Shown here one piece after another: positions 1 through 64,000 of a stretch of DNA of 64,000 bases; the first letter of the stretch is position 1, and every line of letters starts with the position of its first letter. A program made the position numbers and the translations under genes. Below the pieces are notes generated by a model, which had not been told where the DNA came from, did not search any database, and worked only from the letters and a program-made list of their open reading frames with translations. This DNA is from Actinoallomurus spadix (lineage in GTDB: Bacteria; Actinomycetota; Actinomycetes; Streptosporangiales; Streptosporangiaceae): NCBI RefSeq assembly GCF_024055725.1, contig NZ_JAMXMX010000014.1:62001-126000 (forward strand), in the 5' to 3' direction.

Positions 1-49
1 GCCACCATGCCCACGGCCGGGCCGCACGGACGTCCTGGAACCGTCGCAC
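1..49 (-). CDS. N-terminus of a probable second SpoIIE-type phosphatase (partial)
   Basis: Only the first 16 codons are in the window. They begin at a GTG and read MRRFQDVRAARPWAWW. The start region and the DNA just upstream match, over 30 bases with one mismatch, the start region of the phosphatase gene at 90-1202. There the start is ATG-GTG; here the ATG has become ATC, leaving GTG as the likely start. A tandem paralogue transcribed leftwards is therefore inferred. The family cannot be confirmed from so few residues, and only the duplicated start region is seen directly. Confidence 0.4.
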   Translation of the reverse strand, partial: MRRFQDVRAARPWAWW

Positions 50-70
50 GATCCCTGCGTACCCGCTGGT
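41..70. repeat. 30-bp direct repeat of a translation start region (second copy 1191-1220)
   Basis: Positions 41-70 and 1191-1220 are identical at 29 of 30 bases. In the second copy the repeat covers the start codon, the first codons and the upstream 18 bases of the phosphatase gene. The single difference changes ATG to ATC in the left copy. It is best read as the trace of a tandem gene duplication. Confidence 0.75.
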
Positions 71-89
71 GGACGCCGACACCGGGCAT

Positions 90-1202
90 CTAGGGTGCCC
101 GCTTGATCGCGATGACCGCGACGTCGTCGTTCAGAAGCTCGTCGGTGTACGCGCACAGGTCCGCGTGCAGGCGCTCGACGAGCCGGCCGGGGTCGTCCTC
201 GGCCAGGGTCCGCAGGCGCTCCTGGAGGGGGTAGAACCCGCCGTCGGCGCCGCGGGCCTCGATCACGCCGTCGGTGTAGAGGAACAGGACCTCGCCGGGA
301 CCGAAGGGGAAGGTGTCGATCCGTGCGTCGTACGGAGCCAGGTCCCCCAGGCCGAGCGGCGGCGCGGGCCGCGTCGCGACCAGCTCCGTGACCTCTCCTC
401 CCGCCAGGAGCAGCGGCGGCGGATGCCCGCGGTTCACGACGTGCACGCACGCCTTCTCATCGGGGATGTCCAGCAGGGCCGCGGTGACGAACCGCTCGCC
501 CCACCCCGGACCGCCGCCGTCGGCCGGAACGGGGTCGGCGGCGGCGGCGCCGTCCAGGAAGGCGAGCAGATCGCAGAGCGCCGACCGCTGGTGGGCCGCC
601 GCCCAGAACGCCCCCACCACAAGGGCGGCGGTGTCGACGGCGGCGAGGCCCTTGCCGCGAACGTCCCCGATGATCAACCGCGTGCCCCGCGCGATGCGCG
701 CCGCACCGTACAGATCACCACCGATCCTCGCCTCCTGCTCGGCGGTGAGGTACAACGAGGCGATCCGCAACGGACCGACCCGCTCCGGCAGAGGACGCAT
801 CAGCACCCGCTGCGCCGTCTCGGCCACCGAGCGCACGAGCGTCAGCTCTCGCCGGCGCCGCTTCCGCAGGGTGGAGGCGAACATCATCACGCCCAGGATC
901 ATGATCAGCGATGAGAGCTGCATCTCGTACTCGGCGACGCCGCGCCAGGTCTCCGAGACGCCGACGATCACGTACGCCGTGACGGCCACCAGCCCGATGA
1001 CGGCGACCTCACCGGGACCCGCGAAGCAGGCCGCCGCCGCCGTCGCCACGCTGAGCAGCGGGCCGAGGTGGACATGCGGCCCATTGACGAGGTCGGCGGC
1101 TCCGATCACCATGACCAGGGCGAACGGGAGGAGCATCAGCGCGCGACCTCGCCACGAGGACCGTGGCCGGTCCGAACGGTCAGTACGCAACCGTCGCACC
1201 AT
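90..1202 (-). CDS. Membrane-anchored SpoIIE-type (PP2C) serine phosphatase
   Basis: The 370-aa protein has a hydrophobic N-terminal region of about three membrane segments (residues 21-112), a charged juxtamembrane stretch with RKRRRR, and a SpoIIE/PP2C catalytic domain from about residue 140. Metal-binding signatures are visible: IGGDLYGA near 160, IGDVRGKG near 178, and LYTDGVIEARG near 308, with a closing NDDVAV near 358. Such proteins dephosphorylate anti-sigma-factor antagonists in partner-switching pathways at the membrane. No anti-sigma factor or antagonist gene is visible beside it. The ATG at 1202 was chosen because it precedes the membrane region and matches the duplicated start region at the left edge. 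Confidence 0.9.
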   Translation of the reverse strand: MVRRLRTDRSDRPRSSWRGRALMLLPFALVMVIGAADLVNGPHVHLGPLLSVATAAAACFAGPGEVAVIGLVAVTAYVIVGVSETWRGVAEYEMQLSSLIMILGVMMFASTLRKRRRRELTLVRSVAETAQRVLMRPLPERVGPLRIASLYLTAEQEARIGGDLYGAARIARGTRLIIGDVRGKGLAAVDTAALVVGAFWAAAHQRSALCDLLAFLDGAAAADPVPADGGGPGWGERFVTAALLDIPDEKACVHVVNRGHPPPLLLAGGEVTELVATRPAPPLGLGDLAPYDARIDTFPFGPGEVLFLYTDGVIEARGADGGFYPLQERLRTLAEDDPGRLVERLHADLCAYTDELLNDDVAVIAIKRAP

Positions 1203-1246
1203 CCCTGCGTACCCGCTGGTCGGCGGCGAACCGTCCCGGAGCCGCG

Positions 1247-2527
1247 CTAATCCCGGACGGCCACAGGCGCTCCGGTCCCGGCCCGCCGCTCCGGGGTGCG
1301 AACGTGCTCCGGCAACAGTCCGTAGAGCATGATCCTGGCCATCACCCGGGACAGCAGCCGCCTGCCCCGGGAAGTCTCGAGGACCGCGGGCAGGCGCGGC
1401 TCGGCCTCGTCCAAGACTCGGTCGACGACACGACGCTGGACGACCCGCTGGACGGTCTGCGTGCCGATCGTGGGCACCGCCCGGCGGCGCTGGACGCGGC
1501 GTACCAGGCCGGGGTTGAGCGTGCGGTCGAACCGCGCCGGATCGGCCTGCGCGCGGTACAGCGGATCGGCCAGGAGGTTGGCGGCCGCGACGGCGTCCTG
1601 AACGGCGAGGTTGATGCCGACGCCGCCGATCGGCGACATCGTGTGGGCGGCGTCCCCGATGGCGAGCAGGCCCGGCCGGTCCCAGCGAGAGAGCCGGTCG
1701 AGGCCGACTTCGAGGAAGGCGACCTTGCCCCAGTCGTCGACCTCCCCGACCCGGTCGGCCAGGAACGGCACCAGCGCCGCCAGCCGGTCCCGCAGCATCG
1801 GGAGCCCCTGGGCGCGGACCCGCTCGTACGACCCCTTCGGGATCAGGTAGGCGATCTGCCAGTAGTCCCCGCGGTCGATCGCCGCCGCCATCTGGCCCCG
1901 GCCGAGGTAACCGCCGAGGCCGCTCCCGTCGCCGGGCCGCCGGGAGATCCGCAGCCAGAGGACGTCCATCGGCGCGCCGAGCTCGGTGGGGACCATGCCG
2001 GCGGCCGCGCACAGAGCGGACCGGCGGCCGTCCGCGGCGACGGTGAGGACGGCGCGCAGCTCATGCTCGCCGGAGGCGTCCCGGTATCGCACTCCTCGCA
2101 CCGCGCCGTCTCGTTCGAGCGGGCCGAGGACCTCGGCGTTCATCAGCAGCCGGAACGCCGGAGACCGCCGCGCGTGCTCCACCAGCAGGGTCAGGAAGTC
2201 CCACTGCGGGATCATCGCGATGTGGTGGTACCTCGCCCGGGTGAACCGGCCGAGGTCCATGTCGACCAGCGGCCGGGCGTCCGTTCCGATCCGCAGCGTC
2301 GTCAGCTTCCGGTGCGGGAGTCTCTCCAGCTCGCCGACCAGCCCGAGCTCGTCCATGATCTGGAGCGTGGACGGGTGGACCGTGTCGCCCCGGAAGTCGC
2401 GGAGGAAGTCGCCGTGCTTCTCCAGCACCGTCGTCCGCACCCCGGCGCGGGCCAGCAGGAGGCCGAGCATGATCCCGGCCGGACCTCCGCCCGCGATGGC
2501 GCAGGTCGTCGTCTGAGCTTCCGGCAT
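1247..2527 (-). CDS. FAD-dependent aromatic-hydroxylase-like monooxygenase
   Basis: The 426-aa protein has all three markers of class A flavoprotein monooxygenases: the N-terminal dinucleotide fold AGGGPAG (residues 12-18), the AADGRRS (DG) motif in the middle, and LAIGDAAHTMSPIGG with the downstream GINLAVQDA helix that binds the FAD ribityl chain. Family members hydroxylate aromatic or polyketide substrates using NAD(P)H and oxygen; the substrate here is unknown. An ATG at 2527 directly follows a GTG at 2530, and a GAGGGCGGGA stretch upstream serves either. The gene is divergent from the LuxR gene at 2676, which might regulate it. The length is normal for the family. Confidence 0.88.
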   Translation of the reverse strand: MPEAQTTTCAIAGGGPAGIMLGLLLARAGVRTTVLEKHGDFLRDFRGDTVHPSTLQIMDELGLVGELERLPHRKLTTLRIGTDARPLVDMDLGRFTRARYHHIAMIPQWDFLTLLVEHARRSPAFRLLMNAEVLGPLERDGAVRGVRYRDASGEHELRAVLTVAADGRRSALCAAAGMVPTELGAPMDVLWLRISRRPGDGSGLGGYLGRGQMAAAIDRGDYWQIAYLIPKGSYERVRAQGLPMLRDRLAALVPFLADRVGEVDDWGKVAFLEVGLDRLSRWDRPGLLAIGDAAHTMSPIGGVGINLAVQDAVAAANLLADPLYRAQADPARFDRTLNPGLVRRVQRRRAVPTIGTQTVQRVVQRRVVDRVLDEAEPRLPAVLETSRGRRLLSRVMARIMLYGLLPEHVRTPERRAGTGAPVAVRD

Positions 2528-2650
2528 CACCGATCCCGCCCTCGGTCGCGGCCGTGACGTACGGGAAACGCCTCTGCCTCATACCCGCGCCGCGCCCCGG
2601 GAATCGGAGAACAGCCCTGACCGGATCCGGCCACCGTTCTGTCACTCACC

Positions 2651-2661
2651 GAGGTCACCTC
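2651..2661. promoter_or_regulatory. Candidate operator, GAGGT-C-ACCTC palindrome
   Basis: A perfect 5-1-5 palindrome lies in the 148-bp gap between the divergent monooxygenase and LuxR genes, 15 bp before the LuxR start. Position and symmetry suggest a regulator site. Short palindromes are common in GC-rich DNA, so this is tentative. Confidence 0.25.
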
Positions 2662-2675
2662 CGTACGATCGGTGC

Positions 2676-5336
2676 ATGTGGTCCCCTTTGCCGTTCGTCG
2701 GCCGCGGGGCCCAGCTCGACACGGTGCGGTCGCTGCTGACGGACGGGGCCGCTCGGGGAGTCGTGATCGCAGGCGCGCCCGGGGTGGGAAAGACGCGCCT
2801 GATGGCGGAGGCGATCGCCGAGCTCGACCCCGCCCGGTTCACCGCGCTCCGGGCCCAGGCCACCCTGGCCGCCTCCGCCCTGCCGTACGGCGCGTTCGCG
2901 CACCTGCTGCCCGCCGGTCCCGGCCCGGACGGTGACTCCGGTGGGGAACATCTGCTCGGGCCGGCCGACGGCCCCGGCTGGGCGGCCGACGCGCTGCTCG
3001 CGCGGAGCGGCCGCACCACGCCGGTGGTGGCGGTCGACGACGCCCACCGGCTCGATCCGGCGTCGGCCGCGCTGGTGACGGAGGTGGTCGCCCGGGGGTC
3101 GCGGCTGCTCGCCACCGTCCGCAGCGGAGAGGACGTCCCCGCCCACGTCCGGCGGCTGTGGCGGGACGGGCCCGTGCCGTCGCTGGCGCTCGGCCCGCTC
3201 TCGGCGGCCGATACCGCGCGGATGCTGGCGCACTGCGTTCGCGGCCAGGTGGAGGCGGCGACCTCGCGGCGCCTGTGGCGGATCACCGAGGGCAATCCGC
3301 TGTTCCTGCGTGAACTCGTCCTCGCGGGCGCCCTGACCGAGCGCCGCGGCGTGTGGCGGCAGCGGGGCGACCTGCCCGTCGCGCCGCGGTTGTCAGAGCT
3401 GATCGGCGGCCGGATCGGCGAGGTCGACGAGGAGGAGCGGGCGGTCCTCGAGCTCGTGGCGTTCGGTGAGCCGGTCGGCCTCGATCTCCTCACCGGCCTC
3501 ACGTCACCCGCGGCCGTACGCCGCGTCGTCGACCGGGAGCTCGTCGTGGTGGTCACCGACCGGCGCCGCCGGCTCGCGCGGCCGGCGCATCCGCTGTACG
3601 GCGAGGTGATCCGCGCGCGGACCGGTGGCCTGCGTGCCCGCAACCGGTTGCGCGCGCTGGCGGAGGCGACCGAGGCCACGGGGCTGCGCCGGCGTCATGA
3701 CGTGCCGCGCGTCGCCGGGTGGCGGCTGCGGAGCGACAGCGTCACCGGCGCCGCGCCCATGGCCGCGGCCTGCCGGCTGGCGTGGGCCGCGTACGACGTC
3801 GACCTGGCCGTCCGGCTGGGGCGGGCGGCCCTGGCGGCCGGTGGCGGCGTCGACGCGGCGGTCCTCCTGGGGACCGTCCTGCACTTCGCCGACCGGCCCG
3901 GGGAGGCCGAGGCGGCGTTACGCCGGGCCGCGGACGAGGCGGGCACCGACCGCGAGCGCGCGCTGGTCGCCGCGGCCCGCGCCCGCGTCCTCCACGGTGG
4001 CCTCGGCCGCGCCGCCGAGGCCCATCAAGTCCTCGACGCCGCGGGCGCCACGGTCACGGCTCCGGAGTGGCGGCAGGAACTGCTCGCGGTCAGGGCGTCC
4101 TGCGAGGTCCTCGCCGGGCGTGTCGAAGCGTCGCCGGCGCTGATCGCCCGCGTCCGCGCCATGGGGGTGCCGCTCCCCCGGGTGGCCGCCCGCCTGGCCG
4201 CCGCCGAGGCCGGCGCGCTCGCGTGGAGCGGGCGCGCCGAACAGACGACGACCGTCGTGCGGGCGGCCCTCGCGACCGCGCGGGACTGGCGCGACGACGT
4301 TCCGGACGTCCTCGCCGGGCTCGGCCTGGCGCGCCTGACGGCCCGCGTCGTCGCCGGCGATCTCGGTGCGGCCGAAGACCTGGCCGAGGCCGGCTACCGC
4401 GCGCTCGGCGATTCCGGCACGTGGCACACCGGCCTCGCGGTCCTCGCCGCCGTACGCGGGCAGATCTGCCGCATGCGCGGCGAGGTCGGCACGGCGGTCC
4501 GCTGGTGCCGCGAGGCGGCCGCGCGGTTCGGGGACGCTCCGGCCGGGTTCGCCGGGCTCTGCTTCGGGGAGCTCGCCCACGCGCTGGCGCTCGCCGGCGA
4601 CGTCCCCGCCGCCGAGGAAGCCCTGGCGGAGGCGGAACGGCGTGCGCTGCCCACCTGCCTCGCCCCGGACTTCCCGGCCGTGTCGGCCCGTGCCTGGGTG
4701 CGGGCCGCCCGCGGCGACGTCGACGGGGCCGTGGCGGCCGCGCTCGACGGCGCCGCACGCGCGCGGGCGAACGGCCTGGCGGCGTTCGAGATGTCCACGC
4801 TGCACGACGCGGTACGCCTCGGCGCGGCCGATCGTGCCGCCGGCCGGCTCGCGGTCCTGGCCGGGCGGGTCGACGGGGCCCTCGCGCCGCTGTACGCGCG
4901 GCACGCCGCCGTGGCCGGTGACGGCTCCGCGCTGGCCGCCGTGTCTGCGGAGTACGAACGTCTCGGCCTCATCCTCTACGCCGCGGAGGCGGCGGCCCAG
5001 GCGGCGGCCGCGCACGAGTCCGCGGGGCGTCCTTCGGCGGCCCGCGCGGCGAACACCCGGGCATGGCGCACCGCCCGCCGGTGCCAGGGCGCCCGCACAC
5101 CGGCCCTCGCCGCGATGGCGACCCCGGAGGTCACCGCGCGCCAGCGCCAGGTCATCCAGCTCGTCGTCACGGGATCGACCAATCGCGAGATAGCCGGGCG
5201 GCTCGGGCTCTCGGTCCGTACGGTCGAGAACCACCTGCTCAGAGCGTACGAGCGGCTCGGCGTCGGCGATCGCGCCGAGCTCGCGGATCTGTTCGGCACG
5301 GCCGGCGCTCCGGCCGGCCACGGAGGGGTGACCTGA
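2676..5336 (+). CDS. Large ATP-binding LuxR-family regulator (LAL), copy 1
   Basis: The 886-aa protein begins with PFVGR and a P-loop GAPGVGKT (residues 33-40), followed by a Walker B-like VVAVDDAHRLD near 115. A long alpha-helical, TPR-like middle rich in Ala and Arg follows. The protein ends in a LuxR helix-turn-helix (about 815-875) with TARQRQV, NREIAGRLGLS and RTVENHL. This is the standard LAL layout: ATP-dependent signal-sensing activators that often control secondary metabolism. It is followed by a paralogue whose ATG overlaps this stop codon by one base, so the two are translationally coupled. No good ribosome site is visible close to the ATG at 2676. Confidence 0.92.
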   Translation: MWSPLPFVGRGAQLDTVRSLLTDGAARGVVIAGAPGVGKTRLMAEAIAELDPARFTALRAQATLAASALPYGAFAHLLPAGPGPDGDSGGEHLLGPADGPGWAADALLARSGRTTPVVAVDDAHRLDPASAALVTEVVARGSRLLATVRSGEDVPAHVRRLWRDGPVPSLALGPLSAADTARMLAHCVRGQVEAATSRRLWRITEGNPLFLRELVLAGALTERRGVWRQRGDLPVAPRLSELIGGRIGEVDEEERAVLELVAFGEPVGLDLLTGLTSPAAVRRVVDRELVVVVTDRRRRLARPAHPLYGEVIRARTGGLRARNRLRALAEATEATGLRRRHDVPRVAGWRLRSDSVTGAAPMAAACRLAWAAYDVDLAVRLGRAALAAGGGVDAAVLLGTVLHFADRPGEAEAALRRAADEAGTDRERALVAAARARVLHGGLGRAAEAHQVLDAAGATVTAPEWRQELLAVRASCEVLAGRVEASPALIARVRAMGVPLPRVAARLAAAEAGALAWSGRAEQTTTVVRAALATARDWRDDVPDVLAGLGLARLTARVVAGDLGAAEDLAEAGYRALGDSGTWHTGLAVLAAVRGQICRMRGEVGTAVRWCREAAARFGDAPAGFAGLCFGELAHALALAGDVPAAEEALAEAERRALPTCLAPDFPAVSARAWVRAARGDVDGAVAAALDGAARARANGLAAFEMSTLHDAVRLGAADRAAGRLAVLAGRVDGALAPLYARHAAVAGDGSALAAVSAEYERLGLILYAAEAAAQAAAAHESAGRPSAARAANTRAWRTARRCQGARTPALAAMATPEVTARQRQVIQLVVTGSTNREIAGRLGLSVRTVENHLLRAYERLGVGDRAELADLFGTAGAPAGHGGVT

Positions 5337-7981
5337 TGGCGGACCTCCCACCGGTGCCCCGCGACGCGGAAGCCCCGGCCCGCTGGCCGTTCGTCGGCCG
5401 TACGGCACAGCTCGACGCGGTGCGCGCGATCCTCGACGACGGGCCGTACGCCGGGGTGGTCGTGGCCGGTCCCCCCGGGGCGGGCAAGAGCAGGCTGGCC
5501 GCGCAGGCCGTCTCGGAGCGCGCGAGCGGCACGGTCGTGACGGTGCGCGGCACGACGGCCGCCGCCGACCTGCCCTTCGGCGCGGTCGCCCATCTGCTCC
5601 CGGAGCGGTTCCCGCCCGACGGCGGCGCGAACCCCCTGCGCCGGGCCGCGGAGGCCCTGCGTCCCCCGGACGGCGGCACACCGCTGCTCAACGTCGACGA
5701 CGCGCACCTGCTGGACTTCGCCTCGGCGGCGCTCGTCCACCATATGGTGCTGCACTGCCAGGCCCGCCTGCTGGCGACCGTCCGCAGCGGCGAACCCGCG
5801 CCCGACCCCGTCGTCGCCCTGTGGAAGGACGGCCTCGTCCGGCGCATCGAACTCGAGCCCTTGCCGGTCGAGGAGACCGGCCGCCTGCTCGCCCAGGTCC
5901 TCGGCGGGCGGGTCGAGACGGTGACCCTGCGACGGCTGTGGCGGGTGACGCAGGGCAACCTCCTCTACCTGCGCGAGATGGTGATCGCCGGCCGTGTGTC
6001 CGGGGCGCTCGACGAGATCGGCGGGCTGTGGCGCTGGGGCGGCGACCTGTCCCTAACCCCCCGGCTCCACGACCTCGTCGAGGCCCGCATCGGGGAACTC
6101 GACGAGGACGAACGCGAGACGCTGGAGTTCGCCACGTTCGGCGAGCCGCTCGGCGCGGACGTCCTCGCACGCCTCACCGACGCCGCGGCCGTCGAACGCT
6201 GCGAGGCACGACAGCTCATCACCGGCTTCCGCGACGGCCGGCGGCTCCAGGTGCGGCCCGCCCACCCGCTGTACGGGGAGGTCGTCCGCGCCCGCGCGAC
6301 CCCCGAACGCGCCCGGGACCTGTTCGCCCGGCTCGCCGACGCCGTCGAGGCGACCGGGGCGCGGCGGCGCGACGACGCGCTGCGCGTCACCGTGTGGCGG
6401 CTCGACAGCGGGACGGCCCGGCGGCCGCACCCACTGATCACCGCCTGCCGCCTGGCGATGTCCGTCTTCGACATCACGCTGGCGCAGCGGCTGGGCCGGG
6501 CCGCGGTCGCCGCGGGCGGCGGTCCGGCCGCCGCCGTTCCGCTGGCCTACGCGCTCTTCTTCGACGACCGGCCGGAGGAGGCCGAGCAGGTCCTGCGCCG
6601 GGTCATGGACGGCCCGGCCGCCGAGACCGATCGCTCCGGCTACGCGTGGATCCGCGCGCTCGGACTCACGTGGAGCGTGGGGGACGCCGACGCCCACCGG
6701 GTCGCCGAGGAGGCCGCCTCCGCCGTCACCGACCCGGCGGTCCGCCAGGATCTGCTGGTCGCGAGCGCGTTCGTCCACTTCTTCGCCGGGCGTCCCCTCG
6801 ACTCCGACCGGCAGCTCGCGGCGGCGCGCCGGCTCGGCGCCGTCCGCAACCCGGCGAGCGCGGCCGAGGCCGCGGTCGTCGAGGGCCTCCGGCTGGCGCA
6901 CGGCGGGAAGACCGTCCCCGCGCGGGCCCTCGCCGACGCGACACTGCGGGACGCCACGCGCTGGCGGGATGACACGCCCGACGTGTACTGGAGCCTGCAG
7001 TGCGTCCGCCTGCTTTCGTTCCTGTTCGAGGGCGACCTGACCGCGGCGGAGGAGGTCACCGGCCTGACCCGGCGCCTCATGCGGGAAGAGGCACCCTGGC
7101 GGCTGGGCGTGGCCGGGTTCGACGGCCACCTCGCCCAGATCCGCCTCCTCCGGGGGCAGGCCGCGGACGCGGTCCGCTTCTCTCGCGAGGGCATCGCCAA
7201 CCTGGGCGGGTACAAGGCCGGGTTCGCCGGGCTGTGCCTCGGCGAACTCGCCCACGCCTCGGCCCTGCTCGGTGACGGGGCGACCGCCGAGAGTGCCCTC
7301 GCCGACGCCGTCGACCGGTCGCTGCGGACGTTCGTGCCGATCGACTTCCCCGCGACGCTCGCCCGCCCGTGGGTGCACGCCGCCGCCGGCGACCTCGACG
7401 CCGCCGTGGCCGCCGCCCTTGCCGCCGCGGACGACGCCGAGACCCACGGTCTGCGCGGCTACCGGATGTTCGCCCTGCACGATGTCGTACGCCTCGGGGC
7501 CGCTCCCCTCGTCGCCGGAAGGCTGACCCGCCTGTGCCCGGCCGTCGACGGCCCGCTCGCGCCCGTCCTCGCCCGGCACGCGGTCGCCGCCGCCGCCGGT
7601 GACGGCCCCGAACTCGACGCGGTCTCCCGTGCCTTCGAGCGGATGGGCCTGCTCCTGCACGCCGCCGAGGCCGCCGCGCAGGCCGCCGCCGCGTACGGGC
7701 CGGCCCGGCGGCCCGGCGTCTTCGCCGCGTCCCGCGCCTGGGCTCTCGCCGGCCGCTGTCAGGGCGCCCGCAGCCCGGCCCTGCGCGGGCTCACGCCACC
7801 GCGGCTCACGGCACGGCAGCGGGAGATCGCGGGTCTCGCGGCGACCGGGCTGAGCAACCGGGAGATCGCCGACCGTCTCACGCTGTCACCCCGCACGGTC
7901 GCCAATCACCTGGTCGGCGTGTACCGCAGGCTCGGCGTCGGCGACCGCGCCGCCCTCGCCGACCTGCTGCCCCGGATCTGA
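5336..7981 (+). CDS. Large ATP-binding LuxR-family regulator (LAL), copy 2
   Basis: The 881-aa protein is a clear paralogue of the preceding gene. It has PFVGRTAQLDAVR and P-loop GPPGAGKS (residues 45-52), the same helical middle (for example GFAGLCLGELAHA against GFAGLCFGELAHA) and a C-terminal LuxR domain with TARQREIAGLA and NREIADRLTLS. The ATG at 5336 overlaps the upstream TGA in a TGATG arrangement, which fixes the start and implies coupled translation. Hetero-oligomer formation with copy 1 is possible but only inferred. The small conserved gene at 8098 lies 116 bp downstream and is a candidate target. Confidence 0.92.
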   Translation: MADLPPVPRDAEAPARWPFVGRTAQLDAVRAILDDGPYAGVVVAGPPGAGKSRLAAQAVSERASGTVVTVRGTTAAADLPFGAVAHLLPERFPPDGGANPLRRAAEALRPPDGGTPLLNVDDAHLLDFASAALVHHMVLHCQARLLATVRSGEPAPDPVVALWKDGLVRRIELEPLPVEETGRLLAQVLGGRVETVTLRRLWRVTQGNLLYLREMVIAGRVSGALDEIGGLWRWGGDLSLTPRLHDLVEARIGELDEDERETLEFATFGEPLGADVLARLTDAAAVERCEARQLITGFRDGRRLQVRPAHPLYGEVVRARATPERARDLFARLADAVEATGARRRDDALRVTVWRLDSGTARRPHPLITACRLAMSVFDITLAQRLGRAAVAAGGGPAAAVPLAYALFFDDRPEEAEQVLRRVMDGPAAETDRSGYAWIRALGLTWSVGDADAHRVAEEAASAVTDPAVRQDLLVASAFVHFFAGRPLDSDRQLAAARRLGAVRNPASAAEAAVVEGLRLAHGGKTVPARALADATLRDATRWRDDTPDVYWSLQCVRLLSFLFEGDLTAAEEVTGLTRRLMREEAPWRLGVAGFDGHLAQIRLLRGQAADAVRFSREGIANLGGYKAGFAGLCLGELAHASALLGDGATAESALADAVDRSLRTFVPIDFPATLARPWVHAAAGDLDAAVAAALAAADDAETHGLRGYRMFALHDVVRLGAAPLVAGRLTRLCPAVDGPLAPVLARHAVAAAAGDGPELDAVSRAFERMGLLLHAAEAAAQAAAAYGPARRPGVFAASRAWALAGRCQGARSPALRGLTPPRLTARQREIAGLAATGLSNREIADRLTLSPRTVANHLVGVYRRLGVGDRAALADLLPRI

Positions 7982-8097
7982 GCGGAGCCGGCCTCACCGC
8001 GGATGTTGAGTACGGCCTACTCATGCCCACGGCGCCGGGCGTTCCTAGCGTGGTCTCACCGCCGGAGATCTCGGCGGTCGACGGGGAAGGGGCAGCG

Positions 8098-8580
8098 ATG
8101 GCCAAGCTGTACGCGTCATGGGTACCGGGGTACTCCTTCGTCCCCCAGGCCATGGGCACGGGGACACTCGATCCGAGGAACCAGCCGTTCGTCGACGTCA
8201 ACGGGCTACGGGAAGGGTTCGGGGCCCACTTCTACCTCAAGCAGGGTCAGGCCAACTGGTTCCACGTGGCCATCCCCACACCGGTCATCGTCGAGGACCG
8301 CCGCGCGACGCTCGGCCGCGTGATGGTGCTCTTCTCGGTCACCGCGCAGTTCGCCGCGCTGCAGGCCGTGGACGTCTGGGACGGCCCCAACCGCATCCTG
8401 CACCGCGACGGTCTGAGCATCGACGGCAACCACAACACGGGGCTGGACGCCTTCAACACCTGGAACGTCAACCACGACGGCATCGCCTGGGGCGTCGGAA
8501 TCTCCATGCTGTTCTCCGCCCCGGGCGGAGGCGAGATCTACTTCGCCTCCGCCGGTGGCGACTTCTTCCACAACATCTGA
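8098..8580 (+). CDS. Conserved hypothetical protein, probably beta-rich
   Basis: The 160-aa product (MAKLYASWVPGYSFVPQ...) has no signal peptide, membrane segment or catalytic motif that I recognise. It is rich in Gly, aromatic residues and alternating hydrophobics, as in a small beta-sandwich. It contains a DGNHNTG turn and a GGGEIYFASAGGDF segment near the end. The ATG at 8098 is preferred over one at 8023 because GAAGGGG lies about 8 bases upstream. It follows the two LAL regulators and may be a separate unit. I cannot assign a function. Confidence 0.7.
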   Translation: MAKLYASWVPGYSFVPQAMGTGTLDPRNQPFVDVNGLREGFGAHFYLKQGQANWFHVAIPTPVIVEDRRATLGRVMVLFSVTAQFAALQAVDVWDGPNRILHRDGLSIDGNHNTGLDAFNTWNVNHDGIAWGVGISMLFSAPGGGEIYFASAGGDFFHNI

Positions 8581-8677
8581 TCCACGCCTCGGCCGTCGCG
8601 GGGGGCGCCGGCCGAGGCCGCTTCCGGCCCGGTCACCGGGCCTTGTCCGGAGAACGGCGAACGGGGAGGAGGCCACG

Positions 8678-9355
8678 ATGGCCGCCAGAACAACGATCCA
8701 TGACCTGACCGGACCTCGCGGTGGCACCGGCCGGAGAAGCCGAACGGCGCTCGCGGCCGTCGCGTGCGCCGCGCTTCTCATCGGCGGCTGCAACAGCGGC
8801 GCCGTGGGAGACGGCTCGGGCGGAGGCGGGGGTGGAAACGGCGGCGGAGGCAACGGACACGGGAACGGCGGCGGTGGGAACGGTGGTGGCGGGAACGGTG
8901 GCGGCGGGAGCGGCACCAGCCGGTACGGCTTCGGTCTCCCATCCGGCCCGACCGGCGGTGACGCGCCCGCCGGTGCCGTGTACGAGGACATCCTCGGCAA
9001 GAACTGTGCTCAGGCGGAGCAGGATTCCAGGGCGGAGACGCTGGAGGGATCCGACTACCTGCCTCTCCTGCAGATCGGCATCGCATTGTGCCGGGGAGAC
9101 CTGAGCAGCGCGCAACGGGACCTCGCGTCCTTGGCGCGCCCCTCGTGGGACTCGAATACCTGGTTCATGTGCGAGCTCTACCGGGCGGCCGAGTCCTTCG
9201 TCCACCAGCGCCCACGGTCGGCGTACGGCACCTGCCCCTCGCCTCCCGCCGACCCCTCCGAGTCCTCCTCGCCGGACGAAGGCGGATCCTCCGGGCCCGT
9301 GGACTCCTCCCAGCCCTCCGACTCCTCGCAGTCCTCCCCCGGAACCGGCGGCTGA
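8678..9355 (+). CDS. Glycine-rich secreted lipoprotein
   Basis: The 225-aa protein has an Arg-containing N-terminus, a hydrophobic segment and a lipobox LIGGC, so it is predicted to be lipid-anchored outside the membrane. After the cysteine comes a long Gly/Asn-rich linker of about 45 residues, a folded middle (about 95-180) and a Ser/Asp/Pro-rich tail ending in SSPGTGG. The middle looks helical and carries three cysteines. A strong GGGGAGGAGG ribosome site precedes the ATG. The next gene starts 3 bp after the stop codon, so the pair is probably an operon and may form one envelope complex. Confidence 0.8.
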   Translation: MAARTTIHDLTGPRGGTGRRSRTALAAVACAALLIGGCNSGAVGDGSGGGGGGNGGGGNGHGNGGGGNGGGGNGGGGSGTSRYGFGLPSGPTGGDAPAGAVYEDILGKNCAQAEQDSRAETLEGSDYLPLLQIGIALCRGDLSSAQRDLASLARPSWDSNTWFMCELYRAAESFVHQRPRSAYGTCPSPPADPSESSSPDEGGSSGPVDSSQPSDSSQSSPGTGG

Positions 9356-9358
9356 TCG

Positions 9359-10276
9359 ATGCCGGAGCGGTCTCCGGACACGGCGCGGCCGACCGGGCAG
9401 GAGGCGGTGGCGGCCGAGACCGGCGGTGACGGCGGGAAGGGCAACGAGATCCTCCGCTGGCTCGTCGGCGTGGTCGCCAACGCCACCGTCCTGACCGCCC
9501 TGCTGGTGTACTTCGGCTGGCAGCGCAACGATGTGCAGTCTCAGGAGCTCGGGTTCGACGAGAGCATCCTCGGGATGTCGACCCGGGACTATGTGCTCCG
9601 CAGCGTCTGGCCGGTGCTCGTCCTCCTGCTGACCATCGCGATCGGCGGGATGGTGTGGCTGCGGTGGGACGACCGGCTGGTGCGCCGGATCCGGGCCGGC
9701 GGCCGGGACGACCGCGAGGTCCGGTGGACGCTCCGGATGCTGCCGTTCGCCTGGCTCATCCTGCCCGGAGCCGTGTGGATCATCGGGTACGTGTGGCGGA
9801 CCGCGGCGTACGTCGCCTTCCCCTTCAGCATCGGCGCCGGAGTCCTCCTCCTCGTTTACGCCGTTCAGCTGCGGAGCATGCTGCCGGGGGCTGTCGATCC
9901 CCCTCCCGGGCGGGCGCCGCTGCTGCGCGCGTTCGCCGCGATCATCGTCGGCGTCTCGCTGTTCTGGGGGGCGTCCGACTACGCGACGATCCAGGGGTAC
10001 GCGATGGCGGACCGCTTCGCCGCCGGCATCCGGAACCTCACCCAGGTCGTCGTCTACAGCCCCAAGCGGCTGTACCTGACCGCGCCGGGTGTGACGGAGA
10101 CGAGGCTCGCCGACGACAAGGCGGCCTACCGCTACCGGTACTCCGGCCTGCGGCTGAACGTGCACACCGGCGGCCACTACGTCCTGGTGTCCGACGGCTG
10201 GACCCGGCGCGACGGCGTGGTGATGCTGATCGCCGATGACGATCCCGTACGCCTGGAGTTCGTCCGCCGGCGGTGA
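9359..10276 (+). CDS. Four-helix membrane protein of unknown function
   Basis: The 305-aa protein has membrane segments at about residues 33-52, 80-100, 124-145, 150-170 and possibly 187-205, then a soluble C-terminal domain of about 100 residues containing TQVVVYSPKRLYL, YRYSGLRL and HYVLVSDGW. It starts 3 bp after the lipoprotein stop codon, indicating co-transcription. The C-terminal domain seems to follow the last helix outward, where it could meet the lipoprotein. No enzymatic motif is recognised. Confidence 0.75.
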   Translation: MPERSPDTARPTGQEAVAAETGGDGGKGNEILRWLVGVVANATVLTALLVYFGWQRNDVQSQELGFDESILGMSTRDYVLRSVWPVLVLLLTIAIGGMVWLRWDDRLVRRIRAGGRDDREVRWTLRMLPFAWLILPGAVWIIGYVWRTAAYVAFPFSIGAGVLLLVYAVQLRSMLPGAVDPPPGRAPLLRAFAAIIVGVSLFWGASDYATIQGYAMADRFAAGIRNLTQVVVYSPKRLYLTAPGVTETRLADDKAAYRYRYSGLRLNVHTGGHYVLVSDGWTRRDGVVMLIADDDPVRLEFVRRR

Positions 10277-10424
10277 ACCGTCACGGGCCGACCATCGCCG
10301 CCGAGGATCCTCGTCGTCAGGACGACGGGGATCTCCGGCGGGACGGACCAGGTCACAGCCGGGCGCGCTCAGGAGAGCGGGTCGTTCCGGGAGTACGCGG
10401 ACGACCTCGGCGGCCCGGGGGATG
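10277..10424. other. Non-coding part of the gap before LysR
   Basis: With the small gene at 10425-10532, this lies in a 369-bp gap between 10276 and 10646. It contains GTCGTCAGGACGAC (about 10312-10325), a short hairpin that could terminate the upstream operon. The LysR promoter presumably lies in the less GC-rich 10550-10640 stretch. Nothing else is recognised. Confidence 0.3.
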
Positions 10425-10532
10425 TCAGCGGGGGAAGCGGGTCCGGGCCCAGTCGAGGCCGTCGCGGCTGTCGGTGCCCGCGAGGGGGCCGAGCACGGCC
10501 AGGGCGATGAACAGCGCGAACACGATCAACAT
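10425..10532 (-). CDS. Small 35-aa membrane peptide divergent from LysR
   Basis: An ATG at 10532 preceded by GGAGGAG at an 8-base spacing opens a 35-codon frame ending in TGA at 10425. The peptide starts MLIVFALFIALAVLGPLAG, a clean membrane segment, and ends in a charged tail TDSRDGLDWARTRFPR. The strong ribosome site, textbook topology and position back-to-back with the LysR gene at 10646 argue that it is real. LysR regulators often control the divergent gene, so this peptide is the likely target. The function is unknown. Confidence 0.68.
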   Translation of the reverse strand: MLIVFALFIALAVLGPLAGTDSRDGLDWARTRFPR

Positions 10533-10645
10533 GGTGAGACTCTCCTCCGTCATCAGCCTTCTTGCTTGTTGCTACTTACATTTTCCGCCTCGCAACCATG
10601 AAGGTCCAGCGAGCATTACTGCACGGAATCTGTAAGCTCTCCTGA

Positions 10646-11587
10646 ATGATCGACCTCGTCCGCTTGCGGGTGCTTCGCGAGCTTCAGCTGCGCGGCACGG
10701 TCGGCGCGGTCGCCGACGCGCTCGGCTACAGCCCCTCCGCGGTCTCCCAGCAGCTCGCCCAGCTGCAGAAGGACGTCGGAGTGCGGCTCACCGAACGGGT
10801 GGGCCGCCGCCTCCGGCTGACCGAGGCGGGCGAGACCCTGGCCCGCGCCGCCGACGACCTGCTCGCCCAGGCCCGGCAGGCGGAGGAGTCCGCACGGGCC
10901 GCGTGCGGGGTCATGGCCGGCACCGTACGGATCGTCGCCTTCCAGACCGCACTGCTCAACCTGGTGGCGCCCGCGCTGGACGCCCTGTCGGCCCGCTACC
11001 CGGACCTCGTCGTCGAGGTGCTCGACGACGAGTTCGAGCGCGCGCTGCAGGCCCTCGTCCTGCAGGAGGTCGATCTGGTGATCAGTAACCAGTACGACGC
11101 CGTCCGGCGCCCGCGCACCGCCGGGCTGGCCGACGAGCTGCTGCTGACCGAGCCGACCCGGCTGATCCTGCCCGCCCGGCATCGCCTGGCCGCCACGGAG
11201 TCGCCGGTACGGGTCGCGGACCTGGCGGGCGAGGTGTGGGCGTCCGGGCACCCCGGGACCGCGCACGCCGAGCTCACCGAGCGGCTCTGCGTGGAGCACG
11301 GCGGCTTCCGGCCCGAGATCCGTTACCGCTCCAACGACCTGCTCGTCAACCTCGCGCTCGCGGCCCACGGCCAGGCGATCGTGCTGCTCCCCGAACTGGT
11401 GCGATACACCGACCGGTCCGGGATCGCGGTCCGCGACCTGGCCGACGCCGACGTACGGCGCCGCGTGATCGCCTGGACCCGCAGGGACGGCGACGTACGG
11501 CCGTCGGTGCGCGCGGTCCTCGACGCCCTGCGATCCGCCGCCGACGGGCTGACGTCCGTACGCCCCGGCGTCACGCGCGGAGAGTGA
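10646..11587 (+). CDS. LysR-family transcriptional regulator
   Basis: The 313-aa protein has an N-terminal winged helix (residues 1-62, with GTVGAVADALGYSPSAVSQQLAQL), a linker helix and a two-lobed substrate-binding domain with VRIVAFQTALLNLVAPAL opening lobe I. This is the standard LTTR length and order. The start at 10646 places MIDLVRLRVLRELQ directly before the HTH, as usual for the family. No strong ribosome site precedes it. The divergent neighbour is the 35-aa membrane peptide. The effector is unknown. Confidence 0.92.
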   Translation: MIDLVRLRVLRELQLRGTVGAVADALGYSPSAVSQQLAQLQKDVGVRLTERVGRRLRLTEAGETLARAADDLLAQARQAEESARAACGVMAGTVRIVAFQTALLNLVAPALDALSARYPDLVVEVLDDEFERALQALVLQEVDLVISNQYDAVRRPRTAGLADELLLTEPTRLILPARHRLAATESPVRVADLAGEVWASGHPGTAHAELTERLCVEHGGFRPEIRYRSNDLLVNLALAAHGQAIVLLPELVRYTDRSGIAVRDLADADVRRRVIAWTRRDGDVRPSVRAVLDALRSAADGLTSVRPGVTRGE

Positions 11588-11733
11588 TCCGCCGCGCGGA
11601 CGGCGCCCGGAACGGCCTGGTGGGAGGGCTCGTCCTGCCACTCCCTCCAGGAGAACGGTGAACCTGGCGTCACCCCGGACACGGAAACCCGCGCCATGGG
11701 CGTCGCGCCCGCCCACCGGTTGGATCAGAGCCC

Positions 11734-12975
11734 ATGAGCCATTCACGGACGAGAAGATCACTGGCACTCGCCGGGGCCGTTCTGGCCGTCTCCGTGGCGG
11801 GCGGTGCCGCGACGGCCTCCGCCGCTCCCCCGGCCACGGGAACGCTGCCGCCCCTGGATCCGGCCGCCCTGCGCGCGGCCATCGCCGGGCTGCCGAACGC
11901 CACGGTGACGGGCGCGATGGTGAAGGTCACCGGCCCCGACGGGCACTGGAGCGGCACCTCCGGCGTCGGCGACGTCCGGACCGGGACACCCGTTCCCCCG
12001 GACGGCCGGTTCCGGGCCGGCAGCATCTCCAAGGTGTTCACCGCGGCGGTCGTCCTGCAGCTCGCCGCCGAGCACAGGATCGACCTCGACCGGTCCGTCC
12101 AGCACTACCTGCCGGGCCTCCTGCCCGCCTCGTACCCGGACGTCACCGTCCGGCAGATCCTCGACCACACGAGCGGACTCCCGACGGACGGCGGCCTCGA
12201 GGATTCGCAGGGCGACCCGAACCGGTGGTTCGTGGACCACCGGTTCGACAGCTGGACGCCCCGGCAGATCGTCGCCGACGCGATGACGTACCCGATGGAC
12301 TTCCCGCCCGGCACCCGCCAGCGCTACAACGGCCTCAACTACTACGTCGCCGGGCTGCTCGTCGAGAAGGTGACCGGACGGTCCTACGCCGACGAGGTGC
12401 GGCGGCGGATCCTCCGGCCGCTGCACCTGAGCGGCACCTTCGTCCTGGACCGGCGCGACCCGCGCCTCCCCGGCCCCCACTCCCACGGCTACGTCGCGGT
12501 GACCGAGAACGGCACCACCGTGCTGCACGACGTGTCCGAGCAGAGCCCCTATCCGTGGGCCGAGGGCGGGATCATCTCCACCGGCGACGACCTCACCCGC
12601 TTCATCCGCGCGCTCTTCCAGGGCCGGGTGGTGCCGCGCTCCGCGCTCGGCGCCATGTTCGCCGTGCCGGACGTGGCATACGCCGACCGGAACAACTGCG
12701 TCCTCGGACCCGACGCGGGCCGCGCCTGTTACAGCGCGGGCCTGATGCGGGTGCGGCTGCCGAACGGCCTGACGGGCTGGGGCAAGACCGGCTCTCGCCC
12801 CGGCTACACCAGCGGCGTGTTCGCCACCCGCGATCTGCGCCGCGTCCTCGTCTACTCGCTCAACCCGACGGGCAACAAGGACGGCTCGGAGCAGCCCTAC
12901 GTCCTGAAGATCTCCGCAGCCGCCTTCGACCCGTCGCTCACCGCTCCGGAGGCGGCCGGCGCCACCCCGCGCTGA
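11734..12975 (+). CDS. Secreted serine hydrolase (class C beta-lactamase / DD-peptidase fold)
   Basis: The 413-aa protein has a signal peptide ending near ATASAAPPA (residue 30). The nucleophile motif is S97-I-S-K100, and HTSGL and YNGLNYYVAG follow in the positions of the family's second motif. GKTGSRPGYTSG supplies the third KTG-type motif. It is probably an exported D-alanyl-D-alanine carboxypeptidase-like or esterase-like hydrolase. Beta-lactam hydrolysis cannot be claimed from motifs alone. It converges with the helicase gene and leaves only 3 bp between the stop codons, so there is no room for a separate terminator. Confidence 0.9.
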   Translation: MSHSRTRRSLALAGAVLAVSVAGGAATASAAPPATGTLPPLDPAALRAAIAGLPNATVTGAMVKVTGPDGHWSGTSGVGDVRTGTPVPPDGRFRAGSISKVFTAAVVLQLAAEHRIDLDRSVQHYLPGLLPASYPDVTVRQILDHTSGLPTDGGLEDSQGDPNRWFVDHRFDSWTPRQIVADAMTYPMDFPPGTRQRYNGLNYYVAGLLVEKVTGRSYADEVRRRILRPLHLSGTFVLDRRDPRLPGPHSHGYVAVTENGTTVLHDVSEQSPYPWAEGGIISTGDDLTRFIRALFQGRVVPRSALGAMFAVPDVAYADRNNCVLGPDAGRACYSAGLMRVRLPNGLTGWGKTGSRPGYTSGVFATRDLRRVLVYSLNPTGNKDGSEQPYVLKISAAAFDPSLTAPEAAGATPR

Positions 12976-12978
12976 CCC

Positions 12979-14844
12979 TCAGCGGGGGCGGCGGGGGCCG
13001 GCGTCGCGTTCGCGGCGGACGGTGGGCTTGCGGCCCTTGATGGTGGTTCTGCGGAGGGCCTTGATGACGTCGTCGGCCGCCCCCTCGGGGATCTCCACCA
13101 GGGAGAACCGGTCGGCGATTTCGATGGTGCCGATGTCCCGCCCCGCCAGGCGGGACTCGCCGGCGATCGCGCCGACCAGGTCCTGGGGCCGGATGCCGGC
13201 GCTGCGGCCGGCGCCCACGAACAGCCGGGTCATGCCCTGCGCGGGGCCGCGGCTCCGGCGGTCACGGTCACGGCCGCGGCCGTCCCGGCGGTCGCGGCCG
13301 TCCCGTCCGTCGCGGCCGGGCTTGTAGGCGACCTCTGGGATCTCCTCCTCGTCGACCGTCGCCCCGCTGGAGTCGTACGCGAGCTTGACCGCGGCGAGCG
13401 CCACCTCCATGACGTCGAACTCCTCGGCGAGCGGCTCGACGACGGCGAGGAACTGCTCCAGGTCGTCCTCGAGGAGGCTCTCGCGCAGCGCCGCGCGGGT
13501 CAGGTCGAGACGCCTGGCCCGCAGGTCGGCGACGGTGGGGACCTTCTGGACGGAGATCCGCTGCTTCGTCTGACGTTCGATCGCCTTGAGCATCCGGTGC
13601 TCGCGCGGCTCGGCGAGGGTGATCGCGACACCCTCGCGGCCCGCGCGGCCGACCCGGCCGATGCGGTGGACGTACGACTCGGGGGCGGAGGGGACGTTGT
13701 AGTTGACGACGTGGGTGAGCTGCTCGATGTCGAGGCCGCGCGCGGCCACGTCGGTGGCGATGAGCAGCTCGGCGGTGCCGTTGCGCAGCCGGCTCATGAC
13801 CCGGTCCCGCTGCTCCTGGCTCATCCCGCCGTGCAGCGCCTCGGCGCGGTAGCCGGAGCCGTTGAGGCTCTCGGTGAGCTGGTCGACCTCCTCGCGGGTG
13901 CGGCAGAAGACGATCGCGGCGGCCGGCGCCTCGACGTCGAGGAGCCGGCCGAGCGCCGCCGGCTTGTGCGCGCGGGCCACGACGTACGCGTCCTGGCGCA
14001 CCTTCGGCGCCTCACCCGGGGCCGGCGCCTGGCGGCCCATCTGGATGCGGACCGGCTCGCGCAGGTAGCGCCCGGTGATGCCCTCGATGCGCGGCGGCAG
14101 CGTCGCGGAGAACAGCACGGTCTGGCGGTCCTCCGGGGTCTCCTGGAGGATCGCCTCGATGTCCTCGGCGAAGCCCATGTCGAGCATCTCGTCGGCCTCG
14201 TCGAGCACGACCGCGCGGACGGTGTCCAGCTTCAGGGTTCCGCGGCCGATGTGGTCGAGAGCCCGGCCGGGCGTGGCGATCACGACGTCGACTCCGCGCT
14301 CGATCGACTTGATCTGCCATCCGATCGGCTGGCCGCCGTAGATCGGCAGCGCGCGCACGCCCATGTCCCGGCCGTACCGGTGGAACGCCTGGGAGACCTG
14401 GACGGCCAGCTCACGGGTCGGGACGAGGACGAGGGCCACCGGCCCGGCGCCCCGGCCGTCCTCGGGCATCCGCTGCAGGATCGGCAGCGCGAACGCCGCG
14501 GTCTTGCCGGTCCCCGTCGCGGCCTGGCCGACGAGGTCACTGCCCTCGACCAGCGGCGGGATCGCCTCGCGCTGGATCGGGGTGGGCTCCTCGTAGCCCA
14601 GCCCGGACAGCGCGTTCAGCAGCTCCTGCCGCAGCGGCAGGTCCGCGAAGGTCGTCGTGCCTTCACCGCTCGCGTCACCGCCCGCCTCGGCGCTCGCGCC
14701 GTCGGCCACGTCACCGCGCACCTCGGCGCTCGCGCCGTCGGCCACGTCACCGCGCACCTCGGCGCTCGCCTCGGCGTTCACGTCACCGTTCACGGCGCTG
14801 TTCACGTCGCCGGCCATGCCGTCGGACTCGTTGGGGGTCATCAT
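12979..14844 (-). CDS. DEAD-box RNA helicase with DbpA-type RNA-binding tail
   Basis: The 621-aa protein has the Q motif (FADLPL and PTPIQREAIPP), Walker A ATGTGKT, the DEAD box, SAT, RGLD and HRIGRVGRAG in order. A basic Arg/Asp-rich linker (about RDGRDRRDGRGRDRD) and a C-terminal domain of about 75 residues (RLFVGAGRSAGIRPQDLVGAI) matching the DbpA RNA-binding fold follow. This is the DeaD/CsdA class, which remodels rRNA and mRNA. The ATG at 14844 was chosen because GGGAAGGA lies 9 bases upstream; a GTG at 14910 has no ribosome site. The N-terminus carries tandem acidic 12-residue repeats. Confidence 0.93.
   Translation of the reverse strand: MMTPNESDGMAGDVNSAVNGDVNAEASAEVRGDVADGASAEVRGDVADGASAEAGGDASGEGTTTFADLPLRQELLNALSGLGYEEPTPIQREAIPPLVEGSDLVGQAATGTGKTAAFALPILQRMPEDGRGAGPVALVLVPTRELAVQVSQAFHRYGRDMGVRALPIYGGQPIGWQIKSIERGVDVVIATPGRALDHIGRGTLKLDTVRAVVLDEADEMLDMGFAEDIEAILQETPEDRQTVLFSATLPPRIEGITGRYLREPVRIQMGRQAPAPGEAPKVRQDAYVVARAHKPAALGRLLDVEAPAAAIVFCRTREEVDQLTESLNGSGYRAEALHGGMSQEQRDRVMSRLRNGTAELLIATDVAARGLDIEQLTHVVNYNVPSAPESYVHRIGRVGRAGREGVAITLAEPREHRMLKAIERQTKQRISVQKVPTVADLRARRLDLTRAALRESLLEDDLEQFLAVVEPLAEEFDVMEVALAAVKLAYDSSGATVDEEEIPEVAYKPGRDGRDGRDRRDGRGRDRDRRSRGPAQGMTRLFVGAGRSAGIRPQDLVGAIAGESRLAGRDIGTIEIADRFSLVEIPEGAADDVIKALRRTTIKGRKPTVRRERDAGPRRPR
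14686..14769. repeat. 36-bp tandem repeat, 2.3 copies, inside the helicase N-terminus
   Basis: Two perfect 36-bp units (14686-14721 and 14722-14757) and a 12-base partial unit encode a repeated 12-residue acidic segment built on ADGASAEVRGDV. Perfect identity between units implies recent expansion, and the copy number may vary between strains. The repeats are in frame and lengthen a disordered acidic N-terminus. Confidence 0.9.
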
Positions 14845-15019
14845 CGACTGGTCCTTCCCAAAGCTCACCTCTACGCCTACACCGTCCCGGTCGGCGTCGT
14901 TCGACCGCACCCCAGGTTGGAGCGTTCCTGTAAGGACCGGGCCGATGGAACGAGCGCACAGACGGGCGCGGCCGGGCGGAGGTGAACGCTCGAGACGGGT
15001 GGGTGCCGGGGCGCGCCGG

Positions 15020-15835
15020 TCAGGGCTTTCGCCCCACGCCCGCGACCGACCAGATCATCTCGGGGTCGACGGCGGGTACGCCGGAGTCCGGACGCCAGGC
15101 CGGCACCTTGACGATACCGGGCTCGACGAGGTCCAGCCCCTCGAAGCAGGGTTCGACCTCGGCCAGGGAGCGGACGTTGCGCCGCCGGCTGCCCCTGACG
15201 ATCTGCTCGTCCTGGTAGAGCTCGGCGAGCTTCTCGGTGACCTGGGGCCGGGGATCGGAGATCGCGTGGCTGATGGCCACGTAACTGCCGGAGGCGATCC
15301 CCCGGAGGAACCCCTCGACGATGCGCACCGCGACGTCGTCCTCCGGGATGATGCTGAGCACCCCGACGAGCAGGATCCCGACCGGCTGCCGCAGGTCGAT
15401 CAGCTCCGTCAGCCGCGGATGGGCGAGCAGCGCGACGGGGTCGCGCATGTCGGCGCGGATGACCGCGGTCCGGGAGGAGCCCGTGAGCAGCGCCTGGGCG
15501 TGGTTGACGACGAGCGCGTCCTGGTCGGCGTACACGACCCGCGCCTCGGGGGCCGTGGCGTGCGCGACCTCGTGCACACTGCCCCGGGTCGGCAGCCCGC
15601 AGCCGACGTCGACGAACTGCCGGATCCCTTCGTCCACCATGAAGCGCACCGCGCGGTGGAGGAAGTGACGTGACTCCCGTGCCATGATCGGGAGCTCGGG
15701 CGCCAGGGCGAGGGCGCGTTCGGCGACCGCCCGGTCGGCGGCGAAGTTGTCCTTCCCGCCGAGGATGTAGTCGATCATCCGGGCCTCGTTGGGCATGGTC
15801 GGGTCGAAGCCGGACGACCTCGAGCCAGACTCCAC
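15020..15835 (-). CDS. SAM-dependent methyltransferase, DUF574 family
   Basis: The 271-aa protein shows the hallmark opening of this actinomycete family: FDPTMPNEARMIDYILGGKD followed by NFAADR, then a SAM-binding VDVGCGLPTRGSVHEV and an acidic VVYADQD strand. The GTG at 15835 was chosen because GAGGGGG sits just upstream and the family normally has 10-15 residues before the NEARM segment. Substrates of the family are not well defined. It lies 77 bp after the beta-helix/AAA+ gene on the same strand and 175 bp before the helicase. Confidence 0.88.
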   Translation of the reverse strand: MESGSRSSGFDPTMPNEARMIDYILGGKDNFAADRAVAERALALAPELPIMARESRHFLHRAVRFMVDEGIRQFVDVGCGLPTRGSVHEVAHATAPEARVVYADQDALVVNHAQALLTGSSRTAVIRADMRDPVALLAHPRLTELIDLRQPVGILLVGVLSIIPEDDVAVRIVEGFLRGIASGSYVAISHAISDPRPQVTEKLAELYQDEQIVRGSRRRNVRSLAEVEPCFEGLDLVEPGIVKVPAWRPDSGVPAVDPEMIWSVAGVGRKP

Positions 15836-15912
15836 CTTCGCCCCCTCACGGACCACCACGGGTTGAATGATTCCAGATAACGGCGCCTGCCGCAGAACTA
15901 CGCGGCAACGCC

Positions 15913-18627
15913 TCAAAGCGGAGCATCCGGAAGATCCTCCGGCCGGACGATCGTCAGGTCGTCCTTCGTCGGGGCGCGGAGTTCCGCGACCCGCGCCGCC
16001 TGCTGCTCGGTCATCCGCTGGAAGACCTGCCGGGCCGCGCGGCCGTTGCCGAAGCGCGCCCCGCGCGGATGGCGCTCGAAGAACTCCAGCAGCCGGGCGA
16101 GGGTCTCGTCGGGCAGGTGGTAGTCGTGCCGGCGCGCCTGGTACTGCACGATCCGGACGAGCTCCTCGGAGGAGTAGTCCTCGAAGGTCAGCGTGCGGGT
16201 GAACCGCGACGCGAGCCCGGGGTTGGAATCGATGAACCGCTCCATGTCGCCCGGGTAGCCCGCCGCGATGACCACCACCTCGTCGCGGTGGTCCTCCATC
16301 AGCTTGACCAGCGTGGCGATGGCCTCCTGCCCGAAGTCGTTGCTCTGCCCGTACGGCGCCAGGGCGTACGCCTCGTCGACGAACAGCACGCCGCCCAGCG
16401 CCCGCTTGAACACCGCCTGCGTCTTCGGCGCCGTGTGGCCGACGTACTCCCCGACCAGGTCGCCGCGGTCGGTCTCCACCAGGTGCCCGCTGGACAGCAG
16501 CCCGAGCGCGGCGAGGATGCGCCCGTAGAGCCGGGCGACGGTCGTCTTCCCGGTGCCGGGGTTGCCGGCGAAGACCAGGTGACGCGCCAGCGGCGGCGGC
16601 GACAGCCCCACCTCCTCGCGGCGCTTGACCATCTGCATCAGCTTGGCCAGCGAGGCGACCTCCTGCTTCACACGGCTGAGGCCGACCAGCCGGTCGAGCT
16701 CGGCGAGCAGGTCCGCGAGGTTCTCTTTGCCGTCGCCCTCCGCCGAGACGGCGCGGGCGGTGGCGTGCGCCGCGCCGGGGCGCAGCGCCGCGCGCTGGCT
16801 GCGTTCGGCGGACGGGATGGCGCTGGTGGCGACGTTGCCGGTCCGGCAGTCCTGGAACACCGGCTCGGCGCCGTCCGCGACGGTGAGGTCCTCCTTCGTG
16901 TCGTGCACGAGACAGCGGCGCACGGTGGGCGTGGCGTGCGCGCCGACGTACAGCGCGGGAAAACCCGTCTCGGAGATGTCGCAGTCCTCGAGCACACCGG
17001 CGGCGCCCTCGTTGAGGTACACGCCGTTCTTCCCGGACCGGGCGATCGTCACCGACCGGACGCGCGGCCGGGCGCCCGTCCAGATCACCAGCGCGCTGCC
17101 CTCGGTGTCGCAGATCTCGGCGTCCTCGATCCACGCCTCGCTGCCCTCGTCGAGGAACACCCCCGCCGATCCGGTCCCCGAAACCTTCCCACCGCGGATC
17201 AGCACGCCGGTGTCGGGCCCCACCTCGATCCCGGTACGGGCCACGTCGGAGACCTCGCAGTCGTCCAGCAGCGGCCGGTGCCGGGTGGTGACCTGGGCGC
17301 CCATCTCCACGTCGCTGACCCGGCACTCGCGCAGCACCGCGTCGGCGCCCTCGATCGACACCCCGGCCAGCCGCGCGCGTTCGATCCGGGTCCGCTCGGC
17401 GAACAGGTCGGCGCGCTCGTCGACCCGTACGCCGTGCTCGGGAGTCTCGCGGACGTGGCAGTCCTGCAGCGTGGCCCGCGCGCCGCCGCCGACGTGGACG
17501 GCCGTGAACGCCGTACGGGCGATCTCGCACTCCCGCAGGGACACGACCGCGTCGCCCTTGCAGTGGACCCCGTTCGCCCCGGACCGGGCGAACACCGACC
17601 GGCGGGCGCGCACCGCGCCCGCGCCGGTGACGACCAGCGCCGTCCCGGTGACGTCGACGGCGCGCACGTCCTCCAGGTCCAGCCGGCACGACCCCGTCGC
17701 GACGATCGCCGCGGCGTCGGTCTCGCGGACCTGGCAGTCCTTCAGCCGGGCGGCGGCCTCGCCGCGCACGAGGACGCCCTCCGCCTTGGTGCGGACGATC
17801 TCGCAGCCCTCGAGCCGGACCCGGCGGTCCTCCAGCCCTGCGGACGCGCCCTCGGCCTCGTCGCGGTGAGCCGTGGCCGGCGCCGGCTCCGCCGCGCCCG
17901 CGGAGTCCTCCAGGCGCACGCCCTGCGCCCCGGAGTCGTGCAGCTCGCAGCCGCGCAGGGACGCGTACGCGGCGCCGCCGAGGACCAGCGCGGCGTTCCC
18001 CGACCGGCGGATCTTGCACTCGGTGAAGATCCCATGGGCGGCGCCGCCGAGCTGCAGGCCGGGGCCGCGGGACCGGTCGACGACGGTGCGGACGCACTCG
18101 ACCTGCGCGGTGCCGTCGAGCCGCACGCCCGCGCCGGCCACCGACCGCACGGTGCAGTCCGCGATGATTCCCTTGCTCGTGCCCGTCACGCGCACGCCCT
18201 GGCCGGCGTCCCGCAGGTCGCAGCCGCGCAGCGTGAAGGTCGCGTCGGTGAAGGTGATGCCGCCGCCGCTGATCTCACAGCGTTCGAGGACCGGCGCGCC
18301 GTCCCGGCCCAGCACGGCCACGTCCGCCGAGCCCGCCGCCTCCAGCGTCAGGTCGCGCACGGTCGCCGAGCAGCCGTGCAGGCTCAGCGCGGGCCCGTGC
18401 GGTGAGACGACGCGCACCGTCCCCGCGCCCCTCGCGGCGACGATCGTGACGTTCCGGTCGACGATCAGCGCCTCGTTGTAGACACCGGGCTGGACGGAGA
18501 CCACCGCGCCGTCGGCCGCGGCGCGCACGGCGGCGCCGATCGTACGGTGCCCGCCCCAGGCCCCGGGCGCGACGCGCTGCCAGCCCGCCTTGACACGGAA
18601 CTCCTCACGATCCGTGTTCCCTGGCAT
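15913..18627 (-). CDS. Parallel beta-helix / CbxX-type AAA+ ATPase fusion
   Basis: The 904-aa protein has two parts. Residues from about 15 to 580 are a right-handed parallel beta-helix of some 20 coils, each with the pattern LxxCxVxxTxxxGVxV, opening with a Pro-Gly-x-Tyr turn (VQPGVYNEALIV). The C-terminal 300 residues are a CbxX/CfqX AAA+ module with Walker A GNPGTGKT, Walker B GVLFVDEAYAL and an SRFTRT arginine region. CbxX-type ATPases include Rubisco activase and type VII secretion EccA. Here the helix probably acts as a long substrate-recognition platform. No ESX genes are nearby. The start at 18627 is the best ATG before the helix; the ribosome site is weak. Confidence 0.85.
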   Translation of the reverse strand: MPGNTDREEFRVKAGWQRVAPGAWGGHRTIGAAVRAAADGAVVSVQPGVYNEALIVDRNVTIVAARGAGTVRVVSPHGPALSLHGCSATVRDLTLEAAGSADVAVLGRDGAPVLERCEISGGGITFTDATFTLRGCDLRDAGQGVRVTGTSKGIIADCTVRSVAGAGVRLDGTAQVECVRTVVDRSRGPGLQLGGAAHGIFTECKIRRSGNAALVLGGAAYASLRGCELHDSGAQGVRLEDSAGAAEPAPATAHRDEAEGASAGLEDRRVRLEGCEIVRTKAEGVLVRGEAAARLKDCQVRETDAAAIVATGSCRLDLEDVRAVDVTGTALVVTGAGAVRARRSVFARSGANGVHCKGDAVVSLRECEIARTAFTAVHVGGGARATLQDCHVRETPEHGVRVDERADLFAERTRIERARLAGVSIEGADAVLRECRVSDVEMGAQVTTRHRPLLDDCEVSDVARTGIEVGPDTGVLIRGGKVSGTGSAGVFLDEGSEAWIEDAEICDTEGSALVIWTGARPRVRSVTIARSGKNGVYLNEGAAGVLEDCDISETGFPALYVGAHATPTVRRCLVHDTKEDLTVADGAEPVFQDCRTGNVATSAIPSAERSQRAALRPGAAHATARAVSAEGDGKENLADLLAELDRLVGLSRVKQEVASLAKLMQMVKRREEVGLSPPPLARHLVFAGNPGTGKTTVARLYGRILAALGLLSSGHLVETDRGDLVGEYVGHTAPKTQAVFKRALGGVLFVDEAYALAPYGQSNDFGQEAIATLVKLMEDHRDEVVVIAAGYPGDMERFIDSNPGLASRFTRTLTFEDYSSEELVRIVQYQARRHDYHLPDETLARLLEFFERHPRGARFGNGRAARQVFQRMTEQQAARVAELRAPTKDDLTIVRPEDLPDAPL

Positions 18628-18764
18628 ACCCACGCGATCAAGCTTGCCAGGCTCACCTGCCACACGCGAGTGCCCCGGTCCCGCGACCCGGCCGCGGGCG
18701 ATGTCACGTGCATCACGATCCGGCAACCGTCACCACACCGCTCCGCCGAGTGAGATCATGCCTC

Positions 18765-19763
18765 ATGCCCTACCGTGTGCGACCGCCCGGCTACCCCGGC
18801 CGGCCGGGCATGCCGGACCGGAGGACCGTCCTGCTGGCGGGCCTGGGAACGGCCGCCGCCGCGCTCGGCGGCTGCACCCTGACCGGCGCGGGAGACCGTT
18901 ACCGGAAGGGACCCCTGCCGATCGGCACCGGGGTCACGAACGGGGTCTACTACCGCTACGGCCGGCGGCTCGCCCGCCTTCTCGACGACCGCCTCCCGGG
19001 CGTGCGCGCCTCGGCGAACGTCACCACCGGGTCCCTGGACAACCTCCAGTGGCTGCGGTGGGGCGGCGACCGGCTCGCGTTCCTGGCCGCCGACGTCGCC
19101 GGCACCGCGGCGGCCGAGCCGGACGCGCCGGACGCGCCGATCCGGGCGCTGGCCCGCCTGTACGACGACTACCTCCACCTCGTGGTCCTGCAGTCGTCGG
19201 ACTACCGCACGATCGACGACCTGCGCGGCCGGCACGTCTCGGTCGGCGCGAAGGGGTCGGGCGTGGAGGTCGTGGCCCAGCGGGCCCTGGCCGCCGCCGG
19301 CCTGACCGGGCACCTCACGCCGGTGCGGATGGGCCTGGACTACGCGCCCGCCGGCCTGCGGTCGGGGCTGATCGACGCGTTCTTCTGGTCCGGGGGCCTG
19401 CCGACCGCCGGGATCGCCGAGCTGGCCGCGCGCCTCCCGATCCGCCTCATCCCGCTCGGCGGGCTGGCCCCGGAGATCCGCCGGCGGTACGGGCCGTACT
19501 ACCGCACGGGCACCATCCCGAGCGGCACGTACGTGAACGTCGACGAGACCCAGACCCTGGCCCTCGCCAACTTCCTGGCCGCCCCGGCCTCGTTCGACGA
19601 CGCGCTCGCCTACCGCGTGACCGAGATCCTGATCCGGGACCGGGACGCCCTCGCCGCGGCCGTGCCCTCGGCGGAGCTGCTGGACGTGCGCAGCGCGATC
19701 CAGACCGACCCGGTGCCGCTGCACCCGGGGGCGCTGCGCTACTACCGGTCGATCAGGCGCTGA
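18765..19763 (+). CDS. TAXI-family TRAP solute-binding lipoprotein
   Basis: The 332-aa protein has a signal sequence with Arg-Arg and lipobox ALGGC. The TAXI fold follows, with IGTGVTNGVYYRYGRRLARLL near the N-terminus, TTGSLDNLQWL, and a hinge region DLRGRHVSVGAKGSGVEVVA. Such proteins capture dicarboxylates, glutamate or similar ligands for TRAP transporters, but no TRAP membrane subunits are in the window. It converges on a histidine kinase gene ending 67 bp away, so it may present ligand to that kinase rather than to a permease; this is inference. The ATG at 18765 gives the best-positioned signal peptide. Confidence 0.88.
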   Translation: MPYRVRPPGYPGRPGMPDRRTVLLAGLGTAAAALGGCTLTGAGDRYRKGPLPIGTGVTNGVYYRYGRRLARLLDDRLPGVRASANVTTGSLDNLQWLRWGGDRLAFLAADVAGTAAAEPDAPDAPIRALARLYDDYLHLVVLQSSDYRTIDDLRGRHVSVGAKGSGVEVVAQRALAAAGLTGHLTPVRMGLDYAPAGLRSGLIDAFFWSGGLPTAGIAELAARLPIRLIPLGGLAPEIRRRYGPYYRTGTIPSGTYVNVDETQTLALANFLAAPASFDDALAYRVTEILIRDRDALAAAVPSAELLDVRSAIQTDPVPLHPGALRYYRSIRR

Positions 19764-19775
19764 CGCCGCACGCGC

Positions 19776-19843
19776 ACCACCGGCCGACCGGACGCCGGCG
19801 ACGCACGCGGTTCGCCGTACCACCGGCCGGTCAGACGCCGGCG
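19776..19843. repeat. 25-bp imperfect direct repeat across the histidine kinase stop codon
   Basis: A segment beginning ACCACCGGCCG and ending GACGCCGGCG occurs at 19776-19800 and again at 19819-19843. The second copy includes the last codons of the histidine kinase. It probably arose by local slippage duplication at the 3' end of the gene. No function is evident. Confidence 0.5.
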
Positions 19844-21204
19844 GCGGGGACCGCCATCGTCACGCGCAGGCCCGCGCCGTCCGCGGCGGCGATCTCCAGG
19901 CGGCCGCCGCTCGCCTCCAGGAGGGTACGGGCGACCGACAGGCCGAGCCCGGAGCCGTCGACGTTCTGGTGGCCCGGACTGCGCCAGAACCGGTCGCCGA
20001 TCCGGGCGAGCTCCTCCGGCGGCAGGCCGGAGCCCTCGTCGGTGACGCGGATCTCGACGTCGCCGCCGGTCTCGGCCACCTCGACGGTGACGGCCGATCC
20101 CTCCGGGGAGAACTTCAGCGCGTTGTCGATCACCGCGTCGAAGGCGCTGCCGAGGCCGGTGGGGTCCGCGGAGCCGAGCACCGGCCCCGTCCACCTGCGG
20201 CGCACCTCGATGGCCCGCCGGTCGGCGACCACCTGCCAGGCGGTGACGCGCTCGTCGACGAGGACGGCCAGGTCGATGGTCTCCACGGTGGCGCCGTTCT
20301 CTTCGGCGAGGGCGAGTTCGAGGAGGTCGTCCAGGACCCGTGTGAGACGCTCCGCCTCGTGCCGCAGGTCCTGGATCTCCTCCTCCGACCCGGGCGGCAG
20401 GGACAGCGCCAGGCCCTCCAGCCGCAGCATGACGGCCGACAGCGGATTGCGCAGCTGGTGCGATGCGTCGGCCACGAAGGCGCGCTGGCGTTCCATCGTG
20501 GCCTCCACCTTCTGCACCATCTCGTTGAACGACGCCGTGAGGCGGCGCAGCTCCGGAGGGCCGGTGGCGGCCGGGACGCGCACGTCGAGCCGCCCCGTCG
20601 CGATCGTGTGGGTCACCGCGTCGAGCGCGCGGACGGGCCGCAGGATCCAGGTGGCCACCAGGTGCGCGAGCGCGAGGAAGAGCAGCACCGCGACGGCCTC
20701 CGCGGCGGCGAGCAGGGCCCAGTCCCGGGTGACGGCGGACCGCATCCGGCCCGTCGGTGAGACCGTGACGACCGCGCCGACGACGTCACCGTTCCGCGTC
20801 ACCGGCGCGGCCACGACGAGGGGGCCGTCGTCCCACGGCCAGATGGTGCCGGTGTCGGCGCTGTGCCGGCCGGCGAACGCCTGGCGCAGCCCGGCCCGGA
20901 CGTCGTCCGCGTCGCCGCCCGGGAAACCGGGCGTGGCGAACAGGGTCGAGCGCTGGCGGTCGACGACCGCCGCGGAGGTCCCGTAGACGTCGTGATAGCG
21001 GTCGAGCTCCCCGCCGATCTCCGATGGTGACGAGCCCAGGGGCTCGCCCGCCACGATGGACGCGAACCGCGTCGTGTCGTCCAGGCGGTCCTGGAACAGC
21101 GCGTCCTGGTGCTGCCGGACGATGCTCGTGGCCAGCGGGACGCCGAGCGCGAGCAGGCTGCAGATGACCAGGGTGTTGAGGACGAGGATCAGGCGTGCGC
21201 GCAC
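19831..21204 (-). CDS. Sensor histidine kinase with HAMP domain
   Basis: The 457-aa kinase has a first membrane helix (residues 5-25), an extracellular sensor region of about 130 residues, a second helix (163-185) followed by a HAMP domain, an H-box FVADASHQLRNPL with His249, and the N (DNALKFS), G1 (DEGSGLP) and G2 (GSGLGLSVAR) ATP-binding boxes. Autophosphorylation at His249 and transfer to the regulator encoded just upstream are expected. The GTG at 21204 lies 7 bp after the regulator stop codon. Convergence with the TAXI lipoprotein gene suggests that ligand-loaded lipoprotein could be its signal. Confidence 0.92.
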   Translation of the reverse strand: MRARLILVLNTLVICSLLALGVPLATSIVRQHQDALFQDRLDDTTRFASIVAGEPLGSSPSEIGGELDRYHDVYGTSAAVVDRQRSTLFATPGFPGGDADDVRAGLRQAFAGRHSADTGTIWPWDDGPLVVAAPVTRNGDVVGAVVTVSPTGRMRSAVTRDWALLAAAEAVAVLLFLALAHLVATWILRPVRALDAVTHTIATGRLDVRVPAATGPPELRRLTASFNEMVQKVEATMERQRAFVADASHQLRNPLSAVMLRLEGLALSLPPGSEEEIQDLRHEAERLTRVLDDLLELALAEENGATVETIDLAVLVDERVTAWQVVADRRAIEVRRRWTGPVLGSADPTGLGSAFDAVIDNALKFSPEGSAVTVEVAETGGDVEIRVTDEGSGLPPEELARIGDRFWRSPGHQNVDGSGLGLSVARTLLEASGGRLEIAAADGAGLRVTMAVPAAGV

Positions 21205-21211
21205 GGTCGGA

Positions 21212-21937
21212 TCACGGATGGGGAGGCGCGGTTCGCGGGCGCGGGGACGGGCCGCCGTCCGCGGTGACGCAGTAGCCCACGCCGCGTACGGTCTGGATGG
21301 CGCCGGGCACCTTCAGCTTGGCGCGCAGCGAGGCGATGTGGACCTCCAGCGTCCGCTGGTTGCCCTGCCAGTTCGTGTGCCACACCTCGCTGATCAGCTG
21401 GTCGCGCGGGCAGACGACGCCGGGACGGCGGGCGAGGACCGCCAGCAGGTCGAACTCCTTGCGGGTCAGGCTCACCGGCACCCCGTCGACGCTGACCACC
21501 CGGCGCAGCCGGTCCAGGTCGATCCGCCCGGCGATCAGCTCGGCCGCGGCGGGTTCGGCGGGGCGGGCGCCGTCGTGGCGCGCCGAGCGGCGGCTCACGA
21601 CGTGGATGCGCGCGATCAGCTCGCCGACGTCGTACGGCTTCACGACGTAGTCGTCGGCGCCGAGGTGAAGGCCGTGGATCCGCGAGCGCACGTCCGACCG
21701 CGCGGTCACCATGATGATCGGGACGTCGCGGACCGCGCGGATGCGGCCGCACAACTCGAACCCGTCGCTGTCGGGCAGGCCGAGATCCAGCAGGATGACG
21801 TCCGGCTCGTTCGCGAGGCGTTCGAGCGCCTCGGCCGCGGTGCACGCCGGGTCGACCTCGAAGCCGTGCCTGCGGAGGACCGAGCACAGCGCCGCGGCGA
21901 CGCGCACGTCATCCTCGACGACGAGTAGCCGCACCAC
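21212..21937 (-). CDS. OmpR/PhoB-type response regulator
   Basis: The 241-aa protein has an N-terminal receiver with acidic residues D9-D10, phosphoacceptor D51 in ILLDLGLPDSDG, the MVTARSD switch region and the KPYDVGEL lysine. A C-terminal winged helix contains LTRKEFDLLAVLARRPG and RTLEVHIASLRAKL. The start is the GTG at 21937 preceded by GAGGGAAGGAG. It forms an operon with the kinase 7 bp downstream. A palindrome at 21957-21972 directly upstream may be an autoregulatory site. Confidence 0.93.
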   Translation of the reverse strand: MVRLLVVEDDVRVAAALCSVLRRHGFEVDPACTAAEALERLANEPDVILLDLGLPDSDGFELCGRIRAVRDVPIIMVTARSDVRSRIHGLHLGADDYVVKPYDVGELIARIHVVSRRSARHDGARPAEPAAAELIAGRIDLDRLRRVVSVDGVPVSLTRKEFDLLAVLARRPGVVCPRDQLISEVWHTNWQGNQRTLEVHIASLRAKLKVPGAIQTVRGVGYCVTADGGPSPRPRTAPPHP

Positions 21938-21956
21938 CGCTCCTTCCCTCGGACGA

Positions 21957-21972
21957 CATAAGTGATCTTATG
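21957..21972. promoter_or_regulatory. Candidate operator CATAAG-TGAT-CTTATG
   Basis: A perfect 6-bp inverted repeat with a 4-base spacer, strikingly A+T-rich for this genome, lies 20-35 bases upstream of the response regulator start. It may be the regulator's own binding site or overlap its promoter. No second copy was noticed in the window. Confidence 0.45.
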
Positions 21973-22015
21973 CCGCCATCGCACACCGTACCGGGCCGAT
22001 CACACGAATGGGGCC

Positions 22016-22047
22016 GGGCCCTCCCCGGCGCCGGAGGGGGAGGGCCC
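22016..22047. terminator. Hairpin terminator downstream of the amino-acid permease
   Basis: The 11-bp perfect arms GGGCCCTCCCC and GGGGAGGGCCC surround a 10-base loop, 14 bases beyond the permease stop codon. There is no U-run, as is usual in actinomycetes. It insulates the two-component operon from permease transcription. Confidence 0.75.
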
Positions 22048-22060
22048 GGAGCTTTCGGGG

Positions 22061-23695
22061 TCAGCCCACCGCCGGGGCCAGGTCGGCCTCGCCGACCGCG
22101 GACTCCCCCGCGACCTCGCGGGACGGCCCGGCCCAGCCGCTGCGGACACCCCAGGCGTAGAAGGCCAGCGACGTCACGGCGACGACCGCCATGTCCACGC
22201 CGTACGGGAGGACGTCGTGGCCGCCGAACTTGGCGCTGCCGAGCGCGGACAGCAGCGCCATCCACGCGAGGTAGGCGACCAGCCAGATCCCGGCCCGCAG
22301 GTGCGGGGCCCATCCGGCGAACCGCTGCCGCCAGCCGTAGTAGGCGTAGAGCGGCAGGCCGAGCGCCATGATGCCGATCACCTCGCCGGTCAGCGGCCAC
22401 TTCGACCAGAACAGCAGCAGGGAGGCGAACATGAACCCGGCCGGGGCGACGATCCACAGCGCGGGGGCGCGGGCGGGCCGCGGCAGGTCCGGGCAGGTGC
22501 GCCGCAGGACCACCGCCGACACCGGTCCGGTCACGTACGAGATCACCGTGGCGACCGAGATGACCTCGGCGAGCGAACCCCAGCCCCGGAAGGTGAAGAG
22601 GAAGACGAAGGAGACCGCGAGGTTGAACCACATCGCCGGCTGCGGGATGCCGTACTTCGGGTGGACGTGACCCAGGATCCTCGGGAAGTAGCCGTTCTCC
22701 TTCATGCCCTGGATCATTCGCGCCGTGGACGCGGTGTAGGTCATGCCCGTGCCGGACGGGGAGACGAACGCGTCGGCGTACAGCGTGACGGCCAGCCAGT
22801 TGAGGTTCCACGCGATCGCGAGGTCGGCGAACGGCGAGTTGAAGTCGATGCCGGACCAGCCGTGCCCGAGGAGGTGGCCGGGCACGGCGCCGATGAACGC
22901 CGTCTGCAGCCCGACGTACACGAGCGCCGCGATGACCAGCGCGCCGATCAGCGCGATCGGCACCGAGCGGCCGGGGTTGCGCGCCTCGCCGGCCAGGTTG
23001 ATCGGGCTCTGGAAGCCGTTGTAGGCGAAGACCACGCCGGAGGTCGCGATGGCGCTGAGCACCGCGGCCCAGCCGTACGGGGCGAAGCCGCCGTGGTGGG
23101 CGAAGTTCCCGCCGTGGAAGCCGGAGGCGATCAGGCCGATGACCGTCAGCGCCGGAACGCTGAACTTCACGATCATGATGAAGTTGTTCGCCAGCGCGTA
23201 CAGCCGGACGGTCCAGTAGTTCAGCAGGAAGTACACGACGACGAGGACCGCGGCGAGGGCCAGGCCCATCGGATGAAGCTCTTTGCCGTCGTACAGGCCC
23301 TTGGCCCAGTGCCACTTCCACGAGCTCATGTACTGGATGGACGCCTCGGCTTCGATGGGGATCACCGACACGATGGCGATCCAGTTCGACCAGCCGCCCA
23401 TGTACCCGACGAGCGAGCCGTGGGAGTACTGCGCGTAGCGGACCATGCCGCCGGACTTGGGGAAGGTGGATCCCAGCTCCATGTACGACAGGCCGATCAA
23501 GATCATGATGCCCGCGCCGATGATCCACGCGAAGAGGGCCGCCGGGCCGGCGACCTTCGCGGCCTTCCACGAGCCGAACAACCAGCCGGAGCCGATGATC
23601 GAGCTGAGCCCGACCATGAGAAGCGAGAAGGTCCCGAGTCGCCGCCGGTAGTCACCGGTCGACGCGGATCCGGACACGGATGACGCGGTCGCCAT
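22061..23695 (-). CDS. APC-superfamily amino-acid permease
   Basis: The 544-aa protein has about 12-14 hydrophobic helices. Helix 1 carries the substrate-site signature GLSSIIGSGWLFGSW. FPKSGGMVRYAQYSHG precedes helix 3, FAYNGFQSPINLAGEARNP forms the conserved helix 6 region, and SPSGTGMTYTASTARMIQGM follows helix 8. The closest remembered relatives are YveA-like acidic amino-acid/proton symporters, but substrate cannot be assigned. The ATG at 23695 has GGAG about 8 bases upstream. It is a single-gene unit ending at the 22016 hairpin. Confidence 0.9.
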   Translation of the reverse strand: MATASSVSGSASTGDYRRRLGTFSLLMVGLSSIIGSGWLFGSWKAAKVAGPAALFAWIIGAGIMILIGLSYMELGSTFPKSGGMVRYAQYSHGSLVGYMGGWSNWIAIVSVIPIEAEASIQYMSSWKWHWAKGLYDGKELHPMGLALAAVLVVVYFLLNYWTVRLYALANNFIMIVKFSVPALTVIGLIASGFHGGNFAHHGGFAPYGWAAVLSAIATSGVVFAYNGFQSPINLAGEARNPGRSVPIALIGALVIAALVYVGLQTAFIGAVPGHLLGHGWSGIDFNSPFADLAIAWNLNWLAVTLYADAFVSPSGTGMTYTASTARMIQGMKENGYFPRILGHVHPKYGIPQPAMWFNLAVSFVFLFTFRGWGSLAEVISVATVISYVTGPVSAVVLRRTCPDLPRPARAPALWIVAPAGFMFASLLLFWSKWPLTGEVIGIMALGLPLYAYYGWRQRFAGWAPHLRAGIWLVAYLAWMALLSALGSAKFGGHDVLPYGVDMAVVAVTSLAFYAWGVRSGWAGPSREVAGESAVGEADLAPAVG

Positions 23696-23850
23696 TGATC
23701 ACTCCATCTCATCGCGCGCTTGAAGCGGAGGGTGTCTCGCGCGATGCGGACGAGAATCCCCCCGCGCGGCGGCGCGACGTGAGATGTTTGAGCGAGATCT
23801 GAGCTTCCGGGGCTCCGTGCCCGGCGATCCGTACCGTTCGACCCGGCCGG

Positions 23851-25041
23851 TCAGCAGCCGATGCGCGACGACCCGACGGCGACGTCGTCGAACCAGAGGG
23901 TGTCCCGCGCGCCGCCGTAGCTCTCCCAGCCGAGGCGCAGGTCGACGGGGCGCGGTCGCCAGTTCGCCCGGCTCAGCCACTGGCGGTCCACGTCCGGAGT
24001 CGGCGTGCCGTCCAGGTGCAGGCCGGCCACCTCGGTCCCGTTCAGCCAGGTGCTCATGGTGCCGTTCGTCCCGTTGACGGCGAACTCCACGCACGACCAC
24101 GTGTTCACGGGCAGCGGCACGCTCAGCGCGACGCCCGCCGGGCTCTGCTCGGGCAGGGTCGCGTCGTCGGACTCGCGGTTCCACTGCAGCGCCTGGTTCT
24201 GGCCGCCGAGCCGCAGGTGGCGGTTGCCGTCGGCCGCGTCGGTCAGCGTCGTGAAGGCCACGTGACCGGCGGGCAGCGCCTGGGTGTGCCGGACGTAGTA
24301 GCGCACGTAGAGGACGGAGCCGGCCGCCGCCACACCGGTCGTGTTGACCGCGAACGCGTGGTCGCAGTAGGTCGCGCCGCCGTCCACGCGGAGCGAGGTC
24401 GTACCCCCGTGCGCCTGGGTGTGGTCGATCGCGACCGCGCCCGAGCCCTGGCAGTCGGGGTACGACGGCTGCCAGGCGCCCGACGGCGCCGATCCGGTCT
24501 GACCCTCGAACCCGTCACAGAAGGCCGCCTGCTCACAAGACGTCGGGGGCGTGGGCGTCGGGGTCGGGGTGGGAGTGGGAGTGGAGGTGCCGTCCCCCTG
24601 GCAGCTCGCGCCGTTCAGCGCGAAGTCGGCCGGCGCCGTGTTCTGGCCGCTGAAGGTGCCCTGGAACCCGAAGCTCGCCGAGGCCCCGGTCGCCAGCGCG
24701 CCGTTGTATCCGCTGTCGCGGGCCGTGACGGCCTGCCCGGACTGGGCGACCTGGGCGTTCCACGCGGAGGTGACCTTCTGGTCCCCGGCGAACGTCCAGG
24801 TCAGCGTCCAGCTCGTGACCGGGGCCGCGTTGTTGGTGACGGTGACCTGGGCGGTGAAGCCGCCGGTCCACTGATTGAGGGTGTACGTGACGGCGCAGGG
24901 CGGCGCGGCCGACGCCGGCCCGGCGGAGGGCAGCACGAGCGAGACCAGGACGAGAATCGCTCCCACCACCGCCGAGGCGGCCCCGTAGGGCCAGGTGGCG
25001 GGCCGGCGGATCACGGGTCGGGTCTTCGCTGGGCCGGGCAT
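23851..25041 (-). CDS. Secreted CBM2 carbohydrate-binding protein with lyase-like C-domain
   Basis: The 396-aa protein has a signal peptide ending near ASAAPP (residue 47). A CBM2 domain (about 48-150) has conserved Trp residues in NQWTGGFTAQVTVTN, SWTLTWTF and SAWNAQ. A Thr-Pro linker of about 16 residues follows, then a 225-residue C-terminal domain (FCDGFEGQTG... to DTLWFDDVAV) resembling concanavalin-like polysaccharide lyases. The CBM2 would target cellulose or chitin. The C-domain activity is uncertain and it may only bind. GAGGAG precedes the ATG at 25041. A 24-bp inverted repeat lies just upstream. Confidence 0.83.
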   Translation of the reverse strand: MPGPAKTRPVIRRPATWPYGAASAVVGAILVLVSLVLPSAGPASAAPPCAVTYTLNQWTGGFTAQVTVTNNAAPVTSWTLTWTFAGDQKVTSAWNAQVAQSGQAVTARDSGYNGALATGASASFGFQGTFSGQNTAPADFALNGASCQGDGTSTPTPTPTPTPTPPTSCEQAAFCDGFEGQTGSAPSGAWQPSYPDCQGSGAVAIDHTQAHGGTTSLRVDGGATYCDHAFAVNTTGVAAAGSVLYVRYYVRHTQALPAGHVAFTTLTDAADGNRHLRLGGQNQALQWNRESDDATLPEQSPAGVALSVPLPVNTWSCVEFAVNGTNGTMSTWLNGTEVAGLHLDGTPTPDVDRQWLSRANWRPRPVDLRLGWESYGGARDTLWFDDVAVGSSRIGC

Positions 25042-25063
25042 GACTGCTCCTCACCGGGACGGC

Positions 25064-25087
25064 GCGTACGCGTCAGGACGCGTACGC
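25064..25087. promoter_or_regulatory. 24-bp perfect inverted repeat upstream of the CBM2 gene
   Basis: The arms GCGTACGCGT and ACGCGTACGC flank CAGG, 23-46 bases before the CBM2 gene start. The symmetry is perfect over 20 bases. The site does not match the CebR-type operator that controls many actinomycete cellulase genes, so another repressor is implied. It could also form a 5' mRNA hairpin. Confidence 0.55.
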
Positions 25088-25159
25088 ACCAGGGTGAGTC
25101 GGCCTCATCCGCCCGGCAAGGATCTTCCACTTCCTTTCACGCGCGGGGCGTGGAACGGG

Positions 25160-25600
25160 TCAGCGCGTGGCCTTCCAGCCGTGCAGGCGCATGAGGGCGG
25201 CGGCGGCGCGGGCGAAGCGCTCGGGGTCGAGGATCGCGCCCTCCCGGCGGATGTCGTCCTCGTCGAGCGCGAACACGCGGTCCAGCCGCACGTACGACGC
25301 GCGGCCGTCCCGGTCCCAGGATCCCGAGCCGAGTTCGAGCCAGTCGGGGTCGTCGCCGTGGTCGCGGCTGGACAGCATCATCGCGAGCAGGCGGCGGCCG
25401 TGCCGGCCGACGACCAGCAGCGGCCGGTCCTTCCCGCGCGCCGGGTCCTCCTCGTAGGGCACCCACGCCCACACGATCTCGCCGGGATCCGCGAGGCCGT
25501 CGAGGTCCGGGGAGTACTCGAGCGTCGCCGCCCGCTCGGGGGTATAGATCTCGCGCACCGCGCCGCGCGCGGGCCGCGGGTCTTCGCCATGATCGAACAT
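25160..25600 (-). CDS. PemK/MazF-like protein without a partner
   Basis: The 146-aa protein contains the family's core: PGEIVWAWVPYEE, then GKDRPLLVVGRHGRRLLAMMLSS and a final basic-acidic region. MazF/PemK toxins are ribosome-independent endoribonucleases. No antitoxin gene is adjacent. This longer actinomycete subgroup is usually solitary, so toxin activity is unproven. The ATG at 25600 has no strong ribosome site. It is divergent from the tryptophanase gene. Confidence 0.75.
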   Translation of the reverse strand: MFDHGEDPRPARGAVREIYTPERAATLEYSPDLDGLADPGEIVWAWVPYEEDPARGKDRPLLVVGRHGRRLLAMMLSSRDHGDDPDWLELGSGSWDRDGRASYVRLDRVFALDEDDIRREGAILDPERFARAAAALMRLHGWKATR

Positions 25601-25725
25601 CGGGGCAGCCTATCCGCCCGGCCGACGGAACATGCGGTTCACCATCAATTCTTATTTCGGAATGCCCAAATCGGCATGGAACGCGCCATACTGCGGCTGT
25701 CACGAACGACGCAAGGAGTCCCCCG

Positions 25726-27102
25726 ATGCCGCTCATGGAGCCCTACCGGATCAAGGTCGTCGAGCCGATCCCGGTGACCACCCGCGCCCAACGCGCGCAG
25801 GCCCTGACGCGCGCCGGGTACAACCTTTTCGGGCTGCGCGCCGACGAGGTCACCATCGATCTGCTGACCGACTCGGGCACCGGCGCCCTCTCCGCCGCCC
25901 AGCAGGCGGCCGCTGCGACCGGGGACGAGTCCTACGCCGGCGCCACTTCCTTCCATCGCTTCCGCGAGGTGGTCGAGGACCTGACCTCCTATGAGCACAT
26001 TTACCCGGTGCATCAGGGACGCGCCGCCGAACGGGTTCTGTTCTCGACTCTGCTGAAACCGGGTCAGATAACGCTCAGTAACACGCATTTTGACACCACT
26101 AGGGCGAACTCCGAACTCATCGGGTGCGAAGCCCGGGACCTGCCCTGCCCGGAGGCGGCGGATCTCGACAGCCGCGAGCCGTTCAAGGGGAACATCGACC
26201 TGGCGGCCCTGGAGGCGACACTGACCGGCCCGGACGCCGGCAGGGTCGGCCTGGTCATCATGACGATCACGAACAACGGAGGCGGCGGCCAGCCGGTCTC
26301 GATGGCCAACCTGGAGGCGGCGTCCCGGCTGTGCCGGCAGCACGGCGTCCCCTTCTTCCTCGATGCCGGGCGCTTCGCCGAGAACGCCTGGCTGGTCACG
26401 CGACGTGACCCCGACTACGCGGACGCCGACCCGCGCGACGTGGCCAGGGCCGCGTTCCGCCTCGCCGACGGATGCCTGGCCAGCCTCAAGAAGGACGGGA
26501 TCGCCAACATCGGCGGCCTGCTCGCGATGCGCGACGGCGACCTGGCCCGGCGGTGCGAGGTGATACTGACCGCGACCGAGGGCTTCCGGACGTACGGCGG
26601 CCTGGCGGGCCGGGACCTGGCGATGCTGGCCCAGGGGCTGCTCGAGGTGACGGATCCGCACTATCTCCGCTCACGCGAGGCCTCGGCGGCCCACCTGGCC
26701 GACCTCGTGAACGCGGCCGGTGTCGACACCGTGCAGCCGCCCGGCCTGCACGCCGTCTACCTCAACGCGGGACGCCTGCTGCCGCACATCCCTCCGGAGC
26801 GCTTCCCCGGTCACGCGCTGGCCTGCGCGCTGTACCTGGAGGGAGGCATCCGGACCGTCGAGCTGGGCACGCTGATGCTCGGCAAGGAGGGCGCCCAGGG
26901 CGAGCCGGTGACCGCCGCGCCGTTCGAGCTGGTCCGGCTGGCCCTCCCGCGCCGGGTGTACACCCAGAGTCATCTTGAGTACGTCGCGGAGGTCGTCGGC
27001 GTGGTGGCCAAGCAGGCCACGCTCGTGCCGGGTTACCGGATCGTCGAGTCGCCGCCGATCCTGCGGCACTTCAACGCGCGGCTGGCGCCGGTCACCGCGT
27101 AG
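25726..27102 (+). CDS. tnaA: Tryptophanase (tryptophan indole-lyase)
   Basis: The 458-aa PLP enzyme of the beta-eliminating lyase family has IDLLTDSGTGA, HQGRAAE, and PLP lysine K256 in SLKKDG. Positions separating tryptophanase from tyrosine phenol-lyase favour tryptophanase: D123 in HFDTTR (Thr in phenol-lyase), L380 in VELG (Arg in phenol-lyase, Ile in TnaA) and H448 in LRHF (Phe in phenol-lyase). It should split tryptophan to indole, pyruvate and ammonia. AAGGAG lies 7 bases before the ATG. No permease or tnaC-like leader accompanies it. The 5' portion uses more A/T-ending codons than its neighbours, hinting at transfer. Confidence 0.9.
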   Translation: MPLMEPYRIKVVEPIPVTTRAQRAQALTRAGYNLFGLRADEVTIDLLTDSGTGALSAAQQAAAATGDESYAGATSFHRFREVVEDLTSYEHIYPVHQGRAAERVLFSTLLKPGQITLSNTHFDTTRANSELIGCEARDLPCPEAADLDSREPFKGNIDLAALEATLTGPDAGRVGLVIMTITNNGGGGQPVSMANLEAASRLCRQHGVPFFLDAGRFAENAWLVTRRDPDYADADPRDVARAAFRLADGCLASLKKDGIANIGGLLAMRDGDLARRCEVILTATEGFRTYGGLAGRDLAMLAQGLLEVTDPHYLRSREASAAHLADLVNAAGVDTVQPPGLHAVYLNAGRLLPHIPPERFPGHALACALYLEGGIRTVELGTLMLGKEGAQGEPVTAAPFELVRLALPRRVYTQSHLEYVAEVVGVVAKQATLVPGYRIVESPPILRHFNARLAPVTA

Positions 27103-27123
27103 GACCCGCTTCGAGGCCCCCGG

Positions 27124-27735
27124 TCATTCGGCCGGTTCCGACGCCGTTCCCGCGGCACCGGGGTCCGGGCGGTGGCCGAGCCGGAGCCCGCCGATCATCT
27201 GCTCGACGAACGCGTCGTCCTCGGGTCCGTCGCCGAGAAGCATCTTCATGAACGCGTGGTTGAAGCAGGCCCCGATCAGCAACCGGGCGGCCGCCACGCA
27301 GTCCACGTCGGCCGCGATCCGCCCGAGCCCGCGCTCCCCTTCCAGGTAGCCCGCGACCTCGGCGTACGCCGCCTGCGGCCCCAGATCATGGCTCTGGAAC
27401 ACCTGCCGGAGCCGCACGATCTGGTCGGAACTGGCGAGGATCGACACCTTCGCCGCCAGGATCTCCCGGTAGAAGGCGATCGTCGCCTGCGCGGCGGCGA
27501 AGAGGTTCCCGGCGACCTCGCCCCGGCCGACCCGCTCGCCCAGTTCCTTCATGACGCGTGCGAAGACGGGGAGACGGTCCTGCAGGAGGGCCAGGTAGAG
27601 CGTCACCGCGGACGGGTCGGACCCGGGCGGGGCGGGCCGCAGGATGTCGGCGGCCGCCCCGAGCACCTGATGTCGTACGGCGTCGCCGTGTCCGCTCGCC
27701 GACGGGGACCACGCCGATCGATCATCGGTTCCCAT
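27124..27735 (-). CDS. TetR-like protein with a degenerate or missing helix-turn-helix
   Basis: The 203-aa product resembles TetR ligand-binding domains from about residue 60 onward: LFAAAQATIAFYREILAAKVSILASSDQIVRLRQV and AARLLIGACFNHAFMKMLLG. The N-terminus has HQVLGAAADIL directly followed by a Pro/Gly-rich stretch and VTLYLALLQDRLP. About 15 residues that normally hold HTH helices 2 and 3 are absent. It may be a non-DNA-binding remnant or an atypical regulator. Its end lies 21 bp from the tryptophanase stop codon, in convergent orientation. Confidence 0.6.
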   Translation of the reverse strand: MGTDDRSAWSPSASGHGDAVRHQVLGAAADILRPAPPGSDPSAVTLYLALLQDRLPVFARVMKELGERVGRGEVAGNLFAAAQATIAFYREILAAKVSILASSDQIVRLRQVFQSHDLGPQAAYAEVAGYLEGERGLGRIAADVDCVAAARLLIGACFNHAFMKMLLGDGPEDDAFVEQMIGGLRLGHRPDPGAAGTASEPAE

Positions 27736-27932
27736 GACGCATAAGGATCTTGTGGGATCCCTGCCCCGTCAACGAAAACGCTCCAACGCCGCCGAAGTGA
27801 GAGCCTGATCGGCATGCCGTCCGAAGCAGGGCCGAGGAGCTCCTCACCTGGCTCGGGGCCTGAGCGCGGCTGAGTTCGCCGTCGTGGTCCCGGCGGTCGC
27901 TCAGATCCTGGAAGTCTCCCACCTTCGCCTGT

Positions 27933-28655
27933 TCACTTCGGTTGTTCGAGTCCCAATGATCTGATCAGGTCGATCATCTCAGCGCGGTACAGCTTGGCGG
28001 GCTCGTGTGTCTGCGGGCCAAGGTGCCCGTAGGTCTCCAGGGCGATCAGGCCATGCATGCGACCCCAGACACGGAGGGCTAGGGCGAGGGCCGCGGGTGG
28101 CAGGTCGGGGAAGGCGTCCCGGACCGTGGCCACCAAGGTGGGGGCGAAATCGGACCATTGGTGATCGCCGCCGGCCTGCAGGGACTGGGAATGCGGCCAG
28201 GTCGCCGCGACCAGCCCGGTCAGCCCCAGGCACGCCCGCTTGGCCGCTTCGGGAGCCGGCCCGCCCTCAGGCGCCTGGTATCCGGCGACCGGATCCCCGT
28301 AGATGAGCCGGAACCCTTGCGGGTTGGCCAGCGCCCACTCACGTATGGCCTGCCCCCAGGCGAGGATCCGGTTGGCCGCGTCGTCCGGCCGGCAGGCGTC
28401 CCGGGCGGCCTCCACCTGGTCCATCAGCGATGTGTAGACGTCGTTGATCAACGTCGTGATCAACGCGTCACGAGTCTCGAAGTAGCTGTAGATCGCGCTG
28501 CCGCTCATTCCCATCTCGCGGGCGATCGCCCGCAGGGAGATGGCGTCCGCGCCGCCGTCGGCCATGAGCTTGAGGGCGATCGCCTTGATCTCCGCGGTGG
28601 TCTGCGCCCTCAGTCGCGCCCGTCTTCCGGGTACCTGCTCGTCCACGCTTGACAC
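27933..28655 (-). CDS. TetR/AcrR-family repressor
   Basis: The 240-aa protein has an intact N-terminal HTH (residues 18-65: TTAEIKAIALKLMADGGADAISLRAIAREMGMSGSAIYSYF) and a TetR_C_13-like ligand domain with EWALANPQGFRLIYGDPVAGY. It is divergent from the quinone oxidoreductase gene 88 bp away, which is the probable target. The start is a GTG at 28655, with an alternative GTG three codons later. GTAC-containing repeats lie between the two genes. Confidence 0.9.
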   Translation of the reverse strand: MSSVDEQVPGRRARLRAQTTAEIKAIALKLMADGGADAISLRAIAREMGMSGSAIYSYFETRDALITTLINDVYTSLMDQVEAARDACRPDDAANRILAWGQAIREWALANPQGFRLIYGDPVAGYQAPEGGPAPEAAKRACLGLTGLVAATWPHSQSLQAGGDHQWSDFAPTLVATVRDAFPDLPPAALALALRVWGRMHGLIALETYGHLGPQTHEPAKLYRAEMIDLIRSLGLEQPK

Positions 28656-28670
28656 CTTACACCGCTCCAG

Positions 28671-28722
28671 TACAGTACGGCGCTATGAAGGCTGAACAGT
28701 GCACGGAAATTGAACGCCGTAC
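28671..28722. promoter_or_regulatory. Candidate TetR operator region with GTAC repeats
   Basis: The intergenic gap holds AGTAC-AGTAC at 28669-28678, forming a GTAC-A-GTAC palindrome. It also holds a widely spaced inverted pair GTACGGCG (28675-28682) and CGCCGTAC (28715-28722). Such GTAC-centred elements are typical of TetR operators between divergent genes. Confidence 0.45.
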
Positions 28723-28743
28723 AAGAAATGGGATGGGGCGCTG

Positions 28744-29736
28744 ATGAACGCCAAGGTGGTGCTGTTCGACGAGCTGGGCGGGCCTGAGGTGCTGCGCCTG
28801 GAACAGGTGCGACTCGATGAGCCCGGCGAGGGCGAGGTACAGGTCCGGATCGACGCGATAGGACTGAACCGGGCCGAGGCGCTGTTCCGCTCGGGCGGGT
28901 ACTACTACCAGCCGACGCTGCCCGCCTCACGAATCGGCACGGAGGCCGCCGGCGTGGTGGAGGCCGTCGGGCCGGGTGTGGAGGGATTCTCTCCTGGGGA
29001 CGCGGTCAGTGTTCTGGCCACCGGCATCGACATGTCGACCAACGGCGTCTACGGGGACCGGGTCAACGTTGCCGCCCGCAGCCTGCTGCGACGGCCGGAC
29101 TCGGTGGACGCGGTCACCGGCGCCGCCGTGTGGCTGTCCTATCTCACCGCCTACGGTGCCCTGATCGAGGTCGGCCGGATGAGACCCGGCGATGAGGTGG
29201 TGATCACCGCCGCCTCCAGTAGCGTCGGTATGGCGGCCATCCAGCTCGCCAACCACATCGGCGCAGTCCCCATCGCCGTCACCCGCACCGCCGCCAAGGC
29301 CGACCGGCTGATGCGGGCCGGAGCCGCACATGTCCTGGCGATGGACGAGGACGACCTGGTGAAGCGCGTAGCGATGCTCACCTCGGGCCGAGGTGCCCGG
29401 CTGGTCTTCGACTCCGTCGGCGGCCCCGGCCTGGCCGGCGTCGCCCGCGCCGTCACCCGAGACGGCATGCTGATCGTTTACGGATGGCTCGATCCGCGCC
29501 CTGCCCCGCTACCGATGAACTGGCCGCTCAACATCTTCGGGTTCGGCCTCAATGTCGTCACCGACGACCCGGCTGCTCTGCGGCGCGGCGAGGCGTTCAT
29601 CAACGCCGGCCTGCGCAGCGGCGTCCTGGCCCCGGTGATCGACGCCACCTTCGACCTGGCCGACATCGCCGACGCCCACCGCCACATGGAGGCGAACGGC
29701 CAACTCGGCAAGATCGTCGTCACCGTCCGCCACTGA
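28744..29736 (+). CDS. Zinc-independent quinone oxidoreductase (MDR family)
   Basis: The 330-aa protein has the MDR layout: a GroES-like N-terminal domain (VQVRIDAIGLNRAEALFRSG), GTEAAGVVEAVGPGV, and a Rossmann domain with VVITAASSSVGMAAIQLAN that binds NADPH. The zinc-binding cysteines of true alcohol dehydrogenases are absent. It should reduce quinones or enals. GGATGGGG lies upstream of the ATG at 28744. It is probably repressed by the divergent TetR protein. Confidence 0.9.
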   Translation: MNAKVVLFDELGGPEVLRLEQVRLDEPGEGEVQVRIDAIGLNRAEALFRSGGYYYQPTLPASRIGTEAAGVVEAVGPGVEGFSPGDAVSVLATGIDMSTNGVYGDRVNVAARSLLRRPDSVDAVTGAAVWLSYLTAYGALIEVGRMRPGDEVVITAASSSVGMAAIQLANHIGAVPIAVTRTAAKADRLMRAGAAHVLAMDEDDLVKRVAMLTSGRGARLVFDSVGGPGLAGVARAVTRDGMLIVYGWLDPRPAPLPMNWPLNIFGFGLNVVTDDPAALRRGEAFINAGLRSGVLAPVIDATFDLADIADAHRHMEANGQLGKIVVTVRH

Positions 29737-29741
29737 GGAGA

Positions 29742-30842
29742 TCAGTCAACGGGGTGGGCCGGGGCCGGCAGGTAGGTTCCGCCGCACGCCTCGGCCAGCG
29801 ACGGGCCGAACAGGGCGGCCGGCGTGTACGCTCCGGGCCGGCCTTCGCCGGACAGCAGGCGGCGCGCCACCTCGGCCGGGACCGCGCCGGTGAATTCCTG
29901 CGCCTCCCCGACGCGCAGCCAGCCCTCCTGGACGGTGCCGTCGGCCCACTCAAGGCGCGCGCGTCCCCAGGAGTGCGGGCGTGGCCGCGGACGGGCCTTG
30001 ACCTGCACCTGGGCCAGCCGGCGCCGGGCGAAGCTCCGCACCCGGGAGCTGGCCAGCAGCGCGGTGGCCGGCGGCAGGAGCACCCGCATCAGCGGTGAGG
30101 CGGGTGCCTCGCTGGACGCGGCGACGACGTCGGGCGCCCCGCTGGCCCGCTGGGCCGCGACCAGCTCGCCGAGCGGGAGGCTCGCGGTGGTGACCCGCTC
30201 GCCGTCGGGCAGCACGAGCCGGGCCGGTTCGCCGCCGATGGGTGCCGGTGCGAGCCGGCCGTCCCGGTAACGACGGCCCCCGTACCGGCGGCCGCCCTCG
30301 ACCCCGGGGAGTCCCTCGACGAGGGAGGCGGCGAGCGCCTCGCCGAGCCGCCCGGCGGCCATCTCCATCGAGGGCACCATGTCGACCCGTACCCGCACCG
30401 GTGCCGGACGGCCCGCGCACAGGCCGACCACCACGCTCTCGGTGGCCGTGACGCCGAACCCGGCCCCGGTCACCAGGGACCGCCCCGCGTCCGAAGCCGC
30501 CTCGTGCAGGCCGAGCACGCCGGTCACCGCGGCCACGTCGTTGGCCAGGTCGACGTAGTCGCCGACGGCCAGGCAGGCCCGCGTGATCGGCGGCGCGGTC
30601 ACGGTGAACGGCCCGACCGTGTTGACCACCACGGCCGGCCCCTGCCGCCGGATCTCGTCGGCCATCGCTTCGACCGAGGGGGCGACCACCGTGCGCGCGC
30701 CGTCGACCCGCGCCGCCGCGTCGTCCAGCCGCTCGGCGTGCCGGCCGACCAGCACCGGAGCCATTCCCCGGGGGACCAGCTGCGCCGCGATCGCCTGGCC
30801 GCTGCGGCCGCTGCCGCCCAGAATCCAGACCTCTCCGCCCAT
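29742..30842 (-). CDS. Saccharopine-dehydrogenase-like NAD(P)-binding oxidoreductase
   Basis: The 366-aa protein starts with EVWILGGSGRSGQAIAAQL, a Rossmann dinucleotide fold. VVNTVGPF and YVDLANDVAAVTG follow, as in the saccharopine dehydrogenase / trans-acting enoyl reductase group. The substrate is unknown. The ATG at 30842 is supported by GAGAGGAAGAGG close upstream; a start 14 codons earlier would overlap the operator region. It is divergent from a TetR gene, with two strong palindromic operators between them. Confidence 0.87.
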   Translation of the reverse strand: MGGEVWILGGSGRSGQAIAAQLVPRGMAPVLVGRHAERLDDAAARVDGARTVVAPSVEAMADEIRRQGPAVVVNTVGPFTVTAPPITRACLAVGDYVDLANDVAAVTGVLGLHEAASDAGRSLVTGAGFGVTATESVVVGLCAGRPAPVRVRVDMVPSMEMAAGRLGEALAASLVEGLPGVEGGRRYGGRRYRDGRLAPAPIGGEPARLVLPDGERVTTASLPLGELVAAQRASGAPDVVAASSEAPASPLMRVLLPPATALLASSRVRSFARRRLAQVQVKARPRPRPHSWGRARLEWADGTVQEGWLRVGEAQEFTGAVPAEVARRLLSGEGRPGAYTPAALFGPSLAEACGGTYLPAPAHPVD

Positions 30843-30870
30843 GTCCTCTTCCTCTCCGCCGTCACCACGG

Positions 30871-30891
30871 TGATGACATGTCATGTCATCA
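30871..30891. promoter_or_regulatory. TetR operator 1, perfect 21-bp palindrome
   Basis: The arms TGATGACATG and CATGTCATCA are exact reverse complements around a single central base. The site is 29 bases upstream of the saccharopine-dehydrogenase-like gene, in the divergent gap with a TetR gene. A near-identical second site lies 31 bp away, about three helical turns centre to centre. Confidence 0.88.
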
Positions 30892-30901
30892 GACTAGCCG
30901 A

Positions 30902-30922
30902 TGATGACACGCCATGTCATCA
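30902..30922. promoter_or_regulatory. TetR operator 2, 21-bp palindrome with one mismatch
   Basis: The arms TGATGACACG and CATGTCATCA differ from operator 1 at one position besides the centre. The site ends 13 bases before the TetR start codon and probably mediates autorepression. The 31-bp centre spacing from operator 1 puts the two sites on the same face of the helix. Confidence 0.85.
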
Positions 30923-30935
30923 CTAGACTGACCCC

Positions 30936-31535
30936 ATGAGCAGATGGCGGCCGGACGCGCGCGAGCGCCTCCAGCGGGCGGCGCTGGAACTGTTCGTCGA
31001 GCAGGGGTTCGCCGCGACGACCGTGCCCGAGATCACCGCCCGGGCGGGCCTGACCACGAGGACCTTCTTCCGTCACTTCGCCGACAAGCGCGAGGTGCTG
31101 TTCGCCGAGGACGAGTTCCCCCAGCTGGCCGCCCGGCTGCTGGCCGACGCGCCGGGGTCGATGGACCCGATCACGGTGCTCGTGGAAGGCCTGCGCGCCG
31201 TGACCGAGACCCGGTTCGACGGGCGGCGAGCCGAGATCCGGCAGTTGCGCGCCATCGTCCGGTCCGACGACGGCCTGCGCGAGCGCGACCTGCGCAAGCG
31301 CGCCGCCATGCGGGAGGCGATCAAGGAGGGCTTCGAACGCCGCGGCCTGGCCCCGCTGACCGCGGCCGTGCTCGCCGACACCGGCGTCACCGTGCTCGCC
31401 GTGGCGCTCGACGAGTGGCTGGACCGAGACGACGAGTGCTCCCTGTTCGAGATCGCCCTGGAGGCCCTGGAGGCGCTGCGGGCGGCCCTGGCCGTAGGCC
31501 CGGTCACCACCACCGATCGCGCTCCGGCTCAGTAG
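30936..31535 (+). CDS. TetR/AcrR-family repressor
   Basis: The 199-aa protein has a clear HTH (ERLQRAALELFVEQGFAATTVPEITARAGLTTRTFFRHF, residues 9-47) and a typical all-helical ligand domain. It is preceded by two tandem 21-bp palindromes, which are almost certainly its operators. They would control itself and the divergent saccharopine-dehydrogenase-like gene. Its last 7 bp overlap the end of the convergent NAD(P)-binding gene. Confidence 0.92.
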   Translation: MSRWRPDARERLQRAALELFVEQGFAATTVPEITARAGLTTRTFFRHFADKREVLFAEDEFPQLAARLLADAPGSMDPITVLVEGLRAVTETRFDGRRAEIRQLRAIVRSDDGLRERDLRKRAAMREAIKEGFERRGLAPLTAAVLADTGVTVLAVALDEWLDRDDECSLFEIALEALEALRAALAVGPVTTTDRAPAQ

Positions 31536-32173
31536 CCGACGGTGAAACGTGTCCGGTGGTGGCGGGGGTGCTCGGCCTCGTCGAGGAGTGCCACGGCGAA
31601 GTCCTCCATGGAGATCCGGGACTCCCCTCCGGCGTCGACGAGCAGTTCGTCGGCACCGAGGCGGTACGCGCCGGTGCGCTCGCCCGGCTCCAGCAGCGCC
31701 GGCGGGCTCAGGTAGGCCCAGTCGACGCCGGTCGCGGCCCGGCAGGCCGCGAGCTGATCGGCGCACGCGAGCGCGATGGCCCGCAGCCCGGCGGGGAAGC
31801 CCGGTTCCTCAACCAGGGTCAGTCCCCCGGTGCCGGGCACGGTCAGGGTGGCGGCGCCGCCGACGACGAGCAGCCGGACGCCCGTTCCGGCGAGGCCGGC
31901 CAGCAGCGTCTTCGCGACCGTGACGAGCTCCGGCTCGCCGCCGGGCGCGGGACGGGTCGCGGTGATCACGACGTCCTGGCCGGCGGCGAGGCGGGCCACG
32001 TCCTCGGCGTTCCGGGCGTCGGCGGCACGAACGCGGGCGCCCGCGGGCGGCTCCGCGAACCGGGCCGGGTCGCGGACGACGGCGGTGACCTCGTGGCCCC
32101 GGGACAGCGCCTCGGCGACGACGCGGCGTCCGACGGCCCCCGCCGCTCCGAACACGGTGACGCGCATGGTCAT
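31529..32173 (-). CDS. NAD(P)H-binding epimerase-like protein
   Basis: The 214-aa atypical short-chain dehydrogenase has VTVFGAAGAVGRRVVAEAL as its nucleotide fold and VVITATRP ending the third strand. LLVVGGAATL and DWAYLSPPALLEPG follow, as in NmrA/YwnB-like proteins that bind NAD(P) and act as redox sensors or reductases. The ATG at 32173 overlaps the upstream transporter stop codon as ATGA; an ATG at 32167 has better spacing from AAGGAG. It is co-transcribed with the transporter and probably controlled by the divergent MarR protein. Confidence 0.85.
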   Translation of the reverse strand: MTMRVTVFGAAGAVGRRVVAEALSRGHEVTAVVRDPARFAEPPAGARVRAADARNAEDVARLAAGQDVVITATRPAPGGEPELVTVAKTLLAGLAGTGVRLLVVGGAATLTVPGTGGLTLVEEPGFPAGLRAIALACADQLAACRAATGVDWAYLSPPALLEPGERTGAYRLGADELLVDAGGESRISMEDFAVALLDEAEHPRHHRTRFTVGY

Positions 32174-33108
32174 GCACTCCTTCTCACGGTGGCGGCGGGT
32201 GCCGGTACGGCCCGGCGGCGCGGCCCGCCGGACCACTGGCCGGCGAGTGTGCCGCCGAGGGCCAGCGTCATGCCGAGCAGTTGCAGGGGCGTGAGGGCCT
32301 GGCCGAGCGCGGCCCAGCCGATGACCGCCGCGGACAGCGGGCTGAGCAGCGGGAGGAAGGCCGCCGAGGTCGCGGGAAGGCGGGACAGGCCGCGGAACCA
32401 CACCCAGTACGCGGCGGCCGTGCCGACCGCCCCGAGGTAGAGGTAACCGCCGACGGCGGGCCCGTCGAGGGCCGGCGGCGGTCCCTCGACGAACGCGGTC
32501 AACGGCACCAGCAGCAGGCCGCCTGCGGTGAGCTGCCAGGCGGTGAGGCCGAGCGGGCCGACGCCCTCGGGGCGGCCCCAGCGCTTGGTGAGGACCGTGC
32601 CCGCGGCCATCGACGCGGCCCCGGCGAGCCCGGCGAGCAGGCCGAGGACGTCCATCCGCGCGTCGGCGCGCAGGACGACGAGGCCCACTCCGGCGAGTCC
32701 CGTCAGGGCGGCCAGCAGCTTGCGGACGGTGGGTCGCTCGGTCAGCAGCAGAGCGGCGAACGCGAGAACGAACAGCGGGCCCACCGCGCCCAGCACGGCC
32801 GCGATGCCCCCGGGCAGCCGGTAGGCGGCCAGGAACAGCAGGGGGAAGAACGCTCCGATGTTGAGCAGGCCGAGGACGGCGGCCCGCCACCACCAGGCAC
32901 CGCGGGGCAGCACCCGGGTCGCGGCGAGGAGGACCAGACCGGCCGGCAACGCCCGCATCGCCGCGGTGAACAGCGGCCGGCCGGGCGGCAGGAACTCGGT
33001 GGTGACGGCGTAGGTCGACCCCCACGTGAGGGGGGTGAGCGCCGTGAGCGCCAGGTCGCGGACGCCCTGCGGGACGGAGACGCCGCGCCGGGCCGTGAGG
33101 ACGGCCAT
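32170..33108 (-). CDS. EamA-family (DMT) transporter
   Basis: The 312-aa protein has ten hydrophobic segments in two homologous halves, each an EamA repeat (LTPLTWGSTYAVTTEFLPPG opens the first, AGAASMAAGTVLTKRWG the second). Family members export amino acids, nucleosides or drugs. It forms a coupled pair with the NAD(P)-binding gene. The divergent gap of 107 bp to the MarR gene contains palindromes fitting MarR operators, so expression is probably inducible. Confidence 0.9.
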   Translation of the reverse strand: MAVLTARRGVSVPQGVRDLALTALTPLTWGSTYAVTTEFLPPGRPLFTAAMRALPAGLVLLAATRVLPRGAWWWRAAVLGLLNIGAFFPLLFLAAYRLPGGIAAVLGAVGPLFVLAFAALLLTERPTVRKLLAALTGLAGVGLVVLRADARMDVLGLLAGLAGAASMAAGTVLTKRWGRPEGVGPLGLTAWQLTAGGLLLVPLTAFVEGPPPALDGPAVGGYLYLGAVGTAAAYWVWFRGLSRLPATSAAFLPLLSPLSAAVIGWAALGQALTPLQLLGMTLALGGTLAGQWSGGPRRRAVPAPAATVRRSA

Positions 33109-33129
33109 ATCGATCCCTCCTGATTGATA

Positions 33130-33145
33130 ATCTCAACGTTGAGAT
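33130..33145. promoter_or_regulatory. MarR operator, perfect 16-bp palindrome ATCTCAAC-GTTGAGAT
   Basis: A perfect palindrome centred on AACGTT lies 22 bp upstream of the DMT transporter start, in the gap with the MarR gene. Length and symmetry are typical of MarR sites. A related site with the same AACGTTGAGAT half lies at 33179-33191. Confidence 0.85.
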
Positions 33146-33178
33146 AACAGCACGCATCGATGTTCAACGTCAAGTAGA

Positions 33179-33191
33179 TCAACGTTGAGAT
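33179..33191. promoter_or_regulatory. Second MarR site, TCAACGTTGA core
   Basis: A 10-bp palindromic core TCAACGTTGA continues into GAT on one side, matching the right half of the 33130 operator. It lies 25 bp before the MarR start codon. An imperfect half-site TTCAACGTCAA lies between the two at 33163-33173. Confidence 0.65.
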
Positions 33192-33215
33192 TGTTTTTGT
33201 TGAGAGGAGTGACCG

Positions 33216-33716
33216 ATGAGCGACGCGGTGGACGAGATCCTCGGCCAGTGGGCACGGGAACGGCCCGACATGGATGTCTGGCCGATGGGGATCATCGGCC
33301 GGATCAAGCGGCTGTCGCGGATCGTGGACCGGGAGCTGAAGGACTTCTTCGCCGGCCACGGGCTGGAGCAATGGGAGTTCGACGTGCTCGCCACCCTGCG
33401 CCGCTCCGGCCCGCCGTACACGCTGACGGCCGGGGCGCTCAACCGCGCCGCGATGGTGACCTCCGGGGCGATCACCAACCGGATCGACCGGCTCGCGGCG
33501 AAGGGCCTCGTGGAGCGGGTGCCCGACGAGCAGGACCGCAGGTCGGTACGGGTCCGGCTGACCGAGCGGGGCCGGGCGCTGGTCGACGAGATCGTCGGGC
33601 TCCACGTCGCGAACGAGGCCCGGCTGCTCTCCTCCCTGAGTCCCGAACGGAGGACGGAGCTGGCGGGCCTCCTGCGCGACCTGCTCGACTCCCTCGGCGA
33701 CACCTCGATCCGGTGA
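33216..33716 (+). CDS. MarR-family regulator
   Basis: The 166-aa protein has the MarR winged helix: FDVLATLRRSGPPYTLTAGALNRAAMVTSGAITNRIDRLAAKGLVERVPDEQDRRSVRVRLTERG, with the wing DEQDRRS. Helices at both ends form the dimer interface. GAGAGGAGTGACCG precedes the ATG. It probably represses itself and the divergent exporter pair, releasing DNA when a small-molecule ligand binds. Confidence 0.93.
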   Translation: MSDAVDEILGQWARERPDMDVWPMGIIGRIKRLSRIVDRELKDFFAGHGLEQWEFDVLATLRRSGPPYTLTAGALNRAAMVTSGAITNRIDRLAAKGLVERVPDEQDRRSVRVRLTERGRALVDEIVGLHVANEARLLSSLSPERRTELAGLLRDLLDSLGDTSIR

Positions 33717-33867
33717 GCCGCCCATGCGCGTCCACGCGTTCGGTGATCATGGAACCGACGTCGCCCGGCGCCGGATCGCCGAGATCGCCGGACAGGTCTG
33801 ACCCGGCGTCACGTCCGGTCGAGTACGGGGCGCCGGCCTGCCGGGCGGCGCCCCGCTCGGACTTCCG

Positions 33868-35763
33868 TCAGTGCCGGGCCTTCAGCGTGACGGTGACCTT
33901 CTTCGGGGCCCTGACGCGCTTGGCCGCGCTCTTCTTGACCTTCGGCTGCGGGCGCAGGCCCGCGGTGAGCTTCGACAGCGCCGACGGGGCCGCCGTGGAC
34001 CGTACGGCAGGGGTGTCCGCCGGGTTGACGCCGACGCCCAGACTCATGACGCCGGTCAGGTTCATCGCGTTGTTCGCCGAGCTCGACGGCAGGCCCATCA
34101 TCTGGTTGATCACGCCGTCGAGGATCGAGGCGGGGCCGCAGCCCTTGGCCGCGGGAACCGCGATCTTGTTGTTGATCTGCACGGGGTAGGGCGTCCAGCC
34201 GAGCGCCGGGTCGCCGGCCCCGCCCGGCACGAGGATGGCCGGGGTCAGGCTCGCGGTGATCGGGCCGATGACGCAGGAGGAGCCGAGCAGCTGGTTGTTC
34301 AGGTGGACGTTGAGCTTCGCCGTCGCCTCGATCCCGCCCGGACCGAGCTGAACGGTGATCGGCGCCGCCAGCGACTGCGTCACGGTGAGCCGGTTGACCG
34401 GCAGCAGCGCCGCCGGGGTCTTGCCCAGGACGGTGCCGACCAGCGGAAGCTGCCCGATCAGACCACCGGGCACCTCGACGGGCTGCGACACGAACTGGTT
34501 CCCCATGACCGGCGGGTTGAGGACGCTGCCCGGGCCGAGGGAGGAGATGTAGCCGGTGACGCGGATCGCGTTCGGCGGCAGGGTCAGGGCGAAGCTGCCG
34601 ATCTTGACGCTGCCGCCCGAGGTGACCTGGGTCTGGCAGGCGTGGTTCTGCGGGCACTGCGCCTGGAACTTCGCGGCGACCTGGGGCATGCTGCCGTGCG
34701 CCACCGGCGGGACGGCGGGGTGCGGTGCTCCGGCCGGCGGCGCGGCCGGGTCGAGGCTGCCGACGGCGCCCTTGCCGGCCTCGGTGAACCAGAGCCTCCC
34801 GCCCGGGCCGGACGCGATCCGCATCGGCGCGGACAGCGTGGCGGGCAGCGGATACTCGCTGACGGCGCCGGAGCCGGGGTCGAGGCTGGCGATGTTGCTG
34901 GCGGCGGCCTCGGTGAACCAGATCTGCCGGTCGGGGCCGACGGTGATGCCGATGGGCGCCGAGTCGGCGGTGTTCACCGGGTACTCGTCGATGCCGCCGG
35001 TCGCCGGGTCGAGCCGGCCGATCATTCCGACGCCGGGTTCGGTGAACCACAGGGCGCCATCGGGGCCCGTGACGATCCCGCCGAGGGCCGGCGATCCGCT
35101 GCCCGCGGACGGCGGGTAGGAGGCGGTGACGGCGCCGGACGCCGGGTCGAGCCGGCCGATGGACCCGTCCGTGCCCGTGTACCAGACCGCGCCGTCCGGG
35201 CCGGCCGCGAGGCCGTACACGCTCGCGCCCGCGGTGGCGTACACGGTGACGGTGCCCGAGGAGGTGATCCGGCCGATCGCCGGCGCCGCGCCCCCGCCGA
35301 ACCACATCGCGCCGCCGGGCCCGGCGACGATGTCGGTCAGCCTGCCGCCCGCGAAGTTGACGTCGCCGGTGGTGGGGACCTCGAACAGGGTGGTCTTCCC
35401 CGTCGCGGGGTCGGCGTAGCCGACCCGCGGGACGTCGACGGAGGAGTCGGTGAACCACAGGCGGCCGCCCGGTCCGGCGGCCATCCCGTCGGCCGCGCCC
35501 TGGGTCTTGGCCGAGTTGGCGGGCAGGGCGTACTCCTTGACCTTGCCGGCCGAGTCGACCCTCCCCAGCCCTCCGGCGTTCTCGGCGAACCAGACGCTGC
35601 CGCCCGGGCCCGCGGCCAGGCCCGCCGGGGCGACGTCGGACACGGGCAGCGCGACCTCGGTCACGCCGGCGGCGGCACCGGCGGGCGAGGCCGGGCCGAG
35701 AGCGACCGCGCCGAGCAGGGCCGCCGACGCGACCATCCCCGCGCGCACACCACGATGGCGCAT
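33868..35763 (-). CDS. Secreted seven-bladed beta-propeller protein, virginiamycin-B-lyase-like, copy 1
   Basis: The 631-aa protein has a signal peptide ending near SPAGAAAG (residue 33). Seven propeller blades carry GPGG/GPDG-xxWF signatures (VWFAE, LWFTD, MWFGG, VWYTG, LWFTE, IWFTE, LWFTE). A C-terminal domain of about 210 residues with paired cysteines (ACQTQV, SSCVIGPI, KGCGP) and a Lys/Arg-rich tail follow. True streptogramin lyases need catalytic histidines, and the propeller has none, so lyase activity is doubtful. AGGAGG lies 7 bases before the ATG. Copy 2 is at 36663-38411, with a near-identical promoter. Confidence 0.88.
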   Translation of the reverse strand: MRHRGVRAGMVASAALLGAVALGPASPAGAAAGVTEVALPVSDVAPAGLAAGPGGSVWFAENAGGLGRVDSAGKVKEYALPANSAKTQGAADGMAAGPGGRLWFTDSSVDVPRVGYADPATGKTTLFEVPTTGDVNFAGGRLTDIVAGPGGAMWFGGGAAPAIGRITSSGTVTVYATAGASVYGLAAGPDGAVWYTGTDGSIGRLDPASGAVTASYPPSAGSGSPALGGIVTGPDGALWFTEPGVGMIGRLDPATGGIDEYPVNTADSAPIGITVGPDRQIWFTEAAASNIASLDPGSGAVSEYPLPATLSAPMRIASGPGGRLWFTEAGKGAVGSLDPAAPPAGAPHPAVPPVAHGSMPQVAAKFQAQCPQNHACQTQVTSGGSVKIGSFALTLPPNAIRVTGYISSLGPGSVLNPPVMGNQFVSQPVEVPGGLIGQLPLVGTVLGKTPAALLPVNRLTVTQSLAAPITVQLGPGGIEATAKLNVHLNNQLLGSSCVIGPITASLTPAILVPGGAGDPALGWTPYPVQINNKIAVPAAKGCGPASILDGVINQMMGLPSSSANNAMNLTGVMSLGVGVNPADTPAVRSTAAPSALSKLTAGLRPQPKVKKSAAKRVRAPKKVTVTLKARH

Positions 35764-35795
35764 GCCATCGCCTCCTAGGATCTTCATAGTGGGCA

Positions 35796-35824
35796 ACTAG
35801 AAACCCGCAGGTGTTTCACGTCAA
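35796..35824 (-). promoter_or_regulatory. SigA-type promoter of propeller copy 1 with embedded operator
   Basis: On the minus strand, TTGACG (-35, 35824-35819) and TCTAGT (-10, 35801-35796) are exactly 17 bp apart. The spacer contains GAAACC-N4-GGTGTTTC (35800-35817 read on the plus strand). The same arrangement stands before propeller copy 2. The transcript would start about 26 bases before the ATG. Confidence 0.7.
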
Positions 35825-35946
35825 GCCGGTGAGTGCCGCCCGTCCGGTTCCGGTCACCGGGGCGGCACGGAGGCGCAGGAGCGGCACGGAGGCGCAGGGG
35901 CCGCCCGAAGGCGGCCCCTGCTCGTGCTTCGCCCCCTGGCACCACG

Positions 35947-36540
35947 TCAGGTGATCGTGACCGTGGGGCTGGTGGTGTAGACGCCGGTCGCGGTGCCGGT
36001 CGGGCTGATCGTGCCGCAGGCGGCGTTGCCGGAGAACGGCACGCTGGCGCTGGTGAACGTGGCCTTGCCCGTCGCGTTGCTGTAGCTCGCCGTGATCGGC
36101 GCCGCGGCGGTCGGGGCGCCCGTCACGACGCAGCCGGGCAGCGTGCTCGTCGTCACCGTCACGCCCGCCTTGGGGATCGTGATCTTGACCGAGGTCGGGC
36201 TGGCGATGGCCAGCAGCGTCCAGCTGCCGTTCGTGTGGTTCGCGGTGATCGTCGCCGTGCCGCCGAAGTTGTCCTTGCAGCCGCTGAAGGTCGGGTCCGG
36301 GCTGATGTTGACCGGGCCGTACCCCGACGACGGGGTCGTGAACTTGATCGTCGAGCTGGTGCAGGTCACCGAGAAGGACAGCCCGGACAGGGTGCCGGCG
36401 AACTTCACGCTGCTGCTGGTGGCGGTGATCGCGGTGTTGGCCGGGCTGACGCCCGCCGCGTAGGCGGTGCCGCCCATCATGGCGACCAGGGCGCCCGCCC
36501 CGGTGACGGTCGCGGCGAGCTTCGCCGTTCTGGAGATCAT
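35947..36540 (-). CDS. Small secreted protein, Thr/Ser-rich, beta-sandwich-like
   Basis: The 197-aa protein has a signal peptide ending at AYAAG (residue 30). A mature domain follows with two probable disulfides (VTC, SGCKD, PGCVV, AACG) and repeated Thr/Ser beta-strands. There is no catalytic motif or anchor. AGGAGAGG precedes the ATG. It lies between the two propeller genes on the same strand, 122 bp after copy 2, and may be co-expressed with it. It resembles actinomycete exported proteins of unknown role. Confidence 0.82.
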   Translation of the reverse strand: MISRTAKLAATVTGAGALVAMMGGTAYAAGVSPANTAITATSSSVKFAGTLSGLSFSVTCTSSTIKFTTPSSGYGPVNISPDPTFSGCKDNFGGTATITANHTNGSWTLLAIASPTSVKITIPKAGVTVTTSTLPGCVVTGAPTAAAPITASYSNATGKATFTSASVPFSGNAACGTISPTGTATGVYTTSPTVTIT

Positions 36541-36662
36541 GTGCGTACCTCTCCTGAGGGGGCCGGGATCGGCGTCAGCGGTCCCGGGTTCTGCGGGTGG
36601 TGGCGGGTTGTCGGGACAGGGGGACGGTGCGGTGCGAGGGGGTGGCGGTCTCCTTCCTCCGG

Positions 36663-38411
36663 TCAGGGATGCGCCCCCGCGCCGACGCTGAGGATCGCGG
36701 GCAGGTCGAGGCTGTTGCCCGAGGCGGACGGCAGGCCCATGGTCGAGTTGATGACGCCGTCGAGGATTCCGCCGAGACCGCAGCCGTGGGCCTTGGGCAC
36801 GGACAGGGTGTCGTCGTTGATCTCGACGTTCAGGGGCTGCCAGCCGAGCTGCGGGTCGTGCACCGAGCCGCCGGACCGGTCCACCGGGGCCAGGCTCGCG
36901 GTGATCGGCCCGATGACGCAGTTCCCGCCGAGCAGCTGGTTGTTGAGCCGGATGTTCAGGGTCGCGGTGGCCTGCAGGCCGCTCGGACCGAACCCGACGG
37001 TCACCGGCCCCGCCAGCGACTGCGTGATCGTGAGCCTGTTGAAGGGCAGCATCGCCGCCGGTGTCATGCCGAGGATCGGGCCGATGAGCGGCAGGGTGCC
37101 GATGATGCCGCCCGGCACCTCGACCGGCACGGACTCCAGCTCCGACCCGGTGAGGGGCGGCTGGAGGACCGCCCCACCGGAGCCCAGTGAGGTGACGTAG
37201 CCGGTGACGCGCAGCGCGCCGGGCGGCATCGCCTGGCTGAAGCCGCCGATCTTCACACTGCCGCCCGTCGTGATCTGGGTCTGGCAGATGATCGCCGAGG
37301 TCGGGCAGCGGCCCTGGAACGACGCGGCGACCCGGGGACTCGTGCCGTCGGCGATCGGCGGGGTGGCGGCGTGCGGCGAGCCGGAGGGCGGCGCGCCGGG
37401 GTTCAGCCGGCCGACGGCGCCCTTGCCCGCCTCGGTGAACCACAGCGCTCCCCCGGGCCCCTTGGTGATCCGCATCGGGGCCGACAGGGCGTCCGGCAGC
37501 GGGTACTCGGAGATCTTCTTGGAAGCGGGGACGATCCGGCCGACGTTGCCGGCCGCGGCCTCCGTGAACCACACGTTGCCGTCCGGACCGGCGGTGATGC
37601 CCTCCGGCGCGGAGTTCGCGGTCGGCACGGCGTACTCGGTGATGGCGCCGGTGCCGGGGACGATGCGGCCGATCTTGCCGACGCCGGGCTCGGTGAACCA
37701 GACCGCGCCGTCCGGGCCGGTCGTGATGCCGCCGGCCGCCGGGTCGCCCTCGCCCGACGAGCCGGGCGCGTAGGTGGTGACGCCGCCCGTGGCCGGATCC
37801 AGCCGCCCGATCGACCCGCCGTTCGTGTCGGTGAACCACAGCGCCCGGTCGGGGCCCGTGGTGATCGCGTACGGCGACAGGCCGACGGTGGCGTACGCGG
37901 TGACCGCGCCCGAGGAGGCGATCCGGCCGACCGCGCCGGACGGGCCGCCGGCGAACCACATGGCGCCGTCCGGGCCGGCGGTGATGTCGGTGAGCTGACC
38001 GCCCGCGAAGCTCACGTCCCCGGTGGCGGGCACCTCGTAGGCGGTCACCGCACCGGTCGCGGGGTCGGCCTTTCCGACGCGCGGCACGGCCGTGGACGCG
38101 TCGGTGAACCACACCGTGCCGTCCGACGCGGTCGCGGCGCCCTCCGGGACGGCCACGTTGTGCTGCGCGTTCGCCGGGACGGCGAACTCCTTCACCGCGC
38201 CGAGGGCGTCGACGCGGCCGAGGCCACGCGCGTGCTCGGTGAACCACACGGTGCCGCCCGGCCCGGCCGCCAGGCTCAGCGGCGCGCTGTCGGGGATGCT
38301 CACCGGGAACTCGGTGACCGTGCCCGCGGCGGCCTCCGCCGGAACGCACGGGAGGGCCACGGCGAGTGCGGCCAGCAGGAGCGTTCCCGCTCTGGATCCA
38401 CGATGGCGCAT
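36663..38411 (-). CDS. Secreted seven-bladed beta-propeller protein, virginiamycin-B-lyase-like, copy 2
   Basis: The 582-aa paralogue of the 33868-35763 protein has a signal peptide ending near AEAAAG, a propeller of GPDGxxWFTE repeats and the same Cys-containing C-terminal domain (ICQTQITTGGSVKIGGF, GNCVIGPITASL). It lacks the basic tail of copy 1. Histidines occur only in the first blade (TEHARG, AQHNV), not at lyase catalytic positions, so binding rather than catalysis is likely. AAGGAGG precedes the ATG at 38411, in a start region almost identical to that of copy 1. It is divergent from a TetR gene. Confidence 0.88.
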   Translation of the reverse strand: MRHRGSRAGTLLLAALAVALPCVPAEAAAGTVTEFPVSIPDSAPLSLAAGPGGTVWFTEHARGLGRVDALGAVKEFAVPANAQHNVAVPEGAATASDGTVWFTDASTAVPRVGKADPATGAVTAYEVPATGDVSFAGGQLTDITAGPDGAMWFAGGPSGAVGRIASSGAVTAYATVGLSPYAITTGPDRALWFTDTNGGSIGRLDPATGGVTTYAPGSSGEGDPAAGGITTGPDGAVWFTEPGVGKIGRIVPGTGAITEYAVPTANSAPEGITAGPDGNVWFTEAAAGNVGRIVPASKKISEYPLPDALSAPMRITKGPGGALWFTEAGKGAVGRLNPGAPPSGSPHAATPPIADGTSPRVAASFQGRCPTSAIICQTQITTGGSVKIGGFSQAMPPGALRVTGYVTSLGSGGAVLQPPLTGSELESVPVEVPGGIIGTLPLIGPILGMTPAAMLPFNRLTITQSLAGPVTVGFGPSGLQATATLNIRLNNQLLGGNCVIGPITASLAPVDRSGGSVHDPQLGWQPLNVEINDDTLSVPKAHGCGLGGILDGVINSTMGLPSASGNSLDLPAILSVGAGAHP

Positions 38412-38489
38412 GCCACCGCCTCCTTGGGATTCATCCCCCGAGGACGACGTTCGGCTCGAAACCTGTCGGTAACAAACAAGCTTCCTGCA

Positions 38490-38518
38490 AATAGAAACCG
38501 TACGGTGTCTCATGTCAA
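38490..38518 (-). promoter_or_regulatory. SigA-type promoter of propeller copy 2 with embedded operator
   Basis: On the minus strand, TTGACA (-35, 38518-38513) and TCTATT (-10, 38495-38490) have a 17-bp spacer. The spacer contains GAAACC-GTAC-GGTGTCTC, whose core ACCGTACGGT is a perfect palindrome. Copy 1 has the same promoter with the same flanking motif. A TetR gene lies divergently 126 bp away. Confidence 0.75.
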
Positions 38519-38643
38519 CCACGGCCGGTGCAACGGCCGGATCCGGCCGCCGCCGGACCCGATCGGGGCGCCCGGCTGCATTCCCACGTCCACCGGCAGG
38601 CGATAGACAGCCGGATGACGGTGCCACCGACGGGAGGTCACCC

Positions 38644-39405
38644 ATGCGCGACGGAGCCCCGGAAGGCGGGCGCCCATGCGAGCCGCACGCGGACCACACG
38701 GCGGCACGGCGGGCCCGGCCGGCGGACGCGGAGGCCGCCGCGGCGCGCCCGACCGGACCGCCCGGTGCCGGGCGGAGCCGGCCGCCGGGCGCGGACGACG
38801 CGGCGGCACGGCGGACCCGGTTGATGGACGCGCTCGTCGCCGTGGTGGCCGAGCGCGGATTCCCGCGGACGACGATCGGCGCGGTGGCGGCCAGGGCCGG
38901 GTTACCGGCCGCCACGTTCCACGACCACTTCTGCGACCTCGATGACTGCTTCCTGGCGGCGTACGAGCGTGGCACCCGTGCCCTGCTGGCCCGCGCGGAG
39001 ACCGCCTACCGGGCGGAGGCGTCCTGGCCCGCGGCGGTCCGCGCCGGGCTGCGCGCGGCCCTCGAACTGGCGGCCGCCGAACCCGCCCTCGCCCGGATGT
39101 GCGTCATCGACGCGAGCACGGCGGGCCCCCGGGTGCACCGGGCGCGGCAGGCGTTCCTGGCGAGGTTCCGCTCGTTCCTCGGCGGACCGGGCATCCCGCG
39201 GATCCCGGGCGAGATCCGGAACGCCATCATCGGCGGGGTCTACACGATGGTCTACAACCACGTGGAGAGCGACCGGACCGCGGAACTCCCCGACCTGGCG
39301 GACCCGCTCGCCGACTTCCTGCTGGCGTTCTACCGCGAGGGCGGCTCACCGGCCCCCAGCTGGGCCGCGGCCTCCTCGCGGCCGAGGGGCAGCAGCGCGA
39401 AGTAG
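38644..39405 (+). CDS. TetR-family regulator, paralogue A
   Basis: The 253-aa protein has a Pro/Ala/Arg-rich N-terminal extension of about 55 residues. An HTH follows (RTRLMDALVAVVAERGFPRTTIGAVAARAGLPAATFHDHF), then DLDDCFLAAYERGTRALL and an all-helical ligand domain. GGGAGG lies 7 bases before the ATG, fixing the start. The divergent propeller gene has a TetR-like palindrome in its promoter and is the likely target. The last 76 bp overlap the convergent, homologous TetR gene. Confidence 0.88.
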   Translation: MRDGAPEGGRPCEPHADHTAARRARPADAEAAAARPTGPPGAGRSRPPGADDAAARRTRLMDALVAVVAERGFPRTTIGAVAARAGLPAATFHDHFCDLDDCFLAAYERGTRALLARAETAYRAEASWPAAVRAGLRAALELAAAEPALARMCVIDASTAGPRVHRARQAFLARFRSFLGGPGIPRIPGEIRNAIIGGVYTMVYNHVESDRTAELPDLADPLADFLLAFYREGGSPAPSWAAASSRPRGSSAK

Positions 39406-40079
39406 ACCAGGGACGGCAGCATCGCCGGCAGGCGGTCGCCCTCGCCCGCCTCCACCGCCGCGTAGACCGCTCCGTAGATCCCGCCGATGATCGCGTCGAT
39501 GACGACCGTGGGCAGGGACGGCAGGTCGTACGCCGGGTCGGTGAAGAACTTACGGAAGCGCGCGAGGTGCTGGATCCGTGCCTTGCGCAACCGGGGACCG
39601 GCCGCGTTCACCTCGACCAGGGCGGCACGGGCGAACAGCGGCTCCGCGGCGAGGAGCTCCAGCATGACCCGCAGCCCGGCGCGGATGCCCTCCGGCCAGG
39701 AGGGCGCGCCGTGGTACGCGTGCGCCATCCGGTCGAGGAGGATGCCGGTGCCCCGCTGGTAGGCAGCGAGGAAGCAGTCGTCCATCTCGGTGAAGTGGAC
39801 GTAGAACGTCTTCTTGGTCACCCCGGCGGCCTCGGTGATCCTGCTGATCGTCGTCCGCGGGTACCCGTGCTCGGCGACCACCTGGACGAAGCCGTCGATG
39901 AGGCGGTCCCGCTGGATGTCGGCGACGGTCTCCGGCGGCAGCCCGTGCCGCCCCGGCTTGATGGCCCGGCCGGGCTCCCGGGCGGAACGGGATCCGGGGA
40001 TGGCCGGCTCCGCGTCTCTCACCGCCGCAGAAGCGGGGGCTGGACCGGTCGCCGCCGGCCGTTCGGACTGCCTCGCCAT
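39330..40079 (-). CDS. TetR-family regulator, paralogue B
   Basis: The 249-aa protein has an N-terminal extension, an HTH (DGFVQVVAEHGYPRTTISRITEAAGVTKKTFYVHF) and a ligand domain that parallels paralogue A (MDDCFLAAYQRGTGILL, SWPEGIRAGLRVMLELLAAEP). The ATG at 40079 was chosen; a GTG at 40124 is the alternative. It is divergent from the DHA2 exporter and probably represses it through the AAGGT-T-ACCTT site at 40165. Its 3' end overlaps that of paralogue A in antisense. Confidence 0.88.
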   Translation of the reverse strand: MARQSERPAATGPAPASAAVRDAEPAIPGSRSAREPGRAIKPGRHGLPPETVADIQRDRLIDGFVQVVAEHGYPRTTISRITEAAGVTKKTFYVHFTEMDDCFLAAYQRGTGILLDRMAHAYHGAPSWPEGIRAGLRVMLELLAAEPLFARAALVEVNAAGPRLRKARIQHLARFRKFFTDPAYDLPSLPTVVIDAIIGGIYGAVYAAVEAGEGDRLPAMLPSLVYFALLPLGREEAAAQLGAGEPPSR

Positions 40080-40164
40080 GGAATCCGCGCGTTTCTCCGT
40101 AGAACCGAAGGAGCCGGTCGTCACCGACCGTCCGGCTCACCCTACTCGGGGGCCTCGACGGCGA

Positions 40165-40175
40165 AAGGTTACCTT
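40165..40175. promoter_or_regulatory. Candidate TetR operator AAGGT-T-ACCTT
   Basis: A perfect 5-1-5 palindrome lies midway in the gap between TetR paralogue B and the DHA2 exporter. Sites of this kind commonly control actinomycete drug exporters. Confidence 0.5.
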
Positions 40176-40257
40176 CCGTACCCGGGGAGCGCACGAGGTC
40201 CCGGCCCGGCCCGCCTTCGGCGGTTTGGACCGTTCTGTCCGGAGCAAAGTCAGCCTC

Positions 40258-41736
40258 ATGCGGACGGAACCCCACCCCGATCACCCTGATCACCCCGTGC
40301 GGCACCGCTGGCAGGCGCTGGCGATCTGCCTGGTCGCCGCCTTCATGACCCTCCTCGACGTCAGCATCGTCAACGTCGCGCTGCCCTCCATCCGCGCCGG
40401 CCTGCACGCGACACCGGACGGGCTGCAGTGGATCCTCAGCGGCTACGCCCTGACGTTCGGCCTCGTCCTGGTCGCCGCCGGCCGGCTCGGCGACGCGCGC
40501 AGCCGCCGGGCGGTCTTCATGACCGGCCTGATCGTCTTCACCCTGGCCAGCGCCGCCGCCGGCATCGCGCAGAACATCGCCTGGCTGGTCGCCGCCCGGC
40601 TCGTCCAGGGCGTCGCGGGCGGCATGCTGAACCCGCAGATCGCGGGGCTGATCCAGGTGATGTTCCGCGGGCCGGAGCGGGGCCGGGCGTTCGGGAGCCT
40701 CGGCGCCACGATCGGCATCGCCACCGCCGCGGGCCCGATCCTCGGCGGCGCGATCATCGCGCTCGCCGGCCCGCAGGAGGGCTGGCGGTGGGTGTTCTAC
40801 GTCAACGTCCCGGTCGGGCTGATCGCGCTGCCGCTGGCCTGGCGGCTGCTGCCGGCGCCGGGCCGGACGAGCCGCCGGCGGAGCCTCGACCCGTTCGGCG
40901 TCGTGCTCCTGGGAGCCGGCGTGGTGGCTCTGCTTCTCCCGTTCGTCCAGGAACAGCAGTGGCGCGGCCCGGCGAAGTGGCTGCTCGTCCCCGCCGCCGC
41001 CGTCCTGCTCGCGCTCTTCCTGTGGTGGGAGCGGCGGCACGACGAGCCGATGGTCGACCTCGGCCTGTTCCGGCTCCGCTCGTACGCGCTCGGCTCGGCG
41101 ATCGCGCTGCTGTACTTCGCGGGATTCACCGCCATCTTCTTCATCTTCACGCTGTACCTGCAGAACGGCCTGCACTACAGCGCGCTGAAGGCCGGGCTGG
41201 CGATCACTCCGTTCGCGGTCGGATCGGGTGCGGCGGCCGCCGTCGGCGGCCGGATCGTCTCGCGGTTCGGCCGGCCGCTCGTGGCGGTCGGCCTCGTCCT
41301 CGTAGGGATCGGGCTGACGGGCGTGCTCCTCGCCGTGCACTTCGACTCCGGCCCGCGGGTCGCCCTGGCCACCGCCCTGCCCTTCCTCGTGGCGGGGCTC
41401 GGCAGCGGCCTGGTGATCGCGCCCAACCAGACGATCACCCTCTCGGAGGTCCCGCCCGAGGGCGGCGGCAGCGCCGCGGGGGTCCTGCAGACCGGACAGC
41501 GGATCGGCACCGCGGTCGGCATCGCGGCCGTCGGCTCGGTGTTCTTCACCGCCGTGCGCGGTACGCACGGCGGCTGGGCGACGGCGTTCCAGCACGCGCT
41601 GTACGTCGTCCTCGCGTTCGTGGCCGCGGCGCTGCTCGCCGCGTTCGCCGATCTGCTCACCGGCCGCCGTACGGTCCACCGCCCCGGCCGCCACGCGCGT
41701 CACCACGCGAACCGCCACCCCGTCGCGGGCGGTTAG
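40258..41736 (+). CDS. DHA2-family MFS multidrug exporter (14 TM)
   Basis: The 492-aa protein has 14 hydrophobic segments and the DHA2 motif LLDVSIVNVALPSIRAGL in helix 1. GRLGDARSRR forms the helix 2-3 loop, and motif C follows (GIATAAGPILGGAII). Such proteins export drugs or lipids using the proton gradient. The ATG at 40258 gives a short His/Pro/Asp N-terminus typical of the family. The ribosome site is weak. It is probably repressed by the divergent TetR paralogue B. Its stop codon overlaps a SigB-type promoter for the next gene. Confidence 0.92.
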   Translation: MRTEPHPDHPDHPVRHRWQALAICLVAAFMTLLDVSIVNVALPSIRAGLHATPDGLQWILSGYALTFGLVLVAAGRLGDARSRRAVFMTGLIVFTLASAAAGIAQNIAWLVAARLVQGVAGGMLNPQIAGLIQVMFRGPERGRAFGSLGATIGIATAAGPILGGAIIALAGPQEGWRWVFYVNVPVGLIALPLAWRLLPAPGRTSRRRSLDPFGVVLLGAGVVALLLPFVQEQQWRGPAKWLLVPAAAVLLALFLWWERRHDEPMVDLGLFRLRSYALGSAIALLYFAGFTAIFFIFTLYLQNGLHYSALKAGLAITPFAVGSGAAAAVGGRIVSRFGRPLVAVGLVLVGIGLTGVLLAVHFDSGPRVALATALPFLVAGLGSGLVIAPNQTITLSEVPPEGGGSAAGVLQTGQRIGTAVGIAAVGSVFFTAVRGTHGGWATAFQHALYVVLAFVAAALLAAFADLLTGRRTVHRPGRHARHHANRHPVAGG

Positions 41737-41755
41737 CGGGGAAAGTCCCGGGTAG
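41732..41755 (+). promoter_or_regulatory. SigB-type stress promoter for the acidic small protein
   Basis: GTTA (41732-41735), 14 bases, then GGGTAG (41750-41755) matches the streptomycete SigB-type pattern GNNT-N14-16-GGGTAY except for the last base. The same spacing and GGGTAG stand before the ClpC-like gene. The expected leader is about 75 nt and contains two small hairpins at 41769-41786 and 41794-41809. Confidence 0.6.
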
Positions 41756-41835
41756 GGCAGCGCGCATGACGGAGATCTACCTCCGTGTGAACGACGGACC
41801 GCACTCCGTGAGCACCGAAACCCCGTGGAGGCGCC

Positions 41836-42096
41836 ATGACCGAACGTGATCTTCCGGACCGGGGCCAGCCCGCGAACCCGGAGGAGGTCGTCCACCGCGA
41901 TCCGATCCCGGACGAGACACCGGGCATCGAGGAACCCGAGGCCGACTTCATCGAGCAGCGCCTCGACACGGACCGGGAGGAGGAGGGCCCCGCGGAGCGC
42001 CCGCCCCTCGAGGAACTCCCCATCGACGCCAACGAGGCCGACGTCATCGAACAGCAGACCACCGCACGCGCCGACCAGGACGAGGACTACCCCTGA
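41836..42096 (+). CDS. Small acidic, probably disordered protein
   Basis: The 86-aa protein is rich in Glu, Asp and Pro. It carries two copies of an EAD-[FV]-IEQ segment (about residues 34-40 and 67-73), suggesting two copies of one short interaction motif. There is no hydrophobic core, signal peptide or cysteine. GTGGAGG lies just before the ATG. It stands behind a SigB-type promoter and directly before the ClpC-like gene, so a stress-related role is likely. The function is unknown. Confidence 0.72.
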   Translation: MTERDLPDRGQPANPEEVVHRDPIPDETPGIEEPEADFIEQRLDTDREEEGPAERPPLEELPIDANEADVIEQQTTARADQDEDYP

Positions 42097-42101
42097 CCCG
42101 C

Positions 42102-42125
42102 GTTTCGGACTCCCGCCTCGGGTAG
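42102..42125 (+). promoter_or_regulatory. SigB-type stress promoter for the ClpC-like gene
   Basis: GTTT (42102-42105), 14 bases, then GGGTAG (42120-42125). This is the best match in the window to the GNNT-N14-16-GGGTAY pattern. It lies 6 bp after the acidic protein stop codon and 47 bp before the ClpC-like ATG. Confidence 0.68.
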
Positions 42126-42172
42126 GGGTCGCGCGAGCAGCCGAAACGCGCACGCCGGGTGAGGAGGTCGAC

Positions 42173-44716
42173 ATGCCTGAAGGACGGAACGAGCGCGAGG
42201 AGTCGGACCAGTTCGAGGAGTTCCTGGCCCGGTTCTTCGGGACGGGCGCGCCCCGGCGGCCCACCAACCGCGTCAACATCGCGCGCTTCATGACCGAGGG
42301 CGCCCGCGAACTCGTCCGCGACGCCGCCGTCAAGGCCGCCGAGTGGGGCGGCCCCGACCTGGACACCGACCACCTGCTGTGGGCGGCGACCCGCCAGGAC
42401 GTGACCCGGCACCTGCTGGACCGCGCCGGCGCCGACCCGGAGACCCTCGCCCGGCAGGCCGCCCAGCACGTACGGCGCGGTCCGGCCCGCGAGGACGTCT
42501 CCGCGCGGCTCACCCCGTCGGCCAAGCGCGCACTGCTGGACGCCCACCAGATCTCCCGTGCCCTGGACGCCTCCTACATCGGCCCGGAGCACATCCTGTT
42601 CGCGCTCGCGGCCAATCCCGAGTCGGCGGCCGGCCGCCTGCTCCTCGCCGCGCGGATCACGCCGGAGTCCCTGCGGAAGGCGATCGGCGGCACGCCCGGC
42701 GGCACCACCGTCCACCCGCCGTCCGGCACGCCCACCCTCGACGAGTTCGGGCGCGACCTGAGCGCGATGGCCGCCGAGGGCAAGGTCGACCCCGTCGTCG
42801 GCCGCGACGAGGAGATCGAGCAGACCATCGAGGTGCTGTCCCGGCGCACGAAGAACAACCCGGTCCTCATCGGTGACCCCGGCGTGGGCAAGACCGCCAT
42901 CGTCGAGGGCATCGCCGAGCGCGTCGTCGAGGGCGAGGTGCCGGAGATCCTGCGCGGCAAGCGCCTCATCCAGCTGGACCTGGCCGGGCTGGTCGCCGGA
43001 ACCCGCTTCCGCGGCGACTTCGAGGAACGGCTGAAGAAGGTCGTCGAGGAGATCAGCACGCACGGCGACGAGATCCTCGTGTTCATCGACGAGATCCACA
43101 CGATGGTGACCGCCGGCGGGGCCGAGGGCGGCATGAGCGCCGGGAACATGCTCAAGCCCGCCCTGGCCCGCGGAGAACTGCACGTCATCGGCGCGACGAC
43201 CGTGGACGAGTACCGCAAGAACATCGAGAAGGACGCCGCCCTCGAACGCCGCTTCCAGCCCATCCTCGTGCCCGAGCCGAGCCCCGACGACTCCATCGAG
43301 ATCCTCTGCGGGCTGCAGGACCGGTACGAGGCGCACCACCAGGTGCGGTTCACCGACGAGGCGCTGGTCGCGGCGGTCGACCTGTCGAGCCGGTACCTCA
43401 CCGACCGGTTCCTGCCGGACAAGGCGATCGACCTCATCGACCAGGCCGGCGCCCGCGTCCGGCTGCGCACCACGACGCCCGGCCGTAACGTACGGCGCCT
43501 GGAGGAGGAGCTGGACCATCGCCGCCGGGAGAAGGACCAGGCCGTCGCGGACGAGAAGTACGAGAAGGCCGCCGCCCTCCGCGACCAGATCGCCGAGCTG
43601 GAGGACCGCGTCGCCACCACGACCGGCGAGGACGACGAGGCCGCGACCGTGCCCGAGGTCACCGCGGAGGACATCGCCGAGGTCGTCTCGCGCATCACCG
43701 GGATCCCCCTCGCCCAGCTGACCCTGGAGGAACGCGAGCGCCTGCTCCGGCTCGAGGAGCACCTGCACGAACGGGTCGTCGGCCAGGACGAGGCCGTCGC
43801 CGCGGTCGCCGAGGCGGTCCGCCGTTCCCGCGCGGGCCTCGGCGACCCGGACCGGCCGATCGGCAGCTTCCTGTTCCTCGGGCCGACCGGCGTCGGCAAG
43901 ACGGAACTGGCCCGCGCGCTGGCCGAGGCCCTGTTCGGCAGCCAGGACCGGATGGTGCGCTTCGACATGAGCGAGTTCCAGGAGCGGCACACGGTCAGCC
44001 GGCTCACCGGCGCGCCGCCCGGCTACGTCGGTTACGAGGAGGCCGGTCAGCTGACCGAGGCCGTACGCCGCCGCCCGTACTCCGTCGTCCTGCTGGACGA
44101 GATCGAGAAGGCCCACCCCGACCTGTTCAACGTCCTGCTGCAGCTGCTCGACGACGGGCGCCTCACCGACGCGCAGGGCCGTACGGTCGACTTCCGCAAC
44201 ACGGTCGTCATCATGACCAGCAACCTGGGCTCCGACGTGATCGGCACCGGCGGGCTGGCCACCGGTTTCTCCGACGCGGGCGGCGGGGAGGACACGTCGC
44301 TGCGCGAGCAGATCATGCGGCGGCTGCGCGATGCGTTCCGCCCGGAGTTCCTCAACCGCATCGACGAGATCATCGTCTTCCGCCGGCTCGACGCCGAACA
44401 GCTACGGCGGATCACGGACCTGCTGCTGGACGAGACCCGTCGCCGCCTGCGCGCGCAGAACCTGTCGATCGACTTCACCAAGGAGGCGGTGGACTGGCTC
44501 GCGCGCCGGGGCCACCAGCCGGAGTTCGGCGCGCGGCCGCTGCGGCGCACGATCCAGCGCGAGGTCGACAACCGCCTGTCGAGCATGCTGCTGGGCGGCC
44601 GGCTGAGCCCGGGCGACGACGTCCGGGCGACCGTGCACGACGACCGGCTCGAGTTCGCGGTGACGACCCCGAGCGGCGACCGCGTCACCGTCACCCCCGC
44701 CCACCGGCAGGCCTGA
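42173..44716 (+). CDS. ClpC/ClpA-type AAA+ unfoldase
   Basis: The 847-aa protein has a double Clp-N domain (about 35-180). AAA-1 follows with Walker A GDPGVGKT and FIDEIHTMV, then a middle domain with coiled-coil [18 protein letters not shown] and a UVR-like [19 protein letters not shown]-2 has GPTGVGKTE and [11 protein letters not shown], with a C-terminal ClpB-D2-small domain. It should unfold proteins for ClpP or act as a disaggregase; I could not clearly locate a ClpP-binding loop. The N-terminal lead (residues 1-34) is unusual. GAGGAGG precedes the ATG at 42173. It is not the housekeeping ClpC in context but a stress-inducible paralogue. Confidence 0.9.
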
Positions 44717-44788
44717 GCCGGCGAGGGGCCGGACGCCCGGGCCGGATGGTCGGCCCGTCGCCGACGGAGCCGTTGACCGGTGAGCGGG

Positions 44789-46069
44789 TCAGCCGGCCGT
44801 CGTGGCCGCCGTGTCACAGGCGGCGGCGCGGTCCAGGAGCAGCGTGCGCTCCCGGTCGTTCCGGGTCAGCGACGCGGCGCGCTCGAACTCGGCGCGGGCC
44901 TCCGCGGCGCGCCCCAGCCGCGCCAGGAGGTCACCGCGCACGCTCGGCAGCAGGTGGTAGCCCTTCAGCGCCGGTTCGCCGGCGAGCCCGTCGACGATCC
45001 GCAGGCCCTCCTCCGGGCCGTGCGCCATGGCCACCGCGACCGCGCGGTTCAGCTCGACGACGGGAGACGGCGCGATCCTCCCGAGCGCCTCGTACAGCGT
45101 GGCGATGCGCGCCCAGTCCGTGTCCTCCGCGGTCGGCGCCTGGGCGTGGCAGGCGGCGATCGCGGCCTGCAGCATGTACGGGCCGATCCCGCCGCCGACC
45201 TCCTCGGCCCGCAGCAGCGCCGCGAACCCGCGGCGGATGAGCAACTGGTCCCACTTGCCACGATCCTGGTCGAGGAGCTGGATCGGCTCGCCGGACGGGC
45301 CGACGCGCGCGCGAAGGCGGGAGGCCTGGATCTCCATCAGGGCGACCAGTCCGTGCACCTCCGGCTCCCTCGGCATCAGCTCGGCGAGGACCCGGCCGAG
45401 CCGCAGGGCCTCCTGGCACAGCGCGGGCCGTGTCCAGTCGTCGCCCGCCGTCGCGGAGTAGCCCTCGTTGAACACGAGGTACAGGACCTCCAGGACGGAG
45501 GACAGGCGGGCGGCGCGTTCCGCCCCCGGAGGCACCTCGAAGGGGACCTTCTTCGTGGCGAGAGTCCGTTTCGCCCGGACGATCCGCTGGGCGACGGTCG
45601 CCTCGGGGACGAGGAACGCCCGCGCGATCTCGTCGGTCGTCAGCCCGCCCAGCAGCCGGAGCGTGAGCGCGACCCGCGCCTCCGTGGACAGCACCGGGTG
45701 GCAGGAGATGAACATGAGGCGCAGCAGGTCGTCGCCCAGGTCCTCCTCCAGCGCGGCCTCCAGCTCCGCGTCGGTGGGGTCCTGGCGCGTCTCGAGATCG
45801 CGGCCGATCTCCTGCTGCTTCTGCTCGAACCGCTTCTCCCGGCGGATGCGGTCGATCGCCCGGTGCTTGGCGGTGGCCATGAGCCAGGCGCCCGGGTTGT
45901 CCGGGACGCCGTCCTGCGGCCACTGTTCGAGGGCGGCGACGAGCGCGTCCTGCGCCAGCTCCTCGGCGACGCCGACGTCCCGCATCATCCGGGTCAGGCC
46001 CGCGATGATCCGCGCCGACTCCAGCCGCCAGATCGCGTCGATCGTCCGGTGCACATCGGGTGTCGTCAC
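44789..46069 (-). CDS. ECF42-type RNA polymerase sigma factor with TPR-like C-terminal extension
   Basis: The 426-aa protein has sigma region 2 (residues 5-80, VAEELAQDALVAALEQWP and NPGAWLMATAKHRAIDRIR) and region 4 (about 125-175, LTLRLLGGLTTDEIARAFLVPEATVAQRIVRAKR). A 240-residue helical C-terminal extension follows (EVHGLVALMEIQASRLRAR... LYEALGRIAPSPVVELNRAVAVA), the mark of the ECF42 group. These factors have no anti-sigma factor; the extension is needed for activity, and the partner is a DGPF-domain protein. The DGPF gene here lies 2.8 kb upstream, separated by an intruding segment. The start is a GTG at 46069. Confidence 0.92.
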   Translation of the reverse strand: MTTPDVHRTIDAIWRLESARIIAGLTRMMRDVGVAEELAQDALVAALEQWPQDGVPDNPGAWLMATAKHRAIDRIRREKRFEQKQQEIGRDLETRQDPTDAELEAALEEDLGDDLLRLMFISCHPVLSTEARVALTLRLLGGLTTDEIARAFLVPEATVAQRIVRAKRTLATKKVPFEVPPGAERAARLSSVLEVLYLVFNEGYSATAGDDWTRPALCQEALRLGRVLAELMPREPEVHGLVALMEIQASRLRARVGPSGEPIQLLDQDRGKWDQLLIRRGFAALLRAEEVGGGIGPYMLQAAIAACHAQAPTAEDTDWARIATLYEALGRIAPSPVVELNRAVAVAMAHGPEEGLRIVDGLAGEPALKGYHLLPSVRGDLLARLGRAAEARAEFERAASLTRNDRERTLLLDRAAACDTAATTAG

Positions 46070-46117
46070 GCAGCCGATCAGAGCACCGCCGCCCACCCTG
46101 CCGCAACCCATCGAGCG

Positions 46118-46232
46118 AGCCGAGAGTCGCCGATGGCGTGGATCCTTGCCGTCGGTACCGCCGGACAGAAGGGGCAGATGCGGCGAGCGCTGGTCTACTG
46201 CGGCGGCAAGGCGGCCACTACGACGGCGAAGC
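46118..46232. repeat. 115-bp direct repeat, copy A
   Basis: This ungapped 115-bp segment is repeated at 48593-48707 with 102 identical bases. Both copies keep CCTTGCCG (46144-46151) and its complement CGGCAAGG (46204-46211), so each could fold into a long-armed stem-loop. Copy A sits 49 bp upstream of the ECF42 gene start. It does not encode a conserved protein that I recognise. Confidence 0.9.
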
Positions 46233-46307
46233 CCCTCCCCCGAGGAGCACCGCGGACCTGGCGGAGCGCCGCTCCATGCGCCTCTCGGCGCAAGCTGGAC
46301 CGATCGA

Positions 46308-47359
46308 TCACGCCCGATCTTCGGCTTCGGCGAGCGCATCGCGGTATTCCCGCGTCCACTCGGCGTCCTGCTGATCCGAGGGGAGAGAGGCCAGGCCAGC
46401 CGCAAGGTGCTCCGCTGCGTCCGGGTACTCACCGAGGGCCAGCAGCGCCAGGCCGATGTTGACGTGCTGAAAGTCGGGCGTCAGCCAGTACGCCGTTCCG
46501 GGCGGGGAATGTCGGTTGGCCTGGTCCTCCAGTGCGGCCGCCTCGGTGAGGAGACGCCGGGCGGCCGCCTTCTCACCGAGAAGGGCATATCCCTGAGCCG
46601 CTTGGACGGCATCACCCAGCCGTTGCGCCGGGTGCGCGCCGGGCGTGTGGTAGGCGGCAAGGAAGTGGCGGACGATCCCCCGCGGCCGATTCTGCCGGCG
46701 GGCAAGGTAGCCTTTGAAGTTCGCGGCCTGCGCGGCGAGTGTGCCGTCGTGGATGTCGTCGGCCATCTCTTCGGCTTCGGTCAGCGTGTGGGCCGCTGCT
46801 GCGTCATTGCGCGCAGTTCGGCCTGTAGCCATCCGCTGAACTGGACCCATTCGGCGGCGACAGGAGCGAGCGAGTCGCGGACCTTACCGCGGGTTTCGCG
46901 CAGCAGCCGTGTGACGGTGCGGGCCTGGGCGAGCGTGGCCGACAGGATCACGGAAGGGCCGAGCGTGTCATCGAGGCGGCGCTGCATGGCCAGGATGGTC
47001 GCAAGGGACTCGACGACGGTCAGATCTACCCGTCCCGGGCGCTGGACGGCGAGCGCGAGACGTTCTTCGTCGTCGGGTGTGAGTAGGCCATTGAGATCGA
47101 TGCCGGAGTCTCGCCAGACGGACGCCTCGGCGGTATCCGCCGCACGGTCGCCAAAAAGGGCCTCTTCGGTCATTTCGAATACGGCGGCGTAAAGCATCCG
47201 GTAACGAGACCGGGGCGGATGCTCGCCGGCTTCATGACCGCGAATCGTCCGGCAGAGGTCCCTCACCTTCGGCATCGAGCGGCGGTCCCGCTCGCTCGCG
47301 GCGTCGCCATGCGCCCTCAACCCGGGCGCCGGCCTGTCGCCTTCCCCGAGGGTCGACAT
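46308..47359 (-). pseudogene. Frameshifted XRE-type regulator with TPR domain
   Basis: Two overlapping frames form one gene. The 5' part (47359-46781) has KVRDLCRTIRGHEAGEHPP and RYRMLYAAVFEMTEEALFG, the end of a Cro-type HTH and its linker, then SLAPVAAEWVQFSGWLQAELR. The 3' part (46850-46308) continues NDAAAAHTLTEAEEMADD and TPR-like helices to the end. The frame changes at a GCGCGC run near 46807-46812, where one extra GC pair explains the shift (CTG-CGC-AAT restored). The first half of the HTH is also missing at the 5' end, near 47350. It is probably non-functional. Confidence 0.75.
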
Positions 47360-47624
47360 CGGCTGGCGTACGTTCGTCCTCTACACGAAGGACTACGCCG
47401 AGTTCTGCCAGCGGGTCGCGGGACGGTTCATCCACCACGTGCCGACCGACGACCACAAGTGCGACAGCGTTTGCACGGGCGACATCCCGCCCGCCGAGGC
47501 CGGTCCGATCGCCAAGACGCTCGCCGCGATGCGCGCGGCAGGCATCCCGATCGATGAGGAGCTGTGGCAGGCGCACGCGGCCGCCTGCTCGCAGTGTCAC
47601 GCCGGCTGCACCGACAGCCCGTGA
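47355..47624 (+). pseudogene. 5'-truncated small Cys-rich ORF
   Basis: A coding-like frame runs from about 47355 to a TGA at 47624: DIGWRTFVLYTKDYAEFCQRV, then HHVPTDDHKCDSVCTGDIP and a final CSQCHAGC. No ATG, GTG or TTG start exists before GTG 47439, which lies inside the conserved-looking sequence. The 5' end was probably lost at the junction where the XRE pseudogene also lost its HTH. Translation from GTG 47439 would give 61 residues. The four clustered cysteines suggest metal binding. The family is not recognised. Confidence 0.5.
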
Positions 47625-47637
47625 CATCCACACCTCA

Positions 47638-47676
47638 GGCGACCCCAGGTCATATGCTCGGCGACCTGGGGTCGCC
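47638..47676. terminator. Strong 14-bp hairpin between the Cys-rich ORF and the kinase
   Basis: The arms GGCGACCCCAGGTC and GACCTGGGGTCGCC pair perfectly over 14 bp around an 11-base loop. The hairpin ends 21 bases before the kinase ATG and begins 13 bases after the Cys-rich ORF stop codon. It could terminate the upstream ORF or act as a 5' leader structure of the kinase mRNA. Confidence 0.7.
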
Positions 47677-47697
47677 CTCTATCCAGCGAGGACCGCC

Positions 47698-48594
47698 ATG
47701 AGACACGCGTGGGACGCTCTGCCGGACGACGTCCGCAGCGCCGTCGAGCAGCGGTGCGGCGGGCAAGTCCTCAAAGCCGAGATGCCCCCGATGGGATGCA
47801 GCTCGGACTTCTCCGCCACGCTCCACCTGGACGGCGGCAGGGTGTTCTGCAAGGGCATCCACGCTGACCATCCCGCCGCGTGGATGCACCGCAACGAGGC
47901 GGCCGTGAATGCTCTGCTGCCCCGCGGCCTGGCGCCCCGGCTGCTGTGGCAGCTCGAGGTCGACGGATGGCTGATGCTCGGCTTCGAGCACATGGCCGGA
48001 CGGCACTCGGACCTGGCCCCGTCCTCTGCCGACCTGGCCGCCGTCGCAGAGGCCGTCACGGCGCTACATCAGCCGATCCCGTCCGCCGCGCCGAATCGCA
48101 GCCTCGCGGCACGCTGGGCCCGCCGGCCGGTGTGGCGGCAGTACGCCCAAGATCCTCCGCGCGACCTGGATTCGTGGGAGGCCGAGCACCTGCCACGGCT
48201 CGTCGAGCTGGAAACGGCGGCGCCCGGACTGGTCGACGGGGACGCGCTGCTGCACACCGACCTGCAGCCGGGGAACCTCCTCATCGACGACGGCGCGGTC
48301 GTGGTCATCGACTGGGCGTGGGCGTCACAGGGCGCGGCGTGGGTCGACCCGGCCTTCATGGTGATCAGGCTCGTGGCGGCCGGCCATTCGCCCCAGAGCG
48401 CGGAGTCGTGGGCGGCGCGGATTCCCGCGTGGCGCGAGGCCCCGGCGGCTGCGGTGACGGCGTTCGCTGCCACGGTGCTGGGCCTGTGGGGCCACAAGAC
48501 GCGGTCGGCGGCGGCCCGTCCGCACTCGGCCCCGCTGACGGCCGCCGCCCGGGCCTGGACCCGCCACCGCCTCAAGACGACCTGCCGCACGTAG
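47698..48594 (+). CDS. Aminoglycoside-phosphotransferase-family kinase
   Basis: The 298-aa protein has the APH kinase core: ATP-site lysine K52 (VFCKGIH), E67 in the following helix, catalytic loop H186-T-D188-L-Q-P-G-N193, and metal-binding D205 in VVVIDWAWA. GWLMLGFEHMAGRHSDL is the hinge. Family members phosphorylate aminoglycosides or small metabolites; no substrate can be named. GAGGA precedes the ATG. It lies inside the segment bounded by 115-bp repeats, and its stop codon overlaps the start of repeat copy B. Confidence 0.85.
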   Translation: MRHAWDALPDDVRSAVEQRCGGQVLKAEMPPMGCSSDFSATLHLDGGRVFCKGIHADHPAAWMHRNEAAVNALLPRGLAPRLLWQLEVDGWLMLGFEHMAGRHSDLAPSSADLAAVAEAVTALHQPIPSAAPNRSLAARWARRPVWRQYAQDPPRDLDSWEAEHLPRLVELETAAPGLVDGDALLHTDLQPGNLLIDDGAVVVIDWAWASQGAAWVDPAFMVIRLVAAGHSPQSAESWAARIPAWREAPAAAVTAFAATVLGLWGHKTRSAAARPHSAPLTAAARAWTRHRLKTTCRT

Positions 48595-48707
48595 CCGAGA
48601 GCCGCCGATCACCCGGTTCCTTGCCGTTGGTATCGCCGGGCAGAAGGGACAGATGCGGCGAGCGCTCGTCTACTGCGGCGGCAAGGTGGCCACTATGACG
48701 GCGAAGC
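48593..48707. repeat. 115-bp direct repeat, copy B
   Basis: This is the same orientation and length as copy A at 46118-46232, with 13 mismatches and no gaps. CCTTGCCG (48619-48626) and CGGCAAGG (48679-48686) are kept. It starts at the kinase stop codon. The two copies bound a 2.36-kb segment lying between the DGPF gene and its ECF42 sigma factor. Confidence 0.9.
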
Positions 48708-48887
48708 GGCCGTACCGACGCGGAGACACATCGACGCCTGCCGGACAGGTACCTGACCGGGGTGCTTGAGGACCGGCCGGGCGTGCCGTCGCACACCCCT
48801 GAGCCGGGTGTGCGACGACCGCTGGAACTCAGGCTTCTCGGCGAGGTCGCCGGGGCCGTACTCGACGGAGCGAAGGCCCCGGCGGGG
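48708..48887. other. Non-coding remainder of the kinase-DGPF convergent gap
   Basis: With repeat copy B this makes a 293-bp gap between convergent genes. It contains the hairpin at 48788-48816 and a GC-rich stretch without a supported gene. A plus-strand frame here recalls the opening of SARP regulators (LELRLLGEVAGAVLDG) but continues antisense to the DGPF gene and is not believed. Confidence 0.4.
48788..48816. terminator. Hairpin terminator, DGPF gene and/or kinase
   Basis: The arms GTCGCACACCC and GGGTGTGCGAC pair perfectly over 11 bp around a 7-base loop. The hairpin lies 72 bp after the DGPF stop codon and 194 bp after the kinase stop codon, in convergent orientation. Confidence 0.7.
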
Positions 48888-49226
48888 CTACCGGCCTGGG
48901 CCGAGGACCTCGCGGATCTCGCCCTCGCCGTCGCCGATGATCCGCCAGAACCGCTTCGACAGCTCGATGGCCTCCTCCTTAGAACGGACCTCGATCAGCG
49001 CGAAGCCGACGACCGCCTCCTTCGCCTCGGCGAAGGGCCCGTCGGTCACCGTGACCTTTCCGTTCTCGGCTCTGATGGAGGTGCCCTCGGGGTGCAGTCC
49101 GCCGGTCGCCAGCAACACGCCCGCCCGGGTCATCTCATCGGTGAACCTGCCCATCTCGACCATGAGCCTCTCGTCCGGCGGGCCGCCCGCGGACTGGTCG
49201 TCCTTGGTCATCATGAGGAACCGCAT
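48888..49226 (-). CDS. DGPF-domain (YCII-related) protein, ECF42 partner
   Basis: The 112-aa protein begins MRFLMMTKDD and has the signature D62-G-P-F65 in VTVTDGPFAEAKEAVVGFALIEV. The YCII-like alpha-beta fold forms dimers. DGPF proteins are the hallmark targets and partners of ECF42 sigma factors; their biochemical role is unknown. The ATG at 49226 was chosen because AAGGAG lies 8 bases upstream; a GTG at 49235 directly abuts the ribosome site. A TGTCGA-N17-CGACGC promoter lies upstream. Confidence 0.9.
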   Translation of the reverse strand: MRFLMMTKDDQSAGGPPDERLMVEMGRFTDEMTRAGVLLATGGLHPEGTSIRAENGKVTVTDGPFAEAKEAVVGFALIEVRSKEEAIELSKRFWRIIGDGEGEIREVLGPGR

Positions 49227-49290
49227 CGTCGTCACTCCTTCTCCGGGCCGGGGCCGGAGGATCCGGCCGGCTCTTCTCGCCTTCGCCTGC

Positions 49291-49319
49291 GCGTCGAACG
49301 GGAGTCGGCCGGATCGACA
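49291..49319 (-). promoter_or_regulatory. ECF42-type promoter of the DGPF gene
   Basis: On the minus strand, TGTCGA (49319-49314), 17 bases, then CGACGC (49296-49291). This fits the TGTCGA / CGA-containing elements reported for ECF42 of Streptomyces venezuelae. The sequence next to each element is also identical to the divergent doxX promoter. Confidence 0.8.
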
Positions 49320-49428
49320 ACCCCCCGGGGGGCGGATTCCGTCACGGATCCCCGTGTCGGCGTGGACCGCCGCCGGAAGGGCCGCTGACCTGCGGCGGGA
49401 GAAATCTCGAAAAAAAATCCGGGCGAGA

Positions 49429-49457
49429 TGTCGATCCGGTGGCTCGCCGTTCGACGC
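49429..49457 (+). promoter_or_regulatory. ECF42-type promoter of doxX
   Basis: TGTCGA (49429-49434), 17 bases, then CGACGC (49452-49457). Compared with the DGPF promoter, both elements, the spacer length and the first and last five spacer bases (TCCGG and CCGTT) are identical. A leader of about 115 nt to the doxX ATG is expected. Confidence 0.8.
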
Positions 49458-49577
49458 GTGAGCAGAGGCCGGGAAGACGCCACAGGCATCCCGGTGCCGC
49501 GTCCGCCCCGACGATCGTGACGCCCCCGGCCTCGCCCGCTTTCACGTACGCCGCAGTTCGAATGGAAGGAAGACACC

Positions 49578-50033
49578 ATGGTCGCCACCGAGAACACCAC
49601 CGCCCGCACGACCGCCGCCGTCACCCGTACGACCGGCGCCTCCCCCGCGTCCGGAAGGCGCGCCCGGAACCGCGCGCTGTGGACGATCCAGATCCTGCTC
49701 GCGGCGTTCCTGCTGATCGTCTCGGCGGCCCCCAAGTTCGCGGGACAGCGGGAGGCGGTGGAGGACTTCGCGAAGATCGGCTGGGGACAGTGGTTCCGGT
49801 ACTTCACCGGCGCGGTCGAGGCCGCCGGCGGGATCGGCCTGCTCATCCCCCGGCTCGCCGGCTGGGCGGCGCTCGGCCTGATCGGGCTGATGGTCGGCGC
49901 GATCATCACGCAGGTGTTCGTGCTGGTGCCCGCGCTCGCGGTGTTCCCCGCCGTGCTCGGCGTGGTGTTCGCGGTGATCGCCCGGGTGCGGATGCCGCAG
50001 GCCGTCTCACCGGCCGCACTGTTCCGGCGCTGA
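49578..50033 (+). CDS. DoxX-family membrane protein
   Basis: The 151-aa protein has a Thr-rich N-terminal tail of about 30 residues and four membrane helices (about 34-52, 72-90, 95-113, 118-136). AAPKFAGQREAVEDFAKIGWGQWFRYFTGAVE is the characteristic DoxX loop. DoxX-type proteins are associated with redox or quinone-linked membrane complexes and thiol stress. GGAAGGAAG precedes the ATG. The promoter matches that of the divergent DGPF gene, placing doxX in the ECF42 regulon. Confidence 0.88.
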   Translation: MVATENTTARTTAAVTRTTGASPASGRRARNRALWTIQILLAAFLLIVSAAPKFAGQREAVEDFAKIGWGQWFRYFTGAVEAAGGIGLLIPRLAGWAALGLIGLMVGAIITQVFVLVPALAVFPAVLGVVFAVIARVRMPQAVSPAALFRR

Positions 50034-50059
50034 GACCACCGGCTCCGCGCTACGGTCCT

Positions 50060-50099
50060 CCGACGGCCGCCGGCCCTTCTGGGCGCCGGCGGCCGTCGG
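50060..50099. terminator. Bidirectional terminator between doxX and whiB
   Basis: The 15-bp perfect arms CCGACGGCCGCCGGC and GCCGGCGGCCGTCGG surround a 10-base loop. The hairpin fills the 70-bp gap between the convergent genes. Confidence 0.88.
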
Positions 50100-50103
50100 C
50101 TCG

Positions 50104-50394
50104 TCAGCGGGCCCGGTGGCCGCGCTCCGGCCGGGAGGCGCCGACCGGCCGCCGCCGGGAGCCGGACCGCATGACCCGGCGTTCGTCCTCGTCGATTCCG
50201 CCCCAGACGCCGTGTCCTTGGCCGGTCTCCAGGGCGTATCGCAGGCAGTCCTGCCGTACCGGGCATCGTCCGCAGACGGCCCGCGCCTCGGCGACCTGGG
50301 CCGGCGTCAGGCTCCCGCTCCCGATGGGGAAGAAGACCTCCGGGTCGACCTTCTGGCATTCAGCGCGGTTCATCCACGAAACGTCGAAAAGCAT
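50104..50394 (-). CDS. WhiB-family iron-sulfur regulator
   Basis: The 96-aa protein has the four cluster-binding cysteines C13, C41, C44 and C50 (AECQK, VCGRCPVRQDC), FFPIG before them, and the GVWGGIDEDERR turn followed by a basic DNA-binding tail. WhiB-like proteins bind a [4Fe-4S] cluster and the housekeeping sigma factor to control development or redox responses. The ATG at 50394 is preferred over a TTG at 50406. The 218-bp gap to the Rieske gene presumably contains both promoters. I see no carotenoid-specific WhiB signature. Confidence 0.92.
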   Translation of the reverse strand: MLFDVSWMNRAECQKVDPEVFFPIGSGSLTPAQVAEARAVCGRCPVRQDCLRYALETGQGHGVWGGIDEDERRVMRSGSRRRPVGASRPERGHRAR

Positions 50395-50612
50395 GAGGAA
50401 TCCCAACGATGTGTTTGGGGCGTATCGGTGTTCAGGGAGGTGATCAGCGGTCGCGGTCGCCGCTCGACTGAGACCGCCCTACTTCCCGCCCGATTCGGGG
50501 CCATGCACGGGAGCACGAAGGGTAAGGCATCTGTAGCCGATGGGTAAGCGATTGACGCCGATCCGGCAGGGGGAGGTACGGCCGGAGACGACCCGGCCGG
50601 AGGGGGACGGCG

Positions 50613-51617
50613 GTGGACCGCGATGACCAGGGACGACGTTCGGCACGGTGGCCGGTGCGGCGTCGTCCGCCGACGCGCTGGGCCGAGCAGGAGCCGACCG
50701 TCGGGCAGGCCGACGCGGCGGTGATCGGAGCGGCACTGAAACGAGCGCGGGAGCGCCCCTCCGGGAACTGGTTCGCCGTCGCCCCGAGCGGTGACGTACG
50801 GGCGGACCGGCCGCTGGGCCTGCGCGTCCTCGGCCGGGAACTGGTCGCCTGGCGCGACCGGGCCGGAACCGCGGTGGCCGGGCCCGGTGCCTGCCCGCAC
50901 CTCGGCGCGCCGCTGGCGCGCGGCCGGATCGTCTGCGGAGACCTGGTGTGCCGGTGGCACGGCCTGCGGCTCGCGCCGGACGGCGGGGCGGGCTGGCGGC
51001 CGCTACCCTGCCACGACGACGGCGTCCTGACGTGGGTCCGGCTCGACCAGGCCGGTGAGGACCCGTCGCCCCGGCCGGTGCTGCCCGCCCGCCCGCGGCC
51101 GGCCCGCAGCCTGCACGCGGTGATCCGGGCGGTGGGCGTGTGCGAGCCGGAGGACGTGGTCGCCAACCGGCTCGACCCGTGGCACGGCGCCTGGTTCCAC
51201 CCGTACTCCTTCGCCCGTCTCCGCGTGGCGCACGCCCCGCCCGCCGGCGCCGAAAACGCCGACGACCGGTTCCTGGTGGAGGTCACGTACCGCCTCGGTC
51301 CGCGCCTGGGGGTGCCGGTGCTGGCGGAGTTCACCTCCCCCGAGCCCCGGACGGTCGTGATGCGCATCGTCGAGGGTGAGGGCGCTGGCAGCGTGGTCGA
51401 GACGCACGCCACCCCCCTCGGCCCCGGGCGGGACGGCCGCCCGCGCACCGCGGTGATCGAGGCGACGATCGCTACCTCCGAGCGCCCCGGGTTCGCGGTC
51501 GCGCGGCTCGCGGCGCCGGTCGTACGGCCGCTGATGCGGCGCGCGGCCGCGCGGTTGTGGCGCGACGACCTCGCCTACGCCGAACGCCGCTACGCCCTGC
51601 GCGCCGAGGGTCCCTGA
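50613..51617 (+). CDS. Rieske-type protein of the carotenoid cluster
   Basis: The 334-aa protein has a Rieske [2Fe-2S] domain with CPHLGAPL and CRWHGL (Cys-x-His and Cys-x2-His ligands, about residues 94-115). A C-terminal domain of about 200 residues follows, resembling DUF5914 (LDPWHGAWFHPYSFARLRV). It probably oxidises a carotenoid end group or supplies electrons for that step. The start is a GTG at 50613 with GGAGGGGG upstream. It is the only cluster gene on the plus strand, and its last 28 bp overlap the CrtU-like gene. Confidence 0.85.
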   Translation: MDRDDQGRRSARWPVRRRPPTRWAEQEPTVGQADAAVIGAALKRARERPSGNWFAVAPSGDVRADRPLGLRVLGRELVAWRDRAGTAVAGPGACPHLGAPLARGRIVCGDLVCRWHGLRLAPDGGAGWRPLPCHDDGVLTWVRLDQAGEDPSPRPVLPARPRPARSLHAVIRAVGVCEPEDVVANRLDPWHGAWFHPYSFARLRVAHAPPAGAENADDRFLVEVTYRLGPRLGVPVLAEFTSPEPRTVVMRIVEGEGAGSVVETHATPLGPGRDGRPRTAVIEATIATSERPGFAVARLAAPVVRPLMRRAAARLWRDDLAYAERRYALRAEGP

Positions 51618-53137
51618 CCGTCCGCCGGCACCAGGCCGGCCAGGCGGCGCAGCACGGCCACGCGCCCGCGCAGCGGAACGGTGGTCAGCGGATGGCCCGC
51701 CAGGCCCCAGCGGGTCAGCAGCAGGTTCGCGGCGTGCCAGCCCGTGGTGGCCGCCCGTTCCATCAGCGCGACGGGGAGATCGACGCGGACGCCGTCACCG
51801 GCCAGGACCAGCCCGGGGACCGGCCCGTCCACGGCCGGCCGCCGCGCGAACGTGCCGGGCGCGAAGAGCGGGCAGTCCCGCCGCCACTCGCTCAGGTCCG
51901 CGACGATCCGGGCACCCTCCGTCTCCGGGTAGACCTCGTGCAGGCGGCGCAGCAGGCGCGCCGAGGCCGGGCCGCGCGCGCCCGGCACCGCGTACGCGTG
52001 CAGTTCGACGACCGACCCGCCCGTCACGCGGGCCCAGGCCGCGGCCTCCTCGTCGTAACGGTCCAGCACGCTGACGTTGTCCAGCGGCGGGAGGCCACCG
52101 GTGGCCAGGAACGCCGGCCGGTCCGCCGCGACGGGCCGGTCGAGCCACAGGCGGCGCACGAGGTACGGCGGCGCGGTCTCCTGGGCTGCGACGCGCCCCC
52201 GCCACTCCGGGTCACCCAGCCCGGGAGACGCGGCGACGAGGTCGCGCAGGCCGGGCACGTCCAGGGCCAGCACGACCGCGTCGGCGGGGCGGCCGCCGCG
52301 CCGGGTCTGCACGGTGAACCCGTGCGGCCGGGGCCGGACGGCCTCGACCGGCGTGCCGGTGCGCACGTCCGCGCCCAGGTCCGCCAGATGACGGCCGGCC
52401 GCCGCCCACAGGTCCCCGAGCGGGCGGCGGGGCACGTCGAACAGCAGGCCCTCGGCCGAGCCGAGGAAGTACAGGTGGAACATGACCGCCAGTTCGGCGG
52501 CGGACAGCCGGTCCGGCGGGGCGAAGAAGCTGCGCGAGAACACGTCGAACGCCAGGTGCCGGGCGGCGGCCGGGAAGCGCAACCGGGCCAGGAACGCGGC
52601 GGCGTCCAGGTGGTCGAGCCGCCGGTACGTGCCGGGGACGGTGACGTTCATGAGCGGGAGGGCCGCCCGGGCGTTGAGGCGCAGCAGGTCCCGGGCCGTG
52701 AAGGTCGGGCTGCGCAGAGCGAAGGCGAGGGCGTTCCAGGGCGGGACGGCGGGCAGGTCGCGGAACGTGTCGGTGCGCCCGGCCGCGTCGACGAGCGGGT
52801 AGTCCGGCAGCGCCGTCAGCCCGCCGAGGTCCGGATCGGTCCGGCGCAGCAGGGCGCGGAGGTTGTAGTACTGGCGGAAGAACGCGTGGAAGCCCCGGCT
52901 CATGCCCACCCGCTCACCGCCGGGCAGCGTCGCGGTCCAGCCGCCCGCCCGCCCGCCGAGATGGTCCGCACGCTCGTACAGCTCGACGGCGATGCCGCGC
53001 TCGGCGAGCGCCGTCGCGGCGGTCAGACCGGCGATCCCGCCGCCGACGACGACGGCGCGCGGCCGCTCGGCGAGCGCACCGGCGTGCAGGCGGCCGGGCG
53101 GCGCCGGATGGCGCACCCGCCGGCGATCACGGCTCAC
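51590..53137 (-). CDS. CrtU-like carotenoid desaturase/methyltransferase
   Basis: The 515-aa FAD protein has N-terminal VVVGGGIAGLTAATALAERG (about residues 29-48), SRGFHAFFRQYYNLR as in CrtU/isorenieratene synthases, and a C-terminal FAD segment GLVLAGDGVRVDLPVALMERA. CrtU enzymes desaturate beta-ionone rings and shift a methyl group to form aromatic rings. That activity needs a cyclic substrate, which the CrtYc/CrtYd pair in this cluster should provide. The GTG at 53137 has GGAGGAGGG upstream. The gene is the last in the crtI-crtB-crtYc-crtYd-methyltransferase-crtU order. Confidence 0.87.
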   Translation of the reverse strand: MSRDRRRVRHPAPPGRLHAGALAERPRAVVVGGGIAGLTAATALAERGIAVELYERADHLGGRAGGWTATLPGGERVGMSRGFHAFFRQYYNLRALLRRTDPDLGGLTALPDYPLVDAAGRTDTFRDLPAVPPWNALAFALRSPTFTARDLLRLNARAALPLMNVTVPGTYRRLDHLDAAAFLARLRFPAAARHLAFDVFSRSFFAPPDRLSAAELAVMFHLYFLGSAEGLLFDVPRRPLGDLWAAAGRHLADLGADVRTGTPVEAVRPRPHGFTVQTRRGGRPADAVVLALDVPGLRDLVAASPGLGDPEWRGRVAAQETAPPYLVRRLWLDRPVAADRPAFLATGGLPPLDNVSVLDRYDEEAAAWARVTGGSVVELHAYAVPGARGPASARLLRRLHEVYPETEGARIVADLSEWRRDCPLFAPGTFARRPAVDGPVPGLVLAGDGVRVDLPVALMERAATTGWHAANLLLTRWGLAGHPLTTVPLRGRVAVLRRLAGLVPADGQGPSARRA

Positions 53138-53183
53138 GCGCCCTCCTCCGCCGGAGGGGTGACCATCCGCGCACCGCGTGCGC

Positions 53184-53900
53184 TCACGGGGCCGCCGCGC
53201 GGAAGGTGTGGACGATGCCGCGCTGCCAGCCGCCGGCCGTACGGGTCCGGACGCCGGTGAAGCCGGCGGCGCGCAGCCGGCCGGCCAGCGCCCGCGGGGA
53301 GTCGAAGTCCAGCGCGCTGCGCCACAGGTAGCGGTACAAACCCGCGTCCCCCGTCAGCAGCCGGCCCGCCGGGATGATCACGCCCCAGCAGACGGCGTGC
53401 CACACCAGCCGCGCGACCGGCCCGTCGCGCAGCGCGTAGTCGTGGACGACGAGGACACCGCCGGGGCGCAGCAGCGACCGCAACAACGCCGGCGCCTCGT
53501 CGCGGGCGGGGAGGTTGCGGAGGAGGTAGGCGGCGAAGACGCCGTCGAACGGCCCGCCGAGGTCCCCGGCGGACAGATCCTGGACCCGGCCCTCGGTGAA
53601 CCGTACGGTGGCGGGCCAGGGCTTGGCGCGGGCCCGGGCGAGCATCCCGGCGGACGCGTCGACGCCGGTGATCTCGGCATGGGGGGCGGTGGCGAGCAGC
53701 GCGGCGGTGGAGGCGCCGGTGCCGCAGCCCGCGTCGAGCAGCCGGGCCCCCGCGCCGCCCTCGGGCAGGGCGAACGCGCGGGCGGCGCGGCGCAGGGCGG
53801 CGTGGTAGCCGGGGTTCGCGCCGACGAGCCGGTCGTACGCCGCAGCGTGCCGGTCGAACGCGGCGGGGACGTCGCCCCGGAGCAGCCGCGCGCCGCTCAC
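53184..53900 (-). CDS. Carotenoid-cluster SAM methyltransferase (CrtT-like)
   Basis: The 238-aa class I methyltransferase has LLDAGCGTGASTAALL as SAM motif I (about residues 51-66), an acidic VDAS strand end, and GGVLVVHDYALRDG as post-III. FAAYLLRNLP is typical of UbiE/CrtT-like enzymes. The GTG at 53900 overlaps the CrtYd stop codon as GTGA, fixing the start and implying coupled translation. The substrate is probably a hydroxy- or carboxy-carotenoid or another isoprenoid made by the cluster. Confidence 0.85.
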   Translation of the reverse strand: MSGARLLRGDVPAAFDRHAAAYDRLVGANPGYHAALRRAARAFALPEGGAGARLLDAGCGTGASTAALLATAPHAEITGVDASAGMLARARAKPWPATVRFTEGRVQDLSAGDLGGPFDGVFAAYLLRNLPARDEAPALLRSLLRPGGVLVVHDYALRDGPVARLVWHAVCWGVIIPAGRLLTGDAGLYRYLWRSALDFDSPRALAGRLRAAGFTGVRTRTAGGWQRGIVHTFRAAAP

Positions 53901-54220
53901 CGGCCCGCCGTCCCGTCCGGCCGCTGCCGCTCCCAGGCGAGGAGGGTCGCGGTGACCAGGGCGAACCCGAACAGGAAGTCCTCGACGGGAATGTCGAATG
54001 GGAAGCGCAGCCCGGTGATCCCGCCTGGGGCGTAGCCGACGACGGGCGACGGCAGCCGCGTCAGCCTGCCGTCGACGGCGACCTGGAAACCGAAGACGAT
54101 CAGCATCGTCAGCCAGTACGCCGGGCGGCGGAGCAGCCCGGTCCGCAGCCACCAGCGTTCGAGGGCGACGACGACGGCCACCGACAGCAGGGCCGGCACC
54201 GTGTACCCCAGCCCGTTCAT
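53897..54220 (-). CDS. crtYd: Lycopene cyclase subunit, CrtYd-like
   Basis: The 107-aa membrane protein has three helices and PFDIPVEDFLFGF, the acidic pair E80-D81 corresponding to the catalytic PxE(E/D)xxF motif of heterodimeric lycopene cyclases. AGGAGGT lies 5 bases before ATG 54220; an ATG at 54238 overlapping the crtYc stop codon is less likely. It works with CrtYc to close lycopene ends into ionone rings in the membrane. Confidence 0.87.
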   Translation of the reverse strand: MNGLGYTVPALLSVAVVVALERWWLRTGLLRRPAYWLTMLIVFGFQVAVDGRLTRLPSPVVGYAPGGITGLRFPFDIPVEDFLFGFALVTATLLAWERQRPDGTAGR

Positions 54221-54234
54221 GGGACCTCCTACAG

Positions 54235-54576
54235 TCATCGCCGCCGCTCCGTTCGCGCCCGGGCCGGCACCCGCGGGAGCATGCGCCGTACGGTCTCCAG
54301 GGTCAGCACCGCGCACACGGGCACGACGAGGAAGAACAGCGCCTCCTCCAGCGGTACCGACAGCGGCAGGGTGACGCCGACGAGGTAGCGGGGGTCGTAC
54401 CACCAGACGCCGGCCGCGATCGCGACCGCGTCCCAGGCGAGGAAGACGGCCGCCACGGGCAGCACGGCCCGTGCGAGCCGGGCGGGGCGCCGGTACACCC
54501 GGCTGCCGGACAGTTCCAGGGGCAGCGTGACCGCCAGACAGCCGGCCAGTAGGAGCAGATAGCGCAGATGGTCCAC
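54235..54576 (-). CDS. crtYc: Lycopene cyclase subunit, CrtYc-like
   Basis: The 113-aa membrane protein has three helices and LPLSVPLEEALFF, with acidic residues E77-E78 at the catalytic position. It is the first half of the heterodimeric cyclase, with CrtYd encoded 15 bp downstream. The GTG at 54576 has GGAGGAGGTGAG directly upstream, inside the end of crtB. The stop codons and starts of crtB-crtYc-crtYd are tightly packed, indicating one operon. Confidence 0.88.
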   Translation of the reverse strand: MDHLRYLLLLAGCLAVTLPLELSGSRVYRRPARLARAVLPVAAVFLAWDAVAIAAGVWWYDPRYLVGVTLPLSVPLEEALFFLVVPVCAVLTLETVRRMLPRVPARARTERRR

Positions 54577-54577
54577 C

Positions 54578-55570
54578 TCACCTCCTCCGGGCGGGCTGTG
54601 TGTGCACCGCCCGCGTCCACAGGGTGCGGCCGAACGCCGATCCGGCCAGGGCGAGCCGCCGGCCGGTGCTGACGCTGACCCGGCCGGCGAAGACGTTGTG
54701 ACCGCGGTCCTCGATCCGGTCGAGGATGCGGGAGTACAGGGCGTACGCGGTGGCGATGCAGGGCCGCGAGGCGGGGTCGAGCAGCGCGATCCCCGGGCGG
54801 GCCAGCCGGTAGACGGCCCGGGTGCGGCCGATCTGGTCCGCCAGCGCGTGCCGGACGCGCGGTTCGACGCGTCCGGTCCGCCGGCACCAGGCCAGCAGGT
54901 CGCGGTCGACGCCGTAGGCCGCGAGCTCGTCGGCGGGCAGGTACACCCGGCCGCGGTCGAGGTCCTCGCCGACGTCGCGCAGGAAGTTGGTCAGCTGGAA
55001 CGCCCGTCCGAGGGCCGTGGCGTGCGGTACGGCCCCGGCCGGGTCGCCGACCGTGCCGAGTACGGGCAGCATCTGCAGGCCGATGACCTCGGCGGATCCG
55101 TACATGTAGTCGCGCAGGGCGGCCCGGGTCGGGTAGCCGGTGACGGTGAGGTCCATCCGCATGGAGCGCAGGAACGCGGTGAACAGCGCGCCGGCGATGC
55201 CGAACCGGCCCGCCGTGTCGACGACGGCGGCCAGGACGGGGTGGTCGCTGCGGCCGGTGCGCAGGCCCGCGGTGAGCGCGGCGGCGACGTCGTCCAGCAG
55301 CGCGGCGATCCGGTCGGGTCCGTGTCCGGGACCGGGCTCGTCGACCAGGTCGTCCGTGTGGCGGGCGAACCCGTACAGGGCGTGGACCGCCGGTCGCCGG
55401 GACGGTGGGAGCAGCCGTGTCGCGAGGAAGTACGTCCGGCCGTGGCGCGCGTTGAGCGCCCGGCACCGGCGGTACGAGGCGCGCAGCAGCGGGTCGGTGA
55501 TCCCGGCGGCGTCCAGCTCACGGCGCGCCGCCGCCTCCCCCGCCTCCCGGGGTCCGGCCCGGCCCGTCAT
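54578..55570 (-). CDS. crtB: Phytoene synthase
   Basis: The 330-aa protein has both Asp-rich prenyl-binding motifs of squalene/phytoene synthases: HTDDLVDEP (D73-D77) and NFLRDVGEDLDRGRVYLP (about 195-212). YGFARHTDD and GSAEVIGLQML are also conserved. It joins two GGPP molecules to phytoene. The ATG overlaps the crtI stop codon as ATGA. No GGPP synthase gene is present in the cluster, so the substrate must come from elsewhere in the genome. Confidence 0.94.
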   Translation of the reverse strand: MTGRAGPREAGEAAARRELDAAGITDPLLRASYRRCRALNARHGRTYFLATRLLPPSRRPAVHALYGFARHTDDLVDEPGPGHGPDRIAALLDDVAAALTAGLRTGRSDHPVLAAVVDTAGRFGIAGALFTAFLRSMRMDLTVTGYPTRAALRDYMYGSAEVIGLQMLPVLGTVGDPAGAVPHATALGRAFQLTNFLRDVGEDLDRGRVYLPADELAAYGVDRDLLAWCRRTGRVEPRVRHALADQIGRTRAVYRLARPGIALLDPASRPCIATAYALYSRILDRIEDRGHNVFAGRVSVSTGRRLALAGSAFGRTLWTRAVHTQPARRR

Positions 55571-57105
55571 CGCGGGCCGCTCGCGGGGGTGAGCCGGCCT
55601 GCCGGGTCCGCGATGAGCACGCGCCGGCCCCGGGGCACGCCGGTGATGCGGTCGGCCGCGAGCCGGCCGGACATGAGGGCAGTGGGGATGCCCACGCCGG
55701 GCACGGTGCCGCAGCCGGCCAGGACGGCGTTCTCCACCGCGCGCGGGACGTTGGCGGGCCGGAACGGCCCGGTCTGCCGCAGCGTGTGCGACAGGCTGAA
55801 GGGCGTGCCCGCGGTGAGGCCCAGGCGTTCCCAGTCGGCGGGGGTGTCCAGGTGGAGCGTCTCCACGGTGCTCGGCGCGAAGCCGAGCCGGCCCGCCGCG
55901 GTGTCGAGCATCCGGCGGGCGTAGGCGGGACCGGCGCGATCCCAGTCGTCCGGCCGGTCGGCGAGGTTCGGGACGGGGGCCAGGAGGGACAGCAGTTGCC
56001 GTCCGGGCGGGGCGAGGGAGCGGTCGGTCGCGGTCGGCCGGGTCAGCAGGAGCGACGGGTCGCGCATCAGCCGGCCATCGAGGACAAGGTCGTCGAACAC
56101 GCTCTCCCACGCCTGCCCGAACAGGAGGTTGTGGTGCAGGGTCCCCTCCCACACGGTGGGCGCGGACAGGTGCAGGACGACCGCCGAGGGCGCCAGTTGG
56201 AGCGGCACGACGCGGTACGGCGAGCAGCCGAGCAGGCGGTACGCGACCGGCAGCTCGCAGCTGAGGACGACCGCGTCGCACCCGATCCGGTCCCCGTCCT
56301 CGGTGTGGACCGCGGCGACGCGGCGGCCCCGGCGCTCCAGCGACGCGACGGTCGCGCCGTAGCGGAACGTGACGCCGGCGTCCGCGGCCGCGGCCGCCAG
56401 GGCGTCCGGCAGCGCGCGCATCCCGCCGTACGGAAAGTAGACGCCGCCGATCGTGTCCATGTACGCGATCACGGCGTACAGCGCGAGGGCGGTGCGGGGC
56501 GCGACGCCGGCGTACAGCGCCTGGAAGGTGAAGACCCGCCGCAGCCGCTCATCGCGGATGAAGCGGCGGACCGCGCGCTCCCACTGGCCGAACCCGCCCA
56601 GGACCGTCAGCCGCGCCAGCTGTGGCCCCAGCAGGCGGAGCGGCGAGTCGAAGTTGGTGCCGATGAAGTGCGCGAACTCCGCCTCGTACAGCCGGAGCAG
56701 CCACTGCCGCAGCCGCCGGTAGCCGGCCGCCTCCCCCGGCCCCGCGAAGGCGCGGATCTCCTCGGCCATCGCCTCCGGGTCGGCGCGGACGTCGAGGACG
56801 CTCCCGTCCGCGAAGTGGGCGCGGTAGGCGGGGTCCAGCCGCACCATCCGCAGCCGGTCCGCCATCGACTCGCCGACCGCCGCGAAGGTGTCCTCGACGA
56901 CGCCGGGCATGGTCAGCACCGTCGGCCCGGTGTCCAGGAGGTGGCCGGCGACGTCGCGGCGCCCGGCCCGGCCGCCGGGCCCGGCGAGGCGTTCGACGAC
57001 GGTGACCTCACGGCCGCGCCCCGCGAGGTGCAGCGCGGCGGACAGACCTGCGAGCCCCGCCCCGATCACGACGATCCGGTCGGTGCTTCCCGCGACGGTG
57101 CGCAT
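55567..57105 (-). CDS. crtI: Phytoene desaturase
   Basis: The 512-aa protein has N-terminal IVVIGAGLAGLSAALHLAGRG (about residues 11-31), a TGPTVLTMPGVVEDTF segment and the C-terminal FAD-binding GCGTVPGVGIPTALMSGRLAA typical of CrtI. It converts phytoene to lycopene through four desaturations. The ATG at 57105 follows CGAGGGGC. It is the first gene of the leftward carotenoid operon. CrtI-like enzymes also include diapophytoene and methoxyneurosporene desaturases, but the neighbours favour phytoene. Confidence 0.92.
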   Translation of the reverse strand: MRTVAGSTDRIVVIGAGLAGLSAALHLAGRGREVTVVERLAGPGGRAGRRDVAGHLLDTGPTVLTMPGVVEDTFAAVGESMADRLRMVRLDPAYRAHFADGSVLDVRADPEAMAEEIRAFAGPGEAAGYRRLRQWLLRLYEAEFAHFIGTNFDSPLRLLGPQLARLTVLGGFGQWERAVRRFIRDERLRRVFTFQALYAGVAPRTALALYAVIAYMDTIGGVYFPYGGMRALPDALAAAAADAGVTFRYGATVASLERRGRRVAAVHTEDGDRIGCDAVVLSCELPVAYRLLGCSPYRVVPLQLAPSAVVLHLSAPTVWEGTLHHNLLFGQAWESVFDDLVLDGRLMRDPSLLLTRPTATDRSLAPPGRQLLSLLAPVPNLADRPDDWDRAGPAYARRMLDTAAGRLGFAPSTVETLHLDTPADWERLGLTAGTPFSLSHTLRQTGPFRPANVPRAVENAVLAGCGTVPGVGIPTALMSGRLAADRITGVPRGRRVLIADPAGRLTPASGPR

Positions 57106-57211
57106 GCCCCTCGGGTACCCGCACAGCCGCTCCCCAAGCACCTCCGGATCCCTATCACCGCAGGTCAGGGCGGTAATGCGCGGATTGACGCGGAAAATCC
57201 CGCGGCCGGTC

Positions 57212-58408
57212 TCAGGTCGCCTTGGCGAGGGCCTGGTCGAGGTCGGCCCACAGATCGTCGGGGTGCTCGATGCCGACGGCGAGCCGGATCGTGCCGGCGC
57301 CGATGCCCGCCGCCCGCAGCTGCTCGTCGCCGAGCATCCGGTGGGAGGTGCTGGCCGGGTGCAGGACGTAGGTCTTCACTCCCCCGAACGAGGGCGTGAG
57401 GGCCGCCAGGCGGACCGCTCCGGCGAAGGCCGCCCCGGCCTGGCGCCCACCGGCCAGGTCGAAGGACAGCACGCCGCCCTGGCCGTCGGGCATCAGGCGG
57501 ACCGCGACCTCGTGGTCCGGGTGGTCCGGCAGGCCGGGGTAGCGGACGGCCGCCACTGCGGGATGACCCGCCAGCCGCCCGGCCAGGTCGAGGGCGTTGT
57601 CGCAGTGCCGCCGCATCCGCAGGGCCAGGGTCTGCATCCCCCGTACGGTGAGCCAGGACGCGAACGGGTCGGCGGACGCGCCGAGTTCGGCCGCGTAGTG
57701 CCAGACCTTCCGGCGCAGCTCCTCGGTGGCGAACACCGCGACGCCACCGAGCACGTCCGAGTGCCCGCCGAGGTACTTCGTGGCCGAGTGGACGACGACG
57801 TCCGCGCCGTGGGCGATCGGGCGGCACAGGATCGGGCTGGCGAAGGTGTTGTCGACCACGCTGAGCACGCCCGCGTCCTTCGCCACCGCGATGAGGGCGG
57901 GCAGGTCGACGACCTGGGTGGTCGGGTTGGCGATCGTCTCCAGGTAGAGCACGCGCGTGTTCGGGCGCAGCGCGGCGCGGGCCTCCTCCGGGTCGGTGCC
58001 GGAGACGTAGGTCACCTCGACGCCCCACCGTTCGGCGAGGTCGTCGAGCATCCCGATCGTGGCGCCGTAGAGGCAGTCCTGGGCGACGACGTGATCGCCG
58101 GTGCGCAGGACCGCGAGCAGTACCGCGTTGATGGCGCCCATCCCGGACGCCGCGGCGAGCCCCGCGACCCCGCCCTCGAGATCGGCCACCGCCTCCTCCA
58201 GCGTCCGGACGGTCGGATTGCCGAGCCGGCTGTAGAAGAACGCGCCGTCGGGCCCGCCGAACGCCTCGGCCATCACGTCGGCGTCGTCGAAGGCGAACAG
58301 GTGCCCCTGGTAGATCGGCACGCCGACCGGGCGGCTGCCCGCCACCTCGACGACGGGCGGGTGGACGGTCCGGGTCTCGGCGTGCGGTCTGTCCTGCGGT
58401 GAGGTCAT
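57212..58408 (-). CDS. Methionine gamma-lyase / cystathionine-lyase-family PLP enzyme
   Basis: The 398-aa Cys/Met-metabolism PLP enzyme has YSRLGNPTVRTLEEAVADLEGG (cofactor-phosphate region), GATIGMLDDL and YLETIANPT. VVDNTFASPILCRPI follows, and the PLP lysine is in SATKYLGGHSD. Substrate may be methionine, cystathionine or homocysteine; the motifs do not decide. The ATG at 58408 has GAGG 9 bases upstream. It is divergent from the GntR-fusion regulator and shares with it a region holding a 24-bp operator, so sulfur-amino-acid turnover may be tied to that circuit. Confidence 0.9.
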   Translation of the reverse strand: MTSPQDRPHAETRTVHPPVVEVAGSRPVGVPIYQGHLFAFDDADVMAEAFGGPDGAFFYSRLGNPTVRTLEEAVADLEGGVAGLAAASGMGAINAVLLAVLRTGDHVVAQDCLYGATIGMLDDLAERWGVEVTYVSGTDPEEARAALRPNTRVLYLETIANPTTQVVDLPALIAVAKDAGVLSVVDNTFASPILCRPIAHGADVVVHSATKYLGGHSDVLGGVAVFATEELRRKVWHYAAELGASADPFASWLTVRGMQTLALRMRRHCDNALDLAGRLAGHPAVAAVRYPGLPDHPDHEVAVRLMPDGQGGVLSFDLAGGRQAGAAFAGAVRLAALTPSFGGVKTYVLHPASTSHRMLGDEQLRAAGIGAGTIRLAVGIEHPDDLWADLDQALAKAT

Positions 58409-58462
58409 GCGTCCCATCCTCGACCCGGGACCGCCCGATGGCCAAAACGCCGCTCCGCAGGT

Positions 58463-58488
58463 TATTTGTCGTCTGTGGACGACAAATA
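58463..58488. promoter_or_regulatory. Palindromic operator at the GntR-fusion gene
   Basis: The perfect 11-bp arms TATTTGTCGTC and GACGACAAATA flank TGTG. Its inner 24 bp (58464-58487) follow ATTTGYC-N10-GRCAAAT, the same form as the site at the ABC operon promoter (60051-60074). It lies between the divergent lyase and regulator genes. Confidence 0.85.
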
Positions 58489-58519
58489 TGCTGGGCCTGA
58501 CCCCCGACCGAGGACGTCC

Positions 58520-59959
58520 ATGGACATCGCGCAGCAGCCTCTGCCCGCCTACTACCGCCTGAAGCGGCGCCTTCTCGCCGACATCGAGAGCGGTCACTAC
58601 GGCGTGGACGGCAGGCTGCCCACCGAGCACGCCCTGTGCGCGGCGTACGGCCTGAGCCGCACGCCGGTCGCGCGGGCGCTGTCGGAACTGGCGGCCGAGG
58701 GGGTCGTCGTGCGGCACCGCCGCCGCGGCACGTTCGTGAACCCGGAGTGGATGCGAGCGCTGCGCGCCGCTCCGGAGGTCTCGGTGATGACCTGCGACCA
58801 GGCCTGGGAGGACCAGCTTCGGGAGGCCGCCGGCAACGACCTGCGGCTGTCGATCACGTCGGCGCCGCTGAGCGAGCTGCGGACGCTGTTCCGCCGGGCG
58901 ATCGCCGAAGGACGCGGCCCGGACCTGGCGCTGGTCGACTCCGTCTGGGTCGCGGAGTTCGCCGAGTCCCACATGCTCACGCCGATCGGCGAGCTCGATC
59001 CCGAGTGGGTCGCGGCCGAGCACGACGCCGACTTCCTGCCGCCGTTCGCCGACGCGTACCGCCTGGACGGCGACGGCATCGTGGCCGTCCAGGCCCAGGC
59101 GGACGTCACCGGCCTGTGGTACCGCCGGGAGGCCCTGGACGCCGTGGGCGCCTCCCCGCCCGCCACGTGGCGCGAACTGCGCGCCCTGGGCCGTACGCTC
59201 GCGGCCGGTCTCCCCCGCGACCGGCACGCCCTGGTGATGCCCGGCGGCCCGGCCGCGACGGAGACGGCGACGTACGCGCTGGTCGGCCTGCTCGCCGCGA
59301 ACGGCGCGACGATCTTCACCGCCGACGCGGTGACGCTCGACTCTCCCGCCACCGTGGAGACGCTGCGGTTCCTGCGCCGGCTCGTCGACGACGGGGTCCT
59401 GCCCGCCGAGGTGGTGACCTACGACCGGCACCGGGCGGCCCGGCTGCTGGCGGCCGGGCGCGCGGACCTGTTCGTGGGCGCGAGCTACCACGCCGAGCTG
59501 ATCGCCGCCGAGACCGGCACCACGCTGCCCGAGGTCGGCGAGCGGTTCGGGTTCGTCCCGCTGCCGGCGGGCCCGCACGGGCCGCCGTCGATCCTGTGCG
59601 GCGGAATGGTCTACTGCATCCCCCGCCAGGCCCGGAACCCGCGGCTGGGGATGCGGCTGCTGCGCTCGGCGACGGCGCCGAAGCGCCTGGCGGACCTGTG
59701 CGCGGAGACCGGCCAGCTCCCGCCGCGCCGCAGCGTGCTGGACGCCATGGCGCCGGTCTCGCCGTTCCACGCCCAGACGGCGGCGCTGCTGGAGCACGCG
59801 GTCATGCGGCCGTCGGCGCCGGTGTACGCCCTGGTCTCCGCGCAGCTCCAGACGCTGCTGGAGGGGGTGCTGACCCGGCGGTGGAGCCCGGCGGCGGGCG
59901 TCGCCCTGGCCGCCGACCGGATCAGCGCGATCACCGGCCTCCCCGTCGTCCGCGCCTGA
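58520..59959 (+). CDS. GntR-type regulator fused to a solute-binding-protein domain
   Basis: The 479-aa protein has an N-terminal GntR winged helix (about 5-75: YYRLKRRLLADIESGHYGVDGRLPTEHALCAAYGLSRTPVARALSELAAEGVVVRHRRRGTFV) directly joined to a sugar-ABC solute-binding-protein fold of about 390 residues (ADVTGLWYRREALDAVGASPPATWRELRALGRTL, DLFVGASYHAEL). No signal peptide is present, so the binding domain works in the cytoplasm as a sugar sensor. GAGGA lies 7 bases before the ATG. It precedes the ABC operon and most likely represses it until the sugar is imported. Confidence 0.9.
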   Translation: MDIAQQPLPAYYRLKRRLLADIESGHYGVDGRLPTEHALCAAYGLSRTPVARALSELAAEGVVVRHRRRGTFVNPEWMRALRAAPEVSVMTCDQAWEDQLREAAGNDLRLSITSAPLSELRTLFRRAIAEGRGPDLALVDSVWVAEFAESHMLTPIGELDPEWVAAEHDADFLPPFADAYRLDGDGIVAVQAQADVTGLWYRREALDAVGASPPATWRELRALGRTLAAGLPRDRHALVMPGGPAATETATYALVGLLAANGATIFTADAVTLDSPATVETLRFLRRLVDDGVLPAEVVTYDRHRAARLLAAGRADLFVGASYHAELIAAETGTTLPEVGERFGFVPLPAGPHGPPSILCGGMVYCIPRQARNPRLGMRLLRSATAPKRLADLCAETGQLPPRRSVLDAMAPVSPFHAQTAALLEHAVMRPSAPVYALVSAQLQTLLEGVLTRRWSPAAGVALAADRISAITGLPVVRA

Positions 59960-60024
59960 CCGCTCGTTTCGTTCCCGCCCGACCGGCGGACGTAACGCGT
60001 TCGTAACCCATTCGCCCGTCCCTC

Positions 60025-60053
60025 TTGACGTGGAACGCTCCAGCTTCCACATT
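60025..60053 (+). promoter_or_regulatory. SigA-type promoter of the sugar ABC operon
   Basis: TTGACG (60025-60030) and CACATT (60048-60053) are 17 bp apart. The palindromic operator at 60051-60074 overlaps the -10 element and the expected start point, so a bound regulator would block transcription. A second inverted pair GTGGAA/TTCCAC (60030-60050) lies between the two elements. Confidence 0.6.
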
Positions 60054-60074
60054 TGCCACAGCACAGTGGCAAAT
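60051..60074. promoter_or_regulatory. Palindromic operator at the sugar ABC operon
   Basis: The arms ATTTGCCAC and GTGGCAAAT flank AGCACA. The outer seven bases on each side match the GntR-gene site with one symmetric change, and total length is identical (24 bp). It ends 19 bp before the binding-protein ATG. Confidence 0.85.
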
Positions 60075-60093
60075 CCCCCTGGAGGGAGCGCAC

Positions 60094-61440
60094 ATGCGTC
60101 GGAAATCAGCCCTCGTGATGACGGCGGTCATGGTCGCGGCGACGGCGAGCGCCTGTGGCGGCGGGTCCTCGGACAGCAAAACGATCAAGGTCGCGTACCA
60201 GAAGTTCGGCAACTTCATCGGCGCCGACGAGCTGTTCAAGAAGATCAAGCCCGTCTTCGAACAGCAGAATCCCGGTCTCAAGCTCAAGCTCATCCCCATC
60301 GAAGCCGACGAGAACTCCTACTACACGAAGCTCAACCTCATGCGACGGTCGCCGAAGACCGCCCCGGACGTCGCCTACGAGGACACGTTCTTCGTGAACT
60401 CCGACGCCGAGGCGCGCTTCCTGCGGCCGCTCGACGACGACCTCAAGTCCTGGCCGGACTGGTCGCAGTTCGTCGACGCCGCCAAGGCCGCCGGGCAGGC
60501 GGCCGACGGCCACACGTACGGCATTCCCATGGGCACCGACACCCGCGGCCTCTGGTACAACAAGCAGATCTTCGCCAAGGCCGGGCTCCCGCAGAACTGG
60601 CAGCCGAAGACCTGGAACGACGTCCTGGCCGCCGCCCGCCAGATCAAGTCCAAGGTCCCCGGCGTGATCCCGCTCAACGTCTACGCGGGCAAGGGCGTCG
60701 GCGAGGCGTCCTCCATGCAGGGCTTCGAGATGCTGCTGTACGGCACGGGCGACAAGCTGTACGACGACCAGACGAAGAAGTGGGTCGCGCCGAGCCGGGG
60801 CATGGGCGCCGCCTTCGACTTCCTCAAGACCGTCTACTCCTCCGGGCTCGGTCCCACCCAGCAGCAGGCCCTCGACCCGCACTGGAGCGACAACGTCGCC
60901 GGGCAGGAACTGCCGAAGGGCAAGCTCGCAATCGCCCTCGACGGCTCGTGGCTGCCGCAGGCGTGGATCCCCGGCGGGGCGAACGCCTGGCCGCAGTGGT
61001 CCAGCGTCCTCGGCACCGCGGCCATGCCCACCCAGAACGGCCAGGCCCCCGGCAAGGTGTCGCTGTCCGGCGGCTGGCTGCTGTCGGTCGGCGCCCGTAC
61101 CAAGAACCCCTCGGCCGCCTGGAAGCTCGTCCAGCTCGCCATGAACAAGGAGAACTCCCTGTTCTTCTACGTCAAGGCGACGCAGGTGTCGGTGCGCAAG
61201 GACGTCGTCGCGGACCCGAAGTACCTTGAGGGGAATCCGACCCAGCGGTTCTGGACCGACCTGGTGTCCGTCACCCAGTACCGCCCCGCGTACAACGTCT
61301 ACCCGCAGATCTCCAACCAGCTCCAGGCCGCCAGCGAGGCGGTCGTGACCGGCCAGTCCTCGCCCCGGTCGGCGATGAACGACTTCGCCGGCCAGGTGAA
61401 GCAGATCGCCGGGCCGGACAAGGTGGAGGCGAGGTCCTGA
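60094..61440 (+). CDS. Sugar ABC transporter substrate-binding lipoprotein
   Basis: The 448-aa protein has a short signal sequence with lipobox ASAC, followed by GGGSSDSKTIKV. The family-1 extracellular binding fold includes IPMGTDTRGLWYNKQIFAKAGLP, NWQPKTWNDVLAAARQIK and SGGWLLSVGARTKNPSAAWKLVQLA. It captures an oligosaccharide; the downstream alpha-mannosidase suggests mannosides. GGAGGGAG precedes the ATG. The regulator at 58520 carries a related fold and probably senses the same ligand inside the cell. Confidence 0.93.
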   Translation: MRRKSALVMTAVMVAATASACGGGSSDSKTIKVAYQKFGNFIGADELFKKIKPVFEQQNPGLKLKLIPIEADENSYYTKLNLMRRSPKTAPDVAYEDTFFVNSDAEARFLRPLDDDLKSWPDWSQFVDAAKAAGQAADGHTYGIPMGTDTRGLWYNKQIFAKAGLPQNWQPKTWNDVLAAARQIKSKVPGVIPLNVYAGKGVGEASSMQGFEMLLYGTGDKLYDDQTKKWVAPSRGMGAAFDFLKTVYSSGLGPTQQQALDPHWSDNVAGQELPKGKLAIALDGSWLPQAWIPGGANAWPQWSSVLGTAAMPTQNGQAPGKVSLSGGWLLSVGARTKNPSAAWKLVQLAMNKENSLFFYVKATQVSVRKDVVADPKYLEGNPTQRFWTDLVSVTQYRPAYNVYPQISNQLQAASEAVVTGQSSPRSAMNDFAGQVKQIAGPDKVEARS

Positions 61441-61478
61441 TGGCCCGTACGCGCTCCACCCGAGGGGTGACGCCCTGA
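61440..61478 (+). other. 12-codon mini-ORF bridging binding protein and permease
   Basis: An ATG at 61440 overlaps the binding-protein TGA, and a frame reading MARTRSTRGVTP ends at a TGA (61476-61478) that overlaps the permease ATG at 61478. Both junctions have the form TGATG. It could carry reinitiating ribosomes across the 37-bp gap. It may be chance, but two exact overlaps are notable. Confidence 0.45.
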
Positions 61479-62398
61479 TGGTGGCCGTGGGCCTGCCCGA
61501 GCGCACCGTGACCCGCCGCCCGCCCGCCCGGCGCGGGCGGCGGGCCGCCGGGCGGGTGCTGCCGCTGGTGCCCGCCTTCGGCCTGCTCGCGCTGTTCTTC
61601 GTCGGGCCGATCCTGTGGTGCGTCTACGCGTCGTTCACCGACATCTCCCTGACCGGCGCGGGCGCCAGCAGCCCCCACCTGGTCGGCCTGCGCAACTACC
61701 GGCAGATGTTCTCCGACCCGGCGTTCGCCAAGTCCCTGTGGCTCACGGTCGTGTTCGTCATCGGCTCGGCCGTCATCGGGCAGAACGTCGGCGGCCTCGC
61801 CCTCGCCCTGCTCATGAACGGCCGGCACCGGATCGTCCGCGCGGTCGTCGGCGGCATCGTCGTCGGCGCGTGGGTGCTGCCGGAGCTGGTCGCGGGGTTC
61901 ATGTGGTACGCGTTCCTGTCCGACCACGGCACCTTCAACGCCATCCTGCGCGCGGTCGGCCTGCACGGCGGGAGCTGGTTGTACAGCAGCCCGCTCGCCG
62001 CCGTGACGATCGCGAACGTGTGGCGCGGCACGGCGTTCTCGATGCTCGTCTACTCGGCCGCGCTGTCGAACGTCCCGGACGAGCTCCTGGAGGCCGCCTC
62101 GGTGGACGGCGCGTCGGGCTGGGCGCGGCTGCGGCACGTCACGCTGCCGCTGATCCGGCGGGCGATGCTGACCAACCTGATGACGATCACGCTGCAGACC
62201 CTGGCGGTCTTCACACTGATCTTCGTCATGACGGGCGGCGGTCCCGGCACCAAGAGCCAGACCTTGCCGATCTTCATGTACCAGGAGGCGTTCAAGTTCT
62301 ACCACCTGGGCTACGGCGCGGCCCTCGCCATCGTCCTGCTGGCCGTGGGCGCGGTGTTCTCGCTCGTGTACCTGCGGGCCATGCGGAAGGAGGTGTGA
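61478..62398 (+). CDS. Sugar ABC transporter permease, MalF-like
   Basis: The 306-aa protein has six membrane helices and the cytoplasmic EAA loop (LEAASVDGASGWARLRHVTLPLI) that docks the ATPase. FVGPILWCVYASFTDISL is the first helix and loop. GAGGGG lies 10 bases before the ATG. It pairs with the next gene as the second permease. No ATPase gene is in the operon; actinomycetes often use a shared MsiK-type ATPase for such importers. Confidence 0.93.
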   Translation: MVAVGLPERTVTRRPPARRGRRAAGRVLPLVPAFGLLALFFVGPILWCVYASFTDISLTGAGASSPHLVGLRNYRQMFSDPAFAKSLWLTVVFVIGSAVIGQNVGGLALALLMNGRHRIVRAVVGGIVVGAWVLPELVAGFMWYAFLSDHGTFNAILRAVGLHGGSWLYSSPLAAVTIANVWRGTAFSMLVYSAALSNVPDELLEAASVDGASGWARLRHVTLPLIRRAMLTNLMTITLQTLAVFTLIFVMTGGGPGTKSQTLPIFMYQEAFKFYHLGYGAALAIVLLAVGAVFSLVYLRAMRKEV

Positions 62399-62399
62399 C

Positions 62400-63242
62400 G
62401 TGGCCCTCGCCTCCCCCACCGCCCCGAGGCGGCGTACGGCCGCGGTCGCCGCCTACGCCGAGCTGGCCATCGTGGCGCTGGCCTTCCTCGCGCCGTTCGG
62501 CTGGCTGTTCCTCGCGTCGCTCTCCACGAGCCCGACGCTGGACACCTCGATCCCCGACGAGCCGACGCTGCGCAACTTCGCCGACGTCCTCACCGGGGAC
62601 AACCTGCACTCGCTGGCCAACAGCCTCGTGCTGTCGCTGGGCTCGGCGCTGCTCACGCTGCTGCTCGCCGCGCCGGCGGCGTACCCGCTGTCGCGCTACG
62701 GCCGCAGGTTCGGCCGGCCGATCCTGCTCGGCCTGCTGTTCGCCACCGGCCTGCCCGTCACCGCGATCATGGTCCCGGTGTACGGGCTGTTCGTCCAGCT
62801 CGACCTGCTCGACTCCGTCCCCGCCACCGTCCTGTTCCTCACCGCCACCGGACTGCCGATGGCGATCTGGATGATGAAGAACTTCATGGACGAGGTGCCG
62901 ATCTCCCTGGAGGAGGCGGCCTGGGTGGACGGCGCGAACGGCCTGCGGGCCCTGGTGCGGATCGTGCTGCCGCTCATGGTCCCGGGCACGACCGTGGTGT
63001 TCACGTTCACCTTCGCCCTCACCTGGGGGAACTTCTTCGTCCCGTTCATCCTGCTGATCGATCCGGGCAAACAGCCGGCCTCGGTCGCGATCTACCAGTA
63101 CTTCGGCATCAACGGCATGGCCTCCTACGGCCTGCTGGCCGCCTTCTCGATCCTGTACTCGCTGCCCGTCGTCCTGCTCTACGCCGTCGCCCAGCGCACA
63201 CTGGGCAACGCGTTCGCGATGCAGGGCGCCGTCAAGGGCTGA
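62400..63242 (+). CDS. Sugar ABC transporter permease, MalG-like
   Basis: The 280-aa protein has six helices and an EAA loop (SLEEAAWVDGANGLRALVRIVLPLM). The opening AIVALAFLAPFGWLFLASLSTSP and the ending AQRTLGNAFAMQGAVKG are typical of MalG-like subunits. The GTG start at 62400 follows the upstream stop codon by one base with GGAGG just before. It completes the membrane channel with the preceding permease. Confidence 0.93.
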   Translation: MALASPTAPRRRTAAVAAYAELAIVALAFLAPFGWLFLASLSTSPTLDTSIPDEPTLRNFADVLTGDNLHSLANSLVLSLGSALLTLLLAAPAAYPLSRYGRRFGRPILLGLLFATGLPVTAIMVPVYGLFVQLDLLDSVPATVLFLTATGLPMAIWMMKNFMDEVPISLEEAAWVDGANGLRALVRIVLPLMVPGTTVVFTFTFALTWGNFFVPFILLIDPGKQPASVAIYQYFGINGMASYGLLAAFSILYSLPVVLLYAVAQRTLGNAFAMQGAVKG

Positions 63243-63259
63243 GCCGGAGGAACGCCTTC

Positions 63260-64000
63260 ATGCGCATCGCCGCCATCGAGCCGACCGACCTGTTCGCCGG
63301 CTCGACGTCGCATCCCCGACAGATCGTCCGCGTGACGCTGACCGGGACCGACTTCCCCCTGACCGAGATCCGGGTCTCGCTCACCGGCCCCGCCGTGAGC
63401 ACCCCCGAACCCACCGTCGTCACCCGCCTGAACCCCGGTGAGACCCTGGTCGCCGAGGTCGGCGTGCGCCTCGCCGAGCCCGTCACCGAGGGCGCCGTCC
63501 GCCGCGTCACCGCCGTCGCCGAGACGGCGGGCCAGGACCGCGCGACCCTCGACGGCGAGATCGTCGCCGCCGTCACCGGCTGGACGATGTGGATGGTCTC
63601 CCACTTCCACTACGACCCGGTGTGGTGGAACACCCAGGCCGGGTTCACCGAGACCTGGTACGACCTGCCCGCCGCCGAGGAACGCCGGCCGGCGTTCGTC
63701 AAGACCGCGCTCGACCTCGTCCGCGCCCACCTGGACGCGGCCCGGCGCGACGAGGACTACAAGTTCGTGCTGGCCGAGGTCGACTACCTCAAGCCGTACT
63801 GGGATGTGCATCCGGAGGACCGCGCGGACCTGCGGCGATTCCTGGCCGAGGACCGGATCGAGATCGTCGGCGGGAACTACAACGAGCCGAACACCAACCT
63901 CACCCACCCCGAGTCCACCATCCGCAACGCCGTCTACGGCATCGGCCACCAGCGCGACGTCGCCGGCGGCGACCCGCGCTCGGCGTGGATGCTCGACGTG
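63260..64000 (+). CDS. GH38 alpha-mannosidase, N-terminal part (runs off the window)
   Basis: The frame opens at ATG 63260 with GGAGG 9 bases upstream and is open for 247 codons to the window edge. An N-terminal beta-domain of about 110 residues is followed by the GH38 core: WMVSHFHYDPVWWNTQ with the zinc-ligand His-x-His-like pair, ETWYDLP, and VGGNYNEPNTNLTHPEST in the active-site region. GH38 enzymes remove alpha-mannose residues using a zinc ion. No signal peptide is seen, so it probably cleaves imported manno-oligosaccharides in the cytoplasm. It lies 17 bp after the permease gene in one operon. Confidence 0.92.
   Translation, partial: MRIAAIEPTDLFAGSTSHPRQIVRVTLTGTDFPLTEIRVSLTGPAVSTPEPTVVTRLNPGETLVAEVGVRLAEPVTEGAVRRVTAVAETAGQDRATLDGEIVAAVTGWTMWMVSHFHYDPVWWNTQAGFTETWYDLPAAEERRPAFVKTALDLVRAHLDAARRDEDYKFVLAEVDYLKPYWDVHPEDRADLRRFLAEDRIEIVGGNYNEPNTNLTHPESTIRNAVYGIGHQRDVAGGDPRSAWMLDV

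Follow-up and report, generated by a model that had tools for sequence, protein, structure and literature searches.

A predicted cytoplasmic GntR–solute-binding-protein fusion and its candidate operators at two promoters beside a carbohydrate ABC importer in Actinoallomurus

A regulator that joins a GntR winged helix to a sugar-binding fold of the ABC importer type is encoded ahead of a carbohydrate ABC importer in the window, the whole stretch of 64,000 nucleotides that was analysed, and 24-bp inverted repeats of one type stand in the promoter region of its own gene and in that of the importer operon (Table 1). Judged from the position and the conservation of these repeats, the fusion protein is quite probably a local autoregulating repressor of the importer, with predicted operators at both promoters. 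Handles of the form G000 denote the genomes compared, G000 being the one to which the window belongs.

Table 1. Features of the regulator locus and its surroundings, in window positions
Feature	Coordinates	Strand	Remark
Site 1, 24-bp inverted repeat ATTTGTCGTCTGTGGACGACAAAT, regulator's own promoter region	58464..58487	.	ends 32 nt before regulator ATG
Site 2, 24-bp inverted repeat ATTTGCCACAGCACAGTGGCAAAT, ABC operon promoter	60051..60074	.	between TTGACG hexamer and SBP start codon
TTGACG, candidate -35 hexamer of ABC operon	60025..60030	+	invariant in 7/7 aligned promoters
Regulator gene P0003, GntR winged helix + SBP_bac_1 sensor, 479 aa, without signal peptide	58520..59959	+	Pfam; ATG at 58520, stop ends 59959
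GntR winged-helix domain, residues 11-73	58550..58738	+	PF00392 69.4 bits, cut-off 27
Sensor domain, solute-binding-protein fold, residues 104-471	58829..59932	+	PF01547 85.7 bits, PF13416 80.2 bits
Sugar-binding lipoprotein P0001 of ABC importer, 448 aa, lipobox-like SACG	60094..61440	+	PF01547 99.2 bits
ABC permease 1	61478..62398	+	PF00528
ABC permease 2	62400..63242	+	PF00528
GH38 alpha-mannosidase-type enzyme, first 246 residues (full length 1414 aa, extends past window end)	63260..64000	+	PF01074
Cys/Met-metabolism PLP enzyme, divergent neighbour, judged outside the system	57218..58408	-	PF01053 425 bits

The architecture that the original prediction had read from the letters, a GntR winged helix fused to a sugar-binding fold without a signal peptide, is confirmed by the Pfam matches, with PF00392 over residues 11-73 and SBP_bac_1 over residues 104-387 (85.7 bits). 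The gene, which is preceded by a likely ribosome site (GAGGA, 58510-58514, five bases 5' of the start codon), encodes a protein that begins with the winged helix, so that no signal peptide lies ahead of it and nothing would export the protein; by eye, neither signal peptide nor lipobox is present. The winged helix carries the recognition segment SRTPVARALSEL, whose R47 is invariant across 29 aligned members of the fusion family, and the wing RHRRRG. Besides it, SBP_bac_1 and SBP_bac_8 are the only sensor matches in Pfam, and the sensor profile matches the solved sugar-binding proteins 5ci5, 6dtq, 1eu8 and 7nbz along most of the domain. In the flanks of the 26 PF01547 matches of the genome, the regulator is the sole winged helix that was recognised by eye (L084 being in the wrong frame). 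An AlphaFold model of the regulator, based on three near-identical alignment rows, has a mean pLDDT of 43, the winged helix alone being moderately confident (about 70-84), and the model lends no support to a dimer geometry.

Both sites lie at the coordinates that had been given for them and are the sole exact matches to ATTTGYC-N10-GRCAAAT in the 8.02-Mb genome G000, site 1 with perfect 10-bp arms around a 4-bp centre and site 2 with perfect 9-bp arms around a 6-bp centre. Throughout the window they are also the only matches with up to two mismatches, where 0.02 would be expected, and none of 100 shuffles of the window (mononucleotide, as in all shuffle controls) yielded two such matches. At two mismatches the genome holds four further places, with six forward matches in total against three for the reversed control pattern, and the bare core TTTGY-N13-CAAA, found at eight distinct places of which two are sites 1 and 2 (six forward and five reverse matches, four and four for the control), is unspecific across the genome. 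The inner ten bases, which had been said to differ, are indeed not identical but also not wholly unrelated, because both sites match the half-site pattern TTTGYCRY-N6-RYGRCAAA at 16/16 positions. With respect to the GT-Nx-AC form of GntR operators, site 1 fits TTTGT-N12-ACAAA and site 2 carries GC/GC instead of GT/AC. As for the proposed overlap of site 2 with the -10 region of the ABC promoter, the conserved TTGACG places the site over the expected -10 region, but a scan with a strict sigma-70 consensus found no promoter there.

Eight genomes of the same genus (G000-G007) were compared, the regulator being called at E <= 1e-20. It is found in seven of them, as is an orthologue of the importer lipoprotein (82-100% identical); G002 is without the regulator, and its best lipoprotein match is 35% identical. 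Among named relatives, the regulator locus is nearest to those of Actinoallomurus soli (97% identical regulator) and A. purpureus (92%). A search for the pattern at the orthologous operons, which the original prediction had suggested as a check, recovers a 24-bp site of the form ATTTG-N14-CAA at both promoters in 7/7 genomes, site 1 being kept as ATTTG-N14-CAAA in every orthologue and the right end of the lipoprotein-promoter site reading CAATT in G003 and G005. The prediction had also named orthologous operons that keep the regulator without the pattern as speaking against it: the strict ATTTGYC-N10-GRCAAAT is present in three and absent in four of the seven loci, and the relaxed form of the genus, TTTGYCRY-N6-RYGRCAAA, is absent in none, the sites of clade B scoring 14 or 15 of 16.

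The location of the sites is kept along with their letters. In all seven genomes the first base of the lipoprotein-promoter site is 40-43 nt ahead of the SBP ATG. This includes G003, in which regulator and lipoprotein gene are about 1.1 kb apart and the distance to the lipoprotein ATG is still 40 nt. Among the aligned regulator promoters, 8/8 columns of the TTTG/CAAA core are invariant versus 10/106 outside the site, and among the aligned lipoprotein promoters 7/8 versus 38/106, the flanks of the latter being more conserved. A promoter shared with the divergent PLP lyase, by contrast, had been part of the original prediction and is rejected, because the lyase lies about 3.6 kb from the regulator in G007, where the site remains with the regulator, and does not occur in the fetched flank of four others; with adjacency in only 2/7 genomes, the arrangement is accidental.

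Outside the genus, 22 distant fusions were collected, namely those of G058 and G142, of G673, G435, G496 and G480 and 16 more from the class of G480, by searches over 394, 396 and 395 genomes in which up to four candidates each were scored, so that the fusion counts are lower bounds. The protein of G1130 among them is a partial match (profile residues 2-196). No further fusions were added from the order of G435, the class of G673 or the family of G058, and among 309 plasmid records at E <= 1e-5 none covered 80% of the query. The seven Actinoallomurus-type genomes had served to draw the degenerate pattern by eye, prior to the scoring of the other 22 over 300 nt upstream of each fusion, with a threshold of 13 or more of 16 positions. 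Thirteen of the 22 reach 13-16 of 16 (shuffle P <= 0.028), whereas away from the regulator start at the same loci 18 of 1605 background windows reach 13 and eight reach 14. The binomial odds of 13/22 against this background are 2e-20, or 1e-10 by genus (7/15), the 22 fusions representing 15 genera whose near relatives are not independent. In 12 of the 13 hits the site lies 6-135 nt from the start codon, and in G1014 it overlaps the start codon.

The spacing between the half-sites is fixed. TTTG-N14-CAAW occurs in 14/22 windows and the form with CAAA in 6/22, four of the 22 windows being post hoc operon-head windows, and among the other spacings from N7 to N23 none was found in the 22 windows save N22 in one; N6 was found in one. 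In the same 22 windows a half-site model with a 6-bp spacer scores at least 13 in 15/22, and no other spacer length between 0 and 14 does so in more than five.

Nine fusions are below the threshold in the 300 nt upstream (G1030, G993, G848, G1104, G1088, G1009, G1130, G058 and G142), and in G1030, G993, G1088 and G1009 a sugar-phosphorylase-like gene lies ahead of the regulator on the same strand. Windows at the heads of operons or divergons, picked after the gene order was known, were re-scored for six of the nine and gave significant sites in G1030 (14/16) and G993 (13/16); in G1009 (12), G1088 (11), G848 (12) and G1104 (11) the best score was not significant. With operon-head windows at four loci, a post hoc choice, 15/22 distant fusions have a site. 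A significant site was not found for seven of the 22, namely G848, G1104, G1088, G1009, G1130, G058 and G142. The contig of G1104 starts about 340 nt upstream of the regulator. The predicted site of the ATTTGYCRY-N6-RYGRCAAAT type is common in the fusion group but not universal, because it is found in 7/7 genomes of the genus, at both promoters, and in 13/22 outside it.

That one regulator would act on both sites, which the original prediction had left to proof, is well supported by comparative sequence evidence, as the site stands at both promoters in all seven orthologues and recurs 5' of 13/22 distant fusions. The pair G058 and G142 speaks for an alternative, in which another regulator would act at the palindromes and so control the fusion gene as well as the ABC operon, the fusion protein itself binding elsewhere. 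Recognition segment and wing of both proteins are nearly as in P0003, and no site above a score of 12 occurs in their fetched flanks, so that within these flanks the regulator is kept and the pattern absent. Unlike most other fusions, both adjoin an SBP_bac_5-type transporter operon; the importer lipoprotein has no close counterpart in G058 (35%), and in G142 its orthologue is encoded at another locus. Either autoregulation was lost in this pair or the proteins bind elsewhere. Control of the sites by a different regulator, for which the unlike inner bases of the two sites might also be adduced, is nevertheless unlikely, since the pattern tracks the fusion gene over several families and classes through changing neighbours and partner transporters, and no other regulator gene is apparent by eye as common to the loci.

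The symmetry of the sites might also be read as that of RNA. Perfect palindrome arms, as in clade A, and the location of site 2 just 5' of the lipoprotein gene's ribosome site would be compatible with a hairpin in the transcript at site 2, and perhaps at site 1, rather than with protein-binding DNA, but we give this very little credence: clade B and the distant members retain the outer TTTG/CAAA and the spacing although their arms are not perfect repeats, the distance between site and start codon is variable, down to the overlap in G1014, and site 1 is located at the expected promoter of the regulator.

In the favoured reading, that of an autoregulating repressor, a dimer of GntR winged helices would grip the two ATTTGYCRY half-sites of the 24-bp operator. 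The ATTTG half-site supplies a G and would thus fit the contact of a recognition-helix Arg with a G that is described for winged helices of the GntR family (PMC4494728, excerpt). With one operator over the regulator's promoter and one over the -10 region of the ABC operon, including GH38 where present, the expression of both would be held low, until the cytoplasmic C-terminal domain closes on the imported glycoside or its product, and this closure may alter the relative placement of the two winged helices and lead to release from both operators. The direction of control is not readable from sequence and some GntR proteins activate, which would leave room for a ligand-dependent activator in place of a repressor; this is improbable, as site 2, which begins 20 nt 3' of the TTGACG hexamer, and site 1, 32 nt 5' of the ATG, occupy the usual places of repressor operators, and one site per promoter is also compatible with autorepression.

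The notion that one protein fold is used twice, outside to capture the sugar and inside to sense it, divides into two parts. SBP_bac_1 is matched in both P0003 and P0001, and by sequence the fold is indeed used both inside and outside, the inside copy with a history of its own. A tree of 51 domains was built from 28 full-length sensors and 23 others (15 partner lipoproteins and eight SBPs from the regulator's own genome). The 28 sensor domains form one group against the 23 other SBP domains (support 100/99, 99% of bootstrap trees). Four supported clusters, set apart by long branches, account for the 15 partner lipoproteins, although deep forks are unresolved, long branches meet and a single origin of the partners is compatible with the tree. 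The first cluster holds the Actinoallomurus lipoproteins and the G142 importer, the second G996, G1016 and G1142, the third G673 and G496 and the fourth six others from the class of G480. P0003 and P0001 share 21% identity in the sensor, and P0001 ranks fifth by BLAST score to the sensor among the other SBP_bac_1 proteins of the genome compared, 23 of the 26 PF01547 matches being included in this ranking (L082, L089 and L091 were left out, and L084 entered in the wrong frame). As the sensors are one clade and the partners four deep clusters, a recent duplication of the operon's own lipoprotein as the source of the sensor is rejected by both tree and ranking.

The inside copy as a twin for the same ligand is not supported. 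D140, D195 and R430 of P0003 align with D97, D149 and R397 of P0001, and Y323 and M363 with W286 and W328, at positions that we take to be pocket positions in the Thermococcus trehalose/maltose protein. A shared ligand of sensor and lipoprotein is unproven because the pocket of the sensor differs, with Trp replaced by Tyr and Met. Similarly, the secreted sugar-binding proteins TMBP (1eu8), MalE3 (6dtq) and SmoF (7nbz) resemble the sensor in their SBP_bac_1-type sequence and in Asp/Asp/Arg at the aligned positions, and differ from P0003, which has no signal peptide, is fused to a winged helix and has the aligned Trp replaced. The loss of the two Trp would suit a domain that is past ligand binding and serves for dimerisation only, which is highly unlikely given that D140, Y323, M363 and R430 each recur in 27 or more of the 28 full-length fusions (G1014 deviates at three). 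Position 195 across 29 rows is Asp in 15, Asn in 13 and Arg in one; glycosyltransferase or phosphorylase-family genes adjoin 12/13 Asn195 members and 1/8 distant Asp195 members (G1016), and the three GH63 loci have Asp, an association of residue and neighbouring genes that is confounded by common descent.

For the ligand, the neighbouring enzymes make mannosides or glycosylglycerates our best guess. The mannosides of the original prediction are favoured by a GH38 enzyme within the operon in the three genomes of clade A, and by a GH38 alpha-mannosidase (PF01074, 316 bits) beside the orthologous importer of G142 (51% identical lipoprotein), where the regulator lies elsewhere. Against them, a GH38 match is absent from the four genomes of clade B at E <= 1e-40, although this cut-off also failed to detect the divergent G142 enzyme, and the fetched flanks contain none either. 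G002 has a GH38 gene (80%) but no close relative of the regulator or of the lipoprotein, and GH38 as an obligatory component is unsupported, with 3/7 regulator genomes at E <= 1e-40.

The neighbours of the 22 distant fusions point to glycosylglycerates, with mannosylglucosylglycerate-synthase-like glycosyltransferases at 10/22, sucrose-phosphorylase-family genes, presumably of GH13_18, at 9/22 (one a mere fragment), MGH1-like GH63 enzymes at 3/22 and glycerate kinase at 2/22. At least one gene of the glycosyltransferase, phosphorylase or GH63 kind is found at 16/22 distant loci versus 0/7 Actinoallomurus-type loci, and the fetched flanks of 14/22 contain matches to sugar-type permeases. The GH63 enzyme of G496 scores 360 bits with Pfam MGH1-like_GH and 342 bits with Thermus TTHA0978 (PDB 2z07), which we take to be a mannosylglycerate hydrolase; at 405 bits it stays under the cut-off of 550 of the NCBIfam glucosylglycerate hydrolase model. 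The glycerate kinase match is above the cut-off of its model; the single glycosyltransferase tested reached 201 bits against a cut-off of 640, and six phosphorylase-family proteins reached 151-204 bits against the sucrose phosphorylase cut-off of 334, one of them having sucrose and glucosylglycerol phosphorylases as its best PDB matches.

Among known regulators, the closest relatives of the winged helix are in the HutC subfamily (DasR, NagR/YvoA), which serves in sugar control in actinomycetes: the NCBIfam HutC model matches P0003 over residues 11-76 only (63.9 bits), and the PDB matches of the winged helix are YvoA and DasR. HutC proteins differ in their effector domain, as no UTRA-type or UbiC-like domain is matched in P0003 by Pfam, and in their consensus GTMTAKAC, which is compact and central (PMC4494728, excerpt). 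By analogy, AraR of Bacillus subtilis is the nearest known system in logic, combining a GntR winged helix with a periplasmic-binding-protein-like sensor within the cell for the control of sugar uptake and use. The excerpt of PMC4218819 gives its operator consensus as At(T/A)tGTaCGTAcaa(A/T)T, whose outer letters are alike but which spans 16 bp where the fusion operator spans 24 bp, with 8 more between. The AraR sensor is homologous to the C-domains of GalR/LacI (type I; PMC4494728, excerpt), whereas that of P0003 is of the SBP_bac_1/8 type. BusR resembles the fusion in being a GntR protein with an unusually wide half-site spacing that is set by its architecture, but it has an RCK_C effector and a coiled coil, a spacing of 22 bp and DNA binding promoted by c-di-AMP (PMC8517857, excerpt); P0003 has no Pfam match to a BusR-type domain. 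Regulators of the YtrA subfamily carry GT/AC far from the palindrome centre and are encoded beside ABC transporters, but their C-domain has about 50 residues (PMC4494728, excerpt), compared with about 400 residues after the winged helix of P0003.

The subfamilies given in the excerpt of PMC4494728 are FadR, HutC, MocR, YtrA, AraR and PlmA, and SBP_bac_1 is not among the effector types given there; the words 'solute' and 'periplasmic' are absent from its text. Likewise, the excerpt of PMC5882156 counts 76 companion domains for GntR, and the words 'solute' and 'SBP' are absent from that text. Among the literature matches listed, from which most subscription literature is absent, no title or abstract opening describes a GntR regulator with a solute-binding-protein sensor, and nothing is on point for glycosylglycerates with GntR. 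GntR-SBP domain architectures as such presumably occur in public domain databases.

A wider reading, which we put forward tentatively and with some doubt, is that the fusions constitute a distinct GntR subfamily over several classes of one phylum, whose sensor was recruited once and re-paired with four deep importer types, whose hinge closure serves as a ruler for a spacing 8 bp over that of AraR, and whose ancestral ligands were glycosylglycerates and mannosides. The regulator family would be one for which both operator and ligand class are predicted and whose half-sites obey a strict rule of spacing, and it would provide a handle on the uptake of mannosides or of glycosylglycerates, which are compatible solutes, in actinomycetes. 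If the ruler idea is true, a Venus-flytrap sensor would be able to alter the spacing of two DNA-binding heads, and the fusion could become a modular biosensor scaffold, as solute-binding proteins exist for many ligands.

A third genomic site, G000:C29:57038, with two mismatches to the strict pattern and 5' of another sugar lipoprotein, was set aside on account of its GAAGCGCTTC centre, which we take to be the motif of a LacI-type palindrome.

In genome G003 of the same genus, the regulator and the lipoprotein gene of the importer lie about 1.1 kb apart (locus L016), with an opposite-strand ORF in the gap, and this arrangement provides a natural test showing that it is the promoter, rather than the regulator, that the predicted operator accompanies. 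In another genome of the genus, G002 (L062/L065), an orthologue of the α-mannosidase-type GH38 gene of the ABC operon is retained at 80%; close relatives of the regulator and of the importer lipoprotein are both absent from this genome.

Among the distant homologues of the GntR–SBP_bac_1 fusion, the divergons L130, L134, L136 and L108 (G480) each contain two palindrome-like sites, one by the ABC side and the other by the regulator or phosphorylase side, and possibly follow the same two-site plan as the window. Scored by the positions, out of 16, that fit TTTGYCRY-N6-RYGRCAAA, the L130 pair reaches 13/16 (ATTTGTTGTACCGTAGCAACAATA) and 14/16 (ACTTGTCATTGACAGATGATAAAA), while the second site of L134, L136 and L108 reaches merely 12/16. 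At L127 (G996), a second site (15/16) is situated directly 3′ of the regulator gene, with no identified transporter promoter opposite.

The fusion regulators at L020 (G058) and L059 (G142) are found near an SBP_bac_5 transporter operon, at L020 with a zinc-type dehydrogenase in between, and the 24-bp ATTTG inverted repeat is absent at both loci. Upstream at L020 lies the palindrome CTCTAGACTAGAG, present, among the 59 loci compared, solely in the two G058 loci. An outlier among the fusions is L142 (G1014), the divergent pocket of which carries Asp, Trp and Pro at 323, 363 and 430. Its sensor was possibly recruited separately; a 14/16 site overlaps the start codon of the fusion gene.

The home genome, G000, holds another palindrome, ATTCGTCGAAGCGCTTCGACAATT (L072), 5′ of a different sugar lipoprotein gene; this palindrome resembles a LacI-type operator. 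In the window, a cluster of carotenoid type is located upstream of the PLP enzyme that is divergent to the regulator.

Coordinates of the loci, sites and carotenoid-type cluster
Feature	Location	Coordinates	Pfam
Gap between regulator and lipoprotein gene (about 1.1 kb)	G003, L016	6416-7513	
Second site, 15/16	G996, L127 (oriented)	4856-4879	
Palindrome ATTCGTCGAAGCGCTTCGACAATT	G000, L072	G000:C29:57038-57061	
Carotenoid-type cluster	window	50613-57141	
Squalene/phytoene synthase	window	within 50613-57141	PF00494
Two flavin amine-oxidase/desaturase-type proteins	window	within 50613-57141	PF01593
Methyltransferase	window	within 50613-57141	
Rieske-DUF5914 protein	window	within 50613-57141
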